Assembly (NCBI GenBank): GCA_001899635.1
Contig: MKVQ01000019.1
Span: 68,264 to 132,263 of the forward strand
DNA length: 64,000 nucleotides
Reading direction: 5' to 3'
Source of the DNA: Myxococcales bacterium 68-20
Lineage (GTDB): Bacteria; Myxococcota_A; Polyangia; Polyangiales; Polyangiaceae
Shown here: positions 1 through 64,000 of the stretch, in pieces
How the letters are laid out: each line of letters begins with the position of its first letter
Position numbering within the stretch: position 1 is the stretch's first letter
Program-made: the position numbers and the translations under genes
Notes under the pieces: generated by a model
Database searches by the model: none
Seen by the model: the letters and a program-made list of their open reading frames with translations, nothing else
Told to the model about the DNA's origin: nothing

Positions 1-372
1 CCCCCAGCATGCCACCGTTCCGTCGTCGAGCAGCGCGCAGAAGCCCTCGCCATGATCGGAATGCTCGTTGGCCCCCTGTGTCGTCACGAGCGACGTGGCG
101 CACGGAGAAGACGCGCAGACGACCGGGAGTGGCCCGGCATCGAACGGCGCCGCGTCACGCGGTGGCGGCGGAGCGTCGAACGCTGCAGCGCCGTCCGTCA
201 TCGTGGACGCTTCGGGCCCAGCGTCGTCCGGATCGGCCTGCCTGCCATCCTCGTCGCTCGAGCAGCTGAGGGCCGCGCCTCCCGTCGCCAAGCTGATGAC
301 GGTGGCTAGAGCGACGGTCGAGCCAACGTGGACGTAATCTCGCCTCGCTCGACGGAGCGGAGCGGGGGCCAC
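1..372 (-). CDS. RCC1-repeat lipoprotein, N-terminal part (cut by window edge)
   Basis: Partial gene: 124 codons run from a proposed GTG at 372 off the left edge. The N-terminus is hydrophobic (GSTVALATVISLATGG) and reaches a Cys at about residue 35, so a lipoprotein signal is likely although the lipobox (ALSC) is imperfect. An Asp/Pro-rich linker follows, then VVCASSPCATSLV and the beginning of an RCC1 blade (GFCALLDDGTVACWG). The VVCASSPCATSLV segment closely matches VVCATTPCAVQIV in the RCC1 gene at 57415-58842, and both genes sit directly behind a propeller lipoprotein gene, so they are positional paralogs. The gap to the gene upstream is 64 bases. GTG was chosen because it gives a short basic N-terminus and follows an AGG. 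Function unknown; a beta-propeller on the cell surface is inferred. Confidence 0.72.
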   Translation of the reverse strand, partial: MAPAPLRRARRDYVHVGSTVALATVISLATGGAALSCSSDEDGRQADPDDAGPEASTMTDGAAAFDAPPPPRDAAPFDAGPLPVVCASSPCATSLVTTQGANEHSDHGEGFCALLDDGTVACWG

Positions 373-436
373 CCCTGAAGGTGGGATTGATCGGATGCCC
401 AGACGCATCGAATTTGGAGCGATGGATCGATACGAA

Positions 437-1735
437 TCAAGGAGTCGTCTTGTGAAGCGCATAGTGGACACCAATCGCCCATAGGTTGGTCTTCGACACG
501 CCGCGAACTTGGTATACGGGTCGACCGAGCGGTCCTCCGCTCAGCGATATGGTCGATAGCTCGTACGCGCCACCGTCCCAGACGTCGGTGCCCCGAACGA
601 CCAGCCCCGCCCCACCCAGCCACAGGTTGCCTGCCGCGGTGGAGAGCGAGTTCAAGCCCTTCCATGAGACCGTTTGAGGAACGGGCGCAACGGCGATGGA
701 GTAGCCGTCGCCCTCTACCGAGATCCTCACTACGTCGCGGGCCCCCTTGAGTGCGATGAACTGGTTCGTCGCGACCGCCTCGATGTCCGTGAGCCACCCC
801 TCGGTTCCGCCAATCAGCAGAGCTCCGGCTCTCTGGGCGCAGGCGGCGTAGTAATCGCCCGGAAGGACCCCGTCCGCGATCCTTTGATATCCTGCGTGAG
901 TCTTGCGGACAACGAGCGCGCACCCCGCGCGGGAGCGCGATCTTGCCCCCGCGAACCAGACGTCGTCCGTCGTCCCGGCGGCCCCGAGGAAGAACAGCTG
1001 TTCCGACGAAGCGTCGACGTCGGCCGCGACGTACTCGGGAGCCCACTCAGGTGCGCCGCCGTCGACGCTCGTCCAGTGATAGATGGTGTCCTTGAACCAC
1101 GCGTAGACGTCGCCGCTGCTCGTGCCCCACACACCAAAAGCGGGCGTGCGCGCGAGCTCGTCCCTCTGCCAGTACTGCGGATTTCCGTCGTTGGGATCGG
1201 CGCTGCTGCTGCTTCCGAGTCGGTAGCGTTTCCACGACCAAGCCGCCCCGGGCGCAGGTCGTGTGCCGTGATAAACGTAGCCGGGAGACACGCCGTAGTA
1301 GATTTCGTTCTCGTTCGGCGCCCAGAGTCTTCCTACCCACCGGCCGAGTCCCGAGTCGTTCTGCGTACCGTCGTCGATATATTGCCAGTGGGCCTCTGCC
1401 TCGTCCCACTCGAGGACCTTCACGCCGAGGGTCGGGCTCTCCGCGACAGCGAAGGCACGACCGGGAAGGGGCCAGATGTCCTTCATCATCAGATCCACGT
1501 TCGGCAACGCCGTGACGCACCAACCCGCTTGGCTGCACGGCGGTCCGTCGACGGAGGCCTCGTCGCCCGCGTCCGCCGCGTCGACTGCTGGCGTTCCGCT
1601 GTCCGGGATCGTGCTCTCACCTCCGCCGCCATCGGGCAGAGGCTCCGTCCCGTTGTTCACTGACGTGGCGCATGCGACGGCGCCCGCAGCAGAGAGCGCG
1701 AGCGCCCCGCATGCGAGGAGAAGCGAGGCCCTCAT
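437..1735 (-). CDS. Secreted propeller-like lipoprotein (cassette A, second propeller)
   Basis: 432 residues. The start at 1735 overlaps the stop of the gene upstream in ATGA and gives a clean signal peptide (MRASLLLACGALALSAAG) ending at Cys in AVAC. An Asp/Gly-rich linker follows, then weak repeats of the W-G-x-S-x-x-D-V-W/Y type (for example WGTSSGDVYAWF and VSKTNLWAIG), which suggest a beta-propeller. It has exactly the same length as the protein at 58839-60137 and a similar C-terminus (YALHKTTP versus VALHRTPAGKP), so these two are paralogs at the same position in the two cassettes. There is no catalytic motif. Function unknown; a surface-exposed binding or scaffold role is inferred. Confidence 0.85.
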   Translation of the reverse strand: MRASLLLACGALALSAAGAVACATSVNNGTEPLPDGGGGESTIPDSGTPAVDAADAGDEASVDGPPCSQAGWCVTALPNVDLMMKDIWPLPGRAFAVAESPTLGVKVLEWDEAEAHWQYIDDGTQNDSGLGRWVGRLWAPNENEIYYGVSPGYVYHGTRPAPGAAWSWKRYRLGSSSSADPNDGNPQYWQRDELARTPAFGVWGTSSGDVYAWFKDTIYHWTSVDGGAPEWAPEYVAADVDASSEQLFFLGAAGTTDDVWFAGARSRSRAGCALVVRKTHAGYQRIADGVLPGDYYAACAQRAGALLIGGTEGWLTDIEAVATNQFIALKGARDVVRISVEGDGYSIAVAPVPQTVSWKGLNSLSTAAGNLWLGGAGLVVRGTDVWDGGAYELSTISLSGGPLGRPVYQVRGVSKTNLWAIGVHYALHKTTP

Positions 1736-2880
1736 GGTTTTCCTCCAAGCGAGAGAATCACGCCCTGTCCGCCAATCCAGACGTGCCCCGCGGCAGCGAC
1801 CCAGACGGCGGTAAGGTTCGGACGCCCCACGCCGAGGCCTGCGATCTTCGCGCGCGACCAGCGATGGCCGTCGTAGTGAAGGACGACGCCACCATTGCCG
1901 ACGGCCCAGACGTCGGTGGACGAGGCCCCCCACACGGCGTTGAGGTCGGCTGTCGTCGGAACGTCCGAGAGGGCATCCCAGCGCCTGGTAGCCGCTGCGT
2001 AGTGGCGGATGGTCCCCATCGCGCCCACGGACCAGGCTTCGGACGGGGACGCCTCCCAGACCCCACGGAGCGCGTTCCGTGTACGGCTATTGAACGCCTC
2101 GACCTTTGGCGCGTCGCCGGTCGCGTCCGTGATGCGAACGGTCGCTCCCGCCTCACCTACCGCCCAGAGCTCGCTGGCCGAGGAGCCGTGGATGCTGGAT
2201 ATCCGCGTGCATCCCGCGCCCCTGCACACGCTGCTCGGGACACCGACTTGGACCTCGAACACTCCGGAGGGCGATCGACGTAGACGCCAGAGGCTGTCGC
2301 CCGCAGGATGCCAAAGCCACTCAGGCCTCGCCGTTGGGGGATCTTCCTCGGAGACGTCGGACGGAGAGTGGAACGTCCAGCCGCCAGCCGACGGCTGCAC
2401 GCCTCCGTCCTGCACGTCAACGCCGCGCACGTAGACGCGATCGAGAAACCCAAAGGCGACCTCCGTGGAGTCGTGCAGCCAGAGAGCCCGCATCGTCTCC
2501 TGGCTGCCAGTATCCGAACGGGTCCAGGACGTACCGTCGAAGTGGGCGACCGCGCCGACCGCGCCAGCGGCCCAGACGTCGCTGACGGAACGTCCGCGGA
2601 TGACGTTGATCGATGTTCGTGGGTCGAGGCCACCGCTGGGGCTATCGGGATCGAAGAGTCCGTGAGGACAGAGAACATCCGCGGAGCACGTGTCGGGGAA
2701 GTACTCGCAGTCAGCGCATGGCCTCGCGTCGCTCGCGCCAGTGTCGCGACCGCTGTCCGGCTCCGCCGCGGCGTCGGGCCCGCCGCCCCCGTCTGGGGGG
2801 CCGCCGTGGTGATCCAGACCCCCGCTCGCCGAAGTGCACGCCGCGACCCCCGCGACGACGACCAGCCAACCCGCTCTCAT
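1732..2880 (-). CDS. Secreted propeller-like lipoprotein (cassette A, first propeller)
   Basis: 382 residues. The start at 2880 gives a lipoprotein signal (MRAGWLVVVAGVAAC) and overlaps the upstream stop in ATGA; its own stop overlaps the next start in the same way. After an Asp/Gly/Pro-rich linker come repeats around SVSDVWAAGAVGAVAHFDG, SASELWAVGEAGATVRI, SPSEAWSVGAMGTIRHY and SSTDVWAVGNGGVVLHYDG, each roughly 40 to 60 residues apart, typical of a multi-bladed propeller. The C-terminal stretch (GRPNLTAVW...VWIGGQGVIL) resembles the end of the protein at 60134-61393 (GRKPNLRGVW...VWIVGDGVVL). Function unknown; the overlaps imply translational coupling with its neighbours. Confidence 0.88.
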   Translation of the reverse strand: MRAGWLVVVAGVAACTSASGGLDHHGGPPDGGGGPDAAAEPDSGRDTGASDARPCADCEYFPDTCSADVLCPHGLFDPDSPSGGLDPRTSINVIRGRSVSDVWAAGAVGAVAHFDGTSWTRSDTGSQETMRALWLHDSTEVAFGFLDRVYVRGVDVQDGGVQPSAGGWTFHSPSDVSEEDPPTARPEWLWHPAGDSLWRLRRSPSGVFEVQVGVPSSVCRGAGCTRISSIHGSSASELWAVGEAGATVRITDATGDAPKVEAFNSRTRNALRGVWEASPSEAWSVGAMGTIRHYAAATRRWDALSDVPTTADLNAVWGASSTDVWAVGNGGVVLHYDGHRWSRAKIAGLGVGRPNLTAVWVAAAGHVWIGGQGVILSLGGKP

Positions 2881-4061
2881 CGCGCGACCTCTCCGCCGTC
2901 CTGGACTTGGTCGCATGGCTCGACCACACACGCGCCGCCGACACAGGCCTGACCAGCAACCGCGTCACAGAGCCTTCCGCAAGCTCCGCAATTTTTCGGG
3001 TCGCTGTTGGTGTTCACCTCGCATCCGTCTGCTGCGTTCCCGTTGCAATCGCCCCAGCCTTCGAAGCACTGCAGGGTGCACATGCCGTACGTGCAGGCAG
3101 AGGAGTCGGTGCACTTGAAACCGCAGCTTCCGCAGTTCGAGCGATCCGAGGAGAGGTCGACGCACTCCCCCATGCAAAGGCCACCGAAGCATGCGCCACA
3201 GAAGGTCTTGTTCGCGGGGCACATGCATTGGATGAATCCGAGTGGATTGACTCCGCACTGCTGGCCGGGCGCGCAAACGTTTCCGCAAGCGCCGCAGTTC
3301 TCCGTATCCAGCAGATAGGTCTCGCATCCATTGGAGAGGACGCCATCGCAGTTTCCAAAGGGCACCCTGCACTGGAGCGCCCCACATTGGCTGCCGGAGC
3401 AGCCGTAATACATGTTTGAAAATTGCGCCGCGCCGTCGCCCCCCGTCGAATCGCAAGCGTTGTCGCAAGCGCCGCAGTTTGCGTCAGAGTTATTCGTATC
3501 GACGCAGTTCCCAGACGTTGGACACCACGTTCTTCCGCCACCGCAGCCGCAGCCGTAGTCAGTGGCCGTCTGAAGGCACGGACGGGCGGGGTCGTCACAT
3601 TTATTTCCGCATGCACCGCAATGCTCGTCGCTCATCTGGATTTCGCAACCGTTGTCGGGAATACCATCGCAATCCAGGAACCCGGCCTTGCATTGCGGCA
3701 CGCAGCGACCCTCGGTGCACTCGTAGATCTCGCGACCGGTCTCCTTCGGACAGGCGACTCCGCAGGCGCCGCAGTTCATCCTGTCCGTCTGCAAGTTCAC
3801 GTCGCACGGGAACCGCGAGGTCGGGCATTCCGTCCATCCCGCAGGGCACTTGTTGGAAGGGCAATACGACGTCAGCCCAGCTTCGATCTCGAGCGAGGTC
3901 GCCTCGACGTCTGGAGCCACGAAAGAGGGCGGCGCGGCGTCGTGGATCTCGGCGATGGTCACCTCGGTCCCACAACCGCCGAAGAGCCACGCGAGCGTCG
4001 TGGTCGACGCCAGAGTCATGGGTGCGCTGAAGCGCAGGATACGTCGAAGCATCTCGGTCAT
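2877..4061 (-). CDS. Cys-rich NCGACG-repeat lipoprotein (cassette A)
   Basis: 394 residues. A hydrophobic leader ends at Cys in LFGGC, consistent with export as a lipoprotein. The mature part holds six NCGACG-type units (NCGACGVAC, HCGACGNKC, NCGACDNAC, NCGACGNVC, NCGSCGFKC, NCGACGRLC), several of them preceded by a D/N-C-D/N-G-x4-GCE segment. The many paired cysteines suggest a rigid, disulfide-bonded extracellular rod. From memory, such myxobacterial proteins are sometimes mislabelled tryptophan synthase alpha chain; nothing here supports an enzyme. It lies 15 bases behind the regulator gene and overlaps the next gene by four bases. The counterpart is at 61390-62682. Function unknown. Confidence 0.88.
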   Translation of the reverse strand: MTEMLRRILRFSAPMTLASTTTLAWLFGGCGTEVTIAEIHDAAPPSFVAPDVEATSLEIEAGLTSYCPSNKCPAGWTECPTSRFPCDVNLQTDRMNCGACGVACPKETGREIYECTEGRCVPQCKAGFLDCDGIPDNGCEIQMSDEHCGACGNKCDDPARPCLQTATDYGCGCGGGRTWCPTSGNCVDTNNSDANCGACDNACDSTGGDGAAQFSNMYYGCSGSQCGALQCRVPFGNCDGVLSNGCETYLLDTENCGACGNVCAPGQQCGVNPLGFIQCMCPANKTFCGACFGGLCMGECVDLSSDRSNCGSCGFKCTDSSACTYGMCTLQCFEGWGDCNGNAADGCEVNTNSDPKNCGACGRLCDAVAGQACVGGACVVEPCDQVQDGGEVAR

Positions 4062-4076
4062 CCCTCCACGGAGGAT

Positions 4077-4910
4077 TCACGGATTCGGGGCGGCAACGCG
4101 CGAGCTCCCGGGAGCTTCTGGATTCGCCGGGGCCTCGAAATTCGATATCGACGGTAGGGGATGGCCGACGGTCACCTCGAGTCGTGCCGCATACGGCGTG
4201 CGCGGAAAGCGCCGTACGAGCGCGCGCGCACGCTGCAAGGATTCCTCTTTCCGCCCCATCATCGAGAGCGCCTCGACGGCGATCACCTCGCGTTCCTGGA
4301 CGAACTCGCCAGATGGGTAGGCGCGTGCGTGCTCGCTCGCGAGTGAGAGCGCGCGCTCGGGATCCGCGGCGAGCGCCGCTCGCGCACGTTGAACGAGCTG
4401 GAGCTCCGTCGCCGACGGCTTCGCGCGCGTCGCAACGGCGCTCCCGGTGGACGTGGGGACCGAAGCGGGCGCCGACGCCATCTCCGCGGACGGAAGGTCG
4501 CCGACCACGATCGTGACCATCGTGGAGCCGCTCGACTCATCCGCGGCAGGGGCCTCCGCGGTCGGAGCCGCCACCGGAGATGTTGCCCCCGGAGCCGCCG
4601 CGAGAGGGGCTGGCGGAGCCTTCGTGGCAGTCGTGAAGAGGCCGCCCGTCACTCCCCACGAGAGGTAGACCGCCCCTGCTACCGCCAAGGCGACGATGCC
4701 GACCTTGCGGAATCCCATCGATCGCGCGGACGGTGGTGAGTGCTTTGGTGGCGCCGACGGTGGCAGGGCGCCCGCTGTCGCGAGCCGCTTCGACATCCGC
4801 TCGATGGCCGCGGCGCCTGGACCGCCCCGGCGCGTCGAGCGCACGAACGCGCGCAGGGCTTCGGGCTCTCGCTCGTCGATGCGCGGAGGATCCGAGCGAT
4901 CCGATTTCAT
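4077..4910 (-). CDS. Single-span regulator with TPR-like periplasmic part, putative anti-sigma factor
   Basis: 277 residues. The ATG at 4910 overlaps the stop of the sigma-factor gene (ATGA). The first ~90 residues are charged and probably cytoplasmic, followed by one membrane span (RKVGIVALAVAGAVYLSW), a Pro/Ala/Thr-rich linker and a helical C-terminal part (ALAADPERALSLASEHARAYPSG, with a second helical pair) that looks like one or two TPR-type repeats. Position and topology fit an anti-sigma factor for the sigma gene, but no HxxxCxxC zinc motif is visible, so this is inference from context. The protein at 62696-63433 has the same plan. Confidence 0.75.
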   Translation of the reverse strand: MKSDRSDPPRIDEREPEALRAFVRSTRRGGPGAAAIERMSKRLATAGALPPSAPPKHSPPSARSMGFRKVGIVALAVAGAVYLSWGVTGGLFTTATKAPPAPLAAAPGATSPVAAPTAEAPAADESSGSTMVTIVVGDLPSAEMASAPASVPTSTGSAVATRAKPSATELQLVQRARAALAADPERALSLASEHARAYPSGEFVQEREVIAVEALSMMGRKEESLQRARALVRRFPRTPYAARLEVTVGHPLPSISNFEAPANPEAPGSSRVAAPNP

Positions 4911-5446
4911 GTCGCCTCTCCGAGCGCCCGTGAGAGCTCGCGGCGCGCAGCATGGTATCGGGCGTAGGCGGTCTTCAGGGGACATTGGACGGCTTCGGCG
5001 ACTTCGCGCATCGACATCTCTTCGATCTCGTACAGGAGGAAGACGGCTTGCTTGTCCTCGTCGAGCGAGGCGAAGACGCGGCTCAGAAGCCCGATCTCCG
5101 TGCGAGCGAAGAGGTCGCGCGGATCGATCCGTTCAGGAAGCGTCTCGACCGGACACTCGTGACGGAGGTGACTCCGCCGTCGATATCCCGACGCGCGGCG
5201 GCGCGCGATGCCGTAGAGCCACGCTCGCGGGTGCTGTACATCGCACTCCTCTTGGCGGCGGTAGGCCACGAGGAAGACCTCCTGCGTCTGATCTTCGAGG
5301 TCCGCCTCCGGCACTCCGAAGTGTCGCAGGCTGCGCCACACGAACTCTACGTACGTCGAGAACAGCGCTTCGATCGTCATCGGCACGGGCGCCACGTCTC
5401 CAGCGGCTTCCCGCGCGGTGACGACGCCAAGGATCGAAGCATGCAC
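4907..5446 (-). CDS. ECF-type RNA polymerase sigma factor (cassette A)
   Basis: 179 residues, normal for an extracytoplasmic-function sigma factor. Region 2 is visible as LFSTYVEFVWRSLRHFGV with DLEDQTQEVFLVAYRR, and region 4 as LDEDKQAVFLLYEIEEMSM followed by the helix-turn-helix EVAEAVQCPLKTAYARYHAA. The chosen start is the GTG at 5446; an ATG at 5380 directly before region 2 is an alternative. It is the first regulator of a chain of secreted lipoproteins and probably directs their transcription. The stop overlaps the membrane-regulator gene by four bases, as in the paralogous cassette at 63430. Confidence 0.93.
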   Translation of the reverse strand: MHASILGVVTAREAAGDVAPVPMTIEALFSTYVEFVWRSLRHFGVPEADLEDQTQEVFLVAYRRQEECDVQHPRAWLYGIARRRASGYRRRSHLRHECPVETLPERIDPRDLFARTEIGLLSRVFASLDEDKQAVFLLYEIEEMSMREVAEAVQCPLKTAYARYHAARRELSRALGEAT

Positions 5447-5504
5447 GTCTTCTGTGTGCCCGCGTCCGGCCTATTTTCTCACGACGCACGTCGCTTTGTG
5501 TCGT

Positions 5505-6608
5505 TCAGTGGAATTCGTAGCCGAGCCCGAGCGACACGCGCGCCCCGAAGAGACTGGCCCGGTGAACACTGTAGAGCTTGGCGCCGTGGCGGATCTGAAG
5601 TCGATCGCGGATGAGGGCGACTTCGAGCTCGGGAAGGATCTCGGCGAAGATGTGGGGCGCGAGCTCGACGCGTGCGAGCGCACCGGTGCCCGCAAGTAGC
5701 GACGCGCGGGTTTCGTCTTTGACGACCGAGAAGCCCGTCGGGATGCTGCGACTCGCCCCGGCCCGAACGCCGGCTGTCGGAATGAGCTCGAACCGCGCCG
5801 TGCGGAGCGCCGCCACGCCCACGCGCGCGGAGGCGGCGAAGAGCTGAAATCCAACCTCGCCGCTCTCCACGCGAACGGAGCCGCAGGCTTCGAAGCTCGC
5901 CTCGAGCCCGACCAGGACGATCGATCTCGGCGAGTACATCGCACGGATCGCGAAGCCGCGTCCTACGTTCGGAAGCACGCCGAGCGAGCCTACGCCCGCT
6001 GCACCGACCACGAGCCGATGAGGGAGCGGCTCCGCCGAGGGGCGCGCCGCGGGCGCTGGTGTCGAGGGAGGCGGCGCTGGTGTCGACGACGGCCCTCGCA
6101 CCGACGCGGGCGCTGGTGTCGAGGGAGGCGGCGTCTCCGCGCGCTCCGCCGAATCGCCGCGCTCCTCCAAGCGAGGACGAGCGACCGCGATCATCATCGC
6201 AAGGACGAGCGACACGGGCTCTTCGATCGCCTCGCAGCTCGGCGGTCCGACGCGCACCTCACGTTCGCCCAGGGCTCGGCCGGATGCATCCTTCAGCCCC
6301 AGTTTGACGACGAATCCTCCGCCCACCGCCCGAACAGCACCTTGCACGAACAGCTCCGGCGACGCCTCCGAGGGAGACTCGCCAAGGCTCGCCTGCGTGG
6401 CGGCTACGATCACTTCGCGCGACGGACACCCTGCCGGAGCCGACCAGACGAGATCGAAGGGCGCGCCGTTCGCCGGCGCGGGCCACGACGCGACGACGAG
6501 CCCGACGGCGAGCCCGACGGCGCTCGCCAACGTCCGTCCACGCGCGCGCGTGGCGCTCAACCTCAAGAACGATTCGACATCTCGACGCACGATGGTACGC
6601 GACGGCAC
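5505..6608 (-). CDS. Predicted exported protein with Pro/Ser/Thr linker and beta-barrel-like C-terminus
   Basis: 367 residues. A signal-peptide-like segment (LASAVGLAVGLVVASWPAPANGA) is followed by a ~110-residue domain with two Cys (SAPAGCPSREVIVAA and GPPSCEAIEE). Next is a repetitive TPAPPPSTPAPA linker encoded by two 28-bp direct repeats (6049-6076 and 6106-6133). The C-terminal ~180 residues are rich in alternating hydrophobic strands and end in SLGLGYEFH, a terminal aromatic-x pattern typical of outer-membrane barrels. It lies 58 bases upstream of the sigma gene on the same strand and may share its transcript. No homologous gene precedes the second cassette within the window. Function unknown. 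Confidence 0.78.
   Translation of the reverse strand: MPSRTIVRRDVESFLRLSATRARGRTLASAVGLAVGLVVASWPAPANGAPFDLVWSAPAGCPSREVIVAATQASLGESPSEASPELFVQGAVRAVGGGFVVKLGLKDASGRALGEREVRVGPPSCEAIEEPVSLVLAMMIAVARPRLEERGDSAERAETPPPSTPAPASVRGPSSTPAPPPSTPAPAARPSAEPLPHRLVVGAAGVGSLGVLPNVGRGFAIRAMYSPRSIVLVGLEASFEACGSVRVESGEVGFQLFAASARVGVAALRTARFELIPTAGVRAGASRSIPTGFSVVKDETRASLLAGTGALARVELAPHIFAEILPELEVALIRDRLQIRHGAKLYSVHRASLFGARVSLGLGYEFH
6049..6133. repeat. Pair of 28-bp direct repeats in a Pro-rich linker
   Basis: The same 28 bases occur at 6049-6076 and 6106-6133 inside the gene at 5505-6608 and encode the Pro/Ser/Thr/Ala-rich linker. They explain the repetitive protein sequence and could vary in copy number. 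Confidence 0.8.
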
Positions 6609-6888
6609 TCTAGGACAGCGAGGGTACCCAGCGACGAATCATTGACGCAGCGCACGAGGCCGCCGCCACTGCTCTCCAGGTGTGTGAGCGGCCCTTCGAG
6701 ATCATTCCTCGATCGGGCGAACGGCGAACAGGAAGCGCAAAGCCCTCCCGGAGGTCAAGACCGATCGGATCGGGAGTGAACATAACGCTCGAAGCGCGAA
6801 TTTCAGCCAGCGCGGAAACGTCGACCCGCTGATCACGTCCAAACGGCGCACGGTCCCGCTCGAGCCAGCGGTTCGTAGGGCTCGCTCG

Positions 6889-8065
6889 CTACGCGGCGTC
6901 GGGCTCGTCGCCGTCGAGCGTAGTCGGATCGCGGGCCCTCACCAGCTGCGGAGCGTCGACCGGAAGGCCGAGGCGTTCCAGAATCTGGCGCGCGGCGCCC
7001 TTCTCGACGACGGTCTCGATGAGCCGAAGGCGGCCCTTGCATTGTGGGCACTCCAGGATATCGACGTCGAACGTTCTCTGGAGGAGCTGCGCCCATGGCA
7101 GGCGAGGTGAGGTGGCGTAGAGCAGTCCGCCGAGGACGCGAGACCAGTGCCGGACGCTCAGAATGTTGGGCGCGAGGGTCGTCACCTCCACGAAGGCGTT
7201 GCCTCCATGACCGTCGCACGTGAGGCGTGCTCGATCGCACTCGGCGACTGCACCGGGCACAGCATCCGTCCCTCCCGCGACCGCAGGCCTTCGACTCGGT
7301 TCGAGGTCGCGGCCCGAATGCCCAGCGGGTCGGCTCGACGGTTCGCGGTCGTGGCCCGCATGCCCAGCGGGTCGGCTCGACGCTCCGCCGTGCGTGGGCG
7401 CGGCATCCCTACGAGTCGACGGCCCGCACGGTCTCTTCTTGCCTTCGGCCCCAGCGGTGACGGTGACGGTGCCGGAAGCGATCGGCGGGCCGGGCACGAC
7501 CTCGCGTCGCCAGGCCGCGTGCGGCGCGAGCACCCCGTGATAGCGTACGAGCGGATAGCGCGGTGGCGGCACCAGCGCTGCAAGTCGCGCCAGCAGCTCG
7601 ATGGGCGTCATCACCCGATGCTTCGCTCGACCAGCACCGAGCTTCTTGATCCGATAGGCCATACGGCCACCGGGAAGCAACCGGAGTCGCTCGAGCGAGA
7701 ACGGAGGACGCGCGCCATATCTGCAGAGCCACTCACGACCAGAATCATCTTCGGCAGCGATGCGGACGCTCGCGTGGAGATTGAAGCCGTCATGCTCTAC
7801 GGCGCTTCCTTCGCGGGATGGAGCATCCGAGGCGAGACCCATGGCTTCTCGCGCACTCCAGCCAGCGGCAGACTGAGAGAGCGTGCGCATCGTCCCTCGC
7901 TGCGTCGCGATCGCCGCGCAAGCTTCCATCGGGGAAGGGAGGGCGGTCTCATTTGAGCGCGCTTCGAGCGGGGGCGCTCGAGATCACCATGACGCTCGAG
8001 CCACCGGAGGGCACGCCGATGTACGGTCCGCACGACCACCGCCTCGCCGGGCCCGGCCTTCGTGA
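6889..8065 (-). pseudogene. Decayed IS91-type transposase (frameshifted, N-terminus missing)
   Basis: The open part 6889-7929 encodes the C-terminal half of an IS91/Y2-type transposase. Landmarks are DGFNLHASVRIAAEDD, CRYGARPPFSLERL, RVMTPIELLARLAALVPPP, RYHGVLAPHA and, near the end, a zinc-knuckle-like CPQCKGRLRLIE. Upstream, similarity continues in another frame (VRTVHRRALRWLERHGDLE) up to a stop codon near 8066. The correct frame resumes as RSNET, so there is one frameshift around 7955. The N-terminal zinc-finger and catalytic HUH/Tyr part is absent. No terminal repeats were recognised. A 42-bp duplication lies inside the coding part. The gene is almost certainly inactive. Confidence 0.72.
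7298..7381. repeat. Two tandem 42-bp units
   Basis: Units 7298-7339 and 7340-7381 differ at three positions. They lie in frame within the transposase remnant and encode repeated RPAGHxGxDxEPS segments, so they do not shift the frame. Confidence 0.85.
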
Positions 8066-8098
8066 ACGCGCTCTACGTCGCGGTGACGCGCTCGAGCG

Positions 8099-9574
8099 TC
8101 AGGGCAGCCCGGTGACCTTCACCGGGAACGGGCTGTCGACCGTCGTTCCGTCCCCGAGCTGTCCGCGATCGTTCTTGCCCCAGCACCACACAGTGCTGTC
8201 GGCCTTGCGCGCGCATACGTGACGGAGCCCGGGAGCCACCGCGACGACGTCCGACAGCACGCCCACCCCAGCCGGTCCCTTGATCTGCGTGGGCACCGGC
8301 GTCGAGACGATCGCGCCTCCATCCGGAAGCGACGCGATGTCGGCGCCCCAGCACCAGACCGTCTTGTCCGTTCGCACCGCGCAGGTGACCTGCTCCGCGA
8401 CGCCGATCGACGCGACGTTCGCGATCCCCGGCACCGCCGCCGCGAAGGCGCGCTGCAGCGTCGTCGCCGGATCGATGCCGAGCTGGCCGGCGTCGTTCGT
8501 CCCCCAGCAGAAGACCGCTCCCTGCCTGAGAGCGCAGGTGTGCTTGCCGCCGGAGGCGATCGCCGTGACCTTGTCGAGCGGCGTGAGGAGGTTCGCGTCG
8601 GTGACGACCGCCTGCGGAACGGGCTCGCCGCTCTGCGTGCCCGGCCGGCCGAGCTGCGCGCCGAGGTTCGTGCCCCAGCAGAACACGCGATCTCCCGCGA
8701 GCGCGCACGAGTGCACCTCGCCGGCGGCGACCGCGCTCGCCTTCGGAGCCATCGCGCCGGGGATGGCCGTCGACTCGACCAGCGTGCCCGAGCACGAGTG
8801 GCTCGCGAGCGCGTGGTAGGCGTAGAAGATCGGCGCGGAGCACGCGGGATCGGCGGCGACCGGACGCCCGAGCTCACTGAAGGCGGAGTGACCGAAACAC
8901 ACGTGCCTGCCGTTCGCCTTCAGCACGCACGTGTGAGGCCCTCCCGCCGCGACCCCCGCGACGTCGAGGTTGCCGATCGCGCGAGGTCGGGTGCGGTCCG
9001 GTCCGAGGGCCGACGGCGGCTCCGCCTGCGCGCCCGAGAAGCGCTGGCCCCAGCAGAAGAGGATCCCCTGACGACGTGCACAGGAGTGCCACGGCGCCAG
9101 CGCGAGCTCCTCGATGCCGTCGAACGGCAGGCCGGTCTCGTCGACGGTAATCCGCGTGGCCGTCGAGACGTCCGCCGCGGGCGTGCCTTCTCCCGTCGTG
9201 CCGAGTCCGAGCTGGCCATGATCGTTGGCGCCCCAGCACCACACCGTCGCGGCCCCGCCGGTCGTGACGACGCATGTATGATCCCCGCTTCCGACGGCGA
9301 GGTCGGGATGGAAGCCCGAGCCCGTCGCGAGCAGCGGTCCCGTCGGACCGCCGTCGACCGGCCCCGCTTCGGCGTCCAGGCCAGCGTCGAGCTCCGCGTC
9401 GACCAGCGACGCGTCGGCGGGGCCAGCGTCGCCGACCGTGACGACGTCCGCGCCCCCCTCGACCGGCGGCGGGACGTAATAGCGGTCGGTGGGCTCGCGC
9501 TCGATCTCGTCACATGCAGCGAATGCGAGCGCACTCACCGCGATGCCGATCCCGAGAGCAAGCCCCCAGCGCAT
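8099..9574 (-). CDS. RCC1-repeat lipoprotein, stand-alone
   Basis: 491 residues. The N-terminus is a lipoprotein signal (GIGIAVSALAFAAC), followed by an Asp/Ala/Gly-rich linker and a seven-fold RCC1 pattern. Blade cores include VWCWGANDHGQLG, LFCWGQRFSG, HVCFGHSAFSELG, VFCWGTNLGAQLG, VFCWGTNDAGQLG, VWCWGADI and VWCWGKNDRGQLG. Seven blades make a complete propeller. The alternating Cys suggest disulfides, as expected for an exported protein. It resembles the RCC1 genes of the two cassettes, but no sigma factor or Cys-rich partner sits beside it. The IS91 remnant abuts its 3' end. Function unknown. Confidence 0.9.
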   Translation of the reverse strand: MRWGLALGIGIAVSALAFAACDEIEREPTDRYYVPPPVEGGADVVTVGDAGPADASLVDAELDAGLDAEAGPVDGGPTGPLLATGSGFHPDLAVGSGDHTCVVTTGGAATVWCWGANDHGQLGLGTTGEGTPAADVSTATRITVDETGLPFDGIEELALAPWHSCARRQGILFCWGQRFSGAQAEPPSALGPDRTRPRAIGNLDVAGVAAGGPHTCVLKANGRHVCFGHSAFSELGRPVAADPACSAPIFYAYHALASHSCSGTLVESTAIPGAMAPKASAVAAGEVHSCALAGDRVFCWGTNLGAQLGRPGTQSGEPVPQAVVTDANLLTPLDKVTAIASGGKHTCALRQGAVFCWGTNDAGQLGIDPATTLQRAFAAAVPGIANVASIGVAEQVTCAVRTDKTVWCWGADIASLPDGGAIVSTPVPTQIKGPAGVGVLSDVVAVAPGLRHVCARKADSTVWCWGKNDRGQLGDGTTVDSPFPVKVTGLP

Positions 9575-9633
9575 GGAGTGAACCGTAGCTCGGAAGCCGC
9601 CCGAACGCTCGCGGCTCCTCGGTCACTGGATGA

Positions 9634-11013
9634 TTACGCTCTCGCTCCACCGGCGTGCTCGCGGACGCGCGCCCGCATGTGCATGCCGCCCTTGGGACGA
9701 AGAGTGACGAGCGGATCGAGCTCGACCGGCGCTGCACTCGCAAGGTCGAACCGGACGCGCCGCGCGATCGTCGCGAGCACGACGTGACCTTCCATGAGCG
9801 CGAAGTGGTTGCCGATGCAGATGCGCGGCCCCGCCCCGAAGGGCATGTACGCGCAGCGTGGGAGCTGCTTTTCCCGTTCGCCGAGGAAGCGCTCTGGATC
9901 GAACCTCTCCGGATCGGACCAGACGTCCGGCCGCCGGTGGATGCCCATGACGCTCACGAGGACGATCGAGTTTCGCCGCACCCGATACTCGCCGATGGAG
10001 GTGTCCTCGATCGGCCGCCGACCGAGGATGTACGCGGGTGGGTACAAGCGCATCGCCTCCTTGAAGACGGCGAGCGTGTACGGGAGCTTCTTCAGGTCGT
10101 CGTAGGTCGGTGCGTGCCCGAGCGCGTCGATCTCGGACTCCATCCGCGCGCGCACCTCGGGATGACGCGCGAGCAGATAGAACGTCCATGCGAGCGCATT
10201 CGCCGTCGTCTCATGACCGGCGAGGGCGAGCGTCATCGCTTCGTCGCGCACCTGGCGATCGGTCATCGAGGCCCCCTCCTCGTCCCTGGCGTGGAGGAGC
10301 ATGCTGAGGACGTCGCCGCGATCGGCCCCCTCCGCGCGTCGTTCGCGGATGATCCTGTAGACGACGTCGTCGAGACGCGCGACCGCTCGCTTGTACCTCA
10401 GGTTCTGCGGGCTCGGGATCATCGGCGGGAGCGGAAGGACGGAGCCGAGCTGGCCCATCGCGACCTCCATCGCCGTGGTCAGTGCACCGCCGACCGCGTC
10501 GGCGTCGCCGACGACCTCGGTATCGAAGAGCGTCTTCCCCACGATCTCGAAGGTGAGGCGCATCATGGCCTCGGCGACGTCGAGCGACTCGCCCTCACTG
10601 AGCGCCGCGGCGAACCGCTCGGTGCGCTCTGCCATCGTCGTTGCATACGAAGCGATCCGCTTGTGCGCGAACGCGGGGGCGAGCAGCCGGCGCTGCCGCT
10701 CGTGAACGGCGTGCTCGCTCGTGAGGAGACCGTCCCCGAGCACCGGCCGGAGGAAGATCGCGAGGCCCGGCGCCTTCACGAACGAGCCCTGCCTCGTCGA
10801 GAGCACCTCGTTGGCGAGCGACGGCGAGCTGATCAGCACCATCCGACGTACGATCCCCATCGACGTCTCGACGATGTCCGGGTGCGTCTTGGCGAGCCGG
10901 AGGAGCAGGCCGACCCGGTCGTTCCGGAACGACACGAGCGGCCCGAGCAGCGGCTGCCCCGAGAGCCGCGGGAGCGGCCTGACCGGCATCGACGGGGCTG
11001 TGGCTGCGGTCAT
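9634..11013 (-). CDS. Cytochrome P450 monooxygenase
   Basis: 459 residues, normal for a soluble bacterial P450. Visible landmarks are the I-helix oxygen-activation motif AGHETTA, the K-helix ExxR in KEAMRLYPP, PERFDPERF and the heme-binding loop FGAGPRICIGNHFALMEG with the proximal Cys. The layout is similar to CYP102-type heme domains and fatty-acid or terpenoid hydroxylases, but the substrate cannot be read from sequence. The start at 11013 was chosen because GGAGGAG lies seven bases upstream; an in-frame ATG at 11037 has no such site. No ferredoxin or reductase gene is adjacent, so electrons must come from elsewhere. It is divergent from the small gene at 11123. Confidence 0.95.
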   Translation of the reverse strand: MTAATAPSMPVRPLPRLSGQPLLGPLVSFRNDRVGLLLRLAKTHPDIVETSMGIVRRMVLISSPSLANEVLSTRQGSFVKAPGLAIFLRPVLGDGLLTSEHAVHERQRRLLAPAFAHKRIASYATTMAERTERFAAALSEGESLDVAEAMMRLTFEIVGKTLFDTEVVGDADAVGGALTTAMEVAMGQLGSVLPLPPMIPSPQNLRYKRAVARLDDVVYRIIRERRAEGADRGDVLSMLLHARDEEGASMTDRQVRDEAMTLALAGHETTANALAWTFYLLARHPEVRARMESEIDALGHAPTYDDLKKLPYTLAVFKEAMRLYPPAYILGRRPIEDTSIGEYRVRRNSIVLVSVMGIHRRPDVWSDPERFDPERFLGEREKQLPRCAYMPFGAGPRICIGNHFALMEGHVVLATIARRVRFDLASAAPVELDPLVTLRPKGGMHMRARVREHAGGARA

Positions 11014-11122
11014 GGGCCGACTCCTCCGAGCCGACATGATGCGAGCGTTCGCTCGCGGTTGCCAGGCAGACCGCGCGAGTCGGCGCCTTGCCGCTCCTCC
11101 ACCCTGCTATGCTGGGCCGAAA

Positions 11123-11392
11123 ATGAGCTCGATCAAGAAGACGCTGATGAAGCAGGGAATGAAGCTCATGACGGACCCGCGCGTCATGAAGCTCATGCAG
11201 GACGAGCGCGTCATGAAGGCCGTCATGCAGATGATGAGCATGCCCGGCAAGGTCCAGACGTTCACGAACGATCAGGTCGAGCGCCTCGCGAAGGCCATGA
11301 GCCTCGCAACGGAGGACGAGGTGAAGGACCTGAAGCGTCAGATCCGCCGGCTCGAGGAAGAGGTCTCGCGCCTCGAGAAGAAGAAGGGCTGA
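11123..11392 (+). CDS. Small helical protein with C-terminal coiled coil
   Basis: 89 residues. The N-terminal half is Met/Lys-rich and amphipathic (KKTLMKQGMKLMTDPRVMKL). The last ~25 residues (VKDLKRQIRRLEEEVSRLEK) form clear heptads. There is no signal peptide or membrane span. The coiled-coil tail resembles those of phasin-like or polymer-granule-associated small proteins, but that is only a resemblance. It is divergent from the P450 gene with ~110 bases between them, room for two promoters, and converges on the alpha/beta hydrolase gene. Confidence 0.75.
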   Translation: MSSIKKTLMKQGMKLMTDPRVMKLMQDERVMKAVMQMMSMPGKVQTFTNDQVERLAKAMSLATEDEVKDLKRQIRRLEEEVSRLEKKKG

Positions 11393-11435
11393 GAAGTACC
11401 GGCCGCGCGCGCCGCCGTCTCGACCGCCGGCGCGC

Positions 11436-12518
11436 TCAGGCGGCGGAACGCTTCTCGATCCAGTTCGTGACGAGGGGCCACGTCGAGAGCGGCGCATCCC
11501 GTCCGACGAGCAGATCGATGTGGCCGAGCGGCACCGTCTTGTAGGTCTTGTCCTTCGAGCGGCTCCGCTCGAACGCCGGACGGACGCTCGCAGGCGGCGC
11601 GAGGTCGTCGTTCATGCCGGCGAGGACGAAGAGCGGAAGGTCCATCTCCTCGAACCGCTCGACGTAGTCCTGCGCGTGGCCGCCGAAGCGCTTCTGCGCG
11701 CCCCACTCGAACATGTTGCGCATCTCCTGGATCCCCGCGCGGTCGAACGCGAGGCGGAGGTGCTGGTCGAGCACGTGCGGCTCGAGCGCGCCGACATGCC
11801 AGCCACGGAGCGGGATCGGATAGAACGGGCTGTCCGCGACGCGCCGGATGCTGCGGATGAACGCGCCGACCGGATAGAGCGGAAGCGGCACGCCGACATG
11901 GGGCACGCCGATCCGCCGCATGGCATCGAAGACGAGCGCGATTGCCTGGAGCGAGAACGAGCCACGAGTGAAGTGGTACGGACTGCCGATCGACGCGATC
12001 CCCGCGACCGCGCCTTTCAGCTTCGGCGCCGCGGCGTAGCTGACGAGACCGCCGAGCGAATGCCCGACGAGGAACGGCGCCCGGTTGCCGGTATGGGAGA
12101 GGACCTCTTCGATCGCAATCGGCAGGTCCTCGACGACGTACTCGTCGACGCTACGGGGTGTCCGCGCGCCGAAGTGCCGCGAGCGCCCGTGGCCGCGGAG
12201 GTCCAAGTTGAAGACGTCGTAACCGGCGCGGGCGAGGTGATTGGCGAAGCTACGCGCCGGCAGGTGCCATGCGTAGCGGTTCTGGCCGAACCCGTGGACG
12301 AGCAGGATGGGAGCCCGCGTGCCGCCGCCGTTCGAGACGAGGCGCTTCCTGACCATCGCCAGCGGTACGCGTCCCCCGGTGACGACCAGCTCCTTCACGA
12401 ACGTCGCCCGTTCGTGCCGATCGATCGTCTGTTCGAGGGTGCGTCCGTAGAGAATCAAAGGCGTGCGTCGAGCAGGTAGCCGGTGGCGCGCTGGAGGCCC
12501 CCCAACCTCGACGCCCAT
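11436..12518 (-). CDS. Alpha/beta-fold hydrolase
   Basis: Up to 360 residues. The fold is shown by the oxyanion segment LLVHGFGQNRYAW, NLDLRGHGRS, the nucleophile elbow VGHSLGGLVSY, an acid loop AGMNDDLAPP and the final GHIDLLVG, giving a Ser-Asp-His triad. No lipobox or export signal is seen, so it is probably cytoplasmic. The start is uncertain: the ATG at 12518 lacks a good ribosome site and the first ~25 residues are Arg/Pro-rich, so a start a little downstream is possible. Substrate unknown; esterase, lipase or acyl-transfer roles are all possible. Confidence 0.88.
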   Translation of the reverse strand: MGVEVGGPPARHRLPARRTPLILYGRTLEQTIDRHERATFVKELVVTGGRVPLAMVRKRLVSNGGGTRAPILLVHGFGQNRYAWHLPARSFANHLARAGYDVFNLDLRGHGRSRHFGARTPRSVDEYVVEDLPIAIEEVLSHTGNRAPFLVGHSLGGLVSYAAAPKLKGAVAGIASIGSPYHFTRGSFSLQAIALVFDAMRRIGVPHVGVPLPLYPVGAFIRSIRRVADSPFYPIPLRGWHVGALEPHVLDQHLRLAFDRAGIQEMRNMFEWGAQKRFGGHAQDYVERFEEMDLPLFVLAGMNDDLAPPASVRPAFERSRSKDKTYKTVPLGHIDLLVGRDAPLSTWPLVTNWIEKRSAA

Positions 12519-12614
12519 TTTGTCTGCGTTCTTCGAGTCAGTGTAGCATCTGGCCGAGCTTGCGTGGCAACCTGCCGGCCAAGCTTCGATCTCTTGCCTC
12601 TAGAGGCTCTCGCT

Positions 12615-13526
12615 ATGCGATCCACGACCCTGCTCTCGTTCAGTGCCGTTCTTGCCGCCGTGCTTGCGTTTCCCACCGCTGCGCTTGCGCAGCAGAGCGG
12701 AGACGCCCCGAAGACCGAAGAAAGCGGCGACGAAGCCAAGAAGGAAGAAGGCGAGGGCAAGAAGGACCTCTCGACCGTCGAGCCGCCGCGAGAGCAGTGG
12801 GACATCTACGATGTCGAGGAGCTGCCGGGCCGGAGCTACTTCTTCGTCGGCCTCCGTTACCGCGGCAACATCGTCCCGGGCTTCTTGCTCAACATGTTCG
12901 TGGAGGAGGGAAAGACCATCTACACGAACATGATCGGCGCGGAGTTCGAGCTCCGAAAGGACGGCTTCTCGCTCATCCCGGCGCTCTCGTATCACGAGCT
13001 CGGGACCGGCGACATTCTCTTCAAACAGAAGAACACGCCGAACATCGCGGGCAATTACTCGGTCGTGAACAGCGGAATGAAGCTCGTTTACGCGTCGGTC
13101 GATCTCCTCTGGTCGACGAAGCTCTCGAAGAACGTCGAGTTCGAATACGGCGCGGGCTTCGGTCTCGGCGGGGTCTTCGGCGATCTCGAGAACAGCTGGG
13201 TGAGGGAGGACCCGAACGGCCCGCTGCTCGCCGAGAGCACCGGCCGTCGCTACAGCCGCTGCAACGCCGTCGGCGACCCGGGGTCCGGCTGCAACCCGGC
13301 CGACCACCAGAACTCCGAGGTCAACAAGGTGAACGGCTACAAGGAGCCGAGCTGGTTCAGCGGCGGCTCGAAGCCGGCGATCTTCCCGTGGATCTCGATT
13401 CCGCAGATCGGCCTCCGCATCAAGCCGATCAAGCAGTTCGTCGCGCGCGTCGGTCTGGGCTTCTCCCTCACCGGCTTCTGGTTCGGCATCAACGGCCAAT
13501 ACGGCCTCGAGCAGAAGCGAGACTGA
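12615..13526 (+). CDS. Predicted outer-membrane beta-barrel protein
   Basis: 303 residues. A clear signal peptide (LLSFSAVLAAVLAFPTAALA, cleavage after ALA) is followed by a highly charged Glu/Lys linker. The C-terminal ~230 residues have alternating strands with aromatic girdles (YFFVGLRYRGN, EFEYGAGFGLGG, FVARVGLGFSLTGFWFGI). Two Cys lie in an exposed loop (YSRCNAVGDPGSGCNP). This organisation fits a porin-like or OmpA-like barrel with a periplasmic stalk. A GAGG lies nine bases before the ATG. No family could be named. Confidence 0.82.
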   Translation: MRSTTLLSFSAVLAAVLAFPTAALAQQSGDAPKTEESGDEAKKEEGEGKKDLSTVEPPREQWDIYDVEELPGRSYFFVGLRYRGNIVPGFLLNMFVEEGKTIYTNMIGAEFELRKDGFSLIPALSYHELGTGDILFKQKNTPNIAGNYSVVNSGMKLVYASVDLLWSTKLSKNVEFEYGAGFGLGGVFGDLENSWVREDPNGPLLAESTGRRYSRCNAVGDPGSGCNPADHQNSEVNKVNGYKEPSWFSGGSKPAIFPWISIPQIGLRIKPIKQFVARVGLGFSLTGFWFGINGQYGLEQKRD

Positions 13527-13551
13527 CGGCACAGGGCCAATCCGGGGGCGC

Positions 13552-13584
13552 TGGCACAAAAAGGCCCTGGCACATCCGTGGCAC
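13552..13584 (+). promoter_or_regulatory. Three TGGCAC direct repeats before the signalling gene
   Basis: TGGCAC occurs at 13552, 13568 and 13579, immediately upstream of the ATG at 13588. The hexamer is the -24 half of sigma-54 promoters, but no TGC box follows at the right spacing. The copies are more likely a binding site, perhaps for autoregulation, or chance. Confidence 0.3.
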
Positions 13585-13587
13585 GGT

Positions 13588-16500
13588 ATGATGCCACCTG
13601 TGAGCGCTTCCAGCGTTCTGGCCGGGCAGGACCGCAAGTCCGAGCCCATGGGGAGCACACCGACGTTCAGGATGCCGGCTCGATATGAGCCAATGGCACT
13701 CCTCGGCAAAGGTGGTGGCGGTGAGGTGTGGGCCGTCCGCGATCGGGTCACCGGGCGCGATCTCGCGCTCAAGGTCCTTGCCGAGGACGCCGGCGAGGCC
13801 GAAGTCATGGCCCTCGTCCGCGAGGCGGTGACGCTGAGCGGCCTCGAGGGGCTCGGCGTCCCGCAGGTGCTCGCGTTCGGGCGCCTTCCGGGCAGCCAGC
13901 GCCGCTTCCTCGTCCGTGAGCTCGTCGACGGTAAGAGTCTCGAAGAGGTGATCGCCGACGGCCCGAGCTCGGGCGCCGGCGAGGAGAGCGCACGCCAGTG
14001 GCTCCTCCCACTCGCGAGCGCCGCCGACCAGCTCACCGTGCTCCACCGCGCCGGGCTCCTGCACGGCGACATCAAGCCGGCGAACGTCATCGTCGGAAGG
14101 GACGGGACGGGTACGCTCGTCGACCTCGGTCTCGCGACGCCGTGGCGCGAAGGTGGCGCGCGCGCGCGCGGACTCACGCCGAAGTATGCCGCGCCGGAGC
14201 TGCTCCAGGGAGCGCCGCTCACCGTTCGTGGTGAGGTCTACGCGCTCGGCGCCACGTTGAAAGACGCGCTCGTGGGACGCCGCGCCGATCTCGACGAGGC
14301 GACGCACGCGGCACTCGCTGACATCACCGCGCGCGCGACCGAGGAAGATCCGGAGGCGCGTTACCCGAGCGTCGACGAGCTCGGCAGCGCGCTCAAGAGC
14401 GCCGCCAGGATCGAGACGCGCGCGCTCGCCGCCGCGTGGCCGGTGCTCGGCGCCGATGCGGCCGCACAGGCGCTCGCCGCCGAGGTCGCGCGACTCGGTC
14501 CGGGGCAAGGGGTGGCGATCGTGGGCCCGAGGCGCTCGGGACGGAGCACGCTCGCGCACCGGCTCTCGTGGTCGCTCGGAGTGAGCGGCACCCCGGTCGC
14601 GAGCATCGAGCCCTCGCGCGACGCGATGGTGAGCTCGCTCGAGGTGGTCGACCTCGAGCTCGGAGCATGGGCCGCTGGAGGCCAGGGCGACGGGGCTCGA
14701 TCGGGAACGCAGAGCGCAGGCGCCCTCGTCATCGTCGTCGACGATCTCGCCGGCCTCGACGACGAGGCGCGCGGACGGATCCGTCGCGCTGCCGAGGAAG
14801 GCGCGCGCATCGTCGCCGTCGCCGACGAGGAGGCAGTCGCCACGCTCGCACCGCGCGGAGTCAGCACGTTCGTCGTCCCCCCGCTCGACGAGAGCAGCGC
14901 CGCCGATCTCGTCAAGCGCGCGATCCCTTCCCTCCCCGACCGGCTTACGAAGCACCTGCTCGATCGCACCGGACGCCGTCCGGGCCCGCTCCGCTCGTTC
15001 GTGAAGCGGCTCGCGGGGCGCGCGGTCACGTCGACCGAAGAGATCGACGAGATCCTCGACACGACCTCGAGCCGGAGCATCCCGCCTACCTCTCGCTCGC
15101 GTGAGGACGCGCTCGCCGAGCTCACGCGCGCGCTCGACACCGGGCGCTTCGACACCGCCGCACAGGTACTCGAGGCCCTCGGTCCACCGTCGAGCGATCA
15201 CGAGTCCGTCGACTTCGCCATCGCTCGGTCGAAGATCCTGCTCGCGCGAAGCGACGCCGCAGGGTCGGCCAAGGCGCTCGACGCCGTCGCGGAGGCCGCG
15301 CCGAAGAGCACGTCTTCAAGGGCCTGGCGCATCGCACGCGCACGCACGTTCATGCGCGCCGGCGACTCCGGCGAGGCGGCTCGTCTCACCGAGAGCGTGG
15401 CGAAGGGCGCGGAGAAGGACGCGAGCACGGCCGACGCCCTCTCCGTCCACGGGCTCGCGCTCGCCTTCACCGGCGACGAGCCGAACGCGAAGAAGGCGCT
15501 CGAGGAAGCGGTCGCGATCGCGCGCAACGTGCAAGATGCACGTATCGAGGCCATCGCGCAGGTATCTCTCGCGATCGCACATCAGCGCGGCGGACGCGCG
15601 AAGGAGGCGCGTGAGGCATACGAGGCCGCCCTCGCCTCCGCCGAGCGGGCGCGCGACGCCTGGACACTCGCAACGACGCGCCTGAACCTCGCCGGGCTCG
15701 CGAAGGCGGACGGCGATCTCGCGCAGGCGCTCGTGCACCTCGAGGGCGCGCTCGACATGGGACGGCGCGCAGGCGGCTTCATCGTCGTCCAGCAGGCGCT
15801 GTTCAACCTCGCCAACCTCGACCTCTACCTCGGGCGATATGCGCGCGCGGCGGCCTCGATCGAGAAGCTCGCGGAGCAGCGCGACAAGCTCGCGCCGAAC
15901 GCTCGCGCGCAGCTCCTCGGCCTGCAAGCCGAGCTCGCGACGCGGATGGGCGACATCGATCGCGCCGCGCGGCTCTACGACCTCTCCGCCGAGGCGTACG
16001 AGGCCGTCGCCCGCCCACTCGACGGCGCCGAGGCTCGACTCGAGAGCATCCTCACCCGGCTCGGCGCGACCCCGAACGAGCCCGCGCGGGACGTCTCTGC
16101 GCTCGCCCGCGAGCTCGACGCGCTCCGGAGCAAGCTCGGCGAAGGCGGCTTCCAGGAGCACGAGGCGCTCGCCGGGATCGTACGCGGGTCCCTCGCGCTC
16201 GCGCGCGGGGACGAGACCGGCGCGCGCGAGGCCCTCGACGAGGCCCATGCGCGCGCGATGAGCGCGGGTCAGCGCGAATGGGCGTGGCGCGCGCTCGACG
16301 CCCGCGCCCGACTCGCCGCTGCGCAGGGCGCGTCGGCGCTCGCGCGGCGGGACACCGATGCCTCGCTCGCGATGCTCGAGGAAACCGCCTCGAAGCTTCC
16401 GCGCGACCTCCGGGAGGTGTTCTGGAACGATCCTCGGCGACGCGCGCTGCGGCAAGCCCACACCGCGACGATGCCGGCACTCCCGACCGCTGCATGGTCC

Positions 16501-18186
16501 GGCGGCGCGGCCGTGCGCTCGCCGACGATCACGGGACGGACGGCGTCGATCACGAGCATGGGAACGCCGATGCCGGCCGAGGATCGCCTCCAGCGCATCT
16601 TCGAGATCACCCGCGACCTCGCGCGCGAGAACGATCTCGACCGGCTTCTCCAGCGCGTCACCGATCACGCCGTGGAGCTCCTCGGCGCCGAGCGCGGCCT
16701 CATCGTCGTCGTGAACGAACGCGGCGATGTCGTCGCCCACACCTCGCGCGACAGCAAGGGCGAGGAGACGCACCAGAACTTCTCGCGTAGCGTGGCCGAG
16801 CGGGTCATCCACGAGGGCGAGCCCGTCATCGCGACGAGCGCCCGGGACGACGAGCGCCTCGCGGAGGCCGTGAGCATCCACCAGCTCATGATCCAGTCGA
16901 TCGCGTGCGTGCCGATCCGGGGCGCCCCGCCGGCCGGAAAGACGATCGGCGCGCTCTACCTCGAGACGCGACTCCGCCCCGGCGTCCGCTTCAAGGGCGA
17001 GCTGCCCACGCTCGCCGCCTTCGCCGACCAGGCCGCGATCGCGATCGAAGGCGCGCGCCGGATGGACGAGCTGAGACGCCGCTCCGAGGAGCTCGAGACG
17101 GCGAACGCCGAGCTGCAGGAGGCGAAGGCTCGCCTCGCCGAACGCCTCGGCGCCCGCACCGAGCAGCTCGCTTCGGCGCGCCGCGATCTGAAGCAGGCAC
17201 GCCAGGAGCTGCGCGGCCACTTCGGCTACGCCGGCCTCGTCGGAACGAGCGCAGCGATGCGGAAGGTCTACGCGCTCATCGACCGCATCAAGGACACCGA
17301 CGTCCCCGTCCTCATCACCGGCGAGAGCGGTACCGGCAAGGAGGTCATCGCAAAGGCAGTGCACGCCTCCGGGCCGCGCGCCAAGTCACCGTTCCTCGGC
17401 GTCAACTGCGGCGCGATCCCGGCGAACCTCCTCGAGAGCGAGCTCTTCGGCCACGTCCGCGGCGCCTTCACGGGCGCCGATCGCGATCGGAAGGGCCTCT
17501 TCCGCGAGGCGGAGAGCGGCTCGATCCTCCTCGACGAGATCGGCGAGATGCCGACGAAGATGCAGGCCGGCCTCCTCCGCGTGCTCCAGGAGAAGACGGT
17601 CCGGCCGGTCGGCGGCGCGAAGGAGGAGAGCTGCAACGCTCGCGTGATCGCCGCGACGAACCGCGATCTCTCGCAGATGGTCTCCGAAGGCACGTTCCGC
17701 GAGGACCTCTTCTACCGGCTCCATGTCATCGAGCTGAAGGTGCCTCCGCTGCGCGAGCGCGCGGAGGACATCCCGGCGCTCATCGATCACTTCCTCACGC
17801 TCTTCTCCGCGCGTCACAAGCGAGAGCGCAAGACCGTGGAGCGCACCGCGGTGCGGCGCCTCCAGGCCTACGATTGGCCGGGCAACGTCCGCCAGCTCGA
17901 ACACGTCCTCCTCAACGCCTGGCTCCTCTCGGAGGACGACGAGATCTCCACCGAGGACCTCGACCTCCCGGCGCCGAGCGGGCGCCTCGTCCCGTCCGAG
18001 ACGACGCGCGGAGCCCCGACCCCCGCCCCCCGCGCGCGCACGCAAGAGGAGTACAAGGACGTCGAGAAGGAGAAGATCCTGAGCGCCCTCGCGCGCTGCA
18101 ACTGGAACCGCGTCCAGGCGGCAAAGTTGATCGGGATCCCGCGGCGCACCTTCTACCGCAGGCTCAAGGACTACGGAATCATCTGA
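13588..18186 (+). CDS. Ser/Thr kinase - TPR - GAF - sigma-54 activator fusion protein
   Basis: 1532 residues. Residues ~33-280 are a protein kinase: Gly-rich loop GKGGGG, Lys at about 62 (ALKVL), catalytic loop HGDIKPAN near 159, and DLG in place of DFG. Residues ~310-480 resemble a P-loop ATPase (GPRRSGRST; VIVVDDLAG). Residues ~500-970 are helical TPR-like repeats. A GAF domain spans ~1000-1160, then a coiled coil. The sigma-54 AAA+ domain has Walker A GESGTGKE near 1245, GAFTGA near 1292 for sigma-54 contact and Walker B SILLDEIGEMP. The C-terminus is a Fis-type helix-turn-helix. It probably activates sigma-54 promoters in response to phosphorylation, a GAF ligand or TPR partners. It stands alone in its orientation. 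Confidence 0.95.
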   Translation: MMPPVSASSVLAGQDRKSEPMGSTPTFRMPARYEPMALLGKGGGGEVWAVRDRVTGRDLALKVLAEDAGEAEVMALVREAVTLSGLEGLGVPQVLAFGRLPGSQRRFLVRELVDGKSLEEVIADGPSSGAGEESARQWLLPLASAADQLTVLHRAGLLHGDIKPANVIVGRDGTGTLVDLGLATPWREGGARARGLTPKYAAPELLQGAPLTVRGEVYALGATLKDALVGRRADLDEATHAALADITARATEEDPEARYPSVDELGSALKSAARIETRALAAAWPVLGADAAAQALAAEVARLGPGQGVAIVGPRRSGRSTLAHRLSWSLGVSGTPVASIEPSRDAMVSSLEVVDLELGAWAAGGQGDGARSGTQSAGALVIVVDDLAGLDDEARGRIRRAAEEGARIVAVADEEAVATLAPRGVSTFVVPPLDESSAADLVKRAIPSLPDRLTKHLLDRTGRRPGPLRSFVKRLAGRAVTSTEEIDEILDTTSSRSIPPTSRSREDALAELTRALDTGRFDTAAQVLEALGPPSSDHESVDFAIARSKILLARSDAAGSAKALDAVAEAAPKSTSSRAWRIARARTFMRAGDSGEAARLTESVAKGAEKDASTADALSVHGLALAFTGDEPNAKKALEEAVAIARNVQDARIEAIAQVSLAIAHQRGGRAKEAREAYEAALASAERARDAWTLATTRLNLAGLAKADGDLAQALVHLEGALDMGRRAGGFIVVQQALFNLANLDLYLGRYARAAASIEKLAEQRDKLAPNARAQLLGLQAELATRMGDIDRAARLYDLSAEAYEAVARPLDGAEARLESILTRLGATPNEPARDVSALARELDALRSKLGEGGFQEHEALAGIVRGSLALARGDETGAREALDEAHARAMSAGQREWAWRALDARARLAAAQGASALARRDTDASLAMLEETASKLPRDLREVFWNDPRRRALRQAHTATMPALPTAAWSGGAAVRSPTITGRTASITSMGTPMPAEDRLQRIFEITRDLARENDLDRLLQRVTDHAVELLGAERGLIVVVNERGDVVAHTSRDSKGEETHQNFSRSVAERVIHEGEPVIATSARDDERLAEAVSIHQLMIQSIACVPIRGAPPAGKTIGALYLETRLRPGVRFKGELPTLAAFADQAAIAIEGARRMDELRRRSEELETANAELQEAKARLAERLGARTEQLASARRDLKQARQELRGHFGYAGLVGTSAAMRKVYALIDRIKDTDVPVLITGESGTGKEVIAKAVHASGPRAKSPFLGVNCGAIPANLLESELFGHVRGAFTGADRDRKGLFREAESGSILLDEIGEMPTKMQAGLLRVLQEKTVRPVGGAKEESCNARVIAATNRDLSQMVSEGTFREDLFYRLHVIELKVPPLRERAEDIPALIDHFLTLFSARHKRERKTVERTAVRRLQAYDWPGNVRQLEHVLLNAWLLSEDDEISTEDLDLPAPSGRLVPSETTRGAPTPAPRARTQEEYKDVEKEKILSALARCNWNRVQAAKLIGIPRRTFYRRLKDYGII

Positions 18187-18206
18187 CGCTCGCGCCTCGC
18201 CACGCT

Positions 18207-18228
18207 CCCGCCGCGCTACTGCGGCGGG
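18207..18228. terminator. Hairpin between convergent genes
   Basis: An 8-bp perfect stem (CCCGCCGC/GCGGCGGG, arms 18207-18214 and 18221-18228) with a 6-base loop lies between the stops of the kinase/activator gene and the response-regulator gene and overlaps the end of the latter. There is no T-run, so it is a weak candidate bidirectional terminator. Confidence 0.4.
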
Positions 18229-18650
18229 ACGTTGAGGACGAGCCAGTAGAGACCGAGCTCGCGCGCGGCGTTCGCGAACTGCTCGTGATCGACCGGCTTG
18301 CGGATGTAGCTGTTCGCGAAGTTGTCGTACGCCGAGAGCCGGTCCTTCTCGTCGTCGGACGACGTCAAGACGACGACAGGGAGACGCCGCGTCTGCTCGT
18401 GAGCGCGGATCTCCTTGAGCACCTCGATGCCGCTCAGCTTCGGGAGGTTCAGATCGAGAAGGACGATGGCAGGCTCGAGGTCGTCGCGGTCCGTGTAGCT
18501 CCCACGACGCAGGAGCCAGTCGAGCGCCTCGACACCGTCGCGCACGCGGACGATCGGATTGGAGACGCGGGCACGCGAGAAGGCGAGGCGCGTCAGCTCG
18601 GCGTCGTCGTCGTTGTCCTCGACGAGAAGGATGATCGAATATTTGGTCAC
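18216..18650 (-). CDS. Single-domain response regulator
   Basis: 144 residues, a receiver domain only. The acidic pair is ILLVEDNDDD, the phospho-acceptor Asp lies in VLLDLNLPKLSG, Thr/Ser in VVLTSSDDEKD, and Lys in YIRKPVD. The sequence is of the Rcp1 type (VRDGVEALDWLLRRG), which pairs with phytochrome-like or PAS kinases and lacks a DNA-binding output. The GTG at 18650 overlaps the kinase stop by four bases (GTGA), so the two are translationally coupled. It is the last gene of the monooxygenase operon. It may act as a phosphate relay or protein-interaction switch rather than a transcription factor. Confidence 0.93.
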   Translation of the reverse strand: MTKYSIILLVEDNDDDAELTRLAFSRARVSNPIVRVRDGVEALDWLLRRGSYTDRDDLEPAIVLLDLNLPKLSGIEVLKEIRAHEQTRRLPVVVLTSSDDEKDRLSAYDNFANSYIRKPVDHEQFANAARELGLYWLVLNVPPQ

Positions 18651-20077
18651 CTGGCACCCTCGAACGTGAAGAAGAACGTCGCCCCTTTGTCCACTTCGGC
18701 CTCGGCCCAGACGCGGCCGCCATGGCGCGAGACGATCCGCTGGACGGTGGCGAGGCCGATCCCCGTCCCTTCGAACTCGTCCGCCGTGTGAAGCCGATGG
18801 AACGGTGTGAAGAGCCTCCGCGCGTGCTCCATGTCGAATCCTGCGCCGTCGTCGCGCACGAAGAAGACGGAGCTCTCGCCGACGCGCCCGACCTCGATCG
18901 TCGCAGCATCTCGCCTCGACGTGAACTTCCAAGCGTTGGCGAGGAGGTTCACGAGCAGCGCATGCGTGAGACGCGCCTCTGCGAGGACCGATAGCCCGGC
19001 AGCAATCCGGACATCGACGCCCCGCTTCGGATCTCGCTCGCGGAGCTCGTCGACGATCGCACGAGCCACCGCCGACAGATCGACGTGCGCGCGAACGAGC
19101 TCGCCGCGCGTAATCCGCGTGAGCGCGAGGAGACCGTCGATGAGCGAGCCCATGCGCTGCGTCCCGGCGCAGATTCGCGTCAGGTAGTGCCGAGCGCGGT
19201 CGTCGAGCGCTCCCCCGTATTGATCCATGAGCTCCCTGCCGAAGCCGTCGATCGCGCGGAGCGGAGCGCGGAGGTCGTGGGAGACCGAATAGGCGAAGGA
19301 CTCGAGCTCGCTGGTCCGCTCGCGCACCGTCCAATCGAGGTGATCGCGCGCGTCCCGGAGATCGGTGATGTCGACGCAGCTCCCGATGTATCCGAGGAAC
19401 GTCCCGTCGTCCGTGTAGTTGGGTATCCCCGTGTCGAGCAACCAGCGGTACTCGCCGTCGGCACGCCGCAGGCGATACTCCATCCGGAACTCACGGCGCG
19501 CCACGAACGAGCCCATGAACGTGCTCATGCACCGCTGGAAGTCCTCCGGGTGCACGCCTTCCGCCCAGCCGACGCCGAGCTCCATCTCCATCGTGCGACC
19601 GGTGAAGGCGAGCCAGGGTCGGTTGAAGTAGTGACAGAGCCCGTCGGTGCCCGCCATCCAGAGCAGCACCGGCGAAGCATCCGCCATCATGCGGAACCGA
19701 TCGGTCACCTCGTCTCGGATCGGCTCGGCGCGGACCGGCTGTCCCACGGTCACGGAGACACCTGCAATCGCGCCGGCGTCGTCCTTGAACGAGGAGAAGA
19801 CGGCTTCGCGCATCGTTGCCCCCGGCACGAGCCGGAGCGGCACCGCGCGCCGCTCGGCGCCTGCGAGGACACGCTCGAGCAGGGCATCGTCGTCCGCGCT
19901 CCACCCCGTGACGACCTCGCGTACCGGCTTGCCCCGAGCGTCGGCCTGGGCGACCCCGAGCATCTCCTCGAGCGCGCGGTTCACGAAGAGGACACGGCCA
20001 TTCGGGTCGAGCGCGAGCAGCCCGTTCGGCGTCGAGCGTGCAATCAGGAGGAGGATGTCCCCGGGGCTCACGCTCAT
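18647..20077 (-). CDS. PAS-domain sensor histidine kinase
   Basis: 476 residues, no membrane span, so cytoplasmic. A first PAS domain covers ~1-115 (NGLLALDPNGRVLFVNRALEEMLG) and a second ~130-250, with a PAC tail YIGSCVDITDLRDA. The HisKA box is SYSVSHDLRAPLRAIDGFG-like (H in FAYSVSHDLRAPLRAI). The ATPase part has N (LLANAWKFTS), G1 (VRDDGAGFDM), F (LFTPFHRLH) and G2 (GTGIGLATVQRIV). The start at 20077 overlaps the stop of the oxygenase beta-subunit gene (ATGA). The kinase presumably senses substrate or redox state for the oxygenase system; TodS/TmoS kinases play such a role in other toluene degraders, but their architecture is different. Confidence 0.94.
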   Translation of the reverse strand: MSVSPGDILLLIARSTPNGLLALDPNGRVLFVNRALEEMLGVAQADARGKPVREVVTGWSADDDALLERVLAGAERRAVPLRLVPGATMREAVFSSFKDDAGAIAGVSVTVGQPVRAEPIRDEVTDRFRMMADASPVLLWMAGTDGLCHYFNRPWLAFTGRTMEMELGVGWAEGVHPEDFQRCMSTFMGSFVARREFRMEYRLRRADGEYRWLLDTGIPNYTDDGTFLGYIGSCVDITDLRDARDHLDWTVRERTSELESFAYSVSHDLRAPLRAIDGFGRELMDQYGGALDDRARHYLTRICAGTQRMGSLIDGLLALTRITRGELVRAHVDLSAVARAIVDELRERDPKRGVDVRIAAGLSVLAEARLTHALLVNLLANAWKFTSRRDAATIEVGRVGESSVFFVRDDGAGFDMEHARRLFTPFHRLHTADEFEGTGIGLATVQRIVSRHGGRVWAEAEVDKGATFFFTFEGAR

Positions 20078-21051
20078 CGTCCTTCGTCGAGCACGAGGGC
20101 CGCGCGCCGCTGCTCGCGACAGGTGGTCTCGACGGCGGCGAGCACCCCGTCGAACGGCTCGCCCGCGTCCTCGAAGAGCGGCGCGAACGCGCGGACTGCG
20201 CCCATCGCGAGCGGATCCCACTTTGCGAGCCAGCCACGAACGACCTCGGCGTTCTCGGGACGCTCCGCGACCGCCGTACGGACGAGCGCTGCGGTCCACT
20301 CGCGATGCCAGTGGCAGTCCTCTCCGAGCGAGAAGAGCACCTTCTCGAGGAGGTCGTCTCCCGCACGACGCGCGAGCCGCGCGAACGACGACATGAAGAG
20401 CTCGTCGAAACGCGGCGCGAGCACGAGCGAGGTCGCGACGAGCGACTCGGCCCAGTCCCAGGTCACGAGCAGCCGCTCGACGCACTCGCGAAGGGGCTGC
20501 CACATCGGGTCGGACTGCCAGGCCTCACGGCTCGACGCGCCGAACGTCGGATCGATGCGCTGGAGCTCGCGCATGCGGTATGCGAGCCGCTGGACGCGGC
20601 GCATCTCGTCCGCGGCCTGGAACGCGCAGGCGATCACGATCGGGCTCGCCGGCGCCGCCTGCCCCGCGTACGCCGCGAGCATCTGCAAGCCGTGCGCGGG
20701 GAAGCGGAGCGGTCCGATGACGCGCGCGAGCACCGCGAGCCACGAAGGGTCGAGCCGCTCGTCGTGACGCGACACCTCGGCCGAGCGGATCAGACCTTCG
20801 ACGAAGGCCTCCTTCCCACGCTGCAGCTCCGTGTAGCTTGCATACGTCGTCTGACGCGGATCGCGGAACGCGTCCCAGTCGGCGACCTCGATCGCCGAGC
20901 GTTGCTCGCGCTCGTACCAGTGCGCCACCGGCGTCCGCACCTCGAAGCCGCGATCGAGGTGGCGGTGATAGAGGAGCTTCGTGCTCCCGATCTCGTACTC
21001 GGTCGGACGACGGCGAAGCTCGGCGAGGTGCCAGTACGTGCGCGGGTTCAT
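20074..21051 (-). CDS. tmoE: Diiron monooxygenase hydroxylase, beta subunit
   Basis: 325 residues, the usual size for TmoE/TouE-type beta subunits. It starts with the family-like MNPRTYWHLAELRRRPTEYE and continues with YHRHLDRGFEVRTPVAHWY. The body is helical (PLRFPAHGLQMLAAYAGQAAP; ADEMRRVQRLAYRM) and, as expected, lacks the ExxH iron ligands of the alpha subunit. It forms the hydroxylase with the products of the A and B genes. ATGA overlaps on both sides tie it to the effector gene upstream and the histidine kinase downstream. Confidence 0.88.
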   Translation of the reverse strand: MNPRTYWHLAELRRRPTEYEIGSTKLLYHRHLDRGFEVRTPVAHWYEREQRSAIEVADWDAFRDPRQTTYASYTELQRGKEAFVEGLIRSAEVSRHDERLDPSWLAVLARVIGPLRFPAHGLQMLAAYAGQAAPASPIVIACAFQAADEMRRVQRLAYRMRELQRIDPTFGASSREAWQSDPMWQPLRECVERLLVTWDWAESLVATSLVLAPRFDELFMSSFARLARRAGDDLLEKVLFSLGEDCHWHREWTAALVRTAVAERPENAEVVRGWLAKWDPLAMGAVRAFAPLFEDAGEPFDGVLAAVETTCREQRRAALVLDEGR

Positions 21052-21353
21052 CGACGCTCCCGAAACGCCCAGACGATCTCGTCGCCACGTGGGTCGATCG
21101 TCAACGTGCCCTTGAACGAAGGCATGACCCTCTCGAGATCGCCCGGGAGGTCGAGCGGCCGGCCGAGGAGCTCCTCGACATCGGCCGTCCGCACCACGCA
21201 GCGGCCCGGCACGAACACCCGGAGGTACGCGCCGCGATCGAGGACCTGCGCGCCCGCATGTCGCTTCTGGATCGCCTCCGCGATCGCACGACCGACCTCG
21301 CCCGTCTCGAGGACCGGGCCGACCGCGTCGAAGCTGCTCGGTCCCGCAGTCAT
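21048..21353 (-). CDS. tmoD: Monooxygenase effector (coupling) protein, MmoB/TmoD type
   Basis: 101 residues, the normal length. The family pattern VGPVLETGEVGRAIAEAI and the DRGAYLRVFVPGRCVV core are visible, and the C-terminus ends in a strand with DPRGDEIVWAF. The cofactor-free effector binds the hydroxylase and adjusts its oxygen chemistry. The ATG at 21353 overlaps the ferredoxin stop (ATGA), and its stop overlaps the beta-subunit start in the same way. Confidence 0.88.
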   Translation of the reverse strand: MTAGPSSFDAVGPVLETGEVGRAIAEAIQKRHAGAQVLDRGAYLRVFVPGRCVVRTADVEELLGRPLDLPGDLERVMPSFKGTLTIDPRGDEIVWAFRERR

Positions 21354-21670
21354 GGCCTTGGCTCGCCTCCGATGTCGACCAGCACCGCCCCGTCGGCGAC
21401 CGCGACGGGGAACCGCTTGAGCCGGGCCCTCGCCGGGTTGATCCCGCATCCGGTCGCGGCATCGTAGGTCCATTCGTGCGCGTGGCAGGTGAGGACGCGC
21501 CCCTCGAGGCGCCCACGACTCAGCTCCACGCCGAGGTGCGGGCATCGATCTTCGTACGCATGCACCTCGTCGCCGAGGCGTACCAGGAGGACCTTGGTGC
21601 CCCGAACGACGACCGGCGTGAGCTCGCCGCCCCAGACGTCGTCGAGCGCGATGGCCCGCTCGAGCGTCAT
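21350..21670 (-). CDS. tmoC: Rieske-type ferredoxin of the monooxygenase
   Basis: 106 residues. The Rieske [2Fe-2S] ligands are seen as CPHLG and CHAHEWTYD, i.e. CxH and CxxH. The rest fits TmoC-type ferredoxins, which pass electrons from an NADH reductase to the hydroxylase. It overlaps the genes on both sides by four bases. A reductase gene (tmoF) is not found in the operon. Confidence 0.93.
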   Translation of the reverse strand: MTLERAIALDDVWGGELTPVVVRGTKVLLVRLGDEVHAYEDRCPHLGVELSRGRLEGRVLTCHAHEWTYDAATGCGINPARARLKRFPVAVADGAVLVDIGGEPRP

Positions 21671-21945
21671 CGGCTCATCCCCACCTGCGAAGCCGGCGCC
21701 GCGCGCTCCGAGGACATGACGAGGTCGACGCGATCGAGCATGGTCAGGCCGGCGCTGGACACCGTCGCGCGCGGATCGAGCCGCTTACCACCAGCAAGGA
21801 CCGTCATCTCCGAGCCGGGAGCCACGCGCATCGACGCTGCGTCCGCGATCGTCTCCGCCAGAGCCGCGATCGTATCGCCGTCCTGTACGAGGACGACGAT
21901 GCCGAGGGTGTCTCCCTTCACGAACGTGTAGAGCGGAACGAGCAC
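21667..21945 (-). CDS. tmoB: Diiron monooxygenase hydroxylase, gamma subunit
   Basis: 92 residues, size and ubiquitin-like pattern of TmoB (VPLYTFVKGDTLGIVVLV; a later TMLDRVDLVMSS). It is the small third subunit of the hydroxylase. The start is the GTG at 21945, one base past the stop of the alpha-subunit gene. Its stop overlaps the ferredoxin start (ATGA). Confidence 0.85.
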   Translation of the reverse strand: MLVPLYTFVKGDTLGIVVLVQDGDTIAALAETIADAASMRVAPGSEMTVLAGGKRLDPRATVSSAGLTMLDRVDLVMSSERAAPASQVGMSR

Positions 21946-21946
21946 G

Positions 21947-23419
21947 TCACTCCTCTCCGAGCCAGCGATACCCGCCGCGCTCGACGTCCTTGCCCCAAGT
22001 GGCGGAGGTCAGCCCAAAGTACTTCCGCAGGAGCTCGAGGAGATTCGCCGGCGCCTCTCCGGCGAGGATCCTCTTCACCACGTCATCGTGCGCCTCGTAG
22101 CGGCTCGGCTCCTGCTCGTAGATCCACCGGCACGGCTCGGAGCAGAAGACGAGCTTCTTGTCGCCACGGGTGACCGTGACCGCGGTGTTCTGTTCCGGCG
22201 TCCCACCGGAGAGAACGAGCTGGCAGAGATCGCAGAAGCCGACCGGCGTCGCGCCGTGCGAGTGCCACTCGACGCCCGGTCCGGACTCGCGCCATCGGTC
22301 CGCGAGACGGCGCCACACAGGCTCGAACATCGGCCACGTGCTCGGATACTTCTCCGCCAGCCACACACGCTCCTCGGGACCGGGGAGCGCGAAGTCGAAC
22401 CACACGGTCGCGCGATAGGAGTACGCGCTCGCGTAGACCATGTGGTGGTACGCATCGAGGCTCTCGACGAACGTGTCCCAGTACCAGGGCCGCGAGAGGC
22501 CGTGCTCCTCCATCGTTCGCACGAACTGATCGAGCACCCACTCCTGCATGAACTCCTTGAACGACGTCCGCCGGCTCGCGAGCGGCGTGAGGTAGTCCAT
22601 GCTGAATCCGGTCACGACCGCGAAGAGGTGCCACGTCCGCCAGAACCACTTGTCGACGAGGTACTGCGCGCGCGCCGGGTCGTGCGCGACGATCTTCGCG
22701 AGCACGGCATCGCCGATCTGCGAGTGGCGGGCCTCGTCGGTCTGGATGCTCTTCAGCATCGTCTCGAACATGCGATCGCCCACGGCGTGAGCGACGGACG
22801 AGAGGCCGACGAACTGGAGATTGGTGAACCCCGTCTCGAACACGAAGTGCGTCGCGATCGCGAACTCGATCGGATCGGATGCGAGGAGCAGCTCGTCGAA
22901 GAGATGGCGAGCTGCGATCGCGACCCAGTTGTTCGAGTGATAGAACTTGTGCGTCCAGTCGAACTGCGGGTCGTGCCGGACCATGTCGTGCAGCAGCACG
23001 AGCGGGATCTGAGCGTGACGGATCTCGTCGAGCGCGCCGAACGTCGACATCGTCCGCCAGGCGCTGTCACGGCCGAACCGCGCCGCGCGGAGGTTCCCGA
23101 CGACCGCCGCGAACTCGGCGAGCGGCAACGTCGCAGCGTGGAGCTTGAGCGCCGACAGCCAGTGAGGATGGAGCTTCTGGAAGTCGGCCGCCTGCCCTAC
23201 CGCCTCGCGGACGGCTCGCACGGACGCCTCCTTCGCCGACTGGTTCGCAACGTATTCGGCGTAGGTCGTGCGGAACGGCTCGTCCCAATCCTTCCACTCC
23301 TCCTGCCGAAGCCAGGGGCTGCCGCTCGTCACCTCGGGAAAGACGTCGCGCTCCGTGACGTAGGAGAAATCCCAATCGAGCTTGCGCGCGAGGTCGAGCC
23401 ACTCGTCTCGAGACAGCAT
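21947..23419 (-). CDS. tmoA: Diiron monooxygenase hydroxylase, alpha subunit (toluene/alkene type)
   Basis: 490 residues, near the family's ~500. The two iron-binding ExxH motifs are LDEIRHAQ (near residue 134) and TDEARHSQIG (near 230), with a further Glu in VFETGFTN. A YHS-type domain with FCDLCQ and FCSEPCRWIYEQEP lies at the C-terminus, as in TmoA. It hydroxylates an aromatic or alkene substrate with O2 and electrons from the ferredoxin. The substrate cannot be set from sequence. The GTG start of tmoB follows after one base. An unknown gene ends four bases upstream. Confidence 0.94.
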   Translation of the reverse strand: MLSRDEWLDLARKLDWDFSYVTERDVFPEVTSGSPWLRQEEWKDWDEPFRTTYAEYVANQSAKEASVRAVREAVGQAADFQKLHPHWLSALKLHAATLPLAEFAAVVGNLRAARFGRDSAWRTMSTFGALDEIRHAQIPLVLLHDMVRHDPQFDWTHKFYHSNNWVAIAARHLFDELLLASDPIEFAIATHFVFETGFTNLQFVGLSSVAHAVGDRMFETMLKSIQTDEARHSQIGDAVLAKIVAHDPARAQYLVDKWFWRTWHLFAVVTGFSMDYLTPLASRRTSFKEFMQEWVLDQFVRTMEEHGLSRPWYWDTFVESLDAYHHMVYASAYSYRATVWFDFALPGPEERVWLAEKYPSTWPMFEPVWRRLADRWRESGPGVEWHSHGATPVGFCDLCQLVLSGGTPEQNTAVTVTRGDKKLVFCSEPCRWIYEQEPSRYEAHDDVVKRILAGEAPANLLELLRKYFGLTSATWGKDVERGGYRWLGEE

Positions 23420-23423
23420 CCGA

Positions 23424-23978
23424 TCACGAGCCCGAGAGCGGTGGGGTCGTGGGCCGGGTGTGGACCTCGTGCTCGTCGATCACGAGGTCGGGCGGAGGTG
23501 GCGCCGTGATGCGCTCGCCGTCGCCCTTCGCCATCTCCTCGAGCTCGAAGGCGGGGATGTCCCTGTTGCCCACGCGCTGCCCTGCCGCGAGCGTGAGGCG
23601 ATTCAGCCCCTGATGGGCTTGGAGCGGCTCGATGATGCTCGGTGTGAGCACGACCGCGCGCTGGAGCTCGTCGATCGGCACCTGGAGGTACACGACGCCG
23701 AAGAGGCGCTCGCGGATGCCGGCGCCGAGGACCGCATGGAAGGCGACGCTCGTCCCTTTGTCGTCGCCGGTGAAGTCGACCTGGAGGTCGCCCTCCAGCC
23801 ACTCGGCCGCGGCGACCCTCGCGATCACCTTGAGGAGCTTCGTCCATCCTTGCTCGGGCCGAGCGACCTCCCCCATGCGCATGATGAGCCGCTTCAGCTC
23901 CTGAGAGGAGCTCGCGGCCAAGGTCAGCACCTCCGAGGTCAGGTCTTCGCTCGTGGTGACGCTCGCGAGATCGATCAC
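23424..23978 (-). CDS. Unknown protein, first gene of the monooxygenase operon
   Basis: 184 residues from the proposed GTG at 23978; the start is uncertain because no strong ribosome site is seen. There are no membrane spans. The protein starts with VIDLASVTTSEDLTSEVL and has a mixed alpha/beta middle (EGDLQVDFTGDDKG; LFGVVYLQVPIDELQRAVV), ending in an Asp/Pro-rich tail. It lies four bases before the alpha-subunit gene and so is likely co-transcribed. No family recognised; it could be an accessory or regulatory protein of the oxygenase. Confidence 0.68.
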   Translation of the reverse strand: MIDLASVTTSEDLTSEVLTLAASSSQELKRLIMRMGEVARPEQGWTKLLKVIARVAAAEWLEGDLQVDFTGDDKGTSVAFHAVLGAGIRERLFGVVYLQVPIDELQRAVVLTPSIIEPLQAHQGLNRLTLAAGQRVGNRDIPAFELEEMAKGDGERITAPPPPDLVIDEHEVHTRPTTPPLSGS

Positions 23979-24207
23979 GGATCGAGATGATGCACGATTT
24001 CGACGATTTGGCGATCCGGAGAGGGCCCAGGCACCGCACTTTTTTGGCGCCGCGCGCCCGCCACAACGGAAGAGCTCATGGCGCAGGCTCGTGCGCTCCG
24101 GGGCCTCCTGCCCCGCTCGTCCCGAGGACGTCGGAGCCTTCGCCGCCGGGATGGAGCCCCGAAACGCCCTGGACGCGCGCAGACAGCCCACGTACCTCCA
24201 TCGGGTG

Positions 24208-24771
24208 ATGCGGACACCTCTCCTCGCGTGTGGGCTCGCCGTCCTCCTCGGGTGCAGCCGAGAGTCCAATCCGCCCGCGCCTACCTCGACCAGCACCACG
24301 TCGACAGGAACGAGCGCTCCGAACGCACCGGGAGAGCTCGCGGTCGGACAGGCTGCTCCCGACTTCTCGGCGACCGCTCACGACGGCGTCGCGATCAAGC
24401 CGAGCGCGCTCGCGGGCAAGCACCTCGTCCTCTACTTCTATCCGAAGGATGAGACGCCGGGCTGCACGAAGGAGGCGTGCGCGTTCCGCGACGCCTGGAA
24501 AGAGCTCGAGCAGGCGAACGTCGTGCTCGTCGGGCTCTCGACCGACTCGCTCGAGTCGCACAAGAAGTTCGCCGAGAACCACAAGCTGCCGTTCCACCTC
24601 GTGAGCGACGAGGACGGCGCGATCGCGAAGGCGTACGGTGTACCGAGCACCCTGGGACGCCTGGCGCGCCAGACGATCGTGATCGGCCCCGACGGCAAGG
24701 TGAAGAAGATCTACCGCTCCGTCGATGTCTCGCAGCACGCGGCGGAGATCGTCGCCGACGTGAAGTCATGA
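24208..24771 (+). CDS. bcp: Bcp/PrxQ-type peroxiredoxin, lipoprotein
   Basis: 187 residues. A lipoprotein signal ends at Cys (LLACGLAVLLGCS), followed by a Ser/Thr linker and a thioredoxin-fold peroxiredoxin domain. The peroxidatic Cys is in YPKDETPGCTKEACAFRD, with a second Cys five residues on that serves as resolving Cys in many Bcp proteins. It reduces peroxides with thiol donors; the lipid anchor would place it in the periplasm or at a membrane surface. The stop overlaps the next start (ATGA). Confidence 0.93.
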   Translation: MRTPLLACGLAVLLGCSRESNPPAPTSTSTTSTGTSAPNAPGELAVGQAAPDFSATAHDGVAIKPSALAGKHLVLYFYPKDETPGCTKEACAFRDAWKELEQANVVLVGLSTDSLESHKKFAENHKLPFHLVSDEDGAIAKAYGVPSTLGRLARQTIVIGPDGKVKKIYRSVDVSQHAAEIVADVKS

Positions 24772-25091
24772 GGGCGAACCTCGCCGTGCTCGTGGACGGC
24801 GTCGCTCTCCCCGACGACCAGGCGCGCGAGCTCTGGGAACGCTTCAGCACATGGATGGAGGAGCACCGGGGGGATCTCGCCGGATTCGCCGCGCGCGAAG
24901 GATTCGCGAGCATCCACCCCGGCGTCGACGGCGGACGCCCGGTCCTCCTCGCAAGCAAGACCGCCGCCCAGCGTCCCTACGCACCGGCGACCCCGGTCGC
25001 TTCACGCCCAGGGGGCGGGAGCGGTGGATCGGCTGGTCGCCACGAAGGCCCCCGTCGCGACCGGTCGGGCGGTCGGAAATCGCGAAAATGA
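24768..25091 (+). CDS. Small unknown protein coupled to the peroxiredoxin
   Basis: 107 residues. The first ~70 are helical (LPDDQARELWERFSTWMEEH), the rest is Gly/Arg/Ser-rich and probably disordered (GGGSGGSAGRHEG...). No motif recognised. The ATG at 24768 lies in an ATGA overlap with the peroxiredoxin stop, which supports translation and a shared role. Function unknown. Confidence 0.72.
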   Translation: MRANLAVLVDGVALPDDQARELWERFSTWMEEHRGDLAGFAAREGFASIHPGVDGGRPVLLASKTAAQRPYAPATPVASRPGGGSGGSAGRHEGPRRDRSGGRKSRK

Positions 25092-25160
25092 GGGCTTTAC
25101 GGGTAGGACATAGCCCCACAATGTACGGGCCCGACGCTTGCTAAGACCTCGAAAGGAACC

Positions 25161-26018
25161 GTGAGCGCCTCCTTCGAAATCACCTACGCCGCCCATACCT
25201 CCTCGTGCACCTTCCTGCTGGATGCAGAGGGGATCTGCCGGAGGATCGTCGTCGCCCCGAGCAACAAGCGCTCGGTCTCGTCCGCCAAGGGCCGCGACAG
25301 CGCTCGATTGGCCGCCCGCTGCGTGGGCGCTCAATACGTCGCCTCGCTCGACGCCACGGTCTCGGGCATGCTCGCCGAGATGCCGCGCGTCGGCTCCGCG
25401 ATGCTCTTCGCGCGGGTCGACGAGCGCGGTCGCGTCTCGCTCGTGCGTACGGGCATCGTCACCCGTTTCGAGACCCACCGGGCCGAAGATCCGTTCGTCG
25501 AGACCGAGCGCGTGCCGAGCGTGAGCGTCGAGACGTCGGCGCCGGTGCTCGCGCCGTCGGTGCCCACTCCGCGCGCGTCCCACACCGCGCAGATCGCGCA
25601 GGATCCCTACGAAGAGGACGCGATCGACCGGACCCAGCCGATCCAGGCGCTCCGTCCCGGCGTGCTCCGGAGCCTCCACAAGCCCGCCGCGCACGACCTG
25701 CCCATCGACGACGACGTGACGCTCGATCGGACGGCGGAGTACGGATCCGAGCGGGCGACCTTGCCGGCCCCGCGCAACGAGGGCAGCGAGGTCCACGAGG
25801 CGTCCGCGCCGACCCTCCGTCAGCCCCACGGATTCGGGCCGGCTCCCGGCGAGGAGAGCGGCCCGTACGGCCCGTACGGCCGGGCGCCGCTCCCCCGCCA
25901 GACCGCCCCCGAGATGGCCCGGACGGCCGCACCTCGCCACGCCGAGGTCGGACGTTTGCCCCGGCCGGTCGTCCCGGCCCCCGCCGAGCGGGTGGCAGGT
26001 CGCGGCCGGGACCGCTAA
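25161..26018 (+). CDS. Unknown protein with disordered Pro-rich C-terminus
   Basis: 285 residues from a GTG preceded by AAAGGA. The first ~115 residues look globular (SSCTFLLDAEGICRRIVVA, AMLFARVDERGRVSLVRTG) and the rest is rich in Pro, Thr, Asp and Arg with recurrent DRTxPIQ/DRTAEY elements. There is no signal peptide or membrane span. It sits 200 bases upstream of the ATP synthase genes on the same strand. No family recognised. Confidence 0.75.
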   Translation: MSASFEITYAAHTSSCTFLLDAEGICRRIVVAPSNKRSVSSAKGRDSARLAARCVGAQYVASLDATVSGMLAEMPRVGSAMLFARVDERGRVSLVRTGIVTRFETHRAEDPFVETERVPSVSVETSAPVLAPSVPTPRASHTAQIAQDPYEEDAIDRTQPIQALRPGVLRSLHKPAAHDLPIDDDVTLDRTAEYGSERATLPAPRNEGSEVHEASAPTLRQPHGFGPAPGEESGPYGPYGRAPLPRQTAPEMARTAAPRHAEVGRLPRPVVPAPAERVAGRGRDR

Positions 26019-26083
26019 TCGCCCACTTAGGAGGCCCTGGCTGAGTCTCGGAAGCGCGCAGAGATTGCGGCCCGTCCCTCCGT

Positions 26084-26186
26084 TCCGGTTCACCACGGGA
26101 CTCCATGGACATGGGGCGCCGACAATGGTACCTCGCGCGCGTCTCTCCCCTCCGGTTCACGTGGGTCCGTCAGTAGTTATGGACCC
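26084..26186 (+). promoter_or_regulatory. Leader region of the ATP synthase genes
   Basis: The ten bases TCCGGTTCAC are repeated at 26084-26093 and 26151-26160, and GGGTCC (26163-26168) pairs with GGACCC (26181-26186) around a 12-base loop. Both lie just upstream of the first atp gene. A promoter with a regulatory hairpin is plausible; no clear -35/-10 pair could be assigned. Confidence 0.3.
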
Positions 26187-26219
26187 GCTCCCGGGTTGCC
26201 GATCGAGCCACGAGGATCC

Positions 26220-26723
26220 ATGTCGCTGCTCAGCGTGAGCAACACCTTGAACGTCGGACTTCACAGCTCCGGGCTGTCTGAAGGCGGCGTGACTGTCGAT
26301 TTCGACGCCACCCTTGTCGTCCAGATCGTCCTTTTCATCGTCCTTCTCGTCATCCTCAAGCCGCTGCTCTTCGAGCCGATGCTCAAGCTCTTCGAAGAGC
26401 GAGAGAAGCGGATCGAAGGCACCAGGCGCGAGGCGTCGAAGGAGGACGAGCGCTCCGCAAAGGCGCTCGCCAAGTACGAGGCGGCCCTCGCGAAGGCGCG
26501 TGAAGCCGGCGCTGCCGAGCGCGATGCCCTCCGCGCCGAAGGCGTCCGAAAGGAAGCCGAGGTCATGGCCGGCGTCCGGTCCGCCACAGCCACCACGATC
26601 GAGCAAGGCCGTGCCGCGCTCGCCGGCGAGGCCAAGCGAACGCGCGCGGAGCTCGCCACGGAAGCCGCCGTCCTCGGACGCACGATCGCGTCGCAGGTGC
26701 TCGGCCGCGAGGTGTCCCAATGA
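26220..26723 (+). CDS. atpF': ATP synthase F0, subunit b' (b-type)
   Basis: 167 residues. One N-terminal membrane span (LVVQIVLFIVLLVILKPLLF) is followed by a long charged helix (FEEREKRIEGTRREASKEDE) up to the end, the hallmark of b/b' stalk subunits. It lacks a signal peptide, unlike the second b-type gene. It forms the peripheral stalk with b and delta. The start at 26220 follows GAGG. ATGA overlap with the next gene. Confidence 0.92.
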   Translation: MSLLSVSNTLNVGLHSSGLSEGGVTVDFDATLVVQIVLFIVLLVILKPLLFEPMLKLFEEREKRIEGTRREASKEDERSAKALAKYEAALAKAREAGAAERDALRAEGVRKEAEVMAGVRSATATTIEQGRAALAGEAKRTRAELATEAAVLGRTIASQVLGREVSQ

Positions 26724-27478
26724 TCGCTCGCCAGAATATCCGCATCCTCTTTGCCGCCGGTCTCGTCTCGGCCGCGGCGCTCCTCACCACGGTCGCGTTT
26801 GCTCAGGGCCACGACGAGCCGAGCCAGGCGGCCGGCGAGCATGGCGCGGCCCACGCCGACGATCACGGCGCCGGCCACGCGGACGCGCACGGCGGCGGGC
26901 ACCACGGCCCCGCGCCCATGAACTGGACGGACCTGTCGGACAAGAGCCGGCCGGCGTTCATCGCGCTGCTGATCAACTTCGGCGTGCTTGCCACGCTCTA
27001 CTACACGATCGGCAAGAAGCCGGTGGTGGAGGGGCTCAAGCAGCGCCGCGTCAACATCGGCAAGGACATCGAGGACGCGAGCAAGATGCTCGCGGAGGCG
27101 AAGGAACGCGCCAAGAAGTACCAGGCCGACCTCAAGAACGCCGACGCCGACGCCGAGACCGCGAAGGCCGCGCTCGTCGCCGCCGGAAAGGGCGAGGCCG
27201 ATCGCCTCCTCCTCGACACCGAGGAGCGCGCCGAGCGCATGAAGCGCGACGCCGAACGCCTCGTCGAACAGGAGAAGAAGCAGCTCGAGCACGACCTGCT
27301 CCTCGAGACGATCGAGCTCGCGGTGACGCAGGCGCATCAGGTCCTCGAGAAGAGCGCGACCCCAGAGGATCACGCCCGTCTCGCCAATGAGCTCCTCGCC
27401 GAGCTCGCGAAGAAGCCTGCCGCTCCCCGCGTGGGCGCGCAGACCAGCACCGCGCCGCAGGCTGGAGGTGTCGCTTGA
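26720..27478 (+). CDS. atpF: ATP synthase F0, subunit b with signal peptide and His-rich leader
   Basis: 252 residues, long for subunit b (usually ~160). The first ~28 residues look like a cleavable signal peptide (LFAAGLVSAAALLTTVAFAQ), followed by a His/Ala/Gly/Asp-rich stretch with about ten His (for example GHADAHGGGHHG), then the normal membrane span (FIALLINFGVLATLYYTIG) and a coiled-coil stalk. Signal-bearing b subunits are known in some delta-proteobacterial lineages. The extra His-rich segment would sit in the periplasm. The next gene starts in a TTGA overlap. Confidence 0.92.
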   Translation: MIARQNIRILFAAGLVSAAALLTTVAFAQGHDEPSQAAGEHGAAHADDHGAGHADAHGGGHHGPAPMNWTDLSDKSRPAFIALLINFGVLATLYYTIGKKPVVEGLKQRRVNIGKDIEDASKMLAEAKERAKKYQADLKNADADAETAKAALVAAGKGEADRLLLDTEERAERMKRDAERLVEQEKKQLEHDLLLETIELAVTQAHQVLEKSATPEDHARLANELLAELAKKPAAPRVGAQTSTAPQAGGVA

Positions 27479-28017
27479 TCCCCGGAGTCATTGCCCGCCG
27501 CTACGCGACCGCGCTCCTCGAGCTCGGGAGCGAGACGAACCAGCTCGACGCCCTCGTCGACGAGCTGCAGCGCGCCGCGCAGGCGTTCGAGCTGAGCGCG
27601 GAGCTCCGCACCGCGCTCGCCGATCCGCTCATCCCGGTGCAGGCGAAGCACGAGATCATCCGTGAGGTCGCGACGCTCCTCACGCTCGGACAGGTGACGA
27701 AGAACGCGCTCGCGCTCCTCGTCGACCGCCGCCGCATCAAGGCGCTGCCTGCCATCGCGCAGGAGCTCCGCACGATGGCGGACGACAAGCGCGGTATCCT
27801 CCGCGCCGAGGTCCTCACCGCGATGCCGCTCCCCGAGGAGTACTTCACTCAGCTCCAGCAGCAGCTCGAGCGCGTCACCGGCCGCCGGATTGCGCTCGAC
27901 CGCAAGCTCGACCCCAGCCTCATTTCGGGGGTCGTGGCCCGCGTCGGCGACACCGTCTACGACGGCTCGCTCATCGCCCGCCTCCGCAAGATGAAGGAGA
28001 CGATGCTCCCGAACTGA
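27475..28017 (+). CDS. atpH: ATP synthase F1, subunit delta
   Basis: 180 residues, usual length. It begins [17 protein letters not shown], a typical delta N-terminus, and the C-terminal domain contains [18 protein letters not shown]-like and [13 protein letters not shown] ends. It links the stalk to the alpha3beta3 head. The start is the TTG at 27475 in a TTGA overlap with atpF. Confidence 0.93.
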
Positions 28018-28096
28018 TCGCGGAGCCGTTCTCGCCTTTCAAAGAGTTTCGTTCCCCCCGCCGCTCGATTCGCGGCAATCAGAGGAAGACCCGACC

Positions 28097-29773
<1,677 letters not shown>

Positions 29774-29779
29774 TCGGCG

Positions 29780-30703
29780 ATGCCGTCTCTGAAGACGATT
29801 CGTAAGCGGATCACCAGCGTCAAGGCGACGCAGAAGATCACGCGCGCGATGAAGATGGTTGCTGGCGCGCGGCTCAACCGCGCCCAGCAGCGCATCACGG
29901 CGCTCCGACCGTACGCGCTCAAGGTCCACGAGATCCTCGAGGACGTCGCGGCGTCGATGGCCGAGCGCCAGTCGGACGCCGACGACCCGAACCGCGTCCA
30001 GTCGCTCCACCCGCTCCTCCTGCGTCGCGAGGAGAAGAACGTCCTCTACATCGTCATGTCCGGCGATCGCGGCCTGTGCGGCGCGTTCAACACGAACGTG
30101 AACAAGGCGGCCGAGCGCGCGTGGAAGGCGAAGGAGGCCGAAGGGATCGAGGTGTCGTTCGCCACGGCGGGCCGCAAGTGCCGCGAGTACCTCTCGCGCC
30201 GCAAGGGCGTCGTCGCGAAGGACTTCCCTCGCCTCCTCGACGGCCTCGACATCTCGAAGGCCCGCAAGGTCGGCGAGTACGTCACCGCCAAGTTCGCGCG
30301 CGGCGAGGTCGACGCGGTCTACCTCGTCTACAACGAGTTCAAGAGCGCGATGACGCAGAAGCCGACGGTGGAGCTCCTCCTCCCGCCGCCCGAGCGTCCG
30401 GAGACGGCGGGGCACTCGCCTACGAAGGACACGGGTGTCACGCCCACGTTCGGCTTCGAGCCGAACGAGCAGATCGTGCTCGAACGCCTCATCCCGATGT
30501 ACGTCGAGATCTCGATCTACCGCGCGCTCCTCGAGACGCAGGCGGGCTTCTTCGGCGCGCAGATGACGTCGATGGATGCCGCCACGCGGAACGCGAAGGA
30601 CATGATCGGGCGCCTCTCGCTCCAGTACAACCGAGCGCGTCAGGCGGCGATCACCAAGGAGCTCATGGAGATCATCGGCGGCGCCGAGGCCCTCAAGGAC
30701 TGA
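29780..30703 (+). CDS. atpG: ATP synthase F1, subunit gamma
   Basis: 307 residues, slightly long. The conserved N-terminal helix TIRKRITSVKATQKITRAMK, the GDRGLCGAFN segment and the C-terminal helix DAATRNAKDMIGRLSLQYNR are present. A short insertion rich in Pro/Thr (PPPERPETAGHSPTKDTG) lies before the last helix. It is the rotor shaft of F1. The usual next genes, atpD and atpC, are absent: a membrane protein of unrelated type follows. Confidence 0.97.
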   Translation: MPSLKTIRKRITSVKATQKITRAMKMVAGARLNRAQQRITALRPYALKVHEILEDVAASMAERQSDADDPNRVQSLHPLLLRREEKNVLYIVMSGDRGLCGAFNTNVNKAAERAWKAKEAEGIEVSFATAGRKCREYLSRRKGVVAKDFPRLLDGLDISKARKVGEYVTAKFARGEVDAVYLVYNEFKSAMTQKPTVELLLPPPERPETAGHSPTKDTGVTPTFGFEPNEQIVLERLIPMYVEISIYRALLETQAGFFGAQMTSMDAATRNAKDMIGRLSLQYNRARQAAITKELMEIIGGAEALKD

Positions 30704-30740
30704 GCGCGGCGCCGGAAACGGCTCACCACTCTCTGTCTTG

Positions 30741-30754
30741 GCCGGTGCGCCGGC
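30741..30754 (+). terminator. Weak hairpin after atpG
   Basis: GCCGG (30741-30745) pairs with CCGGC (30750-30754) around a 4-base loop, 38 bases after the atpG stop. There is no T-run. It is the only hairpin near the end of the atp genes and a weak terminator candidate. Confidence 0.25.
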
Positions 30755-30905
30755 AGTCGGCGACGTACGGTTCAACCTGCGTCGCCGACGCGCTTTTGTG
30801 GCGTACGGAGCCGCGGCCGCTCATCGTTCTTCCAGCCGAACGCTCTGGCCGGGTAACGGCGCTAATTCCCACACGCACCTTCCCGTATCTCAATAGAAGA
30901 GGTTT

Positions 30906-30938
30906 CGAGCCGGGAGTCCGTGGCGGGCTTCCGGCTCG
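30906..30938 (+). promoter_or_regulatory. Hairpin in the leader of the next gene
   Basis: CGAGCCGG (30906-30913) and CCGGCTCG (30931-30938) form a perfect 8-bp stem with a 17-base loop, ending 18 bases before the ATG at 30957. It could occlude or expose the ribosome site, or act as terminator for the atp transcript. Confidence 0.25.
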
Positions 30939-30956
30939 ATCCCTCGCCGACCGGCC

Positions 30957-31472
30957 ATGAAGCGCCTCGAGAGACGAGTCAGCACCACGCGCGCCGTCGA
31001 GCCCGATGCGGTCCGTGACATGCGTAGTGACCTCCGCATGCTCGTCGCCCTCGAGTGGATCCAGAGCGCCCTCGGGATCGCTCTGCTCGCGGCCGTCTTG
31101 GTCCGGAGCGTCATCGTTGCCGAGGACAACGCGGAGGCGATCGCTCTCACGATCGCGGGCCTCCTGGCGATGGTGCTCTTCACGCTCGCCCTGCGGATCC
31201 GGATGGGGCACGAGTCGCTTCGGCGTGACGTTCAGGAGCTCGAGATCCGTAGCCGGCTCGAGGCTCGGACGTCCGAAGACGAGGCCTCGCCCTACCGTGG
31301 CCGTTGCATCCCGCGAGAGCCGGTCCCCGACCAGCGCCAGCATCGAATGAGCGGCTTCGCTCGTCGATTCATGACGCGCGTCCGGGTGGAAAGCGCTCCT
31401 GTCGAGACGGGCGAGCACGGCGACCGCTCCGCGGATGGCGCCTCGCGTGCGGCTATGCGGCGGAGCGCATGA
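30957..31472 (+). CDS. Small two-span membrane protein, unknown
   Basis: 171 residues. Two membrane spans are clear (LGIALLAAVLVRSVIVAE... and ALTIAGLLAMVLFTLAL) after a basic 30-residue N-terminus, followed by an Arg/Glu-rich cytoplasmic tail of ~90 residues. No family recognised. It follows the atp genes after ~250 bases. Its last 20 bases overlap the end of the convergent VWA gene, which is unusual; the tail of this protein may therefore be poorly conserved. Confidence 0.62.
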   Translation: MKRLERRVSTTRAVEPDAVRDMRSDLRMLVALEWIQSALGIALLAAVLVRSVIVAEDNAEAIALTIAGLLAMVLFTLALRIRMGHESLRRDVQELEIRSRLEARTSEDEASPYRGRCIPREPVPDQRQHRMSGFARRFMTRVRVESAPVETGEHGDRSADGASRAAMRRSA

Positions 31473-34089
31473 CGGTCGGCGCTGCACCCGGCATCTGATC
31501 GAGCAGGCTCGCCACGCGCCGATCGCGGCGCGGTGCGCCGAGGCGACGCAAGACGAGATCGACGACGACGAGAGCGGCGGCGACGACGAGCGCGTACGGC
31601 CACGTCGGCGCGAGCTCGGGCGCCGGCCGCGGCGTCCGGGAGAGCGTCGCTGCCGGCGAAGGCATGACCCGCCCGCCGGCGATGTTCGCCAGCTCCGCGG
31701 CGAGCCGCTCGTCGGCGCCGCCACCGGCCAGCTCCGAAGCGCGGTCCTCACGACCGACGGCCTCCGCCATCAGCGCTCCCCGCGCGTCCCGCGCCCGCAT
31801 GATGACGATCGGCTCTCCCGTCCCGCGGCCTCGCGCGGTCCATCGCCCCGGGCCGCGCTGCTCGAGGCGCATCGCGATCTTGTGTGAGGCCCCACCCTTG
31901 TCGACGCCGAATACGTCGATCGCCTTCGGAGCGGCGCTCTCCGGAGCGTCGGGCGGCAACTCGATGTCGACCTCGACGACGCGGTCCTTGATCCGGACGA
32001 CGGCGTCGGCGCGCCGGGCGTCGTTCTGGCGGAGGAGGAAGCGGACGGTCTGGCGGAGGACCTTCGCGGCCTCGGTGGACGATGCCCACGCGCCTCCCCA
32101 CCCGTCGGCGAAGTCCGTCGTGATCGCGCCGGCCTTGCCGAGGCCGTAGCGCCACGTCGCGAGCATCGGCCGCCCTTCGGGCCGTGCGCCGTCCGCGAGG
32201 AGCAGCGCGGTATCCGCGCCCACACGTCGTCCTGTCTCGACGTAGGCAGCGAGCTCCGGGAGCTTCAAGGCGTCGACTCCCTCGAGCGCGGGATGCGGGC
32301 CGGCCGACGACACCGTCGTCTTCCTCTCGCGGAGGTTCGATTGCGCGAGCACGCGCGTCTCGGAGAGGAAGATGCGACGCAGATCGGTACCCTCGCTCGT
32401 GATGTAGAAGCGACCGCCGGCGGACGCAGCCACGCGACGGAGGAACGCGGTGTCCTTCGCCGCTTCCTCGCCGATGCCGACGACCGTGGTGGTGATCCCC
32501 TTCACACGCGCCTCTTTCGCGAGGGTCTCGGCGGACTTCTTCCCGCCGCAGTCGCCCTCGAACGGACAGTTCTCGAACTGCTCTTCGCTGTCGCTCGTGT
32601 CGCTGAAGAGGATCATGTGGCGGATCGGGGTCTTCGCCCGCTCGAGCGCCGCGTAAGCGTCACGCATCGCGGTGTAGACGTAGATGCCGCCTCCGCCTGC
32701 GGTCACGCGGCGGACCGCTGGGCGGAGCTCGGCGAGGCGTTCCTGAGGTCCGAGCGGGACGTCCCAGTGGGTCTCCGTGTCGACGCTCGCGATCGCGACC
32801 TGATCGGTGGGTCGAAGCACCTCGGCGGCCGCGAGCGATGCCTCGATCGCGAGCTCGATCTTGGTGTGCCCACCGACCTGCATCGCCATCGAGCCGGAGC
32901 GGTCGAGCATGATCGCAAGCGAGACGGGCGGGTCTTCGACGTGACCTCGATCCTCGATCTCGACGGGGATCACGCGCGCGAGCGGCGTGCCGGCATACTC
33001 GGGCGCGAGCCCGAAGACGCCGCCGGTGACGAGCAGCCCGCCTCCCTGTTGCACGTACGCGACGAGCGAAGCCTGCGCCGTACGCGTGAGCCCGGCATCG
33101 TCCGTCGCCGCGCCGCTCACACGCACGTCCGCGAGGACGACGAGATCGGCGCCGGTGTACGACGATGGATCGGCGGCGCGCTCGATCGGTAGCGCGCGCG
33201 CGTCGAGCCCACTCTCCGACAGCGCGGCCGCGAGCACCGGAGGGATGTCCCCCGTTGGCGAGAAGACGGCCGCATACGCCTTCCCTTCGACGCTCACCGC
33301 GGTCAGCATCGACGCTTCCTGCTCCTTGGAGTCGCCATCTCCCGGCGCGGGTCCCCAGCGGCGCGACGGCCCGTCCTTCACCTCGTAGACGTGAACGCCG
33401 GGCGGCGGATCGGGGTCGAGCAGCTCGACGGTGCGTTCGCTTCCGTCGCCTAGGTACTCGACACGGGGAGGCATCGAGACGCCGTCGCGTGTCCATTGGA
33501 GGACGACGGGAGTCTGATGACGGATCCCCACGTCGAGAGCGACCGGTTGATGTTCCGCCACGTGCGATGCGCGCGGCTTCAGGGCCGTCAGCGTCGGCAC
33601 GGCGGGTACCTCTCCGGCGATCGGTACGACGTCGACGCGGACGCCCATCTCCGCCGCACGTCGAGCCTCGCTGGAGGCATCGCCGCGCGTCGGGCGTGCG
33701 TCCGTCAGGAGGACGATCGTGCGATGCCCTTCGCTCGGAAGCGCCCCCAGCGCGAGTCGCATGGCGCCCGCGAGATCGCTCGCACCGGGCTCGCTCCCGT
33801 CACCGACGACGGGCGCTCGAGCCGTCCCGACCGGGGCTACGACCTCCGCTCGTCCGTCGAACGCGATGACACCACATCGCACGCCGTCGTCCGCCGCCGG
33901 CCATGCCTTCGAGAGGTACTCGTTGGCCTCCTCCAGGCCGCCATGGCCGATGCTGGCCGAGCGATCGACGACATAGACGACGGAACGCGCGCTGCTCGGC
34001 TTCTTCCTCGGCTGGAGCCAGGGCGAGACCGCTACGATCGCGATCGCGAGGATGCGGACGACGAGGCTCATCACACGGAGCGGAGTCAT
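31453..34089 (-). CDS. Large membrane-anchored protein with two von Willebrand A domains
   Basis: 878 residues. An N-terminal span (LRVMSLVVRILAIAIVAVSP) precedes a first VWA domain with MIDAS DRSAS (VVYVVDRSASIGHGG) and LTDARPTRG. The middle resembles a class-I amidotransferase-like fold (GADLVVLADV; VQQGGGLLVTGG), followed by a second VWA domain with DRSGS (LAIMLDRSGSMAMQ), and near the C-terminus another span (YALVVAAALVVVDLVLR). Two metal-binding adhesion domains suggest an extracytoplasmic scaffold. The start overlaps the stop of the BatA-like gene (ATGA). Function unknown, probably with MoxR. Confidence 0.9.
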   Translation of the reverse strand: MTPLRVMSLVVRILAIAIVAVSPWLQPRKKPSSARSVVYVVDRSASIGHGGLEEANEYLSKAWPAADDGVRCGVIAFDGRAEVVAPVGTARAPVVGDGSEPGASDLAGAMRLALGALPSEGHRTIVLLTDARPTRGDASSEARRAAEMGVRVDVVPIAGEVPAVPTLTALKPRASHVAEHQPVALDVGIRHQTPVVLQWTRDGVSMPPRVEYLGDGSERTVELLDPDPPPGVHVYEVKDGPSRRWGPAPGDGDSKEQEASMLTAVSVEGKAYAAVFSPTGDIPPVLAAALSESGLDARALPIERAADPSSYTGADLVVLADVRVSGAATDDAGLTRTAQASLVAYVQQGGGLLVTGGVFGLAPEYAGTPLARVIPVEIEDRGHVEDPPVSLAIMLDRSGSMAMQVGGHTKIELAIEASLAAAEVLRPTDQVAIASVDTETHWDVPLGPQERLAELRPAVRRVTAGGGGIYVYTAMRDAYAALERAKTPIRHMILFSDTSDSEEQFENCPFEGDCGGKKSAETLAKEARVKGITTTVVGIGEEAAKDTAFLRRVAASAGGRFYITSEGTDLRRIFLSETRVLAQSNLRERKTTVSSAGPHPALEGVDALKLPELAAYVETGRRVGADTALLLADGARPEGRPMLATWRYGLGKAGAITTDFADGWGGAWASSTEAAKVLRQTVRFLLRQNDARRADAVVRIKDRVVEVDIELPPDAPESAAPKAIDVFGVDKGGASHKIAMRLEQRGPGRWTARGRGTGEPIVIMRARDARGALMAEAVGREDRASELAGGGADERLAAELANIAGGRVMPSPAATLSRTPRPAPELAPTWPYALVVAAALVVVDLVLRRLGAPRRDRRVASLLDQMPGAAPTVMRSAA

Positions 34090-35732
34090 GTTGCCCACCT
34101 CTTGCGGAACGTCAGCCATGCCTCGAGCGCGAGGAGGATCGCCCCCACGAGCGCGATCGTCGCCGGCGGGCTGGCAGGGAGCCGCCACCGCGGCTCGGCC
34201 ACCGTCCCGAGTGGGGTGACGAGCGCAGGCGACTCGAGCGTCACCTCCGCGCGTGGGACCGTCTTTGCGACCACGATCTGCGACGAGCCCCCGAGGTGGG
34301 TGAGCACGTTGCCGACGAGCACGGGGAACGCGACGCGAAGGACGAGGTCGCTCGCCTCGGGGTCGATCCCGAGCCACACCCACGAGCTCGTCCCGGTTCC
34401 GCCCGCGACGAGCACCGGACCGGAGTCGAGCTCGACGAGGCTGCGTGCGCCGGGTGGCGAGGACGCGACCTTGGCGCGAAGCGCGGTGAGCTCGTCGAGC
34501 GCGACGCCGCGCAAGATCGGGTCCTCGAGCGCCAGCGACCGCAGATGCGTCTCGCCTCTTCCCACGCTCCGCGCCGTGAGCCCGATCTCCTTCGGCTCGA
34601 CCCCGACGAGAAGCGCCGGCACGCCCTGCGGACGACCGGTGCCGTCGCGGAGGACGACGGCAATCTCTGCGTTGTCGGGCGGCGGTCCGCCAGCGTTCAC
34701 GAGGGCGAGCTCCGTCACGCCGGCTGCGCGAAGTGCCTTCTCGATGAAGAACGACGCCGACGACGATTCGCTCTCGTCGCGGACGAGCGCAACCCGCGGT
34801 GGCCGCCGGGCGGACTCCTCGAGCGAAGCTTCGTCGTCGATCGCGAGCGCGTCGGGTCGGCCATCGTCCGGTTCGACGCGGGCGACGAGATGCCCCGCTC
34901 CGCGGAGGAGCACGCGCTCGTTCGCCTCGTCGCGCGCGGGCACTTCTAGCCGCCGGTCCGCGACGACGCGCCCCGCGAGAGTGACGACCAAACGCGCCCG
35001 GCGAGATGCCTCCGACGACGTAGCGATCGTGATCGACGCCTCGCGCTCCTCGTCGTCACGCGCATCCGGCGGCGTCCGCGTGTAGAGGCTCGTGATCCCG
35101 AGGTTGTCCTTGGTCTTCGCGCCGCCACCGAAGACGCGCTGCTCGGGCTTCGCGCCGAGCCGGCTCACGTCCGACTCGACGGCTCGATCCGTCAGGACGA
35201 CCACGCGCGCTCGGGTTGCGTGCGCGAGCCCCTCGGCGAGCGCTACCGCCTCGTCCATCGAGGCGACGGACCGCTCGGCCGCGATCGCTCGGATCGCCTC
35301 GTCGACGCGCGGCCCAGGCGCGGACGGAGCGAGCGCCACCTTCGGCTCCGCTCCCGCGAGGACGATCGCGATGCGCGCGCTCGGTCCCCGACTCGCCACG
35401 TCGCGGACGAGCCAGGCGCGCGCTTCGTCGAGCGGCACGCCCGACATCGACGCGGAGACATCGACGACGTAGACCGTCGCATCGGTCCGCTTCCCGGTCG
35501 GGCGAGCGGCAGCGACGACGAGCGCAGCGACTCCGAGGAGGCACGCGAGGAGCGCGAGGAGGCGGCGGACGTCGCGAATCCGCCGATTCTTCGCCACCGA
35601 ACGCGCGCCGAGGCGCCAGATCATCGTCGAAGGGACGCGGACGATCTGCCGGCGCCGGCGAACGAGGAAGGCGATCAGGACCGGGACGAGGAGCGCGAGC
35701 CCGGCGAGGAAGACGGGGGCGACGAGGTTCAT
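34086..35732 (-). CDS. BatA-like VWA membrane protein
   Basis: 548 residues. The N-terminus (LVAPVFLAGLALLVPVLIAFL, then VRVPSTMIWRLGARS) is the typical BatA/aerotolerance N-terminal module with two spans, followed by a VWA domain with MIDAS VVDVSASMSGVP. The last span is IALVGAILLALEAWLTFRKR. The family lies next to MoxR ATPases and DUF58 proteins in many bacteria. The start at 35732 overlaps the DUF58 stop (ATGA) and the stop overlaps the next start. Confidence 0.92.
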   Translation of the reverse strand: MNLVAPVFLAGLALLVPVLIAFLVRRRRQIVRVPSTMIWRLGARSVAKNRRIRDVRRLLALLACLLGVAALVVAAARPTGKRTDATVYVVDVSASMSGVPLDEARAWLVRDVASRGPSARIAIVLAGAEPKVALAPSAPGPRVDEAIRAIAAERSVASMDEAVALAEGLAHATRARVVVLTDRAVESDVSRLGAKPEQRVFGGGAKTKDNLGITSLYTRTPPDARDDEEREASITIATSSEASRRARLVVTLAGRVVADRRLEVPARDEANERVLLRGAGHLVARVEPDDGRPDALAIDDEASLEESARRPPRVALVRDESESSSASFFIEKALRAAGVTELALVNAGGPPPDNAEIAVVLRDGTGRPQGVPALLVGVEPKEIGLTARSVGRGETHLRSLALEDPILRGVALDELTALRAKVASSPPGARSLVELDSGPVLVAGGTGTSSWVWLGIDPEASDLVLRVAFPVLVGNVLTHLGGSSQIVVAKTVPRAEVTLESPALVTPLGTVAEPRWRLPASPPATIALVGAILLALEAWLTFRKRWAT

Positions 35733-36661
35733 CGCGCTCCCCTGCCGAGCAGCCCCGCACCGAGCGCACGCGTCACGATCGACTCGAACGGTTCGTCGGT
35801 CGTCGTTCGAACGACCGCGGCTTCGAGCGAACGTGCTCCGTCGTCGACATTCCGGCGATGAAGCGCAAGCGCCTCCTGGAAGCGCTCGCGCGCGCCGCGC
35901 TCCGGGAGCTCCACGATCTCGCCCGTCTCTTCGTCTTCGAGCTCGAAGCCCGACAGATCCGGAGGATCGACTTCGAACGGCGCCAGCACCTCGACGATCG
36001 CGACCTCGTGTCCCCGCCTCCGCGCCTCGCTCGCACCGGCGAGCACGCCTTGCGGCTCGAAGAGGTCGCTGATGATCACGCACACGCCTCGCCCGGGCGC
36101 TGCATCGAGCACCGTCCGCACCGTCGCCGGAAGGTCCGTGCTCCCGACCGCAGCGAGGCGGTCGAGCATCGCGAGAAGGCGTGGGAGGCCGCCTCGCCCG
36201 CTCACGGGCCGATGCGCCTGCGCCTGCCCTCCCGAGCCGACCGCGAGCGCGACCCGGTCTTCTCCACCGAGCGCCACCGCCGCGAAGCCGGCAGCGATCC
36301 GCGCCGCGTGGCGAACCTTCGTCGGCCGGCCATAGGACATCGAGGCGCTCTGATCGACGACGAGCGTGAGCCGGAGCGGGGCCTCGTCCGCGACGAGGCG
36401 CACGAGGAGGCGCTCGAGACGCGCATACGCATGCCAAGCGATGCGGCGCGTGTCGTCGCCGGCCTCGTACGGACGAAGATCGATCGTCTCGGTCCCTCCA
36501 CCGACGCGGCGCGTTCTCCGACGCCCTCGCTGTCGCGCGCTCGCATGCTTCCGCGCGATGATCGAGAGGCGGCCCAGGCGCCCCGCGATCTCGGGGGAGA
36601 GAAGCGACGCATCGTCGTCGGCGGGCACGGAGAGCTCGTGAATCGCGGTCGCGGCCGACAT
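35729..36661 (-). CDS. DUF58 (VWA-like) protein
   Basis: 310 residues. The family box IDLRPYEAGDDTRRIAWHAYAR (usually DxRxYxPGDDxRxIDW) is clear, followed by a VWA-like domain with VVDQSASMSYG. The protein is soluble. DUF58 proteins are encoded with MoxR ATPases and VWA proteins, and are thought to be their targets. The MoxR stop lies 3 bases upstream. Confidence 0.93.
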   Translation of the reverse strand: MSAATAIHELSVPADDDASLLSPEIAGRLGRLSIIARKHASARQRGRRRTRRVGGGTETIDLRPYEAGDDTRRIAWHAYARLERLLVRLVADEAPLRLTLVVDQSASMSYGRPTKVRHAARIAAGFAAVALGGEDRVALAVGSGGQAQAHRPVSGRGGLPRLLAMLDRLAAVGSTDLPATVRTVLDAAPGRGVCVIISDLFEPQGVLAGASEARRRGHEVAIVEVLAPFEVDPPDLSGFELEDEETGEIVELPERGARERFQEALALHRRNVDDGARSLEAAVVRTTTDEPFESIVTRALGAGLLGRGAR

Positions 36662-36664
36662 CGC

Positions 36665-37714
36665 TCAGCCCACGGCGGTGGTCGCGAGGATCTGCGCCAC
36701 CACGGTGTCGGAGGTCATGCCCTCGGCCTCGGCCTCGAAGCGCAGCCCGATGCGATGACGGAGGACGTTCGGAGCCGCCGCGGCGATGTCCTCGATCGCA
36801 ACCACGCCGCGACCAGCGGCGAGCGCACGTGCTCGACCGCACGCCATCAGCGCCTGCATCGCACGCGGGCCCGCCCCGTAGCGCGCAGCTCGATGGCCGT
36901 GCGTCGCGAGGACCAGCTTCGCCGCGTATTGCTCGACGTGGGGCGCCGCGACGATGCTCCGCGCGACGCTCCGCGCGAAGACGAGCTCCTCGGGCGACGA
37001 GAGCGGTGACGGCGGCGGCGGATCCTCGGCCCGCGCGCCGATGAGCGTGAGGGTCTCGAGGTCCGGCATTCGCACGATCAGCTTCACGAGGAAGCGATCG
37101 AGCTGGGCCTCGGGGAGCGGGTACACGCCCTCCATCTCGATCGGGTTCTCCGTCGCGAGGACGAAGAACGGATCGGGGAGCGGAATCGGCTTTCCCTCGA
37201 CCGAGACGGTGCGCTCCGCCATCGCCTCGAGGAGGGCGCTCTGCGTCTTCGGCGTGGCGCGGTTGATCTCGTCGGCGAGGACGAGGTTCGCGAAGATCGG
37301 TCCCTGCCGGTACGTGAGGTCCTTCCCCCCGTTCGGCGTCGTCACCACGAGGCTGGTGCCGAGCACGTCGCTCGGCATGAGGTCGGGCGTGAACTGGATG
37401 CGCGCAAACGAGCCTCCCACGAGACGCGCGAGCGTCCGCACGATCTGCGTCTTGCCGAGGCCCGGCGCGCCCTCGAGGAGCACGTGACCGCCGGCGACGA
37501 GAGCCTGGACGACCCCCGCGACGATCGCATCCTGACCGAGGATCATCGCGCGGAGAGCCTGTTCGAGCTCGAAGACGATCCTCCGGGCCTCGTGCATCCG
37601 CGCCTCGACCGCTTCGTGGGCGCGCGGCGATCCGTTCGCGTGACCGTCGTGGGCACGGCCGTTCGTCACCGGCGGGAGTGCCTGACCGTTCATGTGCTGA
37701 TGCTGAATCGTCAT
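36665..37714 (-). CDS. moxR: MoxR-family AAA+ ATPase
   Basis: 349 residues. Walker A GAPGLGKTQIVRTLA, Walker B LADEINRATPKTQSALLEAM and TENPIEMEGVYPLPEAQLDRF are typical MoxR motifs. The first ~35 residues form a His/Gly-rich N-terminal extension. MoxR proteins act as chaperones for VWA-containing complexes, here those encoded downstream. The start at 37714 overlaps the stop of the large coiled-coil protein (ATGA). Confidence 0.95.
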   Translation of the reverse strand: MTIQHQHMNGQALPPVTNGRAHDGHANGSPRAHEAVEARMHEARRIVFELEQALRAMILGQDAIVAGVVQALVAGGHVLLEGAPGLGKTQIVRTLARLVGGSFARIQFTPDLMPSDVLGTSLVVTTPNGGKDLTYRQGPIFANLVLADEINRATPKTQSALLEAMAERTVSVEGKPIPLPDPFFVLATENPIEMEGVYPLPEAQLDRFLVKLIVRMPDLETLTLIGARAEDPPPPSPLSSPEELVFARSVARSIVAAPHVEQYAAKLVLATHGHRAARYGAGPRAMQALMACGRARALAAGRGVVAIEDIAAAAPNVLRHRIGLRFEAEAEGMTSDTVVAQILATTAVG

Positions 37715-39555
37715 GGTCGGTTCCTGGTTTCTTCGTCGCCACCGGGGCGAATCGAGCTGAAGTAGCGTCGTACGGTCGGTCGCCGTGCCGCCGGCACCGA
37801 GTCCTCGCGCAGGCCGTCCTCCACGACCGTGTCGTAGGACGGAAAGATTTCGCGGAAGGCGCGCGGGTCACCGCCGCGTCCCATCCCCTCGATCGCGCTC
37901 ACGGCACGCTCGCCCTCGCGCACGTCGGCACGTGCCTGGAGATCGCCTCCGACCGTCACGCGGCGCTGCTCGGGACCAGGAGCACGATCGCCCGCTCCAG
38001 GGCCTGCGCCGGGCGCGCCGCTCGGATCGCCATTGTCCGAAGGCGCCGTCCTCGACGCGCCGGCGCCGTCTCTTCCCGAGTCGCCGTCGCGGCCGTCGCG
38101 GCCATCGCCATTGCCGTCCCGGCCCCCGCCCGAGCGATCCCCTTTCAATGCAGCATGCATGGCTCGATCGAGCTCCGATGCATCGTCCACGACCCGCGCC
38201 ATCCTGCTCGCGCTCGCGGCGTCGCGGCTCGCCTTCTCGAGGGCGGAGATCTCACGCTCGGCGCGCTCCATCGCGCGACTCGCCGCTTCCTTGTCGCCGC
38301 GCGCGGCCGCGTCGCGCGCCTCGGCGAGCGCGGCGGCGGCGCGGGACCAGGCCGCCTCGCGCGCCCCCTGCCCCTCCTTGCCCTTGCCGTCCTGGCCCTT
38401 GCCGGACGTGTCCTTCTTGCCGGACGCATCCTTGCCCGCCGATTTCTCGGCAGCCGCGCGTGCCGCCGCCTCGGCGCGCTCGAGACGCTCGACCATCTTG
38501 CGAAGCGATTCCTTGTCGCCGCCGGCCGAGTCGAGATCCCTCTTCAGCTTCGCGAGTGCCTCGGATGCCGTCGCGCTCGCACGCGACGGACGGCCCGCCC
38601 CCTCCTTGCCGGATGTGTCGTCGGCGGCCTTTCCCTTCGCAGCAGCCGATGCTCCCTCGAGCTCGTCTCTCAGCGAGCGGAGCGAACGCGCCTGGTCGCG
38701 CTCGTCGGCCTCGAGCGCGCGCGCCGCCTTCCGCATGCTCTCGAGGGCCTCGAGCGCACTCCGCCGGTCGCCTCGCTGCGCCGCCTCGGACGCACGGCGT
38801 GCCGCTTCGACGAGCTCCTCGGCTGCGGGCGGTTGCGGCGCGAGCATCTTCTTCTCTTCGCTCGCGACTCGAGGCGCGTTCGCCGCGGCCTCCTCCGCCG
38901 CCTTCCTCAGCGCTGCAGCCGCCGCCGCCTCTCGGCCCGTCACGGGATTGAGGACGCGTTCGATGACGACGCGATCGATGCCCCCCACCGCGAGCCCGAG
39001 GATCACCGCCCCACCGGCTCCGAGCAGCCACCGGATCTCCCGTCGCGAACGCACCTGCGGAGACGGCACCAGCACGCGCTCGACGTCGAGCCCGCAAACA
39101 ACCGCTCTCGCGCGCTCGACAGCGAAACGTGCCATCTCGTCTTCGCGCCGGTCACGCTCGAACGCAAAGCCGCTCGCGATGACCTCTGCGAGGCCGCGCG
39201 CATCGTCGAGGTGCCGCGCCGAAGCGAGGAGCGACGGCCGCCTCCGCCACGCCCTCACAGCCACGATTGCGAGCGCAACGCCGGCGAAGGCGATTCCGAG
39301 GACGATGGCTCGGACCGCCGCTCTCCAGGGATCGACGGGATGCGCCAATGGCCAGAGGAAGGGTCGCGCCCCCGCTCCGACGGCTGCGGCGGCGCAGACG
39401 AGCGCTGCATGGCGAGCGACCTCCGCACGCACACCGAGCCATCCGAGACGACGCCGCGCCGCAACGATGACACGGGCGAGCGGCTCGGGGGTCACGTCGA
39501 GTCCGACACTCGCCGGCTCGCCAACGTTGGTCACCACACCGCCTTCGCCGCTCAT
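37711..39555 (-). CDS. DUF4175-like membrane protein with long coiled coil
   Basis: 614 residues. Three membrane spans lie in the first ~200 residues (HAALVCAAAAVGAGARPFLW, AIVLGIAFAGVALAIVAV, WLLGAGGAVILGLAVG). A ~330-residue Ala/Glu/Arg-rich helical region and a low-complexity Gly/Asp/Lys section (GRDGNGDGRDGRDGD) follow. Layout and position before a MoxR gene resemble DUF4175 proteins; this is by general layout only. The start at 39555 follows GGAAAG. It is the first gene of the five-gene operon. Function unknown. Confidence 0.82.
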   Translation of the reverse strand: MSGEGGVVTNVGEPASVGLDVTPEPLARVIVAARRRLGWLGVRAEVARHAALVCAAAAVGAGARPFLWPLAHPVDPWRAAVRAIVLGIAFAGVALAIVAVRAWRRRPSLLASARHLDDARGLAEVIASGFAFERDRREDEMARFAVERARAVVCGLDVERVLVPSPQVRSRREIRWLLGAGGAVILGLAVGGIDRVVIERVLNPVTGREAAAAAALRKAAEEAAANAPRVASEEKKMLAPQPPAAEELVEAARRASEAAQRGDRRSALEALESMRKAARALEADERDQARSLRSLRDELEGASAAAKGKAADDTSGKEGAGRPSRASATASEALAKLKRDLDSAGGDKESLRKMVERLERAEAAARAAAEKSAGKDASGKKDTSGKGQDGKGKEGQGAREAAWSRAAAALAEARDAAARGDKEAASRAMERAEREISALEKASRDAASASRMARVVDDASELDRAMHAALKGDRSGGGRDGNGDGRDGRDGDSGRDGAGASRTAPSDNGDPSGAPGAGPGAGDRAPGPEQRRVTVGGDLQARADVREGERAVSAIEGMGRGGDPRAFREIFPSYDTVVEDGLREDSVPAARRPTVRRYFSSIRPGGDEETRNRP

Positions 39556-39862
39556 CGGGGATCTTTCCGGAGGTGGAACGTGCCGCTGCCCATGTTGGCG
39601 GCTTCGCCTGGCAGGCACGGTCGGAGAACGCTCCTTCGTCCTCACGCCTTCCGCGCAGACATTCACAAGGAGCCGTGGTTCCGTCGCCGGGTCGGCGGAG
39701 AGTGTGACCGTCCCCCCCTCGCCCCCCCTGCGTCACTGGCGCCTCACGAGCTTCCACGACGGCTTTCGTGGATGATCTCGCGCGTTAAGAGGGACGCCCC
39801 CGAAGCGCGTCCGTGCCCTGCCCCGCTTGTCGGCGGGTAGGCACAGGACTAGCGTGCGGCGC
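39556..39862. other. Divergent intergenic region, 307 bp
   Basis: It lies between the start of the MoxR-operon protein (minus) and the lipoprotein at 39863 (plus), so it should carry two promoters. Two short hairpins are visible: CCACGA/TCGTGG (39754-39771) and GGACGC/GCGTCC (39792-39812). No other feature seen. Confidence 0.5.
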
Positions 39863-40501
39863 ATGAAGACCCGCCTGTTCCTCGCCTCCGCCCTCGTCCT
39901 CTCCCTCGCCGCCACCGCATGCGGCGGCGGCGCGAAGCCCGCCGACGCGCCGGAGAGCAACGCCGGCATCACCGAGACGTCGGCGAAGGAGGACATGCCC
40001 CCGCCGCCCTCGAACGAGAGCGATGCGCCCGCAGCTCCGGCGGCGGACACCGCGGCGAACGCCGGCCCGGCCGGCGGCGTGATCAAGCTCGCCGCGATGA
40101 AGCTCACCCCGATCAAGAAGGGCAGCAAGGACAAGCCCGTCGAGCTGAAGGCGGACGGGTCCGTCACGATCGACGGCAAGCCGGCGGCGACGATCAAGGG
40201 CGACTCGGTCGACTCGAGCGGCGGGACCTCGATGCTCACCGTGGGCATCGACGGCAGCCTCGTCGGCAACGGCGTGCAGCCCGGCTACAAGTTCGAAGGT
40301 GACGAGCTCGTCAACGAGAACGGCACGAAGCTCTCCGTCGACGACGAGGGCACGGTCTCGATGACGAAGGACGGCAAGAGCGAGCCGATCGTGAAGGCCG
40401 AGGGCGGCGCAGCGTCGAAGCGTGCGGCGCTCGTGGCCACCGTGCTCTGGATGACCGTTCCGAGCGCAAGCGCCAAGGCGCCGGCGAAGCCGAAGAAGTA
40501 G
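39863..40501 (+). CDS. Secreted lipoprotein of unknown function
   Basis: 212 residues. Lipoprotein signal MKTRLFLASALVLSLAATAC with Cys at 20, then an Ala/Pro/Asp-rich linker and a ~130-residue strand-rich part (KPVELKADGSVTIDGKPAAT, VNENGTKLSVDDEGTVSM) with regular short strands. A second hydrophobic stretch near the C-terminus (AALVATVLWMTVPSAS) is unusual for a lipoprotein. It ends one base before the NuoM-like gene, which is convergent. No family recognised. Confidence 0.82.
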   Translation: MKTRLFLASALVLSLAATACGGGAKPADAPESNAGITETSAKEDMPPPPSNESDAPAAPAADTAANAGPAGGVIKLAAMKLTPIKKGSKDKPVELKADGSVTIDGKPAATIKGDSVDSSGGTSMLTVGIDGSLVGNGVQPGYKFEGDELVNENGTKLSVDDEGTVSMTKDGKSEPIVKAEGGAASKRAALVATVLWMTVPSASAKAPAKPKK

Positions 40502-42598
40502 TCAGCGCAGGGCAACCTGGTCGGGGCCCGGCGGGCTCACCGCATTGGCCAGGTCGCGGACGGTGCCGGTCGCCTGCGAGACGATCGGCGCCGGCCACAG
40601 GCCCAGGAGGACGACGAGCAGGACGAGCGGAGCCACGCTCGTCCACTCGCGTCCCGTCAGATCGGGGAACCTCCCGCCGAAAGGCTCGAGCAGCTCGCTC
40701 TTCTTCCACTCCGGAGCGAGCGGACCGAAGGCTACGCGGGAGATCGCGGAGAGATGGGCCACCGCGATGATCACGAGCGCGATCGCAGCGACGATCGCGA
40801 GCGGTGCATAGCTCGAGAGGACGCCAAGCAAGGCGAGGAGCGGGCCCCATGCGCCGCCGAGGCCGAGCACGCCCGCCTGCGCGAGGCCGGCCGCCGCGAG
40901 CGACGTCGCCCATCCGGGGAGCTGCGAGGCGATGCCTTCGAGCCGCGTCACGTCACTCGTACGCGCGCGCTCGCGAATCGCGGCGATTAGCAGAAGGAAG
41001 ACGCCACACGCGAGTGCTCGCGTCGAGCCGAGCACGATCGCGCCGGAGAGTCCTTGCGGCGTGAGCGAGCCCGCTCCGAGGAGGACGAAGCCGGCCTGCG
41101 TCGTCGTCGCCGAGGCCGCCATGCGCCGGAGGTCCTTCTGCCCGAGCGCCGAGAGCGCGCCATAGGCAGCCGCGATCGCGCCCAGCGCGACGACGATCCC
41201 GGAGGCCCATCGCATTCCCTCCGGCAGCACCGCGCAGCCGACGCGTAGGAACGCGCAGAGCCCGATCGCGGGCAGCGCCGTCGCCACGAGGATGCCCGTC
41301 GCGGACGGCGCCTCGACGAGGACGTCGGCGAGCCACCCGTGCCCAGGGAACGCCGCGAGGAAGAAGAGCGATGCGACGAGCACCATCGCGAAGCAGACCT
41401 TCACGAGCGCGCCGCCGAGGAACGTCGCGCCTTTTGCGTCGAGCGCGACGCGCGAAAGCTCGGGCAGGCTGAACGTCGTGGTCACCTTCGTACCGTCGAC
41501 GAGGAACGTCGGATCCGCGTGACGCGCGATCGCGATGATCGCGATCGCGAGCAGGACGAGCGCGAAGAGCCCGGGGACCGCGAGACGCATCGCAGCAGCT
41601 CGGCGGCCGAGGCCACCCCATGTGCCGACGAGGAGCGCGGCGGAGACGACGGCGATCGACGAGAAGAAGAGGAAGAGAAGACCATCCATCGCCGCGAGGG
41701 CGCCCATCACGGCGGCGTCGAGCACGAGGAGGCCCGCGTGGTAGCCCGCGACTCCTCCTCCACGAACCGAGCTCGGACGTTCAGGCAGGACCGCGAGGAG
41801 CGTGACCAGGCTCGTGACGAGGAGCGACGTCGCGGCGATCCCGTCGACGCCGAGGTACACCTCCGCGGAGAGGCCTCGGATCCAGACCACGTGCTCGATG
41901 AACTGGAGGCCGTCGTTGCCGTCGGCGCGCGAGACGTCCGGGGTGAAGCCTCGATAGACGTAGCCCGCGAGCAGCGTCTGGATGCCGAGCGCGAGGATGG
42001 CGACGAGATGAGGCGTGCGCTCGTCGCGCCTTCCGAGAAGACGCGCCACGAACGTCGCGATCGCGCCGAGGAGCGGAACGCCGACGAGCAGCGAGAGGAC
42101 GTGCGCGTCCAGCGCACCGAGGACGCCGCCTCTCCGAGCGCGCACGCCCATCGCGACCTCGCCCGATTGCTCGTCCGACGTCGTGACCACGATGTGCCCG
42201 AAGAGCTGGCGCTGTCGCGCGGAGGGCTCGGGCGTCCATGCGATGTTCGCCTTGCGCGAGGCGCCCGGCGGGACGGTGATCGGCAAGCTCCCATCGACGA
42301 TCCGAGCCGAGAGCCGAGGGGGCACGCGCGGATCGGCGGCGTCGCCGCGCACGGCGACCCGCGATACGACGAGCGGCTCCTTGCCGTCGTTGACGATCAC
42401 GAGCTCGGCCGAATGACTCGGTCCTCCCGCGGGATCGGCGCGGAGGTCGATCGGACCGCGACCTCCGGAGACCGTCTCGAGGCGCACCGTACCGGCGCGA
42501 CGCGACTCCTGAGCGCGCGCGGTCCCCGCCGCCGCCGCGACGAGCGCGATGACGAGAAGCAGACCGTGAAGCACGCGCCAGAGAGGCCCGAAGACCAT
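40502..42598 (-). CDS. Complex I NuoM/N-like membrane protein with N-terminal extracytoplasmic domain
   Basis: 698 residues. A signal peptide (LLLVIALVAAAAGTARAQ) and a ~110-residue beta-rich domain (SAELVIVNDGKEPLVVSRVA) precede about 13 membrane spans. The membrane part follows the NuoM plan: FPGHGWLADVLVEAPSATG aligns with the family's FPLHTWLPDAHVEAPTAGS, and DLRRMAASATTTQAGFVLLG with DIKRLLAYSSxSHLGFVLLG. Lys residues expected in the pump (family FAVKVPLFP and LLKMG) are replaced, and the later NHG-type His is absent (GSTRALAC). A proton-pump role is therefore doubtful. Its ATG is one base past the stop of the NuoL-like gene. Confidence 0.82.
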   Translation of the reverse strand: MVFGPLWRVLHGLLLVIALVAAAAGTARAQESRRAGTVRLETVSGGRGPIDLRADPAGGPSHSAELVIVNDGKEPLVVSRVAVRGDAADPRVPPRLSARIVDGSLPITVPPGASRKANIAWTPEPSARQRQLFGHIVVTTSDEQSGEVAMGVRARRGGVLGALDAHVLSLLVGVPLLGAIATFVARLLGRRDERTPHLVAILALGIQTLLAGYVYRGFTPDVSRADGNDGLQFIEHVVWIRGLSAEVYLGVDGIAATSLLVTSLVTLLAVLPERPSSVRGGGVAGYHAGLLVLDAAVMGALAAMDGLLFLFFSSIAVVSAALLVGTWGGLGRRAAAMRLAVPGLFALVLLAIAIIAIARHADPTFLVDGTKVTTTFSLPELSRVALDAKGATFLGGALVKVCFAMVLVASLFFLAAFPGHGWLADVLVEAPSATGILVATALPAIGLCAFLRVGCAVLPEGMRWASGIVVALGAIAAAYGALSALGQKDLRRMAASATTTQAGFVLLGAGSLTPQGLSGAIVLGSTRALACGVFLLLIAAIRERARTSDVTRLEGIASQLPGWATSLAAAGLAQAGVLGLGGAWGPLLALLGVLSSYAPLAIVAAIALVIIAVAHLSAISRVAFGPLAPEWKKSELLEPFGGRFPDLTGREWTSVAPLVLLVVLLGLWPAPIVSQATGTVRDLANAVSPPGPDQVALR

Positions 42599-42599
42599 G

Positions 42600-44864
42600 T
42601 CAGCCGAGAAGGAAGGAGGAGAGCACGACCAGGCCGAGGAGGGCCACCATCACAAGAAGAACTGCAGTGCAGACACGCTCGGCCGCGCGAGGCCCGTCCA
42701 TGTCCAGCTTGACCACCACTGCGCCGGCGGCGCGGTCGAGTGGCCGATCGACCTTCCCCGCGATCGCGCGGGAGAGACGCGTCAGCCTGGCCACGGCGCG
42801 CAACGACAGCTCGCCGAAGGCCGCCGGAACATCGTCGATGACGTCGCGATCCATCGCGCGGACCGAACGCTGGAGAAAGGTCGCCCCGCGGCCGATGCCG
42901 CTCGCCGTCCACGTGAGGACGGCGTACGGACGCCCGAGGGCGAGCAGCCACCGCGGCGGGACGCTCGACGCGCTCACCCGACGTGCGAGGAAGACGCCGC
43001 CCGAGGCAGCGAGGAGCGAGAGGACGACCGCCGCTGCCGCCATCGCCCGAGACGCCGGGGGCATGCCTGTCCCGACGAGCCGCCCTGCCAGCGGGAGGAC
43101 GTGCCCGCCGAACATCGTCGTCCCCGCCCCGAGCACGACGCCGCCGACGAGAGCGAGCACCGCGAGCACGATGACCAGGACGCCCTGCGCGCGGGAGTGG
43201 CCCGGATCCCGCGCCGACGCACGAACAATTGCATCATACACTCGAAATGCCCCAAGCGCGCCGAGCGCACAGGCGACGAGCAAGGTCACGACGACGGCTC
43301 CGGCGAACACCACCCGGCCTGAGCTTCCGGAGCCTGCAGAACCGAGCGCCGCCATGACCGCGAGGATGTAACCGCTCGACGTGCCCGCACCGGGGAGCAG
43401 ACCGACAGCGCCCGCACACGCCATCCCGAGCCAGCGCGCGTCGCGCCGGGCCTCGATCGCAGCTAGGGCCGCGCTAGTGGCGACCATCGCCGACGACGCG
43501 AGGATGAGCGAGGCGGCAGGTGCGCCGAGGCCCGCGGCGGCGACCGCGACGGAGGAGGCGGTCGCAAGGACGCCTCGGAGCGCCTTGTGTCCGTCGTCGA
43601 CGCACGCCGCGCGCGATGCGAGGAGCGCCGCCGACGCGGCGCCGAGGAGGACGACGAGCGCGCCATCGGGGCCGGAGGGATCGACGAGCGGCGCGAGCTT
43701 GATCGCGAGGTAAGGCGCCGGAACGGCCTCGAGCACGGACACGAGCGTGGAAGGACCGCGCCTGCTCGCGAGGGAGTGAAGATGCGCGAGCGCACCACCG
43801 AGCACGAGGAGGAGCACGATCGCCGACGCTCGAAGGCCGTTGATCGTCCGACCGGACAGCGCGGCCCGTACCGTCGCCTCCCCTCCGCCCGGCGCGAGAC
43901 GCGGGACGGCGAACTGGTCGTCGAGCGCGCGAAGGCTCGCGGTCGGACCGTAGGGAGTGAGGACGTGCGTGCGCCCGGACACGAGCGCGACGCGCGGCAC
44001 GACGACGTCGCCCGAGGCAGCCCCACCGTGGACGCGCAAGGTGTAGACGCCGGGCTCCACGGCGATCGCGAACGGCGCCGCGACGGGCTCGCTCGGAAGA
44101 TCCGCGTCGTCGGCGGACACCAGCGCGCCCGCATGCGTCGTCATCGCAAGGGTGGCCTTCTCGGGCGTGTTCGAAGGGGAGCTCGTCGCGACGAGCACGA
44201 AGCGGGGCGCGCCGTCGGGATCGTAGCCCTCGGGACCGAACGCACCGCCGAGGGACCAGAAGAGGAAGACGAACCCGAGCAGGACGGCGACGTTCCCCGC
44301 GAGCGCCGCCGTCCTCTGACCTGGCGTTCCTCCGCCAGCGAGGCCCCACGCTCCGATCGAGAGGAGCCCGAGCGAGACGAGAATCGGCGCAAAGCCGTCG
44401 CCCAAACAGAGGAGCATCGCGCCCGCCGTCACGAGGCCGGTCCAGGCGTGCCGCAGGCCGTCGTGCGAGCGAGACGACCACGACGTCTGGAGGGCGGATG
44501 CGCAGCCGACGAGCGCGACGACGAGGGCGAAGACGGCGCTCCGTGGGTCGAGCGCGAGATCGAACGCGAGGTCGAGCTGACCGAGCCTCGCCAGCTGCGC
44601 GACATGCTGGACGAGGATGTGACCTCGAGGGAGCAGCGCGAGCTGTGTCACCAGCACGATGGCGAGGCCGAGGGTCGCGACCGCACACGTGTTCGAGACG
44701 ATCGGCGCAACGAGGTCGTACGCGACGAGGCGCATCCGTCCGCTGCGGCTTGCTGGACGTGCAAACGCTGCCGCGAGCGCAGTCCACACGAGCGGGAGCA
44801 CGACGAGCCCAACGAGCGTCAGGACCGGCTGGACGATCGCAAGCGAGCCGGTGACCTCGAACAT
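42600..44864 (-). CDS. Complex I NuoL-like membrane protein with periplasmic insertion
   Basis: 754 residues, longer than typical NuoL (~610-650). About 14 spans surround a ~150-residue hydrophilic insertion at ~230-370 (EPGVYTLRVHGGAASGDVVV), which looks like a carboxypeptidase-regulatory or Ig-type domain. After it GPSTLVSVLEAVPAPYLAIKL and GHKALRGVLATASSVAVAA line up with the family's GPTPVSALIHAATMVTAG and DIKKxLAYSTxSQLGYM, but the family His/Lys positions appear substituted. The C-terminal VIDDVPAAFGELSLRAVARL resembles the NuoL end. No catalytic activity can be assigned. Confidence 0.78.
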   Translation of the reverse strand: MFEVTGSLAIVQPVLTLVGLVVLPLVWTALAAAFARPASRSGRMRLVAYDLVAPIVSNTCAVATLGLAIVLVTQLALLPRGHILVQHVAQLARLGQLDLAFDLALDPRSAVFALVVALVGCASALQTSWSSRSHDGLRHAWTGLVTAGAMLLCLGDGFAPILVSLGLLSIGAWGLAGGGTPGQRTAALAGNVAVLLGFVFLFWSLGGAFGPEGYDPDGAPRFVLVATSSPSNTPEKATLAMTTHAGALVSADDADLPSEPVAAPFAIAVEPGVYTLRVHGGAASGDVVVPRVALVSGRTHVLTPYGPTASLRALDDQFAVPRLAPGGGEATVRAALSGRTINGLRASAIVLLLVLGGALAHLHSLASRRGPSTLVSVLEAVPAPYLAIKLAPLVDPSGPDGALVVLLGAASAALLASRAACVDDGHKALRGVLATASSVAVAAAGLGAPAASLILASSAMVATSAALAAIEARRDARWLGMACAGAVGLLPGAGTSSGYILAVMAALGSAGSGSSGRVVFAGAVVVTLLVACALGALGAFRVYDAIVRASARDPGHSRAQGVLVIVLAVLALVGGVVLGAGTTMFGGHVLPLAGRLVGTGMPPASRAMAAAAVVLSLLAASGGVFLARRVSASSVPPRWLLALGRPYAVLTWTASGIGRGATFLQRSVRAMDRDVIDDVPAAFGELSLRAVARLTRLSRAIAGKVDRPLDRAAGAVVVKLDMDGPRAAERVCTAVLLVMVALLGLVVLSSFLLG

Positions 44865-45096
44865 CAGCCCTCAGCCGCGCCCGGGGAGCGAGCAAACGAA
44901 GGCGCGTGGACCGGCGGACGGGGCGGCGCTGTTCGATGGACGGGTGAGCCCCATGCGCGTGGGAAGATGATCCCCTCGTCACGAGGGCAAGGCAAGCGGC
45001 GGATCGAACCCGGCTCGCCCCTCGAACCAGAGCTGAGCCACACGTCCGGGCTCGGACCGGGCCGAGAACGCCGCGCTCGAAATGCCGCTGGCTTGC
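44865..45096 (-). other. Intergenic gap within the complex-I-like gene set
   Basis: 232 bases between the NuoH-like stop and the NuoL-like start. No gene, hairpin or promoter was recognised. The three genes could still be one transcript. Confidence 0.4.
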
Positions 45097-46932
45097 TCAG
45101 AGGAAAGGGCTTGCGTGCGGTTCGGGCCGGCCGAGCGCCGACCTCACGCGGGCCGCCATCCTCACGAGGAACAGGAGCGCGAGCGCGACCAGCGTCGCAC
45201 CGAACGCCGTCTCGACGGCGACACTCGGCACCAGCCGCCGCGACGCGGCGACGAGGGAGGCGGCAACGAGGAGGCCGGGCAGGAGCTTCTTCACGAAGAG
45301 CACCTGCGCGTGGCGCGGCTGGAGGCTCGGCGCCACCCGGCTCGAGCCGAGGAGGAGCGCGGCGAGCGCCCATGTCTTCACCACGAACGACGCCGCCGAG
45401 AGCAGGGCGAGGCCATGCCCTCGGACGACGACGACCCCGGGAAGCTGCCAGCCTCCGAGGAAGATCGTCACACCGAGCGCAGCAGCGAGGAGCAGGCCCG
45501 CGCGCTCGAGGAGCGCCGCACGCGCAGACGCAGGAGCCGGCGAGCTCGGCGCGAGCGATTCCTGCGCCGGCTGCTCGGACGGACGCGTGCGGAGGACGCC
45601 CGCGATCGCCGCCGCGTAGACGACGGCGAGGACCGCGCACGAGGGATGCCTCGCCGCATTGAACTGCCACGGCGCACCGCCCTGGATACGGACGATCTCG
45701 GCGAGCTCGAGCGCGCCGACCTGACCGATCGCGAGCGCGAGGGCACCTGCCATCGCGACGACGGCGAGCGCCATCCGGAGCAGCGTGCGCAACGACGCGA
45801 GCGGACCGCGCTCGCGCACGACGCGCGACGCAACCAGCATCGACGTCGACGCCACCAGCAGCACGACACCGTCGACCTCGCGCCCGACGACGTACGGCGT
45901 GAGCGCGAATGTAGCGATCACCGCAGAAACAATCGCGGAGAGCGCAGCATGGCGACCGCTCCCGAAGAGCGCGTGAAGGAGCGCACGCCACGTCGTCCGC
46001 CGAACCCGCGACGCGATCCTGTGCTCGAGCGCCGCGAGCGACGGCGGCCCCGGAAGCACGAGGAGCACGAGCACCGCGAGCGCGAGCCCCACGATGAGGA
46101 GCGCAGGCGCATATTCGGTCGGAATGCGCTCGCCGGAGTACTCGATGAGCGAGAGCGTTTTGGTCTCTTCCGTGCCGGAGTCGCCGTGCCGGATCGCGAG
46201 CTCGACCGCTCGAGCCGACGCGGGCAGGACATCGCCGACGGAGAGCACGTTGACGCCGTCGACGCTGACGAGGACGTCGCCGACCTGAATCCCTGCTCGC
46301 TCCGCAGGCGAGCCCGCGCCCACCTGCTCGATCGGCAGACCGCGCGGCGACGGCGCCCCCGGCGCGATGCCGAAGAACGCAAGGACACGACGACCTTCGG
46401 CGATCCGCCCCTCGAGGACGCTCGCGCGCGCGGACGACGGCATGACGTCGAGCTCGACGCCGCGGAGCACGCCGACGAGCGGCGGAGCTCCCTGGTTGTC
46501 GGAGGCGAAGGCCACCTCGACGTCACCGCGGAACGTCGCATGGGCAGCCCAATCGCCGCGCCCGCAGAGCTGTTCTGCGAGGGCCTCGCGCACGACGAGC
46601 TCGAGGCGGTCCGGCGTCGCGACCGTGCCTTCGGTGTCGATGCTCACGCCGCGCATCGGCGGCTCGCCCGGACGGAAGACCGTCCCCTCGAGCGTGACCC
46701 GGCCGGTGCGCCCTTGCGGGAAGCCGTTCCCGCGGATCTCGAGCCGATCGCCCGGCTCGATCTCGCGCGGAGTGAGCTCCGTCACCTCGACGAGGGGCGG
46801 AGCGATCTGTCGCTCGCATCCCATCACGAGGAGCGCTGCGACGCAGAGGTACGCGAGCCTCCAGAGGCTGGTGAGCGCGAAGAAGTGGCTCGAAGCCGCG
46901 CGGAACGGGGACACCACGAGACCTTCGTACAT
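45097..46932 (-). CDS. Complex I NuoH-like membrane protein with lipobox, IPT-like and PDZ domains
   Basis: 611 residues. An N-terminal signal with lipobox (LAYLCVAALLVMGC) is followed by a strand-rich IPT/TIG-like part (ELTPREIEPGDRLEIRGNGF), then a PDZ domain near 190-265 (IEQVGAGSPAERAGIQVGDVL, VSVDGVNVLSVGD). About nine spans follow, of NuoH type: TFALTPYVVGREVDGVVLLV, and SFVVKTWALAALLL with QPRHAQVLFVKKLLPGLL, matching the family's C-terminal KTxxxxWVRxTxPRxRxDQxMxxxWKxLxP. The quinone-site acidic loops are not evident. It is the first gene of the trio with the NuoL- and NuoM-like genes. Confidence 0.78.
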   Translation of the reverse strand: MYEGLVVSPFRAASSHFFALTSLWRLAYLCVAALLVMGCERQIAPPLVEVTELTPREIEPGDRLEIRGNGFPQGRTGRVTLEGTVFRPGEPPMRGVSIDTEGTVATPDRLELVVREALAEQLCGRGDWAAHATFRGDVEVAFASDNQGAPPLVGVLRGVELDVMPSSARASVLEGRIAEGRRVLAFFGIAPGAPSPRGLPIEQVGAGSPAERAGIQVGDVLVSVDGVNVLSVGDVLPASARAVELAIRHGDSGTEETKTLSLIEYSGERIPTEYAPALLIVGLALAVLVLLVLPGPPSLAALEHRIASRVRRTTWRALLHALFGSGRHAALSAIVSAVIATFALTPYVVGREVDGVVLLVASTSMLVASRVVRERGPLASLRTLLRMALAVVAMAGALALAIGQVGALELAEIVRIQGGAPWQFNAARHPSCAVLAVVYAAAIAGVLRTRPSEQPAQESLAPSSPAPASARAALLERAGLLLAAALGVTIFLGGWQLPGVVVVRGHGLALLSAASFVVKTWALAALLLGSSRVAPSLQPRHAQVLFVKKLLPGLLVAASLVAASRRLVPSVAVETAFGATLVALALLFLVRMAARVRSALGRPEPHASPFL

Positions 46933-47126
46933 AGAGGACGGCCCCTTCGTTTACGACTTTTCGGCGATCTCTCGCGAAGCCGACTCCCGATGCTCGCGCT
47001 CGATCGCAGGGCCGCCTGCCTCCCTCGCGGGCCGGGGCGAGGCCGAGACATTTGCAGCGTCGCCCGGTGCTAGCATCCGCCCGCCAGCGGCGGAGGCCGC
47101 ATGCAGAGGACGAGGAGTCTCCACCA
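46933..47126. promoter_or_regulatory. Divergent intergenic region
   Basis: 194 bases between divergently read genes (NuoH-like, minus; manC-like, plus); both promoters should be here. No clear box or hairpin could be picked by eye. Confidence 0.4.
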
Positions 47127-48197
47127 ATGTCGAAGGTCTATGCGGTCATCATGGCGGGCGGCGCGGGCACGCGGTTCTGGCCGGCCTCACGGTCGCTCCG
47201 TCCGAAGCAGCTCTTGCCGCTCGCCGGCGCCGAGAACGAGACGCTCCTCGCGGCGACCGTCCGGCGACTCCGGCCGCTGGTGACCGAAGACCGCGTCGTC
47301 GTCGTCACCGGCGAGCACCTCGCCGAGGCCACGGCGCGCGCCGTCCCCGGCGTTCCGACACCGCAGATCCTCCGCGAGCCCGCGCCGCGCAACACCGCCC
47401 CGTGCATCGCGTGGGCGAACGCGATGATCGCGCGCCTCGACCCCGACGCCGTCGTGATGGTGCTCCCGAGCGATCACTTCATGACGGACGAGCCAGGGTT
47501 TCAGCGGGTCCTCGCCGCGGCGGTGGCGAGCGCCGAACGCGGCCGTGTGACCACCGTAGGCATCGTGCCGACGCGACCGGAGACCGGCTACGGCTACATC
47601 GAGGTCGGTGACGCCCTCGACGGTGAAGCCCGAGCGGTGAAGCGTTTCGTGGAGAAGCCCGACCGCGCGCGCGCCGAGTCGTTCGTCGCGGCGGGGCCGT
47701 CGAGCTACCTCTGGAATGCGGGGATGTTCTTCTTCCGCGTCCGAGACATGGCCGCGCTCCTCACGCGGCATCTCCCGGCCGTCGCCTCCGGCGTGGCGCG
47801 CATGTTGGAGGGCGGCGAGGCGCTCGTGCATGAGGTCTTTCCGACCCTCGAGAGCATCTCGATTGACCACGGGGTCATGGAGAAGGCCGAGGGTCTCGCC
47901 GTCGTCCCCGGTGACTTCGGCTGGAACGACGTCGGGAGCTGGCAGTCGGCCTGGGAGCTCGCCGACCGCGATCCGAACGGCAACGCCCTCGGCCCGAGCG
48001 ATCTCGTCATCGACGGGAAGGACAACCTCGTCCGCTCGCTCGGCGCCTCGAAGAAGACCATCGCCCTCGTCGGCGTGAACGACCTCGTGGTCGTCGAGAC
48101 CGACGACGCCATCCTCGTCATCCCCCGCGAGCGCGCCCAGGACGTGCGGCTGGTGGTGGACGCGCTCAAGAAGGCCGGGAAGACGGCGCTGCTCTGA
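47127..48197 (+). CDS. manC: Mannose-1-phosphate guanylyltransferase
   Basis: 356 residues. The nucleotidyltransferase signature MAGGAGTRFWPASRSLRPKQ (family GGxGTRLWPxSR) is at the N-terminus, with VLPSDHFM, GYGYIEVG, FVEKPDRARAE and WNAGMFFF further on. It makes GDP-mannose from mannose-1-phosphate and GTP for glycans. It lacks the C-terminal isomerase domain of bifunctional AlgA-type enzymes, matching ManC monofunctional size. The start at 47127 follows GGAGTCTCCACCA. Confidence 0.95.
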   Translation: MSKVYAVIMAGGAGTRFWPASRSLRPKQLLPLAGAENETLLAATVRRLRPLVTEDRVVVVTGEHLAEATARAVPGVPTPQILREPAPRNTAPCIAWANAMIARLDPDAVVMVLPSDHFMTDEPGFQRVLAAAVASAERGRVTTVGIVPTRPETGYGYIEVGDALDGEARAVKRFVEKPDRARAESFVAAGPSSYLWNAGMFFFRVRDMAALLTRHLPAVASGVARMLEGGEALVHEVFPTLESISIDHGVMEKAEGLAVVPGDFGWNDVGSWQSAWELADRDPNGNALGPSDLVIDGKDNLVRSLGASKKTIALVGVNDLVVVETDDAILVIPRERAQDVRLVVDALKKAGKTALL

Positions 48198-48241
48198 GCG
48201 CCAGCCGAGCCGCACGCGCGAAGCCGTGGTAGGAACGGCCG

Positions 48242-49177
48242 ATGCCGATCCAGTGGTACCCCGGCCACATGACGAAGGCTCGGCGCCTCATCGCCGATTC
48301 GATGCCGTCGCAGGACGTGGTCATCGAGGTGCTCGACGCGCGCATGCCACGCTCGAGCGAGAACCCCGTCGTCACCGAGCTCCGCCGGCACAAGCCCGTC
48401 ATCAAGGTGCTCAGCAAGAGCGACCTCGCCGATCCGGCGATCACCAAGGCGTGGATCCGCTTCTTCGAGGAAGAGGTTCACCCGAGCCCAGGCGACGGGC
48501 TCGCCCCCGGCAAGGTCGTCGCGATCGCGCTGACGACCACACGCCCCGGCGAGGCGAAGACGAAGCTGCCGGAGCTGTGCAAGCAGCTCGCCTTGCACCC
48601 GCGTGGGCCGGGCAAGACCCCGCGGGTGATCATCGTGGGCATCCCCAACGTCGGGAAGTCGACCCTCATCAACACGCTGATGGATCGCAAGGTCGCCAAG
48701 GTCGGCGACGAGCCCGCGGTCACCAAGGGCCAGCAGCTCGTGACGCTGAAGAGCGGCATGACCATCTCGGACAACCCCGGGATCATGTGGCCGAAGATCG
48801 AGGACGAAGACGCCTCCCTCCGGCTCGCGTTCGGCGGAGCGATCCCCGACTCCGCGCTCGACTACGAGACCGTCGGGTTCTGGGGCGCGAAGTATCTGCT
48901 CGGTCGCTACCCGGCGCTCTTGATGGCCCGCTACAAGCTGAAGGCGCTTCCGGAGACGCCGATGGCGCTGCTCCAGGAGATCGGGAAGAGGCGCGGCGGC
49001 CTCCGCGCCGGCGGCGTCGTCGATCTGCACAAGGCCGCCGACGCGTTGATCCACGACTTCCGCCACGGCGCGATCGGACGCATCAGCCTCGAGTCGCCTC
49101 CCGAGCCCGAGCCCGAACGCGAGACCGAGACCGTGGAGGACGACCTCGACGAGCTCGGAGCACCGGAGGACCAATGA
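48242..49177 (+). CDS. rbgA: RbgA/YlqF-type ribosome-assembly GTPase
   Basis: 311 residues. It opens IQWYPGHMTKARR, the family signature. The GTPase motifs are circularly permuted as expected: G4 (SKSD, near 59) comes before G1 (GIPNVGKSTLIN, near 134), and then G3 DNPG. The permutation is typical of YlqF/YqeH GTPases that mature the large ribosomal subunit. The end is acidic (EPEPERETETVEDD). The next gene overlaps by four bases. Confidence 0.95.
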   Translation: MPIQWYPGHMTKARRLIADSMPSQDVVIEVLDARMPRSSENPVVTELRRHKPVIKVLSKSDLADPAITKAWIRFFEEEVHPSPGDGLAPGKVVAIALTTTRPGEAKTKLPELCKQLALHPRGPGKTPRVIIVGIPNVGKSTLINTLMDRKVAKVGDEPAVTKGQQLVTLKSGMTISDNPGIMWPKIEDEDASLRLAFGGAIPDSALDYETVGFWGAKYLLGRYPALLMARYKLKALPETPMALLQEIGKRRGGLRAGGVVDLHKAADALIHDFRHGAIGRISLESPPEPEPERETETVEDDLDELGAPEDQ

Positions 49178-49701
49178 GCGACGCCGAGATTCGCCCCGCG
49201 CGACTCGAAGAAGCCGAGGTCCTGGCGGCACTGGGACGGACGACCTTCATCGACACCTTCATCCACGAGTTCGGCATCCCGTACCCGCCGGAGGATCTGG
49301 CCGCGTACATGGACGCGAGCTTCAGCGCCGAGGCAACGCGCAAGAGGCTGCTCGATTCCTCCCAGGTCTGGTGGACGGCCTCGATCGACGGCGAGATCGT
49401 CGGCTTCGCCAACGCGGGCCCGAACACGCTGCCCCACGCCGACGCGCGCGCGAGCCACGCCGAGCTCCGCCGGCTCTACATCGCGAAGCGCGCCCAAGGA
49501 AGGGGCATCGGCACGCGGCTCCTGACCACGGCGCTCACGTGGATGGAGGCTCACACCGACGGCCCGCTCTGGATCGGCGTGTGGAGCGGCAACCTGAAAG
49601 CGCAGAGGCTCTACGCCGGCTACGGCTTCACGAAAGCTGGAGAGTACAAGTATCCCGTCGGGACCTGGTACGACGACGAGTTCATCCTGCGTCGCGGATG
49701 A
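49174..49701 (+). CDS. GNAT-family N-acetyltransferase
   Basis: 175 residues. GNAT landmarks include AELRRLYIAKRAQGRGIGTRLL, with the acetyl-CoA-binding R/QxxGxG segment (QGRGIG), and the late GVWSGNLKAQRLYAGYGF. It resembles acetyltransferases that modify amines or protein N-termini (RimI-like); the substrate is unknown. The start overlaps the RbgA stop (ATGA). Confidence 0.92.
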   Translation: MSDAEIRPARLEEAEVLAALGRTTFIDTFIHEFGIPYPPEDLAAYMDASFSAEATRKRLLDSSQVWWTASIDGEIVGFANAGPNTLPHADARASHAELRRLYIAKRAQGRGIGTRLLTTALTWMEAHTDGPLWIGVWSGNLKAQRLYAGYGFTKAGEYKYPVGTWYDDEFILRRG

Positions 49702-49721
49702 CCGCCGTCGAGTCGAGCAGC

Positions 49722-50867
49722 TCAGCCCGCGAGGATGTGCTTCGCGATGACCATGCGCTGCACTTCGCTCGTGCCCTCGCCGATCTCGCAGAGCTTCGCG
49801 TCGCGGAGGTGCCGCTCGACGTGGAACTCGCGCGTGTAGCCGTAGCCGCCGTGGATCTGGAGCGCCTTGTTGCAGGCGCGTGACGACGCCTCGCTCGCGA
49901 AGAGCTTCGCCATCGAGGCCTCCTTCGAGAACGGGCGGCCCTGATCGGCGAGCCACGCGGCGCGGTAAGTGAGGAGCTGCGCGGCGTCGAGCTCGGTCTT
50001 CATGTCGGCGAGCATCCACTGCACCGCCTGGAAGTCCGCGATCGGCTTGTTGAACTGCTTGCGGTCCTTCGCGTAGCCGACCGCCATGTCGAGGACGCCA
50101 TAGCCGAGCCCGAGCGCCATCGCCGCGATCGAGATCCGGCCGCGATCGAGGATCTTCATCGTGTCGGTGAAGCCGTGATCGATCTCGCCGACGCGCTGCT
50201 CGTCGCCGACGACCACGTTGTCGAGCGTGAGCTCGACCGTGTCGCTCGAACGGCAGCCGAGCTTCTCGAGATGCTTCGACGCCGAGAAGCCCTTGGTCCC
50301 GTGCTCGACGATGAACGCCGAGATGCCCTTCTGCTTGGCGACGTCGGGGTTCGTGCGCGCAAGGACGACGCAGAAGCCGCCGACGCTCCCCTGCGTGATG
50401 AACATCTTCGTCCCGTTGAGGACCCACTTGTCGCCCTCGCGACGGGCGGTCGTGCGAAGCCCGGCGCTGTCGCTGCCGCTCCCCGGCTCGGTGAGCGCCC
50501 AGGCGGCGAGCCACTCGCCCTTGGCCGCCTTCGGCAGGTACTTCTGCTTCTGAGCCTCGGTGCCGAACGCGAGAATGTGACCGGTACCGAGCCCGTTATG
50601 CGACGCGACGGTGAGGGCGAGCGAGCCGTCCGCCCGCGCGATCTCCTCGACGCAAATGGCGTAGCTCGTGATGTCCATCCCCGAGCCCTCGTACTCCTCC
50701 GGGATGCGGATGCCGAGGAGACCGAGCTCCGCCAGACGCGGCACGATCTCCGTCGGGAACCGCTCTTCCTCGTCCCACTTGCGGGCATGAGGCAGAACCT
50801 CGGCGCGCGCGAACTCACGGACGGTCTTGCGGAGGAGCTCGTGATGCTCGGAGAGCGTGAAATCCAT
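49722..50867 (-). CDS. Acyl-CoA dehydrogenase
   Basis: 381 residues, normal size. Family motifs are AWALTEPGSGSDSAGLRTTA, MFITQGSVGGFCVVLART, RKQFNKPIADFQAVQWMLADM, QIHGGYGYTREFHVERHLRDAKLCEIGEGTSEVQ; the catalytic base is the Glu in GEGTSE. It uses FAD to introduce a double bond in acyl-CoA (short- or medium-chain or isovaleryl type) and passes electrons to ETF. It stands alone and converges with the acetyltransferase gene. Confidence 0.96.
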   Translation of the reverse strand: MDFTLSEHHELLRKTVREFARAEVLPHARKWDEEERFPTEIVPRLAELGLLGIRIPEEYEGSGMDITSYAICVEEIARADGSLALTVASHNGLGTGHILAFGTEAQKQKYLPKAAKGEWLAAWALTEPGSGSDSAGLRTTARREGDKWVLNGTKMFITQGSVGGFCVVLARTNPDVAKQKGISAFIVEHGTKGFSASKHLEKLGCRSSDTVELTLDNVVVGDEQRVGEIDHGFTDTMKILDRGRISIAAMALGLGYGVLDMAVGYAKDRKQFNKPIADFQAVQWMLADMKTELDAAQLLTYRAAWLADQGRPFSKEASMAKLFASEASSRACNKALQIHGGYGYTREFHVERHLRDAKLCEIGEGTSEVQRMVIAKHILAG

Positions 50868-50918
50868 GGGACGTCACGGTTCTAGGTGCCGACCGCTCGC
50901 GACGTCAATGGCCGAGTC

Positions 50919-50963
50919 GCCCGCAGAGGCGAGCGGAGCCGGAGCCGCGCGGATCAACGGACA
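50919..50963 (+). repeat. 45-bp direct repeat, left copy
   Basis: Identical over 45 bases to 53001-53045. The sequence encodes PAEASGAGAARINGH in one frame, which is the C-terminus of the VgrG-like fragment at the right copy. The left copy has no related sequence before it. The pair encloses the sugar-dehydrogenase gene. Confidence 0.9.
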
Positions 50964-51156
50964 CCTTCGCATGCCCGCCTTTGCGCAGCCATGTCATGGC
51001 TCGAAGAGCCACGCGCTCGGCGAGAACGTAGAGCTCCGCGCTGCTCGGAGGCGCCGCCGGCACGACGCTCGGCGCGGAGCCGTCGTCGGCTTCGACGTAC
51101 ACGCCATCGAGGGCACATGTCCTCTCATGCCTCATGCCGCATCCCCGAGGATGCAC
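50964..51156 (-). pseudogene. IS91-type transposase fragment
   Basis: The minus-strand frame encodes CALDGVYVEADDGSAPSVVP and AAPPSSAELYVLAERVALRA, then MTWLRKGGHAK. This resembles the central part of IS91-type transposases (HSLVLDGVYVxDxxG...PxFVPxPPPxxxEv...). It is too short to be functional and is cut by the 45-bp repeat. The remnant at 6889 covers a different, later part. Confidence 0.5.
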
Positions 51157-51190
51157 GTCCCTCGGGGAGCGAGCATGCGCATCCGGGACT

Positions 51191-52543
51191 TCAGCGCGGC
51201 GTGACCTTCAGCAGCTTGCCGTTGGTTGCGTCGGTGAGCAGGTACAGGGCTCCGTCCGGTCCCTGCACCACCTCGCGGATGCGCTCGTTACGGTTCTTGA
51301 GGAGATGCTCCTCACCCACCACGCGGTCGTTGTGCATCCGGAGCCGGATCAGCGCCTGGCTGGACAGGCCGCCGATGAAGACGTTGTTGCGCCACTCGGG
51401 GAACAGGTCCCCGGAGTAGATGGTCATGCCGGAGGGCGAAATCACCGGGTCCCAGTAGTACACGGGCTGCTCCATGCCCTGGCCCTGCGGGCTCTGGTGG
51501 ATGGGGGCCCCGGAGTACTCCTCGCCGTAGCCGATGGTGGGCCAGCCGTAGTCCTTTCCTCTTTCGGGACGGTTGAGCTCGTCACCGCCTTGGGGCCCCA
51601 TCTCCACGGTCCACAACCGGCTCTGGCTGTCGAGCGCCGCGGACAGGATGTTGCGGTGGCCCACCGACCAGATTTCAGGCTTTGCATCCGCCGTGTTCAC
51701 GTAGGGGTTGTCCTGGGGCACGGAGCCGTCGGGGTTGATGCGGACCACCTTGCCGAAGTGGCTCTTCACGTCTTGCGCCTGCGCCCGGCCCGCCAGGATG
51801 GAGCGCTCGCCCAGCGTGACGAACAGCTTGCCATCCGGGGTGAACACCATCCGGCCGCCCGAGTGCAGCGTCGACTCGAGCGTTGGCATCATGCGGAAGA
51901 TGACCTGCACGTTCTCCACGCGCGGCTCCGCCCCGTCCACGAGCCGCGCACGCGCGACCGCCAGACCGTTTCCGCCCGAGCGGGGCTCGGCATAGGTCCA
52001 GTAGATGAGCTGGGTCTGCGCGTAGTCGGGGCCCACCTCCACGTCGAGCAGGCCGCCCTGGCCACGTCCATCCACGGCGGGGAGCCCCGTGACGGCGGGG
52101 GATTTCGCGCCCTGCGACGTGACGATGTATAGCCTGCCCGTGGGCTTCTCCGTCACCAGCATGCGCTGGTCGGGCAGGAAGGCGATGGCCCAGGGGTTCC
52201 GGAAGCCCGAGGCAATCTCGGTGACCTCGATGGCCGTCTGCGATTGGATGGCCGGGACGCGGGTCTGCCCCGGGAAGGCCGGATTGAACTCGGGCACGTT
52301 GGGCGGGCCCTGCGGAACGGGCGGGCCCGTGGGCAGCGGCTCTTCCGGTGGATTGCCCGCGTCTTCCGGTGGGACGCCCGCATCTTCCGGCGGAACGCCT
52401 GAGTCTTCGGGCGGGTGGCCCGCGTCAGATGGGACGCCTGAGTCCTGCTGCGGGACGCCTGAGTCTTGGGGTGTGGGGGCCGGGTTTTCCGGGCACCCAG
52501 TAAGCAGGGTGGCGACGATGAGGGGTATCGACCGGATTCGCAT
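51191..52543 (-). CDS. PQQ-dependent sugar dehydrogenase (GSDH type), lipoprotein
   Basis: 450 residues. Lipoprotein signal MRIRSIPLIVATLLTGC, then a repetitive Asp/Ser/Gly/Val/Pro linker of PPEDAGVPPEDAG type, then a six-bladed GSDH propeller: GFRNPWAIAFLPDQRMLVTE, GRGQGGLLDVEVGPDY, SGGRMVFTPDGKLFVTLGER, SVGHRNILSAALDS, VEMGPQGGDELN and GKDYGWPTIGYGEEYSG. It would oxidise aldose sugars with PQQ on the periplasmic side. The gene prefers CTG for Leu, whereas its neighbours prefer CTC, a sign of recent transfer. It lies between the 45-bp repeats. Confidence 0.93.
   Translation of the reverse strand: MRIRSIPLIVATLLTGCPENPAPTPQDSGVPQQDSGVPSDAGHPPEDSGVPPEDAGVPPEDAGNPPEEPLPTGPPVPQGPPNVPEFNPAFPGQTRVPAIQSQTAIEVTEIASGFRNPWAIAFLPDQRMLVTEKPTGRLYIVTSQGAKSPAVTGLPAVDGRGQGGLLDVEVGPDYAQTQLIYWTYAEPRSGGNGLAVARARLVDGAEPRVENVQVIFRMMPTLESTLHSGGRMVFTPDGKLFVTLGERSILAGRAQAQDVKSHFGKVVRINPDGSVPQDNPYVNTADAKPEIWSVGHRNILSAALDSQSRLWTVEMGPQGGDELNRPERGKDYGWPTIGYGEEYSGAPIHQSPQGQGMEQPVYYWDPVISPSGMTIYSGDLFPEWRNNVFIGGLSSQALIRLRMHNDRVVGEEHLLKNRNERIREVVQGPDGALYLLTDATNGKLLKVTPR
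52335..52480 (-). repeat. Tandem short repeats encoding the linker of the sugar dehydrogenase
   Basis: Imperfect 18- to 24-base units (GGxGTxCCxxAxGACGCxGG type) encode the repeated DSGVPPEDA peptides between the lipid anchor and the propeller. They may vary in number. Confidence 0.7.
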
Positions 52544-52769
52544 GCGACTCGCTCCTGGGGGGATCGGACTGGGGCGAGCATCGCGTCCCTGGCACCGAGA
52601 GGGAAGGACGCGCTTCATCTCGAGGTCATTCCGTGGCGGACATCGGACAGAGGCTCGCATCGGGGACGGAGTGCGGCGCGACCTCATCAATGCCCGCGCA
52701 GCAAGACAACAGGCGATGTCCCGCTCTCTGTTGAAATTTGAAGGTGGCGTTCCACCGGCCCCGTTCGCG
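52544..52769. other. Upstream region of the sugar dehydrogenase
   Basis: About 226 bases, read away from by the dehydrogenase gene. The base composition is slightly less GC-rich and the region probably contains its promoter. No clear element was identified. Confidence 0.35.
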
Positions 52770-53049
52770 CGTCCCGGGACATGGCCGTGGGAGATCGGCG
52801 ACAACGAGGCACGCACGGTCGGCAGCCGGCACGTGCTCGAGATCGCCGAAGACCGCACGGTGACGATCGACGCCGACGACAAGCTCACCGTCACGAAGGA
52901 CCAGACCACGTCGGTGAAGGGCGCGGAAGACGACGATCATCGAGGGCGCCCGCTCGATCCCCCTGAAGGACGCGCACGCCGTCACCGCGAAGGGCAGCCA
53001 GCCCGCAGAGGCGAGCGGAGCCGGAGCCGCGCGGATCAACGGACATTGA
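52770..53049 (+). pseudogene. VgrG-like C-terminal fragment (frameshifted)
   Basis: From about 52785 one frame encodes EIGDNEARTVGSRHVLEIAE, DRTVTIDADDKLTVTKDQTT and SVKGA, the repetitive beta-helix pattern typical of VgrG (type VI secretion spike) tails. After one extra base near 52934 the frame changes and continues as TIIEGARSIPLKDAHAVTAK and GSQPAEASGAGAARINGH, ending at a stop at 53047. There is no start codon or body domain upstream. The last part is the right 45-bp repeat. It is a broken gene remnant. Confidence 0.6.
53001..53045 (+). repeat. 45-bp direct repeat, right copy
   Basis: Identical to 50919-50963. Here it carries the last codons of the VgrG-like fragment on the plus strand and, at 53036-53045, the stop codon and final codons of the protease gene on the minus strand. 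The other copy is 2.08 kb away. Confidence 0.9.
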
Positions 53050-54157
53050 TACAGGCCGAGCTCCCGACCTCCAGCCCCGCGACCGACTTGCAGTGGTAGC
53101 GCGTCGGGCACCGATCGCCGGAGCCGCACGGGCGCGAGCAGTACTGGCGGCTCCCCTGCCCCGAGGCTAGCGCCTCCGTGATGCAGATGCCGGCGGCGCA
53201 GTCGCTCCCCGTCTCGCAAGGTCCGCCGATGTCGCTCGGCGGCTTCTGCTTCGTGCCGCGCTTCGCAGGCTTGGTCGTCGGCGACGACGCGCCCGCATCG
53301 ACCTTCTCCTCGACCTCGATCTCGGCGACCCGCGCGAAGGCCTCCTCCATCAGCCAAGCGTACGTGTCGACCCGCGTGTAGACGTTGTGCACGCCCGGGC
53401 CCTCGCACTTCGGGCCTCCTCGCGACACGACACCGAGGATCTCCCCCGTGTCCTCGTCGAGCGCTGGCCCGCCCGAGTCGCCCTGGCACGTGGCCTCGCC
53501 GACGGTGAACTCGGCGGTCGAGACGGACAGCACCCGGACATGCTCGCGAAGGAGCTTCGTCCCGCTCGGGTCACCGTCACCGGGCCTGCCGAAGCCGACC
53601 GCGCGAACGTGATCCCCTGCCGCCGGCCCGCGCTTGCGGAGCGGCAACGGCTTCGCCGCGACCACCGGCTCGTCGAGCACGATCACCGCGATGTCGGCAT
53701 CGCAAAGCGTGAGACCGCTCGGCGCGAGCACGTCGATGCCGCGCGCGACACGGCGCGCCGAGACCACATCTTCACCGACCAGGATGGCCAGCTCGTCGGG
53801 CGCGCGATCCTCGAAGACCTGCACACCCGACGGCGGACACGCGATGAGCGACGCGGTCCGGCTCACGCAGTGTCGCGCCGTGAGCACGAGGCGCGGAGAG
53901 ATGAGCGTGCCCGAGCAGAGTCCCTCACCTCCGATCTCGATCGCGACCACCGCAGGATCGCGTCCGCGGTTCGGCACCCCCGAGACGATCTCCACGCGAT
54001 GGGCCGAGGGAGACGCGGCCCCCGCATCCCCCTCGATCGGTTCCTCCGCGGCGGCGGCTCGGGTCATCTCGGCGCGACGCTCCGGCGCCGGCGAGCACGC
54101 GAACGATACCGACGCCATCACGACGATGGCTCCCTGGAGAAGACGACGACGCAACAT
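53036..54157 (-). CDS. Trypsin-like serine protease with Cys-rich tail, lipoprotein
   Basis: 373 residues. The start at 54157 follows AGGAGG and gives a lipoprotein signal (GAIVVMASVSFAC). The peptidase S1 domain has the triad His in LTARHC, Asp in LCDADIAVIVL and Ser in CQGDSGGPAL, so it should be active. A charged linker leads to a C-terminal Cys-rich segment (GGPCETGSDCAAGICI; SRPCGSGDRCP) similar to those of other myxobacterial secreted proteases. It probably acts outside the cell or at the surface. The 3' end overlaps the right 45-bp repeat. Confidence 0.95.
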   Translation of the reverse strand: MLRRRLLQGAIVVMASVSFACSPAPERRAEMTRAAAAEEPIEGDAGAASPSAHRVEIVSGVPNRGRDPAVVAIEIGGEGLCSGTLISPRLVLTARHCVSRTASLIACPPSGVQVFEDRAPDELAILVGEDVVSARRVARGIDVLAPSGLTLCDADIAVIVLDEPVVAAKPLPLRKRGPAAGDHVRAVGFGRPGDGDPSGTKLLREHVRVLSVSTAEFTVGEATCQGDSGGPALDEDTGEILGVVSRGGPKCEGPGVHNVYTRVDTYAWLMEEAFARVAEIEVEEKVDAGASSPTTKPAKRGTKQKPPSDIGGPCETGSDCAAGICITEALASGQGSRQYCSRPCGSGDRCPTRYHCKSVAGLEVGSSACINVR

Positions 54158-54509
54158 GAGCACCTCCTGTTCGGCAGGCGCCTGAGCGATGTCCATGCCG
54201 CGACCTGGCCCGCGACATCATTCGAAGTATCGCCCCCGCTCCCTGGCCCGGGCCAGTTCGTGCCAGGCCCGGGCCGAAACTACCGAGCGGCTTCCGGTGC
54301 GTCATCGAGCTCGACGACTCCATCCGCTAGTCGAGCGGGAGCTTGCGGGTCGGCACGAGGAATGCTCGCTGACGCTCAGGCATAGCGATGAGCCGAAGAC
54401 GAGGTCCGGTGCCGAGCTTCGTCCGTAGAGAGATGTCCCGCTGCGCCAGCACGAGGCAAGACGAGCGCGCGTGCTGCAGGGCGTATTCGTTGCATGCCGT
54501 TGCCTCACG
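54158..54509. other. Divergent intergenic region, 352 bp
   Basis: It lies between the protease start (minus) and the metallo-beta-lactamase gene (plus) and should hold both promoters. Apart from the palindrome pair at 54243-54275, nothing was recognised. Confidence 0.45.
54243..54275. promoter_or_regulatory. Pair of GGCCCGGGCC palindromes
   Basis: The 10-bp palindrome GGCCCGGGCC occurs at 54245-54254 and 54266-54275, 21 bp apart or two helical turns; the first copy extends to a 14-bp palindrome, CTGGCCCGGGCCAG. Such spacing is typical of a dimer-binding operator. It lies ~90 bases upstream of the protease start. Confidence 0.4.
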
Positions 54510-55418
54510 ATGCGCGTCCATCACCTCAACTGTGTATCGTCCTGCCCACTCGGCGGCTTCGTCATGGATGGCCGCACCGTCCGCTTGCGGGGGCGTCTCG
54601 TCTGTCATTGCCTGCTCGTCGAGAGCGCAGATGGGCTCGTTCTCGTGGACACGGGCTACGGGCTTCGAGACGTGGCGGAGCCGCGAGTCCGCCTGAGCCC
54701 GGCGTTCTTGCTGCTGCTGCGACCAGAGCTCCGCGAGGAGATGACCGCGGTAAGGCAAGTCGAGGCGCTCGGATTCGATCCTCGCGACGTACGGAACATC
54801 GTTCTCACGCATCTCGACTTCGACCACGCCGGAGGACTCGACGATTTTCCGTGGGCCTCCATCCACATGCTGACCGCGGAGCGCGACTCGGCCCTTGCGC
54901 AGCGCACGGTCCTCGATCGGATGCGATACAGGCCCGCTCAATGGTCGACGCGCGGCAACTGGCAGACCTATGAAATGGGAGGAGGAGGAGGCGACAGCTG
55001 GTTCGGCCTTCAGGGGATTCGTACGCTACGCGGGCTACCACCCGAGATCGTGCTCGTGCCGCTCGTCGGCCACACTCTCGGACACGCCGGGGTCGCCGTG
55101 AAACGAGCCAACGACTGGCTGCTCATGGCCGGTGATGCGTACTTCTATCACCGCGAGCTCGACGCTCGGCCCCATTGCACCCCGGGGCTTCGCCTTTACC
55201 AATCGATGATGGAAAAGGACCGCCGCCAGCGACTGACGAATCAGCGGCGCCTCCGCGCGCTGCGCGCGGCGCATGGAGGAGAGGTCGCGATCGTCTGTGG
55301 GCATGACGTCGTCGAGTTCGAACGGATCTCCGGCCGAGCGGCGGCGATGCCTCCGAGAGGAGCAGCGCCGACTCCTCCCAAGCCAATCGCGCTGACACCG
55401 ACGGTCGGACCGGGCTGA
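54510..55418 (+). CDS. Metallo-beta-lactamase-fold hydrolase
   Basis: 302 residues from the ATG at 54510; an in-frame ATG at 54471 would add 13 residues. The metal-binding HxHxDH motif is present in altered form as THLDFDHAGG, with later ligands in VGHTLGHAGV and AGDAYFYH. There is no export signal, so it is cytoplasmic. The layout is similar to AHL-lactonase-like and related hydrolases, but the substrate cannot be read. It is divergent from the protease gene. Confidence 0.88.
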   Translation: MRVHHLNCVSSCPLGGFVMDGRTVRLRGRLVCHCLLVESADGLVLVDTGYGLRDVAEPRVRLSPAFLLLLRPELREEMTAVRQVEALGFDPRDVRNIVLTHLDFDHAGGLDDFPWASIHMLTAERDSALAQRTVLDRMRYRPAQWSTRGNWQTYEMGGGGGDSWFGLQGIRTLRGLPPEIVLVPLVGHTLGHAGVAVKRANDWLLMAGDAYFYHRELDARPHCTPGLRLYQSMMEKDRRQRLTNQRRLRALRAAHGGEVAIVCGHDVVEFERISGRAAAMPPRGAAPTPPKPIALTPTVGPG

Positions 55419-55530
55419 ACGCGCGACAAAAACGCCGGCACCGAGGAAATGCCCTACTCCGCCGGGTTCATCGTGCCTGAACCTCGACTGACGAACGCCT
55501 CATCACGCATGCTTCGCTCGTTGACGGACC

Positions 55531-55571
55531 GAGCCGTTCGTCAGGACGATGTCGCCCCTGACGAACGGCTC
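55531..55571. terminator. Bidirectional terminator hairpin
   Basis: A perfect 15-bp inverted repeat (GAGCCGTTCGTCAGG at 55531-55545 and its complement at 55557-55571) with an 11-base loop lies between two convergent genes. It is part of a larger imperfect duplication: CTGACGAACG(C/G)CTCA...GCTCG(T/C) appears at about 55489-55524 and 55558-55598. A strong stem between convergent ends is a likely terminator for both. Confidence 0.7.
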
Positions 55572-55591
55572 ATTCACGCGTGCTTTGCTCG

Positions 55592-57400
55592 CTAGTTGAC
55601 CCCCGGCGGCGGCGCTTCGTTGATCGGCCTGAGCCCCGTGCCACCGACGTAGCCATAGCTCGCGTCCTGGCCCGTTCCCCAGACCGTGATCGCGAACGGC
55701 CCGTCGCTCCGAGCGACCTGACGGCCGTAGCCGCACTTTCCCTTCGCGAACGTCTGGGGCAAGAACCCGCTCGTCAGCTTGACCCATGCGAACTCGTACT
55801 GGCCGCTCGAACCAAGCGGTTGCCAGCCATCGATCTCGCCACCGCACTCGAGCTCGACAGGCATGAAGCCCTTCGCGGTCTTGCGGCGCACCACCGTGAG
55901 CGCGGTCTCCGGGAACGTGAAGTCCGTGAAGAACACGTACCGATCGAGGTACTGGGCGGTCGGAGGAACGTTCACGAAGTCGGGATCGCCCAGCGTGGTC
56001 TTGCCCGTTCCGTTACCGTAGGTCGCGCCCGTCATGTACACGTTGACGTGGAACGGGTGCTTCGCGTCCTGGCTCTTCACCACGAACACCTGATCGGTGA
56101 TGAAGCTCGCCAACTGCCCCGCGTTGAGTGTCTCCGGTGCGTTGAGGGGACGCGACGGCTCATACGTGAGCTTCGTGCCGTCCACGCCGCCTACGATCGT
56201 GTAGGGAACCTTCTCGCGGATGCTGGACGAGAAGCTCGCGATACGCGGGCGGAACGGCACGACCGCGTATTCGCTCCCCCAGTGCTCGAACGGCGGGATC
56301 TGTTGCTGGAGGATGTCGCACCACGGTGTCGGGAGCTCGGTGCACTCCGAGCCGCCGAAGAGAGCGACGGGCTTGGTCGTCTCGATCGGACTACCCGTCA
56401 TCGGAGCTTGGAGGAACTGCAAGACCTGGCCCTTCGACAGCTTCCAGGTCTGCGTGACACCGGCGGTCGCTCCGGCCACGGGCCCGCCGGCCGCGATCTC
56501 GACGTTCGGCCGAATGCTGACCTCGGTGTCGTCCTCGTTCGCGATGATCTGGATCGATCGACGACGATAGGCATACGTCGGATTGAAGTTCTCCGGGCTC
56601 ACCGCGACGTAGCTCTTCGTCCACGACGAGGACGGGAGAAGCAGCGTCGCGGTCGGCACGAAGGACGGGGCGCCGCCGTAGGGGTAGATCGAGTAGGCCG
56701 AGACGGGAGCGTCGGTCTTGATGTGGAACCCCTTCGTCATTCCCGTGCTGTTGATCATCGGATCGACGAGCATTGCCGGGGTGACCGAGGGCGGGCATCG
56801 CGCCGCTCGCTCCGAATAGTTCGTATCGTCGTGCGAGAGGAACACGATCGCGACTTCACCGGGCGGGAGCGGACCTTCGAGGCGCTTGTAGACCGGCTGG
56901 TTGTCCTGCTGCTCGACGGTGTAGGTCGCGTTCGAGATGTCGAGAGCAGCGGTCCCGCGCTCGGCCGAGATCGTCACGGCCCGGTCCCAGGTGTTCGCGA
57001 TCATCGCCGCGAAGCAACCGCCCTTCATGTCGACCGCGTTGGCCGGCGGAACCGTCCAGAAGTCGCAGCCCGCCGATCCTTTCGTCAGCCCCACCGCCGC
57101 GCACGCGTCGACGCACGAGCCATCGCCGCAGCCTTCGTCCGCATTGCACTGCGCGACGACCTTCTCTTCTCCCTCGCACCCGGTGAGAACCTGCTTGAGG
57201 TCTCGAGAGCAGTGGAGCCCGCAGTTCGGCGGCGGTGGCGGTGGCTCCGAGACCTCTCCGGCGTCGGGGGACTCGGTCAACAGCGAAGGGGGCTCCTTGT
57301 CGAAGCCCTGGCGGCTCGAGCACGCCATGATCGCGAGGCCCACTGCGCTCACGCAGAGGATGCCGGGGATGAAGCCGATGGAACGGTCCGAGCTCTTCAT
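55592..57400 (-). CDS. IgGFc-binding-like lipoprotein (cassette B)
   Basis: 602 residues. A lipoprotein signal ends at Cys in AVGLAIMAC, then a Pro-rich linker and a Cys-rich part of ~60 residues. The main body, from ~130 on, resembles the IgGFc-binding N-terminal domain: FHIKTDAPVSAYSIYPYGG, PTATLLLPSSSWTKSYVAV, IIANEDDTEVSIRPNV, LSKGQVLQFLQ, GSPIETTKPVALFGG, QQQIPPFEHWGSEYAVVPF, then YVFFTDFTFPETALTVVRR. Such domains occur in large adhesins and mucin-like proteins. It follows the RCC1 gene after 14 bases. A surface-adhesion role is inferred. Confidence 0.86.
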   Translation of the reverse strand: MKSSDRSIGFIPGILCVSAVGLAIMACSSRQGFDKEPPSLLTESPDAGEVSEPPPPPPNCGLHCSRDLKQVLTGCEGEEKVVAQCNADEGCGDGSCVDACAAVGLTKGSAGCDFWTVPPANAVDMKGGCFAAMIANTWDRAVTISAERGTAALDISNATYTVEQQDNQPVYKRLEGPLPPGEVAIVFLSHDDTNYSERAARCPPSVTPAMLVDPMINSTGMTKGFHIKTDAPVSAYSIYPYGGAPSFVPTATLLLPSSSWTKSYVAVSPENFNPTYAYRRRSIQIIANEDDTEVSIRPNVEIAAGGPVAGATAGVTQTWKLSKGQVLQFLQAPMTGSPIETTKPVALFGGSECTELPTPWCDILQQQIPPFEHWGSEYAVVPFRPRIASFSSSIREKVPYTIVGGVDGTKLTYEPSRPLNAPETLNAGQLASFITDQVFVVKSQDAKHPFHVNVYMTGATYGNGTGKTTLGDPDFVNVPPTAQYLDRYVFFTDFTFPETALTVVRRKTAKGFMPVELECGGEIDGWQPLGSSGQYEFAWVKLTSGFLPQTFAKGKCGYGRQVARSDGPFAITVWGTGQDASYGYVGGTGLRPINEAPPPGVN

Positions 57401-57414
57401 GGACCCTCGATTCT

Positions 57415-58842
57415 CTAAAAGCGAACTGAAACAGGGGTGTGGTGCGGATCGTTGTCGATGTTGCCTTGACCGAGCTCACCGCGTTGATTGCTCCCCCAGC
57501 AGAAGACGCTGCCGCCCTGGACGAGGGCGCAGACCGAGCGCGACGCTGCCGCCGCGATCTGCACGGCGTGCCCGTCGAAGCTGTCCACCGGGCGGAACGA
57601 CATCGAATAGGGGGTCTCCTTCGCGTCCATTCCGAGCGCACCCGTGGCGTTGTCGCCGGCGCACTGCACCGTTCCGTCGGTCAGACGCACGCAGGAGATC
57701 TCCCCCGCAGCGGCGACCTGCTGCGGCCAGGCCTCCTTGCTCACGACCTTCACCCGGCGCGGCTTGGGGGAAGGATCGGCGAGCCCCGTGCCGAGAGACC
57801 CCATCGAGCTCGAGCCCCAGCAGTAGACGTCCCCCTTCACGACGGCGCACGCGTGCGCGCGGTTCGACGTCGTGGAGGTGACCGAGAAGCTCGTGGCCGG
57901 TCCGAGCCCGATCGCGAGGGGCCGCTCATCGGGGCTCAGCGAAGCGACACGCGCCCCCACGACAGCAGCGGTGCCGGCGACGGCTCCCCAGGAGACGATC
58001 TCTCCGGCGCCCGTCACCCCGAAGCCGGTGGCGGTGCCGGCGGTGGTACGAACGACGTCGAACGCACCGAGCGCCGCCTTGCCCGGGCCACCGATGGTCG
58101 TGGTCGTGAGGCGCGCGAGCTGCCGCTGGGCGTTGTCCCCCCAGCACCAGACCTCGCCGCTCGCGAGCACCGCGCACGCGGTCACTTGCCCGACGTCGAC
58201 GCGGCTCGCCGGCCCCGGCAGCACCACGGGGGTCGTTGCAGGATGGGCCCTCGTGTCGCCGACGGGCGGGTCGACGGCGAGCCCGAGCTGGCCCTTGTCG
58301 TTGCCGCCCCAGCACCGAACGTTGCCGCCGGTGACGACGGCGCACGTCGTAGTCCCACCGGCGCTGAGCTGGCTCGCGTCGGTGAGCCCGGTGACGGGCT
58401 TCGGCACCCAGGGCGTACCGGCATCGCCGATGCCGGTGTCACTCGCGCCCGCGTCCGGATCGACACCGAGCGAGCCCTTCGAGTCATCGCCCCAGCAGCG
58501 AACGGTGCCATCGCTCATGCGGGTGCAGAAGTGCCTCTCCCCGGCCACGATCTGCACCGCGCAAGGCGTGGTCGCGCACACGACCGGCTCGTCCGTCGGG
58601 TCGAAGGGATCCTTGCCCGGCCCCGCGTCCTCCGGTTCGTGCGCGCCCGCGTCTTCTTCCGGAGCCGCGGCTTCGGGGAGAGAAGCCGGCGGCGGTCGCC
58701 CCGCTTCGGGCTCTTCCTCGAATGTCGGCCGCTGCACGTCATCCGAGCTACAGGCGACGAGCGCCGCCGCGGCGACGCCTGTCACGCTCGCCGGAAACCA
58801 GTAAACCAATCGTCGCATGGGCTTCTTCATGACGGACCTCAC
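57415..58842 (-). CDS. RCC1-repeat lipoprotein (cassette B)
   Basis: 475 residues from the GTG at 58842, which overlaps the upstream stop (GTGA); an ATG at 58830 is the alternative. The lipoprotein signal ends in AAAALVAC. After a Glu/Pro/Ala linker, VVCATTPCAVQIV starts a seven-blade RCC1 propeller (VRCWGDDSKGSLG, VRCWGGNDKGQLG, VWCWGDNAQRQLA, IVSWGAVAG, VYCWGSSSMGSLG, VQCAGDNATGALG, VFCWGSNQRGELG). The partial gene at 1-372 has the same start of domain. Function unknown. Confidence 0.9.
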   Translation of the reverse strand: MRSVMKKPMRRLVYWFPASVTGVAAAALVACSSDDVQRPTFEEEPEAGRPPPASLPEAAAPEEDAGAHEPEDAGPGKDPFDPTDEPVVCATTPCAVQIVAGERHFCTRMSDGTVRCWGDDSKGSLGVDPDAGASDTGIGDAGTPWVPKPVTGLTDASQLSAGGTTTCAVVTGGNVRCWGGNDKGQLGLAVDPPVGDTRAHPATTPVVLPGPASRVDVGQVTACAVLASGEVWCWGDNAQRQLARLTTTTIGGPGKAALGAFDVVRTTAGTATGFGVTGAGEIVSWGAVAGTAAVVGARVASLSPDERPLAIGLGPATSFSVTSTTSNRAHACAVVKGDVYCWGSSSMGSLGTGLADPSPKPRRVKVVSKEAWPQQVAAAGEISCVRLTDGTVQCAGDNATGALGMDAKETPYSMSFRPVDSFDGHAVQIAAAASRSVCALVQGGSVFCWGSNQRGELGQGNIDNDPHHTPVSVRF

Positions 58843-60137
58843 GGCTTGCCCGCAGGGGTCCTGTGGAGCGCGACCTCGTCACCGACGACCCAGAAGTCGT
58901 CGGTGCTCTTCCCCCAGATCGCGTTGAATGATTTCGCGACGGGAATGTCCGTCACGCGGATGGCGGCCTGCTGCCACTTCGTGCCGTTCCAGTGGGTGAC
59001 GAGGCCGGAGGGGCCGACGCCCCAGGTATCGTTCGGCGCCGTGCCCCAGAGCGCGACGATGGGCCGGTCCCACGAGTTCGTCCGCTTGAACGACCAGGAG
59101 AAGTCGTTCCCACCGTTGGTGCTCGCGCCGCGCCAGAACCCCGCCTTGTAGTTGGCGGTCGCTCCCCGAACCCAGACCGCGCTGGCGGAGCTCATCGCGA
59201 TCGCGGTGAGGTCTCCCGGTACGTTCCACCCGACTTGTTTGTCTTCGAGATCGAGCGGCAGCCCGACGTCGGTCCACCCCTCCACTCCCGATGCACGCCG
59301 ATACAGGCGCGCGGCGAGCGACGGGCTCGTCCCGTTCCGGTACTCCTGAGCCGCGAGCCACACGCCCGAGACGGGGCTGGCAACGACGACGCTGAAGGCC
59401 ATTGGCTGCGACGCGAAGCTCTCGTCGACAATCCACCCCGAGCCGCCCTCCGCCGGATCCCCGTCGTAGTGAAGGATGCGGCCCCTCCAGTCCCAAGGGT
59501 ACTTGCTGCTGTTCGTCACGCCGCCGACGGCCCAGACGTCGTTGGGCCCGGTCCCGCCGATCGACTTGATCGGAATGGTGGCATCGCCGGGCAGCACGAC
59601 GGGCGCGAACACGAGCGTTGCCGAGCTCGGCCCCGTACCGTGGAAGAGGCCGCCAGGCGTGAGGACCCAAATGTCCGTCGGCCCGCTCCCCCAGATCGTG
59701 AAGGTGGTGCCCGTGACGTTCGTGAGCTGCGTGTGGACGCTCCACGCGCTCCCGTCCCAGCGAAGCAGGTCGCCTTTGCGGCTCACCGCCCAGACGATGC
59801 CTGTGCCATCACCCCAGACACCGGCGAGGTTTTGTCCCTTCGGCACCTCGGTATGACAGAAGTTGTCGTCCGAACAGATCCGCGTCCCCGCATCGCCGGC
59901 GTCGGGGTCGACGGACGCGTCGTCAGGCGCATCCGGGCTCTCGCCCGCGTCGATCTCGGGCGAGGCGTCCGTGACCGGGATCACGCTTCCGCCGCCCCCG
60001 CTGTCGGGGGTCGAATCGTCTATCGCAATCTCTACCGAGTCGGAGCACGCGGTCAGCGCGAGCGTCGTCGCCGACGTCAACACGAGGAAGCTCGCGGCAG
60101 CCGCCAGCGTCGTTCGAGGGATCGCCACGTCCTTCAT
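58839..60137 (-). CDS. Propeller lipoprotein (cassette B, second propeller)
   Basis: 432 residues, identical in length to the protein at 437-1735. Signal and lipobox SATTLALTAC, then a Gly/Asp/Pro linker and about seven blades: GDGTGIVWAVSRKGDLLRWDG, GSGPTDIWVLTPGGL, GTGPNDVWAVGGV, ASPVSGVWLAAQ, SSASAVWVRGA, GTAPNDTWGVGPSGLVTHWNG and GKSTDDFWVVGDEVALH. ATGA and GTGA overlaps on its two sides couple it to the first propeller gene and the RCC1 gene. Function unknown. Confidence 0.88.
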   Translation of the reverse strand: MKDVAIPRTTLAAAASFLVLTSATTLALTACSDSVEIAIDDSTPDSGGGGSVIPVTDASPEIDAGESPDAPDDASVDPDAGDAGTRICSDDNFCHTEVPKGQNLAGVWGDGTGIVWAVSRKGDLLRWDGSAWSVHTQLTNVTGTTFTIWGSGPTDIWVLTPGGLFHGTGPSSATLVFAPVVLPGDATIPIKSIGGTGPNDVWAVGGVTNSSKYPWDWRGRILHYDGDPAEGGSGWIVDESFASQPMAFSVVVASPVSGVWLAAQEYRNGTSPSLAARLYRRASGVEGWTDVGLPLDLEDKQVGWNVPGDLTAIAMSSASAVWVRGATANYKAGFWRGASTNGGNDFSWSFKRTNSWDRPIVALWGTAPNDTWGVGPSGLVTHWNGTKWQQAAIRVTDIPVAKSFNAIWGKSTDDFWVVGDEVALHRTPAGKP

Positions 60138-61393
60138 TGGGCACCTGCCTGCTTGCCCGCCTTCGGTCCGGTGTAGTGGAGAACGACGCCGTCGCCGACG
60201 ATCCAGACGTCGTTCGGGCCGCTGCCCCACACACCGCGGAGGTTGGGCTTTCTTCCGAGAGGGAGCTGCACGGTCGACGGCGTGAACGCCGTGCCGTCGT
60301 AGTGGAGGATGGTCCCGGTATCGCCCACGGCCCAGATGTCCTTCGGGCCGCTGCCCCAGACGGACCGAAGCGTCTCAGTCGTGTTCGACTCGATCTTCTG
60401 CCAGCGGTCGTCTGCCGGGGTGATGCGCCGGATCGCTCCGAGCGCGCCTACGGCCCACACGTCGCTCGCGGAGCTTCCCCAGATGGACTCGAGCGAAACG
60501 TTCGTCTGAGCGTCGACCTTCACCCACGTGAGCGAGTCGTCGACCCCGCCGGCGTCCGCTCCAGCATCGGAGGGCGTACCGTGGAGCGTGATCCCGCGCT
60601 CGTGCGCGACGTACGTGCTGTTGTCGGCCGTCATCCACACGTCGGTCGGCGAGCTTCCCCAGATCCGCGTCACCGTGTGCGTGCTGGGGATCGGGCGCCA
60701 GCCGACGCCGCCGTCCGCGAGCTCGGTCCTCAGGAACTGATCGCCGGTGTAGTTCTTCCCCGCTGCGCTGAAGCTGTAGGCCCGTGAGCCGATACGCACG
60801 TCGCTCGCGGAGCTTCCCCAGACGGCGCGCACGAACGTCGCGCTGAACGTGCTGAGCGAGGTGGGCACGTTCTCCCAGACGGCGACGCCGTTCTGGAAGC
60901 CCGTTCCGTGCAGGATGACCTCCGTGCTGCTGACGACCCAGATGTCGTTCGGCCCGCTGCCCCAGATGTCGAAGAACGTGTTCTTGATCCCGGTCGGCGT
61001 GAGGCTCCAGGCGTTGCCGTCGTAGTGCATGATCGTGCCGCCCGAGCCGACGGCCCAGACGTCGTTCTTGCTCGTCCCCCACAGCGCCATCAGGACATGG
61101 AAGGGGCTCAGCGGCGTCGGCACGAGGCACCAATCGACCTCGTCGCACGTCACGATTTCGGTCGTGCAGTCCGGATCGGACGGGTCGCACCCCGCATCGG
61201 CGGGGCCCGCATCGAGCTCGACCCCGCCGTCCGTGTCGACGGGCGAGCTGGCGTCAGGGAGCGAGACGCTCGCGTCCTCGTTCAGATCGACCGCGTCGGT
61301 GTTCGTCGCGCAGCTCGCAAACGACGCGATGAGCGTCCCGAGCAGCGGCCCCGTCGCCAGGGCGAGACTTCCTGTCTTCCACGCGCGCTTCAT
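60134..61393 (-). CDS. Propeller lipoprotein (cassette B, first propeller)
   Basis: 419 residues. Signal with lipobox-like IASFASC, then an Asp-rich linker. Seven blades are clear: GTSKNDVWAVGSGGTIMHYDG, GSGPNDIWVVSSTEVILHG, GSSASDVRIGSRAYSF, GSSPTDVWMTADNS, GSSASDVWAVGALGAIRRI, GSGPKDIWAVGDTGTILHYDG and GSGPNDVWIVGDGVVLHYTG. It is the most regular of the four propeller proteins. ATGA overlaps link it to the Cys-rich gene and the second propeller gene. Function unknown. Confidence 0.9.
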   Translation of the reverse strand: MKRAWKTGSLALATGPLLGTLIASFASCATNTDAVDLNEDASVSLPDASSPVDTDGGVELDAGPADAGCDPSDPDCTTEIVTCDEVDWCLVPTPLSPFHVLMALWGTSKNDVWAVGSGGTIMHYDGNAWSLTPTGIKNTFFDIWGSGPNDIWVVSSTEVILHGTGFQNGVAVWENVPTSLSTFSATFVRAVWGSSASDVRIGSRAYSFSAAGKNYTGDQFLRTELADGGVGWRPIPSTHTVTRIWGSSPTDVWMTADNSTYVAHERGITLHGTPSDAGADAGGVDDSLTWVKVDAQTNVSLESIWGSSASDVWAVGALGAIRRITPADDRWQKIESNTTETLRSVWGSGPKDIWAVGDTGTILHYDGTAFTPSTVQLPLGRKPNLRGVWGSGPNDVWIVGDGVVLHYTGPKAGKQAGAQ

Positions 61394-62682
61394 TTCGTGG
61401 TCTCCACTCCGCCGTCGCACTCGACCATCCGGCACTTGCCCTCGATGCAAGGCTGACCGGCGCCGAGATCACACTCGTTGCCGCACGCTCCGCAGTGGGC
61501 GGGATGGCGCGTCAGGTCCACCTCACAGCCGTCCGAGGGATCACCGTTGCAGTCCGCAAACCCGGGGACGCACTCGAGGACGCAGACGCCCTTCTTGCAG
61601 CCCCTGACCTGGTTCGCGCGCGGGTTCGGACAGGAGTTGTTGCACGCTCCGCAGTTGCCCTGGTCGCTGAGGAGGTCCTTGCAGCCGGAGTTGCACTGCG
61701 TCAGCCCCGACTTGCTGCACTTGTCGAGACACTGAGGACCGTAGCCGTCGTTCCGGCACTCCTGATCCGGGGCGCATTCGATCCCGCAGCCGCCGCAGTT
61801 CTTCGGGTCCTTCGCGATCTCGGTCTCGCACCCGTCGGACGCGCAGCCCTTCTTGTTGAGATCGCCGTTGCAGTCCTTGAATCCGCTCTTGCACTTGAGC
61901 TTCCCGCACTCGCTCATCACGCAGCCGTATTGCGTTTGGAACGGCATCGGGCTGCACGCGTCCTGGGGCATCCAGGGGCACATGTTTCCGCACGTGCTGC
62001 AGTTGTTGTCGGCGAACCGTGTGTCGACGCAGCGGCCGTCGCAGTCGGTCAGGCCGGTCGGGCACCCGCACCTGCCCTTGATGCACCGCATCCCGGACGG
62101 GCACACGTTACCGCACGCGCCGCAGTGCTCGGGATCCGCGGAGGTGTTCGCCTCGCAGCCGTCGTCGAGCAGACCGTTGCAGTCGCGGAAGTCCTGATTT
62201 TCGCCGTTCGAGTCGGGCTTGATCTGGCACTCGAACACGCACTTGCCTTCGATGCAGCTCGCGCCCATGTTGATGCCGCCGAAGCCCAGACACGAGACGC
62301 CGCACGCGCCGCAGTTGGCGGGGTCGTTCATCAGGTTCGTCTGGCACCTGAACGACGATGGCGACTTCGAACAGTCGGCGTACGGGTACGGGCAATCCGT
62401 CCCGATGCACTCGAGCAGCTGCGGGGGCTCCTCGACTCCGGCTTCGCCGCCATCCGCAGACGGAGGCGGCGTGAACGTCGGCGGCGGCGCCGAACCGTCG
62501 GTGCAGAAGCCGTCCTCGCAATCGGTTCCGATGGGAACCTCGGGGCTGGAGACACACGCCGCCACCGTCGCAGCGACGGGCAGCAGTAGGGCGACCCACG
62601 CGAAATGGGCGAGGGAAAGGCGTTCGTGACGCCGAACGACATTCGTCGGGCGTCGACCTTCGGTCGAGCAACTCGATTTCAT
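61390..62682 (-). CDS. Cys-rich NCGACG-repeat lipoprotein (cassette B)
   Basis: 430 residues. Signal with lipobox LPVAATVAAC, followed by a Thr/Pro/Gly linker and six Cys-rich units: NCGACGVSC, HCGACGNVC, NCSTCGNMC, NCGGCGIEC, NCGACNNSC and HCGACGNEC, with FRDCNGLLDDGCEANT and FADCNGDPSDGCEVDL between. It parallels the protein at 2877-4061, and both overlap the next propeller gene by ATGA. Probably a rigid, disulfide-linked extracellular rod. Function unknown. Confidence 0.88.
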   Translation of the reverse strand: MKSSCSTEGRRPTNVVRRHERLSLAHFAWVALLLPVAATVAACVSSPEVPIGTDCEDGFCTDGSAPPPTFTPPPSADGGEAGVEEPPQLLECIGTDCPYPYADCSKSPSSFRCQTNLMNDPANCGACGVSCLGFGGINMGASCIEGKCVFECQIKPDSNGENQDFRDCNGLLDDGCEANTSADPEHCGACGNVCPSGMRCIKGRCGCPTGLTDCDGRCVDTRFADNNCSTCGNMCPWMPQDACSPMPFQTQYGCVMSECGKLKCKSGFKDCNGDLNKKGCASDGCETEIAKDPKNCGGCGIECAPDQECRNDGYGPQCLDKCSKSGLTQCNSGCKDLLSDQGNCGACNNSCPNPRANQVRGCKKGVCVLECVPGFADCNGDPSDGCEVDLTRHPAHCGACGNECDLGAGQPCIEGKCRMVECDGGVETTK

Positions 62683-62695
62683 TTTTCTGCTCTCG

Positions 62696-63433
62696 TCACG
62701 GCTGCGCAGCGCAGCTCAGTTCCACGCGGCGGGTGAGCGGGCCCTTCGGGCGCCCGTCGAGGAAGACCTTCGCTTCGCGCACGGCTTCGTCGCGTCGGCC
62801 CAGGCTGCAGAGGACGACGACGCGCTCGGCTGCGCGATCGCTCGCGAGCCAGCCGTTCGGGAACGTGCGCGCATGCTCGTCGAGCAGTGCGAGCGCTCGG
62901 TCGCCCTGCCCGCTCTGGAGCGCACGACGTGCCTCGGCGAGGAGACTGGCCTCGCGCGCGAGCGAGTCACTCGCCGGAGGCGTGACCGTCGGCGCCGAGG
63001 AGGGCGCGGCGAGCGCGACTCTCCGCACGTCCTTCGCCGCCGACGACACGGGGACTGCGGTCGGAAGCGAGTCGACGGTGACGGACGGAATCGAGGGTGC
63101 GCTCTCCACTTCGCTCGGAGGGTCGACGACCTGCGGCGGAGCGACCGGCTCCGGCGCGGGAGCGGAGACCGCTGCAGTCGTCGGATACGCATCCATCTTC
63201 TGGAATCCGATCGTGCCGACGATCGCCAGCGCCACGCACGACAGCCCGGCGAGCAGCACCTTCTTCCCGGTGCCGGTGCCCGCGCGCGCGCCCGACGGCG
63301 AGGCCGGAGCCGGAGCCTGGGCGAGCGATGCTTGGATCTTGGCGAAGACGCGGTCCGCGTCCGTATCGGTCGGGTCGTACTCGTCCACGAGCGGAGCGAG
63401 GAGCGACAGCTTGTTTTCGGGCTCGGTGCTCAC
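62696..63433 (-). CDS. Single-span regulator with TPR-like periplasmic part (cassette B)
   Basis: 245 residues. The cytoplasmic N-terminus is ~50 residues (NKLSLLAPLVDEYDPTDTDA), then one span (KVLLAGLSCVALAIVGTIGF), a Pro/Val/Thr linker and a helical TPR-like C-terminus (ASLLAEARRALQSGQGDRAL and VVLCSLGRRDEAVREAKVFL). It overlaps the sigma gene in ATGA and lies 13 bases before the Cys-rich gene. It probably acts as an anti-sigma factor but has no HxxxCxxC motif. The C-terminal TPR-like parts of the two cassettes' regulators are clearly related. Confidence 0.78.
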   Translation of the reverse strand: MSTEPENKLSLLAPLVDEYDPTDTDADRVFAKIQASLAQAPAPASPSGARAGTGTGKKVLLAGLSCVALAIVGTIGFQKMDAYPTTAAVSAPAPEPVAPPQVVDPPSEVESAPSIPSVTVDSLPTAVPVSSAAKDVRRVALAAPSSAPTVTPPASDSLAREASLLAEARRALQSGQGDRALALLDEHARTFPNGWLASDRAAERVVVLCSLGRRDEAVREAKVFLDGRPKGPLTRRVELSCAAQP

Positions 63434-63975
63434 TTGTACCTCCAGCCGTCCCGGGCCCGGTGTCGCGCCATGGCCTCCTCGACGTGCATGCGCGCAGCGC
63501 GCAGACGGCTCGAGGCCGTATGCCGGTTGATGCCGAGGATGTCGGCGATCTCGTTGACGGGTTTCTCCTCGATCTCGGCGAGCACCAGCACGGCGCGCCG
63601 CTCCGGATCGAGCTCGTCGAGGATCGCTTCGAGGATGCTTACGGTCTGCTTGGTCTCCGCGCTCTTGTCCGGTGCGCCCGCAGCGGGCCCCGGGATCTCA
63701 TCCAGGTCCGCTCCGCTCTCTGCGAACGCGGCCCACCGACCACGTGATCTCCGATGGCGCTGAACGATGCGAAACAGCACCGAGAAGAGCCAGGACCGCT
63801 CCGAGCCTCGGGCCTCGTACGTATCGAAGAGTCGATGAACGGTGAGGAACGTCTCCTGGACCACGTCATCGAGCTCGGCAGCGGCCACACCGAGGCGACG
63901 AGCGCTCTTCCACACGTACGCGAAGTGCGTGCGGTAGAGCTCGACGAAGTCGGTCGAAGTCTCGCGCGGAGACAC
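63430..63975 (-). CDS. ECF-type RNA polymerase sigma factor (cassette B)
   Basis: 181 residues. Region 2 has FVELYRTHFAYVWKSARRLG and LDDVVQETFLTVHRLF; region 4 has LDPERRAVLVLAEIEEKPV and the helix-turn-helix EIADILGINRHTASSRLRAARM. It likely directs transcription of the downstream cassette. It ends in an ATGA overlap with the regulator gene. It is paralogous to the sigma gene at 4907-5446. Confidence 0.93.
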   Translation of the reverse strand: MSPRETSTDFVELYRTHFAYVWKSARRLGVAAAELDDVVQETFLTVHRLFDTYEARGSERSWLFSVLFRIVQRHRRSRGRWAAFAESGADLDEIPGPAAGAPDKSAETKQTVSILEAILDELDPERRAVLVLAEIEEKPVNEIADILGINRHTASSRLRAARMHVEEAMARHRARDGWRYK

Positions 63976-64000
63976 GCTCTGAACGCCTGATTCGGGTGGA

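Follow-up and report, generated by a model that had tools for sequence, protein, structure and literature searches.

A family of eight-gene cassettes, most likely self-regulated surface-signalling operons, with a putative sensor block exchanged on a sigma-factor chassis

Two similar runs of genes lie at opposite ends of the window (the whole 64,000-nucleotide stretch of DNA analysed here, G000:C19:68264-132263), raising the question of whether they represent a duplicated pair or something broader. In the left-hand run (copy 1), the genes from 5446 to 1 follow the cassette plan that had been proposed for them, all at the expected places on the - strand. The first letter of the window directly follows 16 N (C19:68248-68263) within the RCC1 gene; RCC1-like coding sequence picks up again left of this gap, as anticipated, with the reading frame across it undefined by the N run, and is followed by a 597-aa IgGFc-like gene, whose presence beyond the left edge the original prediction had posed as a question. 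The barrel-like gene at 5505-6608, taken at that stage for an extra gene, is instead a standard eighth cassette member, with 122 barrel ORFs in the genome. The features of both copies are given below, with blocks 1 and 2 denoting the two parts of the cassette distinguished further on.

Copy 1, left end of the window
5505..6608, - strand: BAR, block 1; predicted periplasmic alpha/beta domain and 8-stranded outer-membrane barrel
5447..5504, - strand: BAR-SIG intergenic stretch, block 1; probable promoter region, alike among SIG-similar pairs
4907..5446, - strand: SIG, block 1; ECF sigma factor
4077..4985, - strand: AS, block 1; 302 aa, predicted single-pass membrane protein with C-terminal TPR (model), candidate anti-sigma whose identity covaries with SIG
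2877..4061, - strand: STIG; Cys-rich predicted lipoprotein (Pfam Stig1), N-terminus in block 1 and Cys-rich part in block 2 by segment tests
3972-3974, - strand: lipobox Cys30 of STIG
3897..3926, - strand: projected position of the block 1/block 2 seam, residues +16 to +25 counted from the lipobox Cys
1732..2931, - strand: PB, block 2; predicted lipoprotein with W/G propeller-like repeats
437..1933, - strand: PA, block 2; predicted propeller-like lipoprotein, true start probably near 1735
1..474 and leftwards, - strand: RCC, block 2; RCC1-like predicted lipoprotein, interrupted by the window edge and the 16-N gap
C19:65542-67335 (L009:7279-9072), left of the window: IGG, block 2; IgGFc-like gene

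Copy 2, right end of the window (55592-63975, - strand)
C19:132390-133529, just right of the window: BAR, block 1
63430..63975, - strand: SIG, block 1
62696..63433, - strand: AS, block 1
61390..62682, - strand: STIG; member of a STIG alignment
62479..62508, - strand: projected position of the block seam
60134..61450, - strand: PB, block 2
58839..60230, - strand: PA, block 2; query of the PA searches
57415..58842, - strand: RCC, block 2; seed of the RCC family
55592..57400, - strand: IGG, block 2; IgGFc-binding-like predicted lipoprotein (PF17517)

The locus belongs to a family of eight-gene, operon-like cassettes with at least 117 diverged members. Across the 11.9-Mb genome, 117 of 135 compared IgGFc-like loci have at least seven of the eight genes (plan BAR-SIG-AS-STIG-PB-PA-RCC-IGG), and their combined span of 1.12 Mb makes up 9.4% of the genome; the remaining 18 loci hold one to six cassette genes. 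These 135 loci are the count after removal of one doubled record, which the nearest-paralog counts still include, and stretches were guided by 135 of 142 IGG matches (the weak places C43:589660, C2:93535, and C38:44359 were left out). All eight genes stand in strict order on a single strand in 76 cassettes, and the genes from SIG to IGG overlap or almost touch, judged by predicted starts. A sigma gene is present in 116 of the 117 cassettes, while the pairing rule finds BAR absent from eight and on the opposite strand in five, and leaves RCC unassigned in 16, among them C16_404402, whose RCC does exist. Genome-wide, the families comprise 122 ORFs for BAR, 126 for SIG, 135 for PB, and 128 for PA. 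Gene models were stop-to-stop ORFs, so that some identities take in upstream translation, and key counts were repeated by local alignment.

The proposed duplication and divergence of two copies thus holds insofar as both share a duplicated and diverged plan, but there are 117 cassettes rather than two, and the window copies are not each other's partners: taken gene by gene, copy 2 comes 54th-122nd among copy 1's 118-135 paralogs of the eight genes. A local duplication was rejected, the two copies being no closer than random pairs. In copy 1, SIG and AS are nearest to C21_70598 and BAR to C16_79574, whereas STIG, PB, PA, RCC, and IGG are all nearest to C37_47494; since nearest relatives differ by block, this one cassette carries two histories. 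The independent origins named beforehand as contrary evidence do exist in part, block by block and not copy by copy.

The same division runs through the whole family: the cassette is made up of two blocks whose histories are independent, and the join falls inside roughly the first 25 residues of mature STIG. Among the 76 strictly ordered cassettes, pairwise identities correlate within block 1 (BAR-SIG-AS, rho 0.30-0.38) and within block 2 (STIG-PB-PA-RCC-IGG, rho 0.65-0.83), and between blocks rho is -0.03 to 0.05. A set of 85 cassettes gave similar block correlations, with between-block rho up to 0.09, and permutations agreed. Where IGG was 75% identical or more (25 pairs), SIG was in every case less than 50% identical; in pairs with SIG at least 60% identical, IGG stood at 52% versus a 39% background, as older en bloc duplications would give. 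Exchange is shown by phylogeny: the SIG tree rejects a clade of 6 that is defined by IGG (p-AU 1e-84), and the IGG tree rejects a clade of 13 defined by SIG (p-AU 1e-45; quick trees, 32 cassettes). Because recent SIG duplicates are scarce, we infer that block 2 is the moving part.

The seam lies about 16-25 residues downstream of the lipidated cysteine of STIG. For the ten closest IGG pairs, DNA identity per 250-base step was 52-94% between a point within STIG and the stop codon of IGG, and about 40% beyond these limits. The change point lay between -19 and +129 bp relative to the codon of the lipobox Cys for 19 of 22 pairs, the other three being edge artefacts. STIG residues -20 to +20 track SIG, and from about +26 IGG becomes the stronger link (tests on 75 of the 76 cassettes); a weaker SIG link returns at +31 to +45 (0.30 vs 0.17 and 0.40 vs 0.28; 0/500 each), so the seam is not perfectly clean. 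The STIG signal peptide also tracks SIG, and the N-terminus may therefore follow SIG by linkage alone. One cassette with an inverted block 1 (C44) counts weakly for function behind the link between the STIG N-terminus and SIG; of the two "opposite strand" cassettes in this check, one had a neighbour's sigma gene paired to it. The 10-mer CGTATTGCCC occurs at the seam in 9 of 75 cassettes (shuffled maximum 5) and is at least partly a coding motif, YCP.

Block 1 combines components consistent with regulation and an envelope location. SIG of copy 1 has sigma-70 regions 2 and 4 only, as expected of an ECF sigma factor, with PF04542, PF08281, and TIGR02937 above cut-off; the other Pfam matches in copy 1 were Stig1 and a weak one in the RCC1 piece (E 0.017). 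The AF2 model of BAR from copy 1 (pLDDT 84, strands at 198-366) has the predicted 8-stranded fold of small barrels of the OmpA/OmpX/OmpW type, and matched OmpW/OmpA barrels with a VIA Z of about 17 and 2.1-3.1 A across 135-168 residues; no TonB match to Pfam, indicative of a TonB-dependent receptor, was obtained among 45 BAR members. The AS model shows TPR-like helices at 194-273 and a helix at 97-110 that is hydrophobic by sequence, with a pLDDT there of only 54-60. TPR_14 was matched in 9 of 41 AS members, copy 1 not among them, and the 11 Pfam families listed for these 41 include no known sigma-binding domain (zf-HC2, FecR, etc.); AS of copy 1 matched no NCBIfam family. Its identity covaries with that of SIG (rho 0.35), and AS is a candidate anti-sigma factor. 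Likeness of the BAR-SIG gap also rises in SIG-similar pairs (0/500 permutations as high) and not in IGG-similar ones (208/500; 76 cassettes). An exact bipartite search of 76 cassettes gave no convincing sigma-class promoter motif, the best pattern being GGACG-N14-TCGT upstream of BAR in 4 of 8 members of one class (p 5.5e-5, uncorrected). Separately, a recurrent TTTTCGTGA-like string was spotted in the BAR-SIG gap, by eye only.

Block 2 proteins are all predicted lipoproteins. A lipobox-like motif was found in 66-72 of 76 for each of them, and elsewhere in 54/806 other long ORFs, 2/126 SIG, 1/123 AS, and 10/119 BAR. PF17517 (IgGFc-binding) was matched by all 13 aligned IGG members at E ≤0.001, copy 2 included (317 bits for the first member, cut-off 25.6). 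PB and PA of copy 1 had no Pfam match, and a propeller fold of PB is suggested by its W/G repeats.

Self-regulated surface-signalling operons, in which sensor blocks are swapped on a chassis built around a sigma factor, are the most likely reading of this arrangement, with the signalling itself inferred. Block 1 (promoter region, SIG, AS with its periplasmic TPR, the OmpA-type BAR, and the signal peptide and first residues of STIG) would form a trans-envelope signalling chassis, and block 2 (the Cys-rich STIG domain, two propeller-like proteins, and the RCC1 and IgGFc-like proteins) a surface sensor or adhesin assembly. The STIG N-terminus would tether this assembly to the chassis, perhaps by way of the barrel or by lying in the groove of the TPR. 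When the assembly is engaged, AS would release its own sigma factor from inhibition, the freed sigma factor would transcribe its own cassette, and copying of block 2 onto another chassis would create a new sensor/chassis pair. On the sequence data, we lean towards this complete account, with a self-regulating chassis, a surface sensor/adhesin, a self-activating sigma factor, and a block 2 copied between chassis, as probably correct. More tentatively, and with appreciable doubt, the family might constitute a combinatorial receptor repertoire of more than 100 trans-envelope receptors, filling roughly a tenth of the genome, in which the surface block is grafted at a fixed STIG hinge onto mutually orthogonal sigma chassis and selection reassigns a signal to a transcriptional channel.

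Several known systems share parts of this design. In antigenic-variation gene conversion (vls, pilE), surface-protein segments are copied between loci with the flanks unchanged, whereas the cassette loci each keep their own regulator, a five-gene block is exchanged, and no silent cassettes were recognised. RsgI regulators carry the sensor as one of their own domains. The SigI/RsgI system of Clostridium thermocellum is similar in that multiple paralogous sigma factors are each paired with a membrane regulator sensing an outside substrate (nine RsgI as described in PMC12203970), but it comprises about nine copies and a different sigma family. In RcsF-OmpA-IgaA envelope sensing, too, a lipoprotein complexed with outer-membrane barrels signals to a regulator in the inner membrane (PMC9907809, PMC4942254, PMC7553776), although its output as presented in PMC9907809 is a phosphorelay without a sigma factor. 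FecA-FecR-FecI signalling is alike in the kinds of parts, i.e., an outer-membrane barrel, an inner-membrane regulator, and an ECF sigma factor (described in PMC9249621), but the cassette barrel is modelled as an 8-stranded OmpA/OmpW type rather than a TonB-dependent receptor, and AS has a TPR and no FecR match. SusC/SusD loci of Bacteroides are likewise many paralogous surface-lipoprotein loci, some with their own ECF sigma factor and a membrane anti-sigma reading the outer-membrane protein; for B. thetaiotaomicron, 101 SusC/D pairs and 26 ECF sigma/anti-sigma systems of such loci are described (PMC3878776). Unlike these, the cassettes almost always include a sigma gene, keep a fixed eight-gene plan, and have blocks that reassort, and their scanned proteins gave no SusC, SusD, TonB receptor, or sugar-enzyme match (Pfam, NCBIfam).

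No description of the cassette was found in the open-licence literature. If our reading is true, no larger set of surface operons that share one plan and are regulated individually is known to us (compare the 101 SusC/D pairs above), and the family would be a natural experiment in receptor rewiring, in which more than 100 sensor/chassis combinations with a common seam show which parts of a signalling path must stay together. It would also provide candidate orthogonal sigma/regulator pairs and predicted surface proteins from a genus close to Labilithrix, and would prompt the question of what use more than 100 such channels are to one genome.

The cassettes might alternatively form a surface-coat or adhesin repertoire, in which the sigma/AS block only selects which assembly is made (e.g., a phase- or condition-dependent coat, kin recognition, or attachment) and no signal returns to the sigma factor. 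This is less probable, if a serious contender: the lipoprotein-like block 2 proteins include adhesin-like families (IgGFc, Stig1), and dN/dS is higher in paralogs than in orthologs for STIG (0.40/0.22), PA (0.51/0.34), RCC (0.36/0.30), and IGG (0.27/0.18) and not for PB (0.32/0.35), in a sample of 14 paralog pairs versus 7-9 hand-picked ortholog pairs, trimmed differently. However, a sigma gene of its own comes with all but one of the 117 cassettes, and the covariation of barrel, AS, and STIG N-terminus with sigma suggests a physical chain to the surface, which linkage could also give. Positive selection as such was rejected, median dN/dS being below 1.

A mobile element family spreading cassettes without a cellular sensing role is very improbable. 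The flanks of G003:C101, G003:C360b, and G006:C128b match G000 places other than their cassette's best match, and PA and IGG relatives occur in G137, a genome from another family, both of which would fit such spread. Against it, the eight cassette genes include no recombinase (Pfam, NCBIfam), dN/dS is well below 1, and some flanks have kept their place (G003:C188 with C24; G003:C337 and G006:C2 with C4), in a comparison of G003 and G006 where few flanks match and only ~2.5 kb around G000 stretches was covered. The window's Y2 transposase fragment, the sole transposase kind whose relatives were sought, found none in the other regions of the 133. Site-specific recombination was set aside as well: end k-mers were not clearly above shuffles (76 cassettes; best 37/76, shuffled maximum 36), and the seam 10-mer described above is at least partly coding.

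It is similarly improbable that whole cassettes were duplicated and their regulators then diverged very fast, block independence being only apparent. Nearest-paralog identity is indeed lowest in AS (42%) and BAR (45%), with SIG (58%) like PB (57%) and RCC (59%). Against this, orthologs remain at 88% for SIG and 87% for IGG (medians over nine pairs), and SIG shows none of the excess ortholog divergence in block 1 that the idea calls for. The clades of SIG and IGG are in conflict, and in pairs with IGG at 84% the regulator DNA falls sharply to about 40%, as low as in unrelated sequence. Equally implausible are mixed cassettes as chimeric assemblies of repeats: the assembly is in 52 contigs with N gaps, one within copy 1 (N in 7 of 133 regions), but paralog proteins are at most about 90% identical, one doubled record aside, edges lie where no identity could confuse an assembler, and a second species has the same plan, cassettes orthologous in all genes, and swaps of its own.

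Beyond G000, the cassette plan occurs in a handful of congeneric species, with fewer copies found there; at most 7 (order), 4 (phylum), or 17 (search with STIG of copy 1) candidates were scored per genome, so that copy numbers elsewhere are lower bounds and misses are soft. The SIG protein search returned two loci of Labilithrix sp. ACE_MYX5 as well as four distant matches, and at 1e-50 STIG of copy 1 had no match in G009 and G011, while that of copy 2 found both. In the 17 cassettes of G003, the blocks are less decoupled than in G000 (between-block rho 0.19-0.47). Judging by its sequences, G003:C370 is a cross-species block swap, its BAR, SIG, and AS being nearest to C6_130620 and its STIG, PB, PA, and IGG to C16_404402, at 80-90% (RCC not compared).

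The window holds two copies of a gene cassette, whose members and nearest neighbors, called from open reading frames (ORFs) and Pfam matches, are as follows:
6608 down to 1, minus strand: copy 1, with BAR (barrel), SIG (ECF sigma factor), AS (candidate anti-sigma factor), STIG (Cys-rich), PB and PA (propeller-like), and the start of RCC (RCC1-like)
6889-7929: Y2-type transposase piece (PF04986, covering 59-177 of the 183 profile positions), immediately upstream of copy 1
8099-9574: stand-alone RCC1 protein adjoining copy 1, not part of the cassette plan
55592-63975: copy 2, same gene order as copy 1, its BAR just past the right window edge

In copy 1, AS is a 302-aa protein, STIG is Cys-rich and Stig1-like, and both PB and PA carry W/G propeller-like repeats. 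Its RCC is broken by a 16-N run (assembly gap, C19:68248-68263), directly after which the window begins; left of this gap, the RCC1-like coding sequence picks up again and is followed by a 597-aa IgGFc-like gene (IGG), which bears out the continuation foreseen in the original prediction and settles in the affirmative whether an IgGFc-like gene lies past the left edge. The barrel, which had been read as an extra upstream gene, is instead a regular cassette member. Additional RCC1 genes flank several cassettes elsewhere in this genome (G000), e.g., on contigs C21, C36, C42, C44, C45, and C49, and no relative of the transposase piece was detected by tblastn in the other 132 cassette stretches.

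A DNA search with positions 1-6608 against the 11.9-Mb, 52-contig genome yielded 153 matching segments (~40 loci when grouped by eye), and a protein search with the copy 2 IGG yielded 142 matches, 131 of them at ≥255 bits. We fetched 133 stretches covering 135 of these 142 matches and searched their ORFs with profiles built from the window copies, which identified 139 IGG, 137 RCC, 135 PB, 128 STIG, 128 PA, 126 SIG, 123 AS, and 122 BAR (a few possibly doubled where stretches overlap). Seven or eight cassette genes were present at 117 of the 135 IGG loci (one doubled record removed); these 117 cassettes lie on 35 contigs, have a median span of 9.5 kb, and occupy 1.117 Mb in all, which is 9.39% of the genome. 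All eight genes in the order BAR-SIG-AS-STIG-PB-PA-RCC-IGG on a single strand were found in 76 of 117. By predicted starts, the genes from SIG through IGG overlap or adjoin closely, and BAR and SIG are separated by ~100 bp. Median protein identity between paralogs ranged from 20% (BAR) to 42% (STIG), and identity of the closest pair from 61% (AS) to 90% (RCC). At one deviant locus (L063, G000:C9:49452-59463), BAR, SIG, and AS are followed by two IgGFc-like genes, and the ORF profile search found no STIG, PB, PA, or RCC; this may represent an ancestral state of the cassette or a reduced one.

The cassettes follow one gene plan made of two blocks, BAR-SIG-AS (block 1, the "chassis") and STIG-PB-PA-RCC-IGG (block 2), which meet at a seam inside STIG and have incongruent histories. 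Pairwise identities in the 76 strict cassettes gave Spearman correlations of 0.30-0.38 within BAR/SIG/AS, 0.65-0.83 within STIG/PB/PA/RCC/IGG, and -0.03 to 0.05 between blocks; with 85 cassettes, the between-block correlation was at most 0.09, and permutations agreed. Duplication of whole cassettes would predict SIG identity ≥50% in nearly all of the 25 pairs with IGG ≥75% identical, yet it was seen in 0 of 25 (maximum 44%); with 252 of all 6670 SIG pairs at ≥50%, SIG likeness in these pairs is no higher than chance. SIG and IGG trees for 32 cassettes (quick trees without mixture model) are in conflict: the SIG tree rejects a clade of six cassettes that group by IGG (p-AU 1e-84), and the IGG tree rejects a clade of thirteen that group by SIG (p-AU 1e-45). 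For the ten closest IGG pairs, the region of raised DNA identity begins inside STIG and ends at the IGG stop codon, with values of 52-94% (mostly 70-90%) in 250-base steps; to the left and right of it, identity falls to ~40%, as between unrelated DNA. In the reverse comparison, the contrast is milder: IGG identity is 52% in pairs with SIG ≥60%, compared to 39% in general, as would be expected if whole cassettes had been duplicated longer ago.

The two window copies show this genome-wide pattern in miniature. For copy 1, the nearest paralogs are at C21_70598 (cassettes being named by contig and position) for SIG and AS, C16_79574 for BAR, and C37_47494 for STIG, PB, PA, RCC, and IGG alike; for copy 2, they are at C16_131490 for BAR, SIG, and AS, C40_502435 for STIG, PA, RCC, and IGG, and C43_348678 for PB. 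Ranked gene by gene against the 118-135 copy 1 paralogs, copy 2 comes only 54th to 122nd, and the two are therefore not a recent duplicate pair.

Relative to the codon for the lipidated STIG cysteine, a change-point scan placed the seam at -19 to +129 bp in 19 of 22 pairs, the remaining three being edge artefacts. We then compared STIG likeness in SIG-similar and IGG-similar pairs (ten-residue steps, 500 permutations). From -20 to +20, SIG-similar pairs were more alike (0/500 permutations as high), while IGG-similar pairs were little or no more alike (13 to 462 of 500); both links were seen at +16 to +25, and from +26 the IGG link was the stronger (0/500), with a weaker SIG link reappearing at +31 to +45. 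The N-terminal motif [IV]G-x-DC-x3-FC of mature STIG occurred in 5 of 75 rows, all within a single sigma class of seven members; for some classes, the first residues of mature STIG thus reveal the sigma class. Likeness of the BAR-SIG gap also tracks SIG (0/500) and not IGG (208/500). Linkage alone could account for the STIG N-terminus tracking SIG, because the signal peptide does so as well. In the cassette on C44, the sole one with block 1 inverted relative to STIG, the two best STIG N-terminus matches have SIG identities of 0.55 and 0.51, and the five best a mean of 0.41, against a median of 0.33; however, these best matches do not include the cassette whose SIG is closest (0.58), so that this may be at most a hint of a fit beyond linkage. 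At L150 (C44:191790-201326), block 1 lies on the opposite strand to block 2, and at L101 (C23:238841-248907) the SIG-AS part does so (a strand call resting on overlapping stop-to-stop ORFs); both are cut near the AS/STIG boundary.

Pairs ≥75% identical numbered 1 of 6670 for SIG and 0 for AS and BAR, versus 25 for IGG and 8 for RCC. Since orthologs in different species show the same degree of conservation for SIG as for IGG (medians 88% and 87%, nine hand-picked pairs), the near absence of recent SIG duplicates suggests that block 2 is probably the part copied, onto chassis that remain different. For instance, G003, a genome of the same genus, contains a counterpart of the entire C6_30530 cassette (best match for all eight genes, 75-88%), while C40_265753 carries a block 2 with IGG 84% identical to that of C6_30530 and another sigma factor, which would make C40_265753 the recipient by parsimony. 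Neighboring cassettes (<13 kb, 20 pairs) had a median IGG identity of 0.55 versus 0.40 for others (p 2e-4), with no raised SIG likeness (0.34).

In predicted structures, BAR combines a periplasmic alpha/beta domain, a Pro-rich linker, and an 8-stranded OmpA/OmpW-type barrel; the AS model is poor in its N-terminal half and good in its C-terminal TPR domain, which resembles BamD, although at low scores (best E 0.02). TPR domains often bind extended peptides in their groove. Depending on the protein (STIG, PB, PA, RCC, or IGG), lipobox-like motifs were found in 66-72 of the 76 cassettes, compared to 54 of 806 among the remaining long ORFs there. We infer lipidation and surface location of the block 2 proteins, the anti-sigma role of AS, the tether role of STIG, the signal flow, and a ligand: in the simplest chain, a surface assembly would signal through the STIG tether to the barrel and/or the AS TPR domain, then to the sigma factor and its own promoter. 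Parts needing mutual fit (BAR, SIG, AS, STIG N-terminus) would stay together, and the sensing part would be swappable.

By analogy, the cassette would belong to the general kind of ECF-sigma surface signaling seen in FecIRA, which signals from the surface through an ECF sigma factor, and in SusC/D loci. The parts that define FecIRA and SusC/D systems were looked for in the cassette proteins scanned, and none was found; no published description of the cassette was found in the open-licence literature. Hence it may be considered a variant, set apart from known systems by its unusual copy number and block exchange. By comparison, PMC3878776 gives 101 SusC/D pairs and 26 sigma systems for B. thetaiotaomicron, and the nearest mechanical analogy is RcsF with its barrels (PMC9907809).

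Within the genus, IGG matches numbered 38 in G003, 12 in G006, 5 in G009, and 4 in G011, and 0-2 in each of its seven other genomes (at 1e-50). The eight-gene plan was complete in loci of G003, G006, and G009; a G011 locus cut by a contig end had six genes. In other genera, the plan was absent beside IGG at the three loci inspected (two in G014, one in G035). Relatives of the copy 1 STIG were found at 1e-50 in at least 3 of the 108 family genomes, a count to be taken loosely. In a sample of 377 genomes from across the phylum, at least 2 had PA relatives (best four candidates per genome), with no related cassette-carrying species among the matches listed. In the second of these, G137, from another family, a PA relative adjoins an IGG relative at a contig start (C195:53-4648), with no STIG relative at 1e-30, possibly reflecting transfer or a binning error. 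IGG-like proteins as such occur widely in the order, in 64 of 183 genomes at 1e-90 (best seven candidates per genome scored); several genomes have at least seven matches, such that expansions elsewhere are possible. SIG and IGG occur together at 31 loci of other genomes, and at 14 of these both pointed to the same G000 cassette. On contig C370 of G003, BAR, SIG, and AS point to C6_130620 (48-73%), and STIG, PB, PA, and IGG to C16_404402 (80-90%). Within G003 alone (17 cassettes), correlations were 0.19-0.47 between blocks, and 0.38-0.45 and 0.61-0.92 within them. The blocks are thus less decoupled than in the window's genome, which argues that complete shuffling is not the general rule and that the window's genome is an extreme case.
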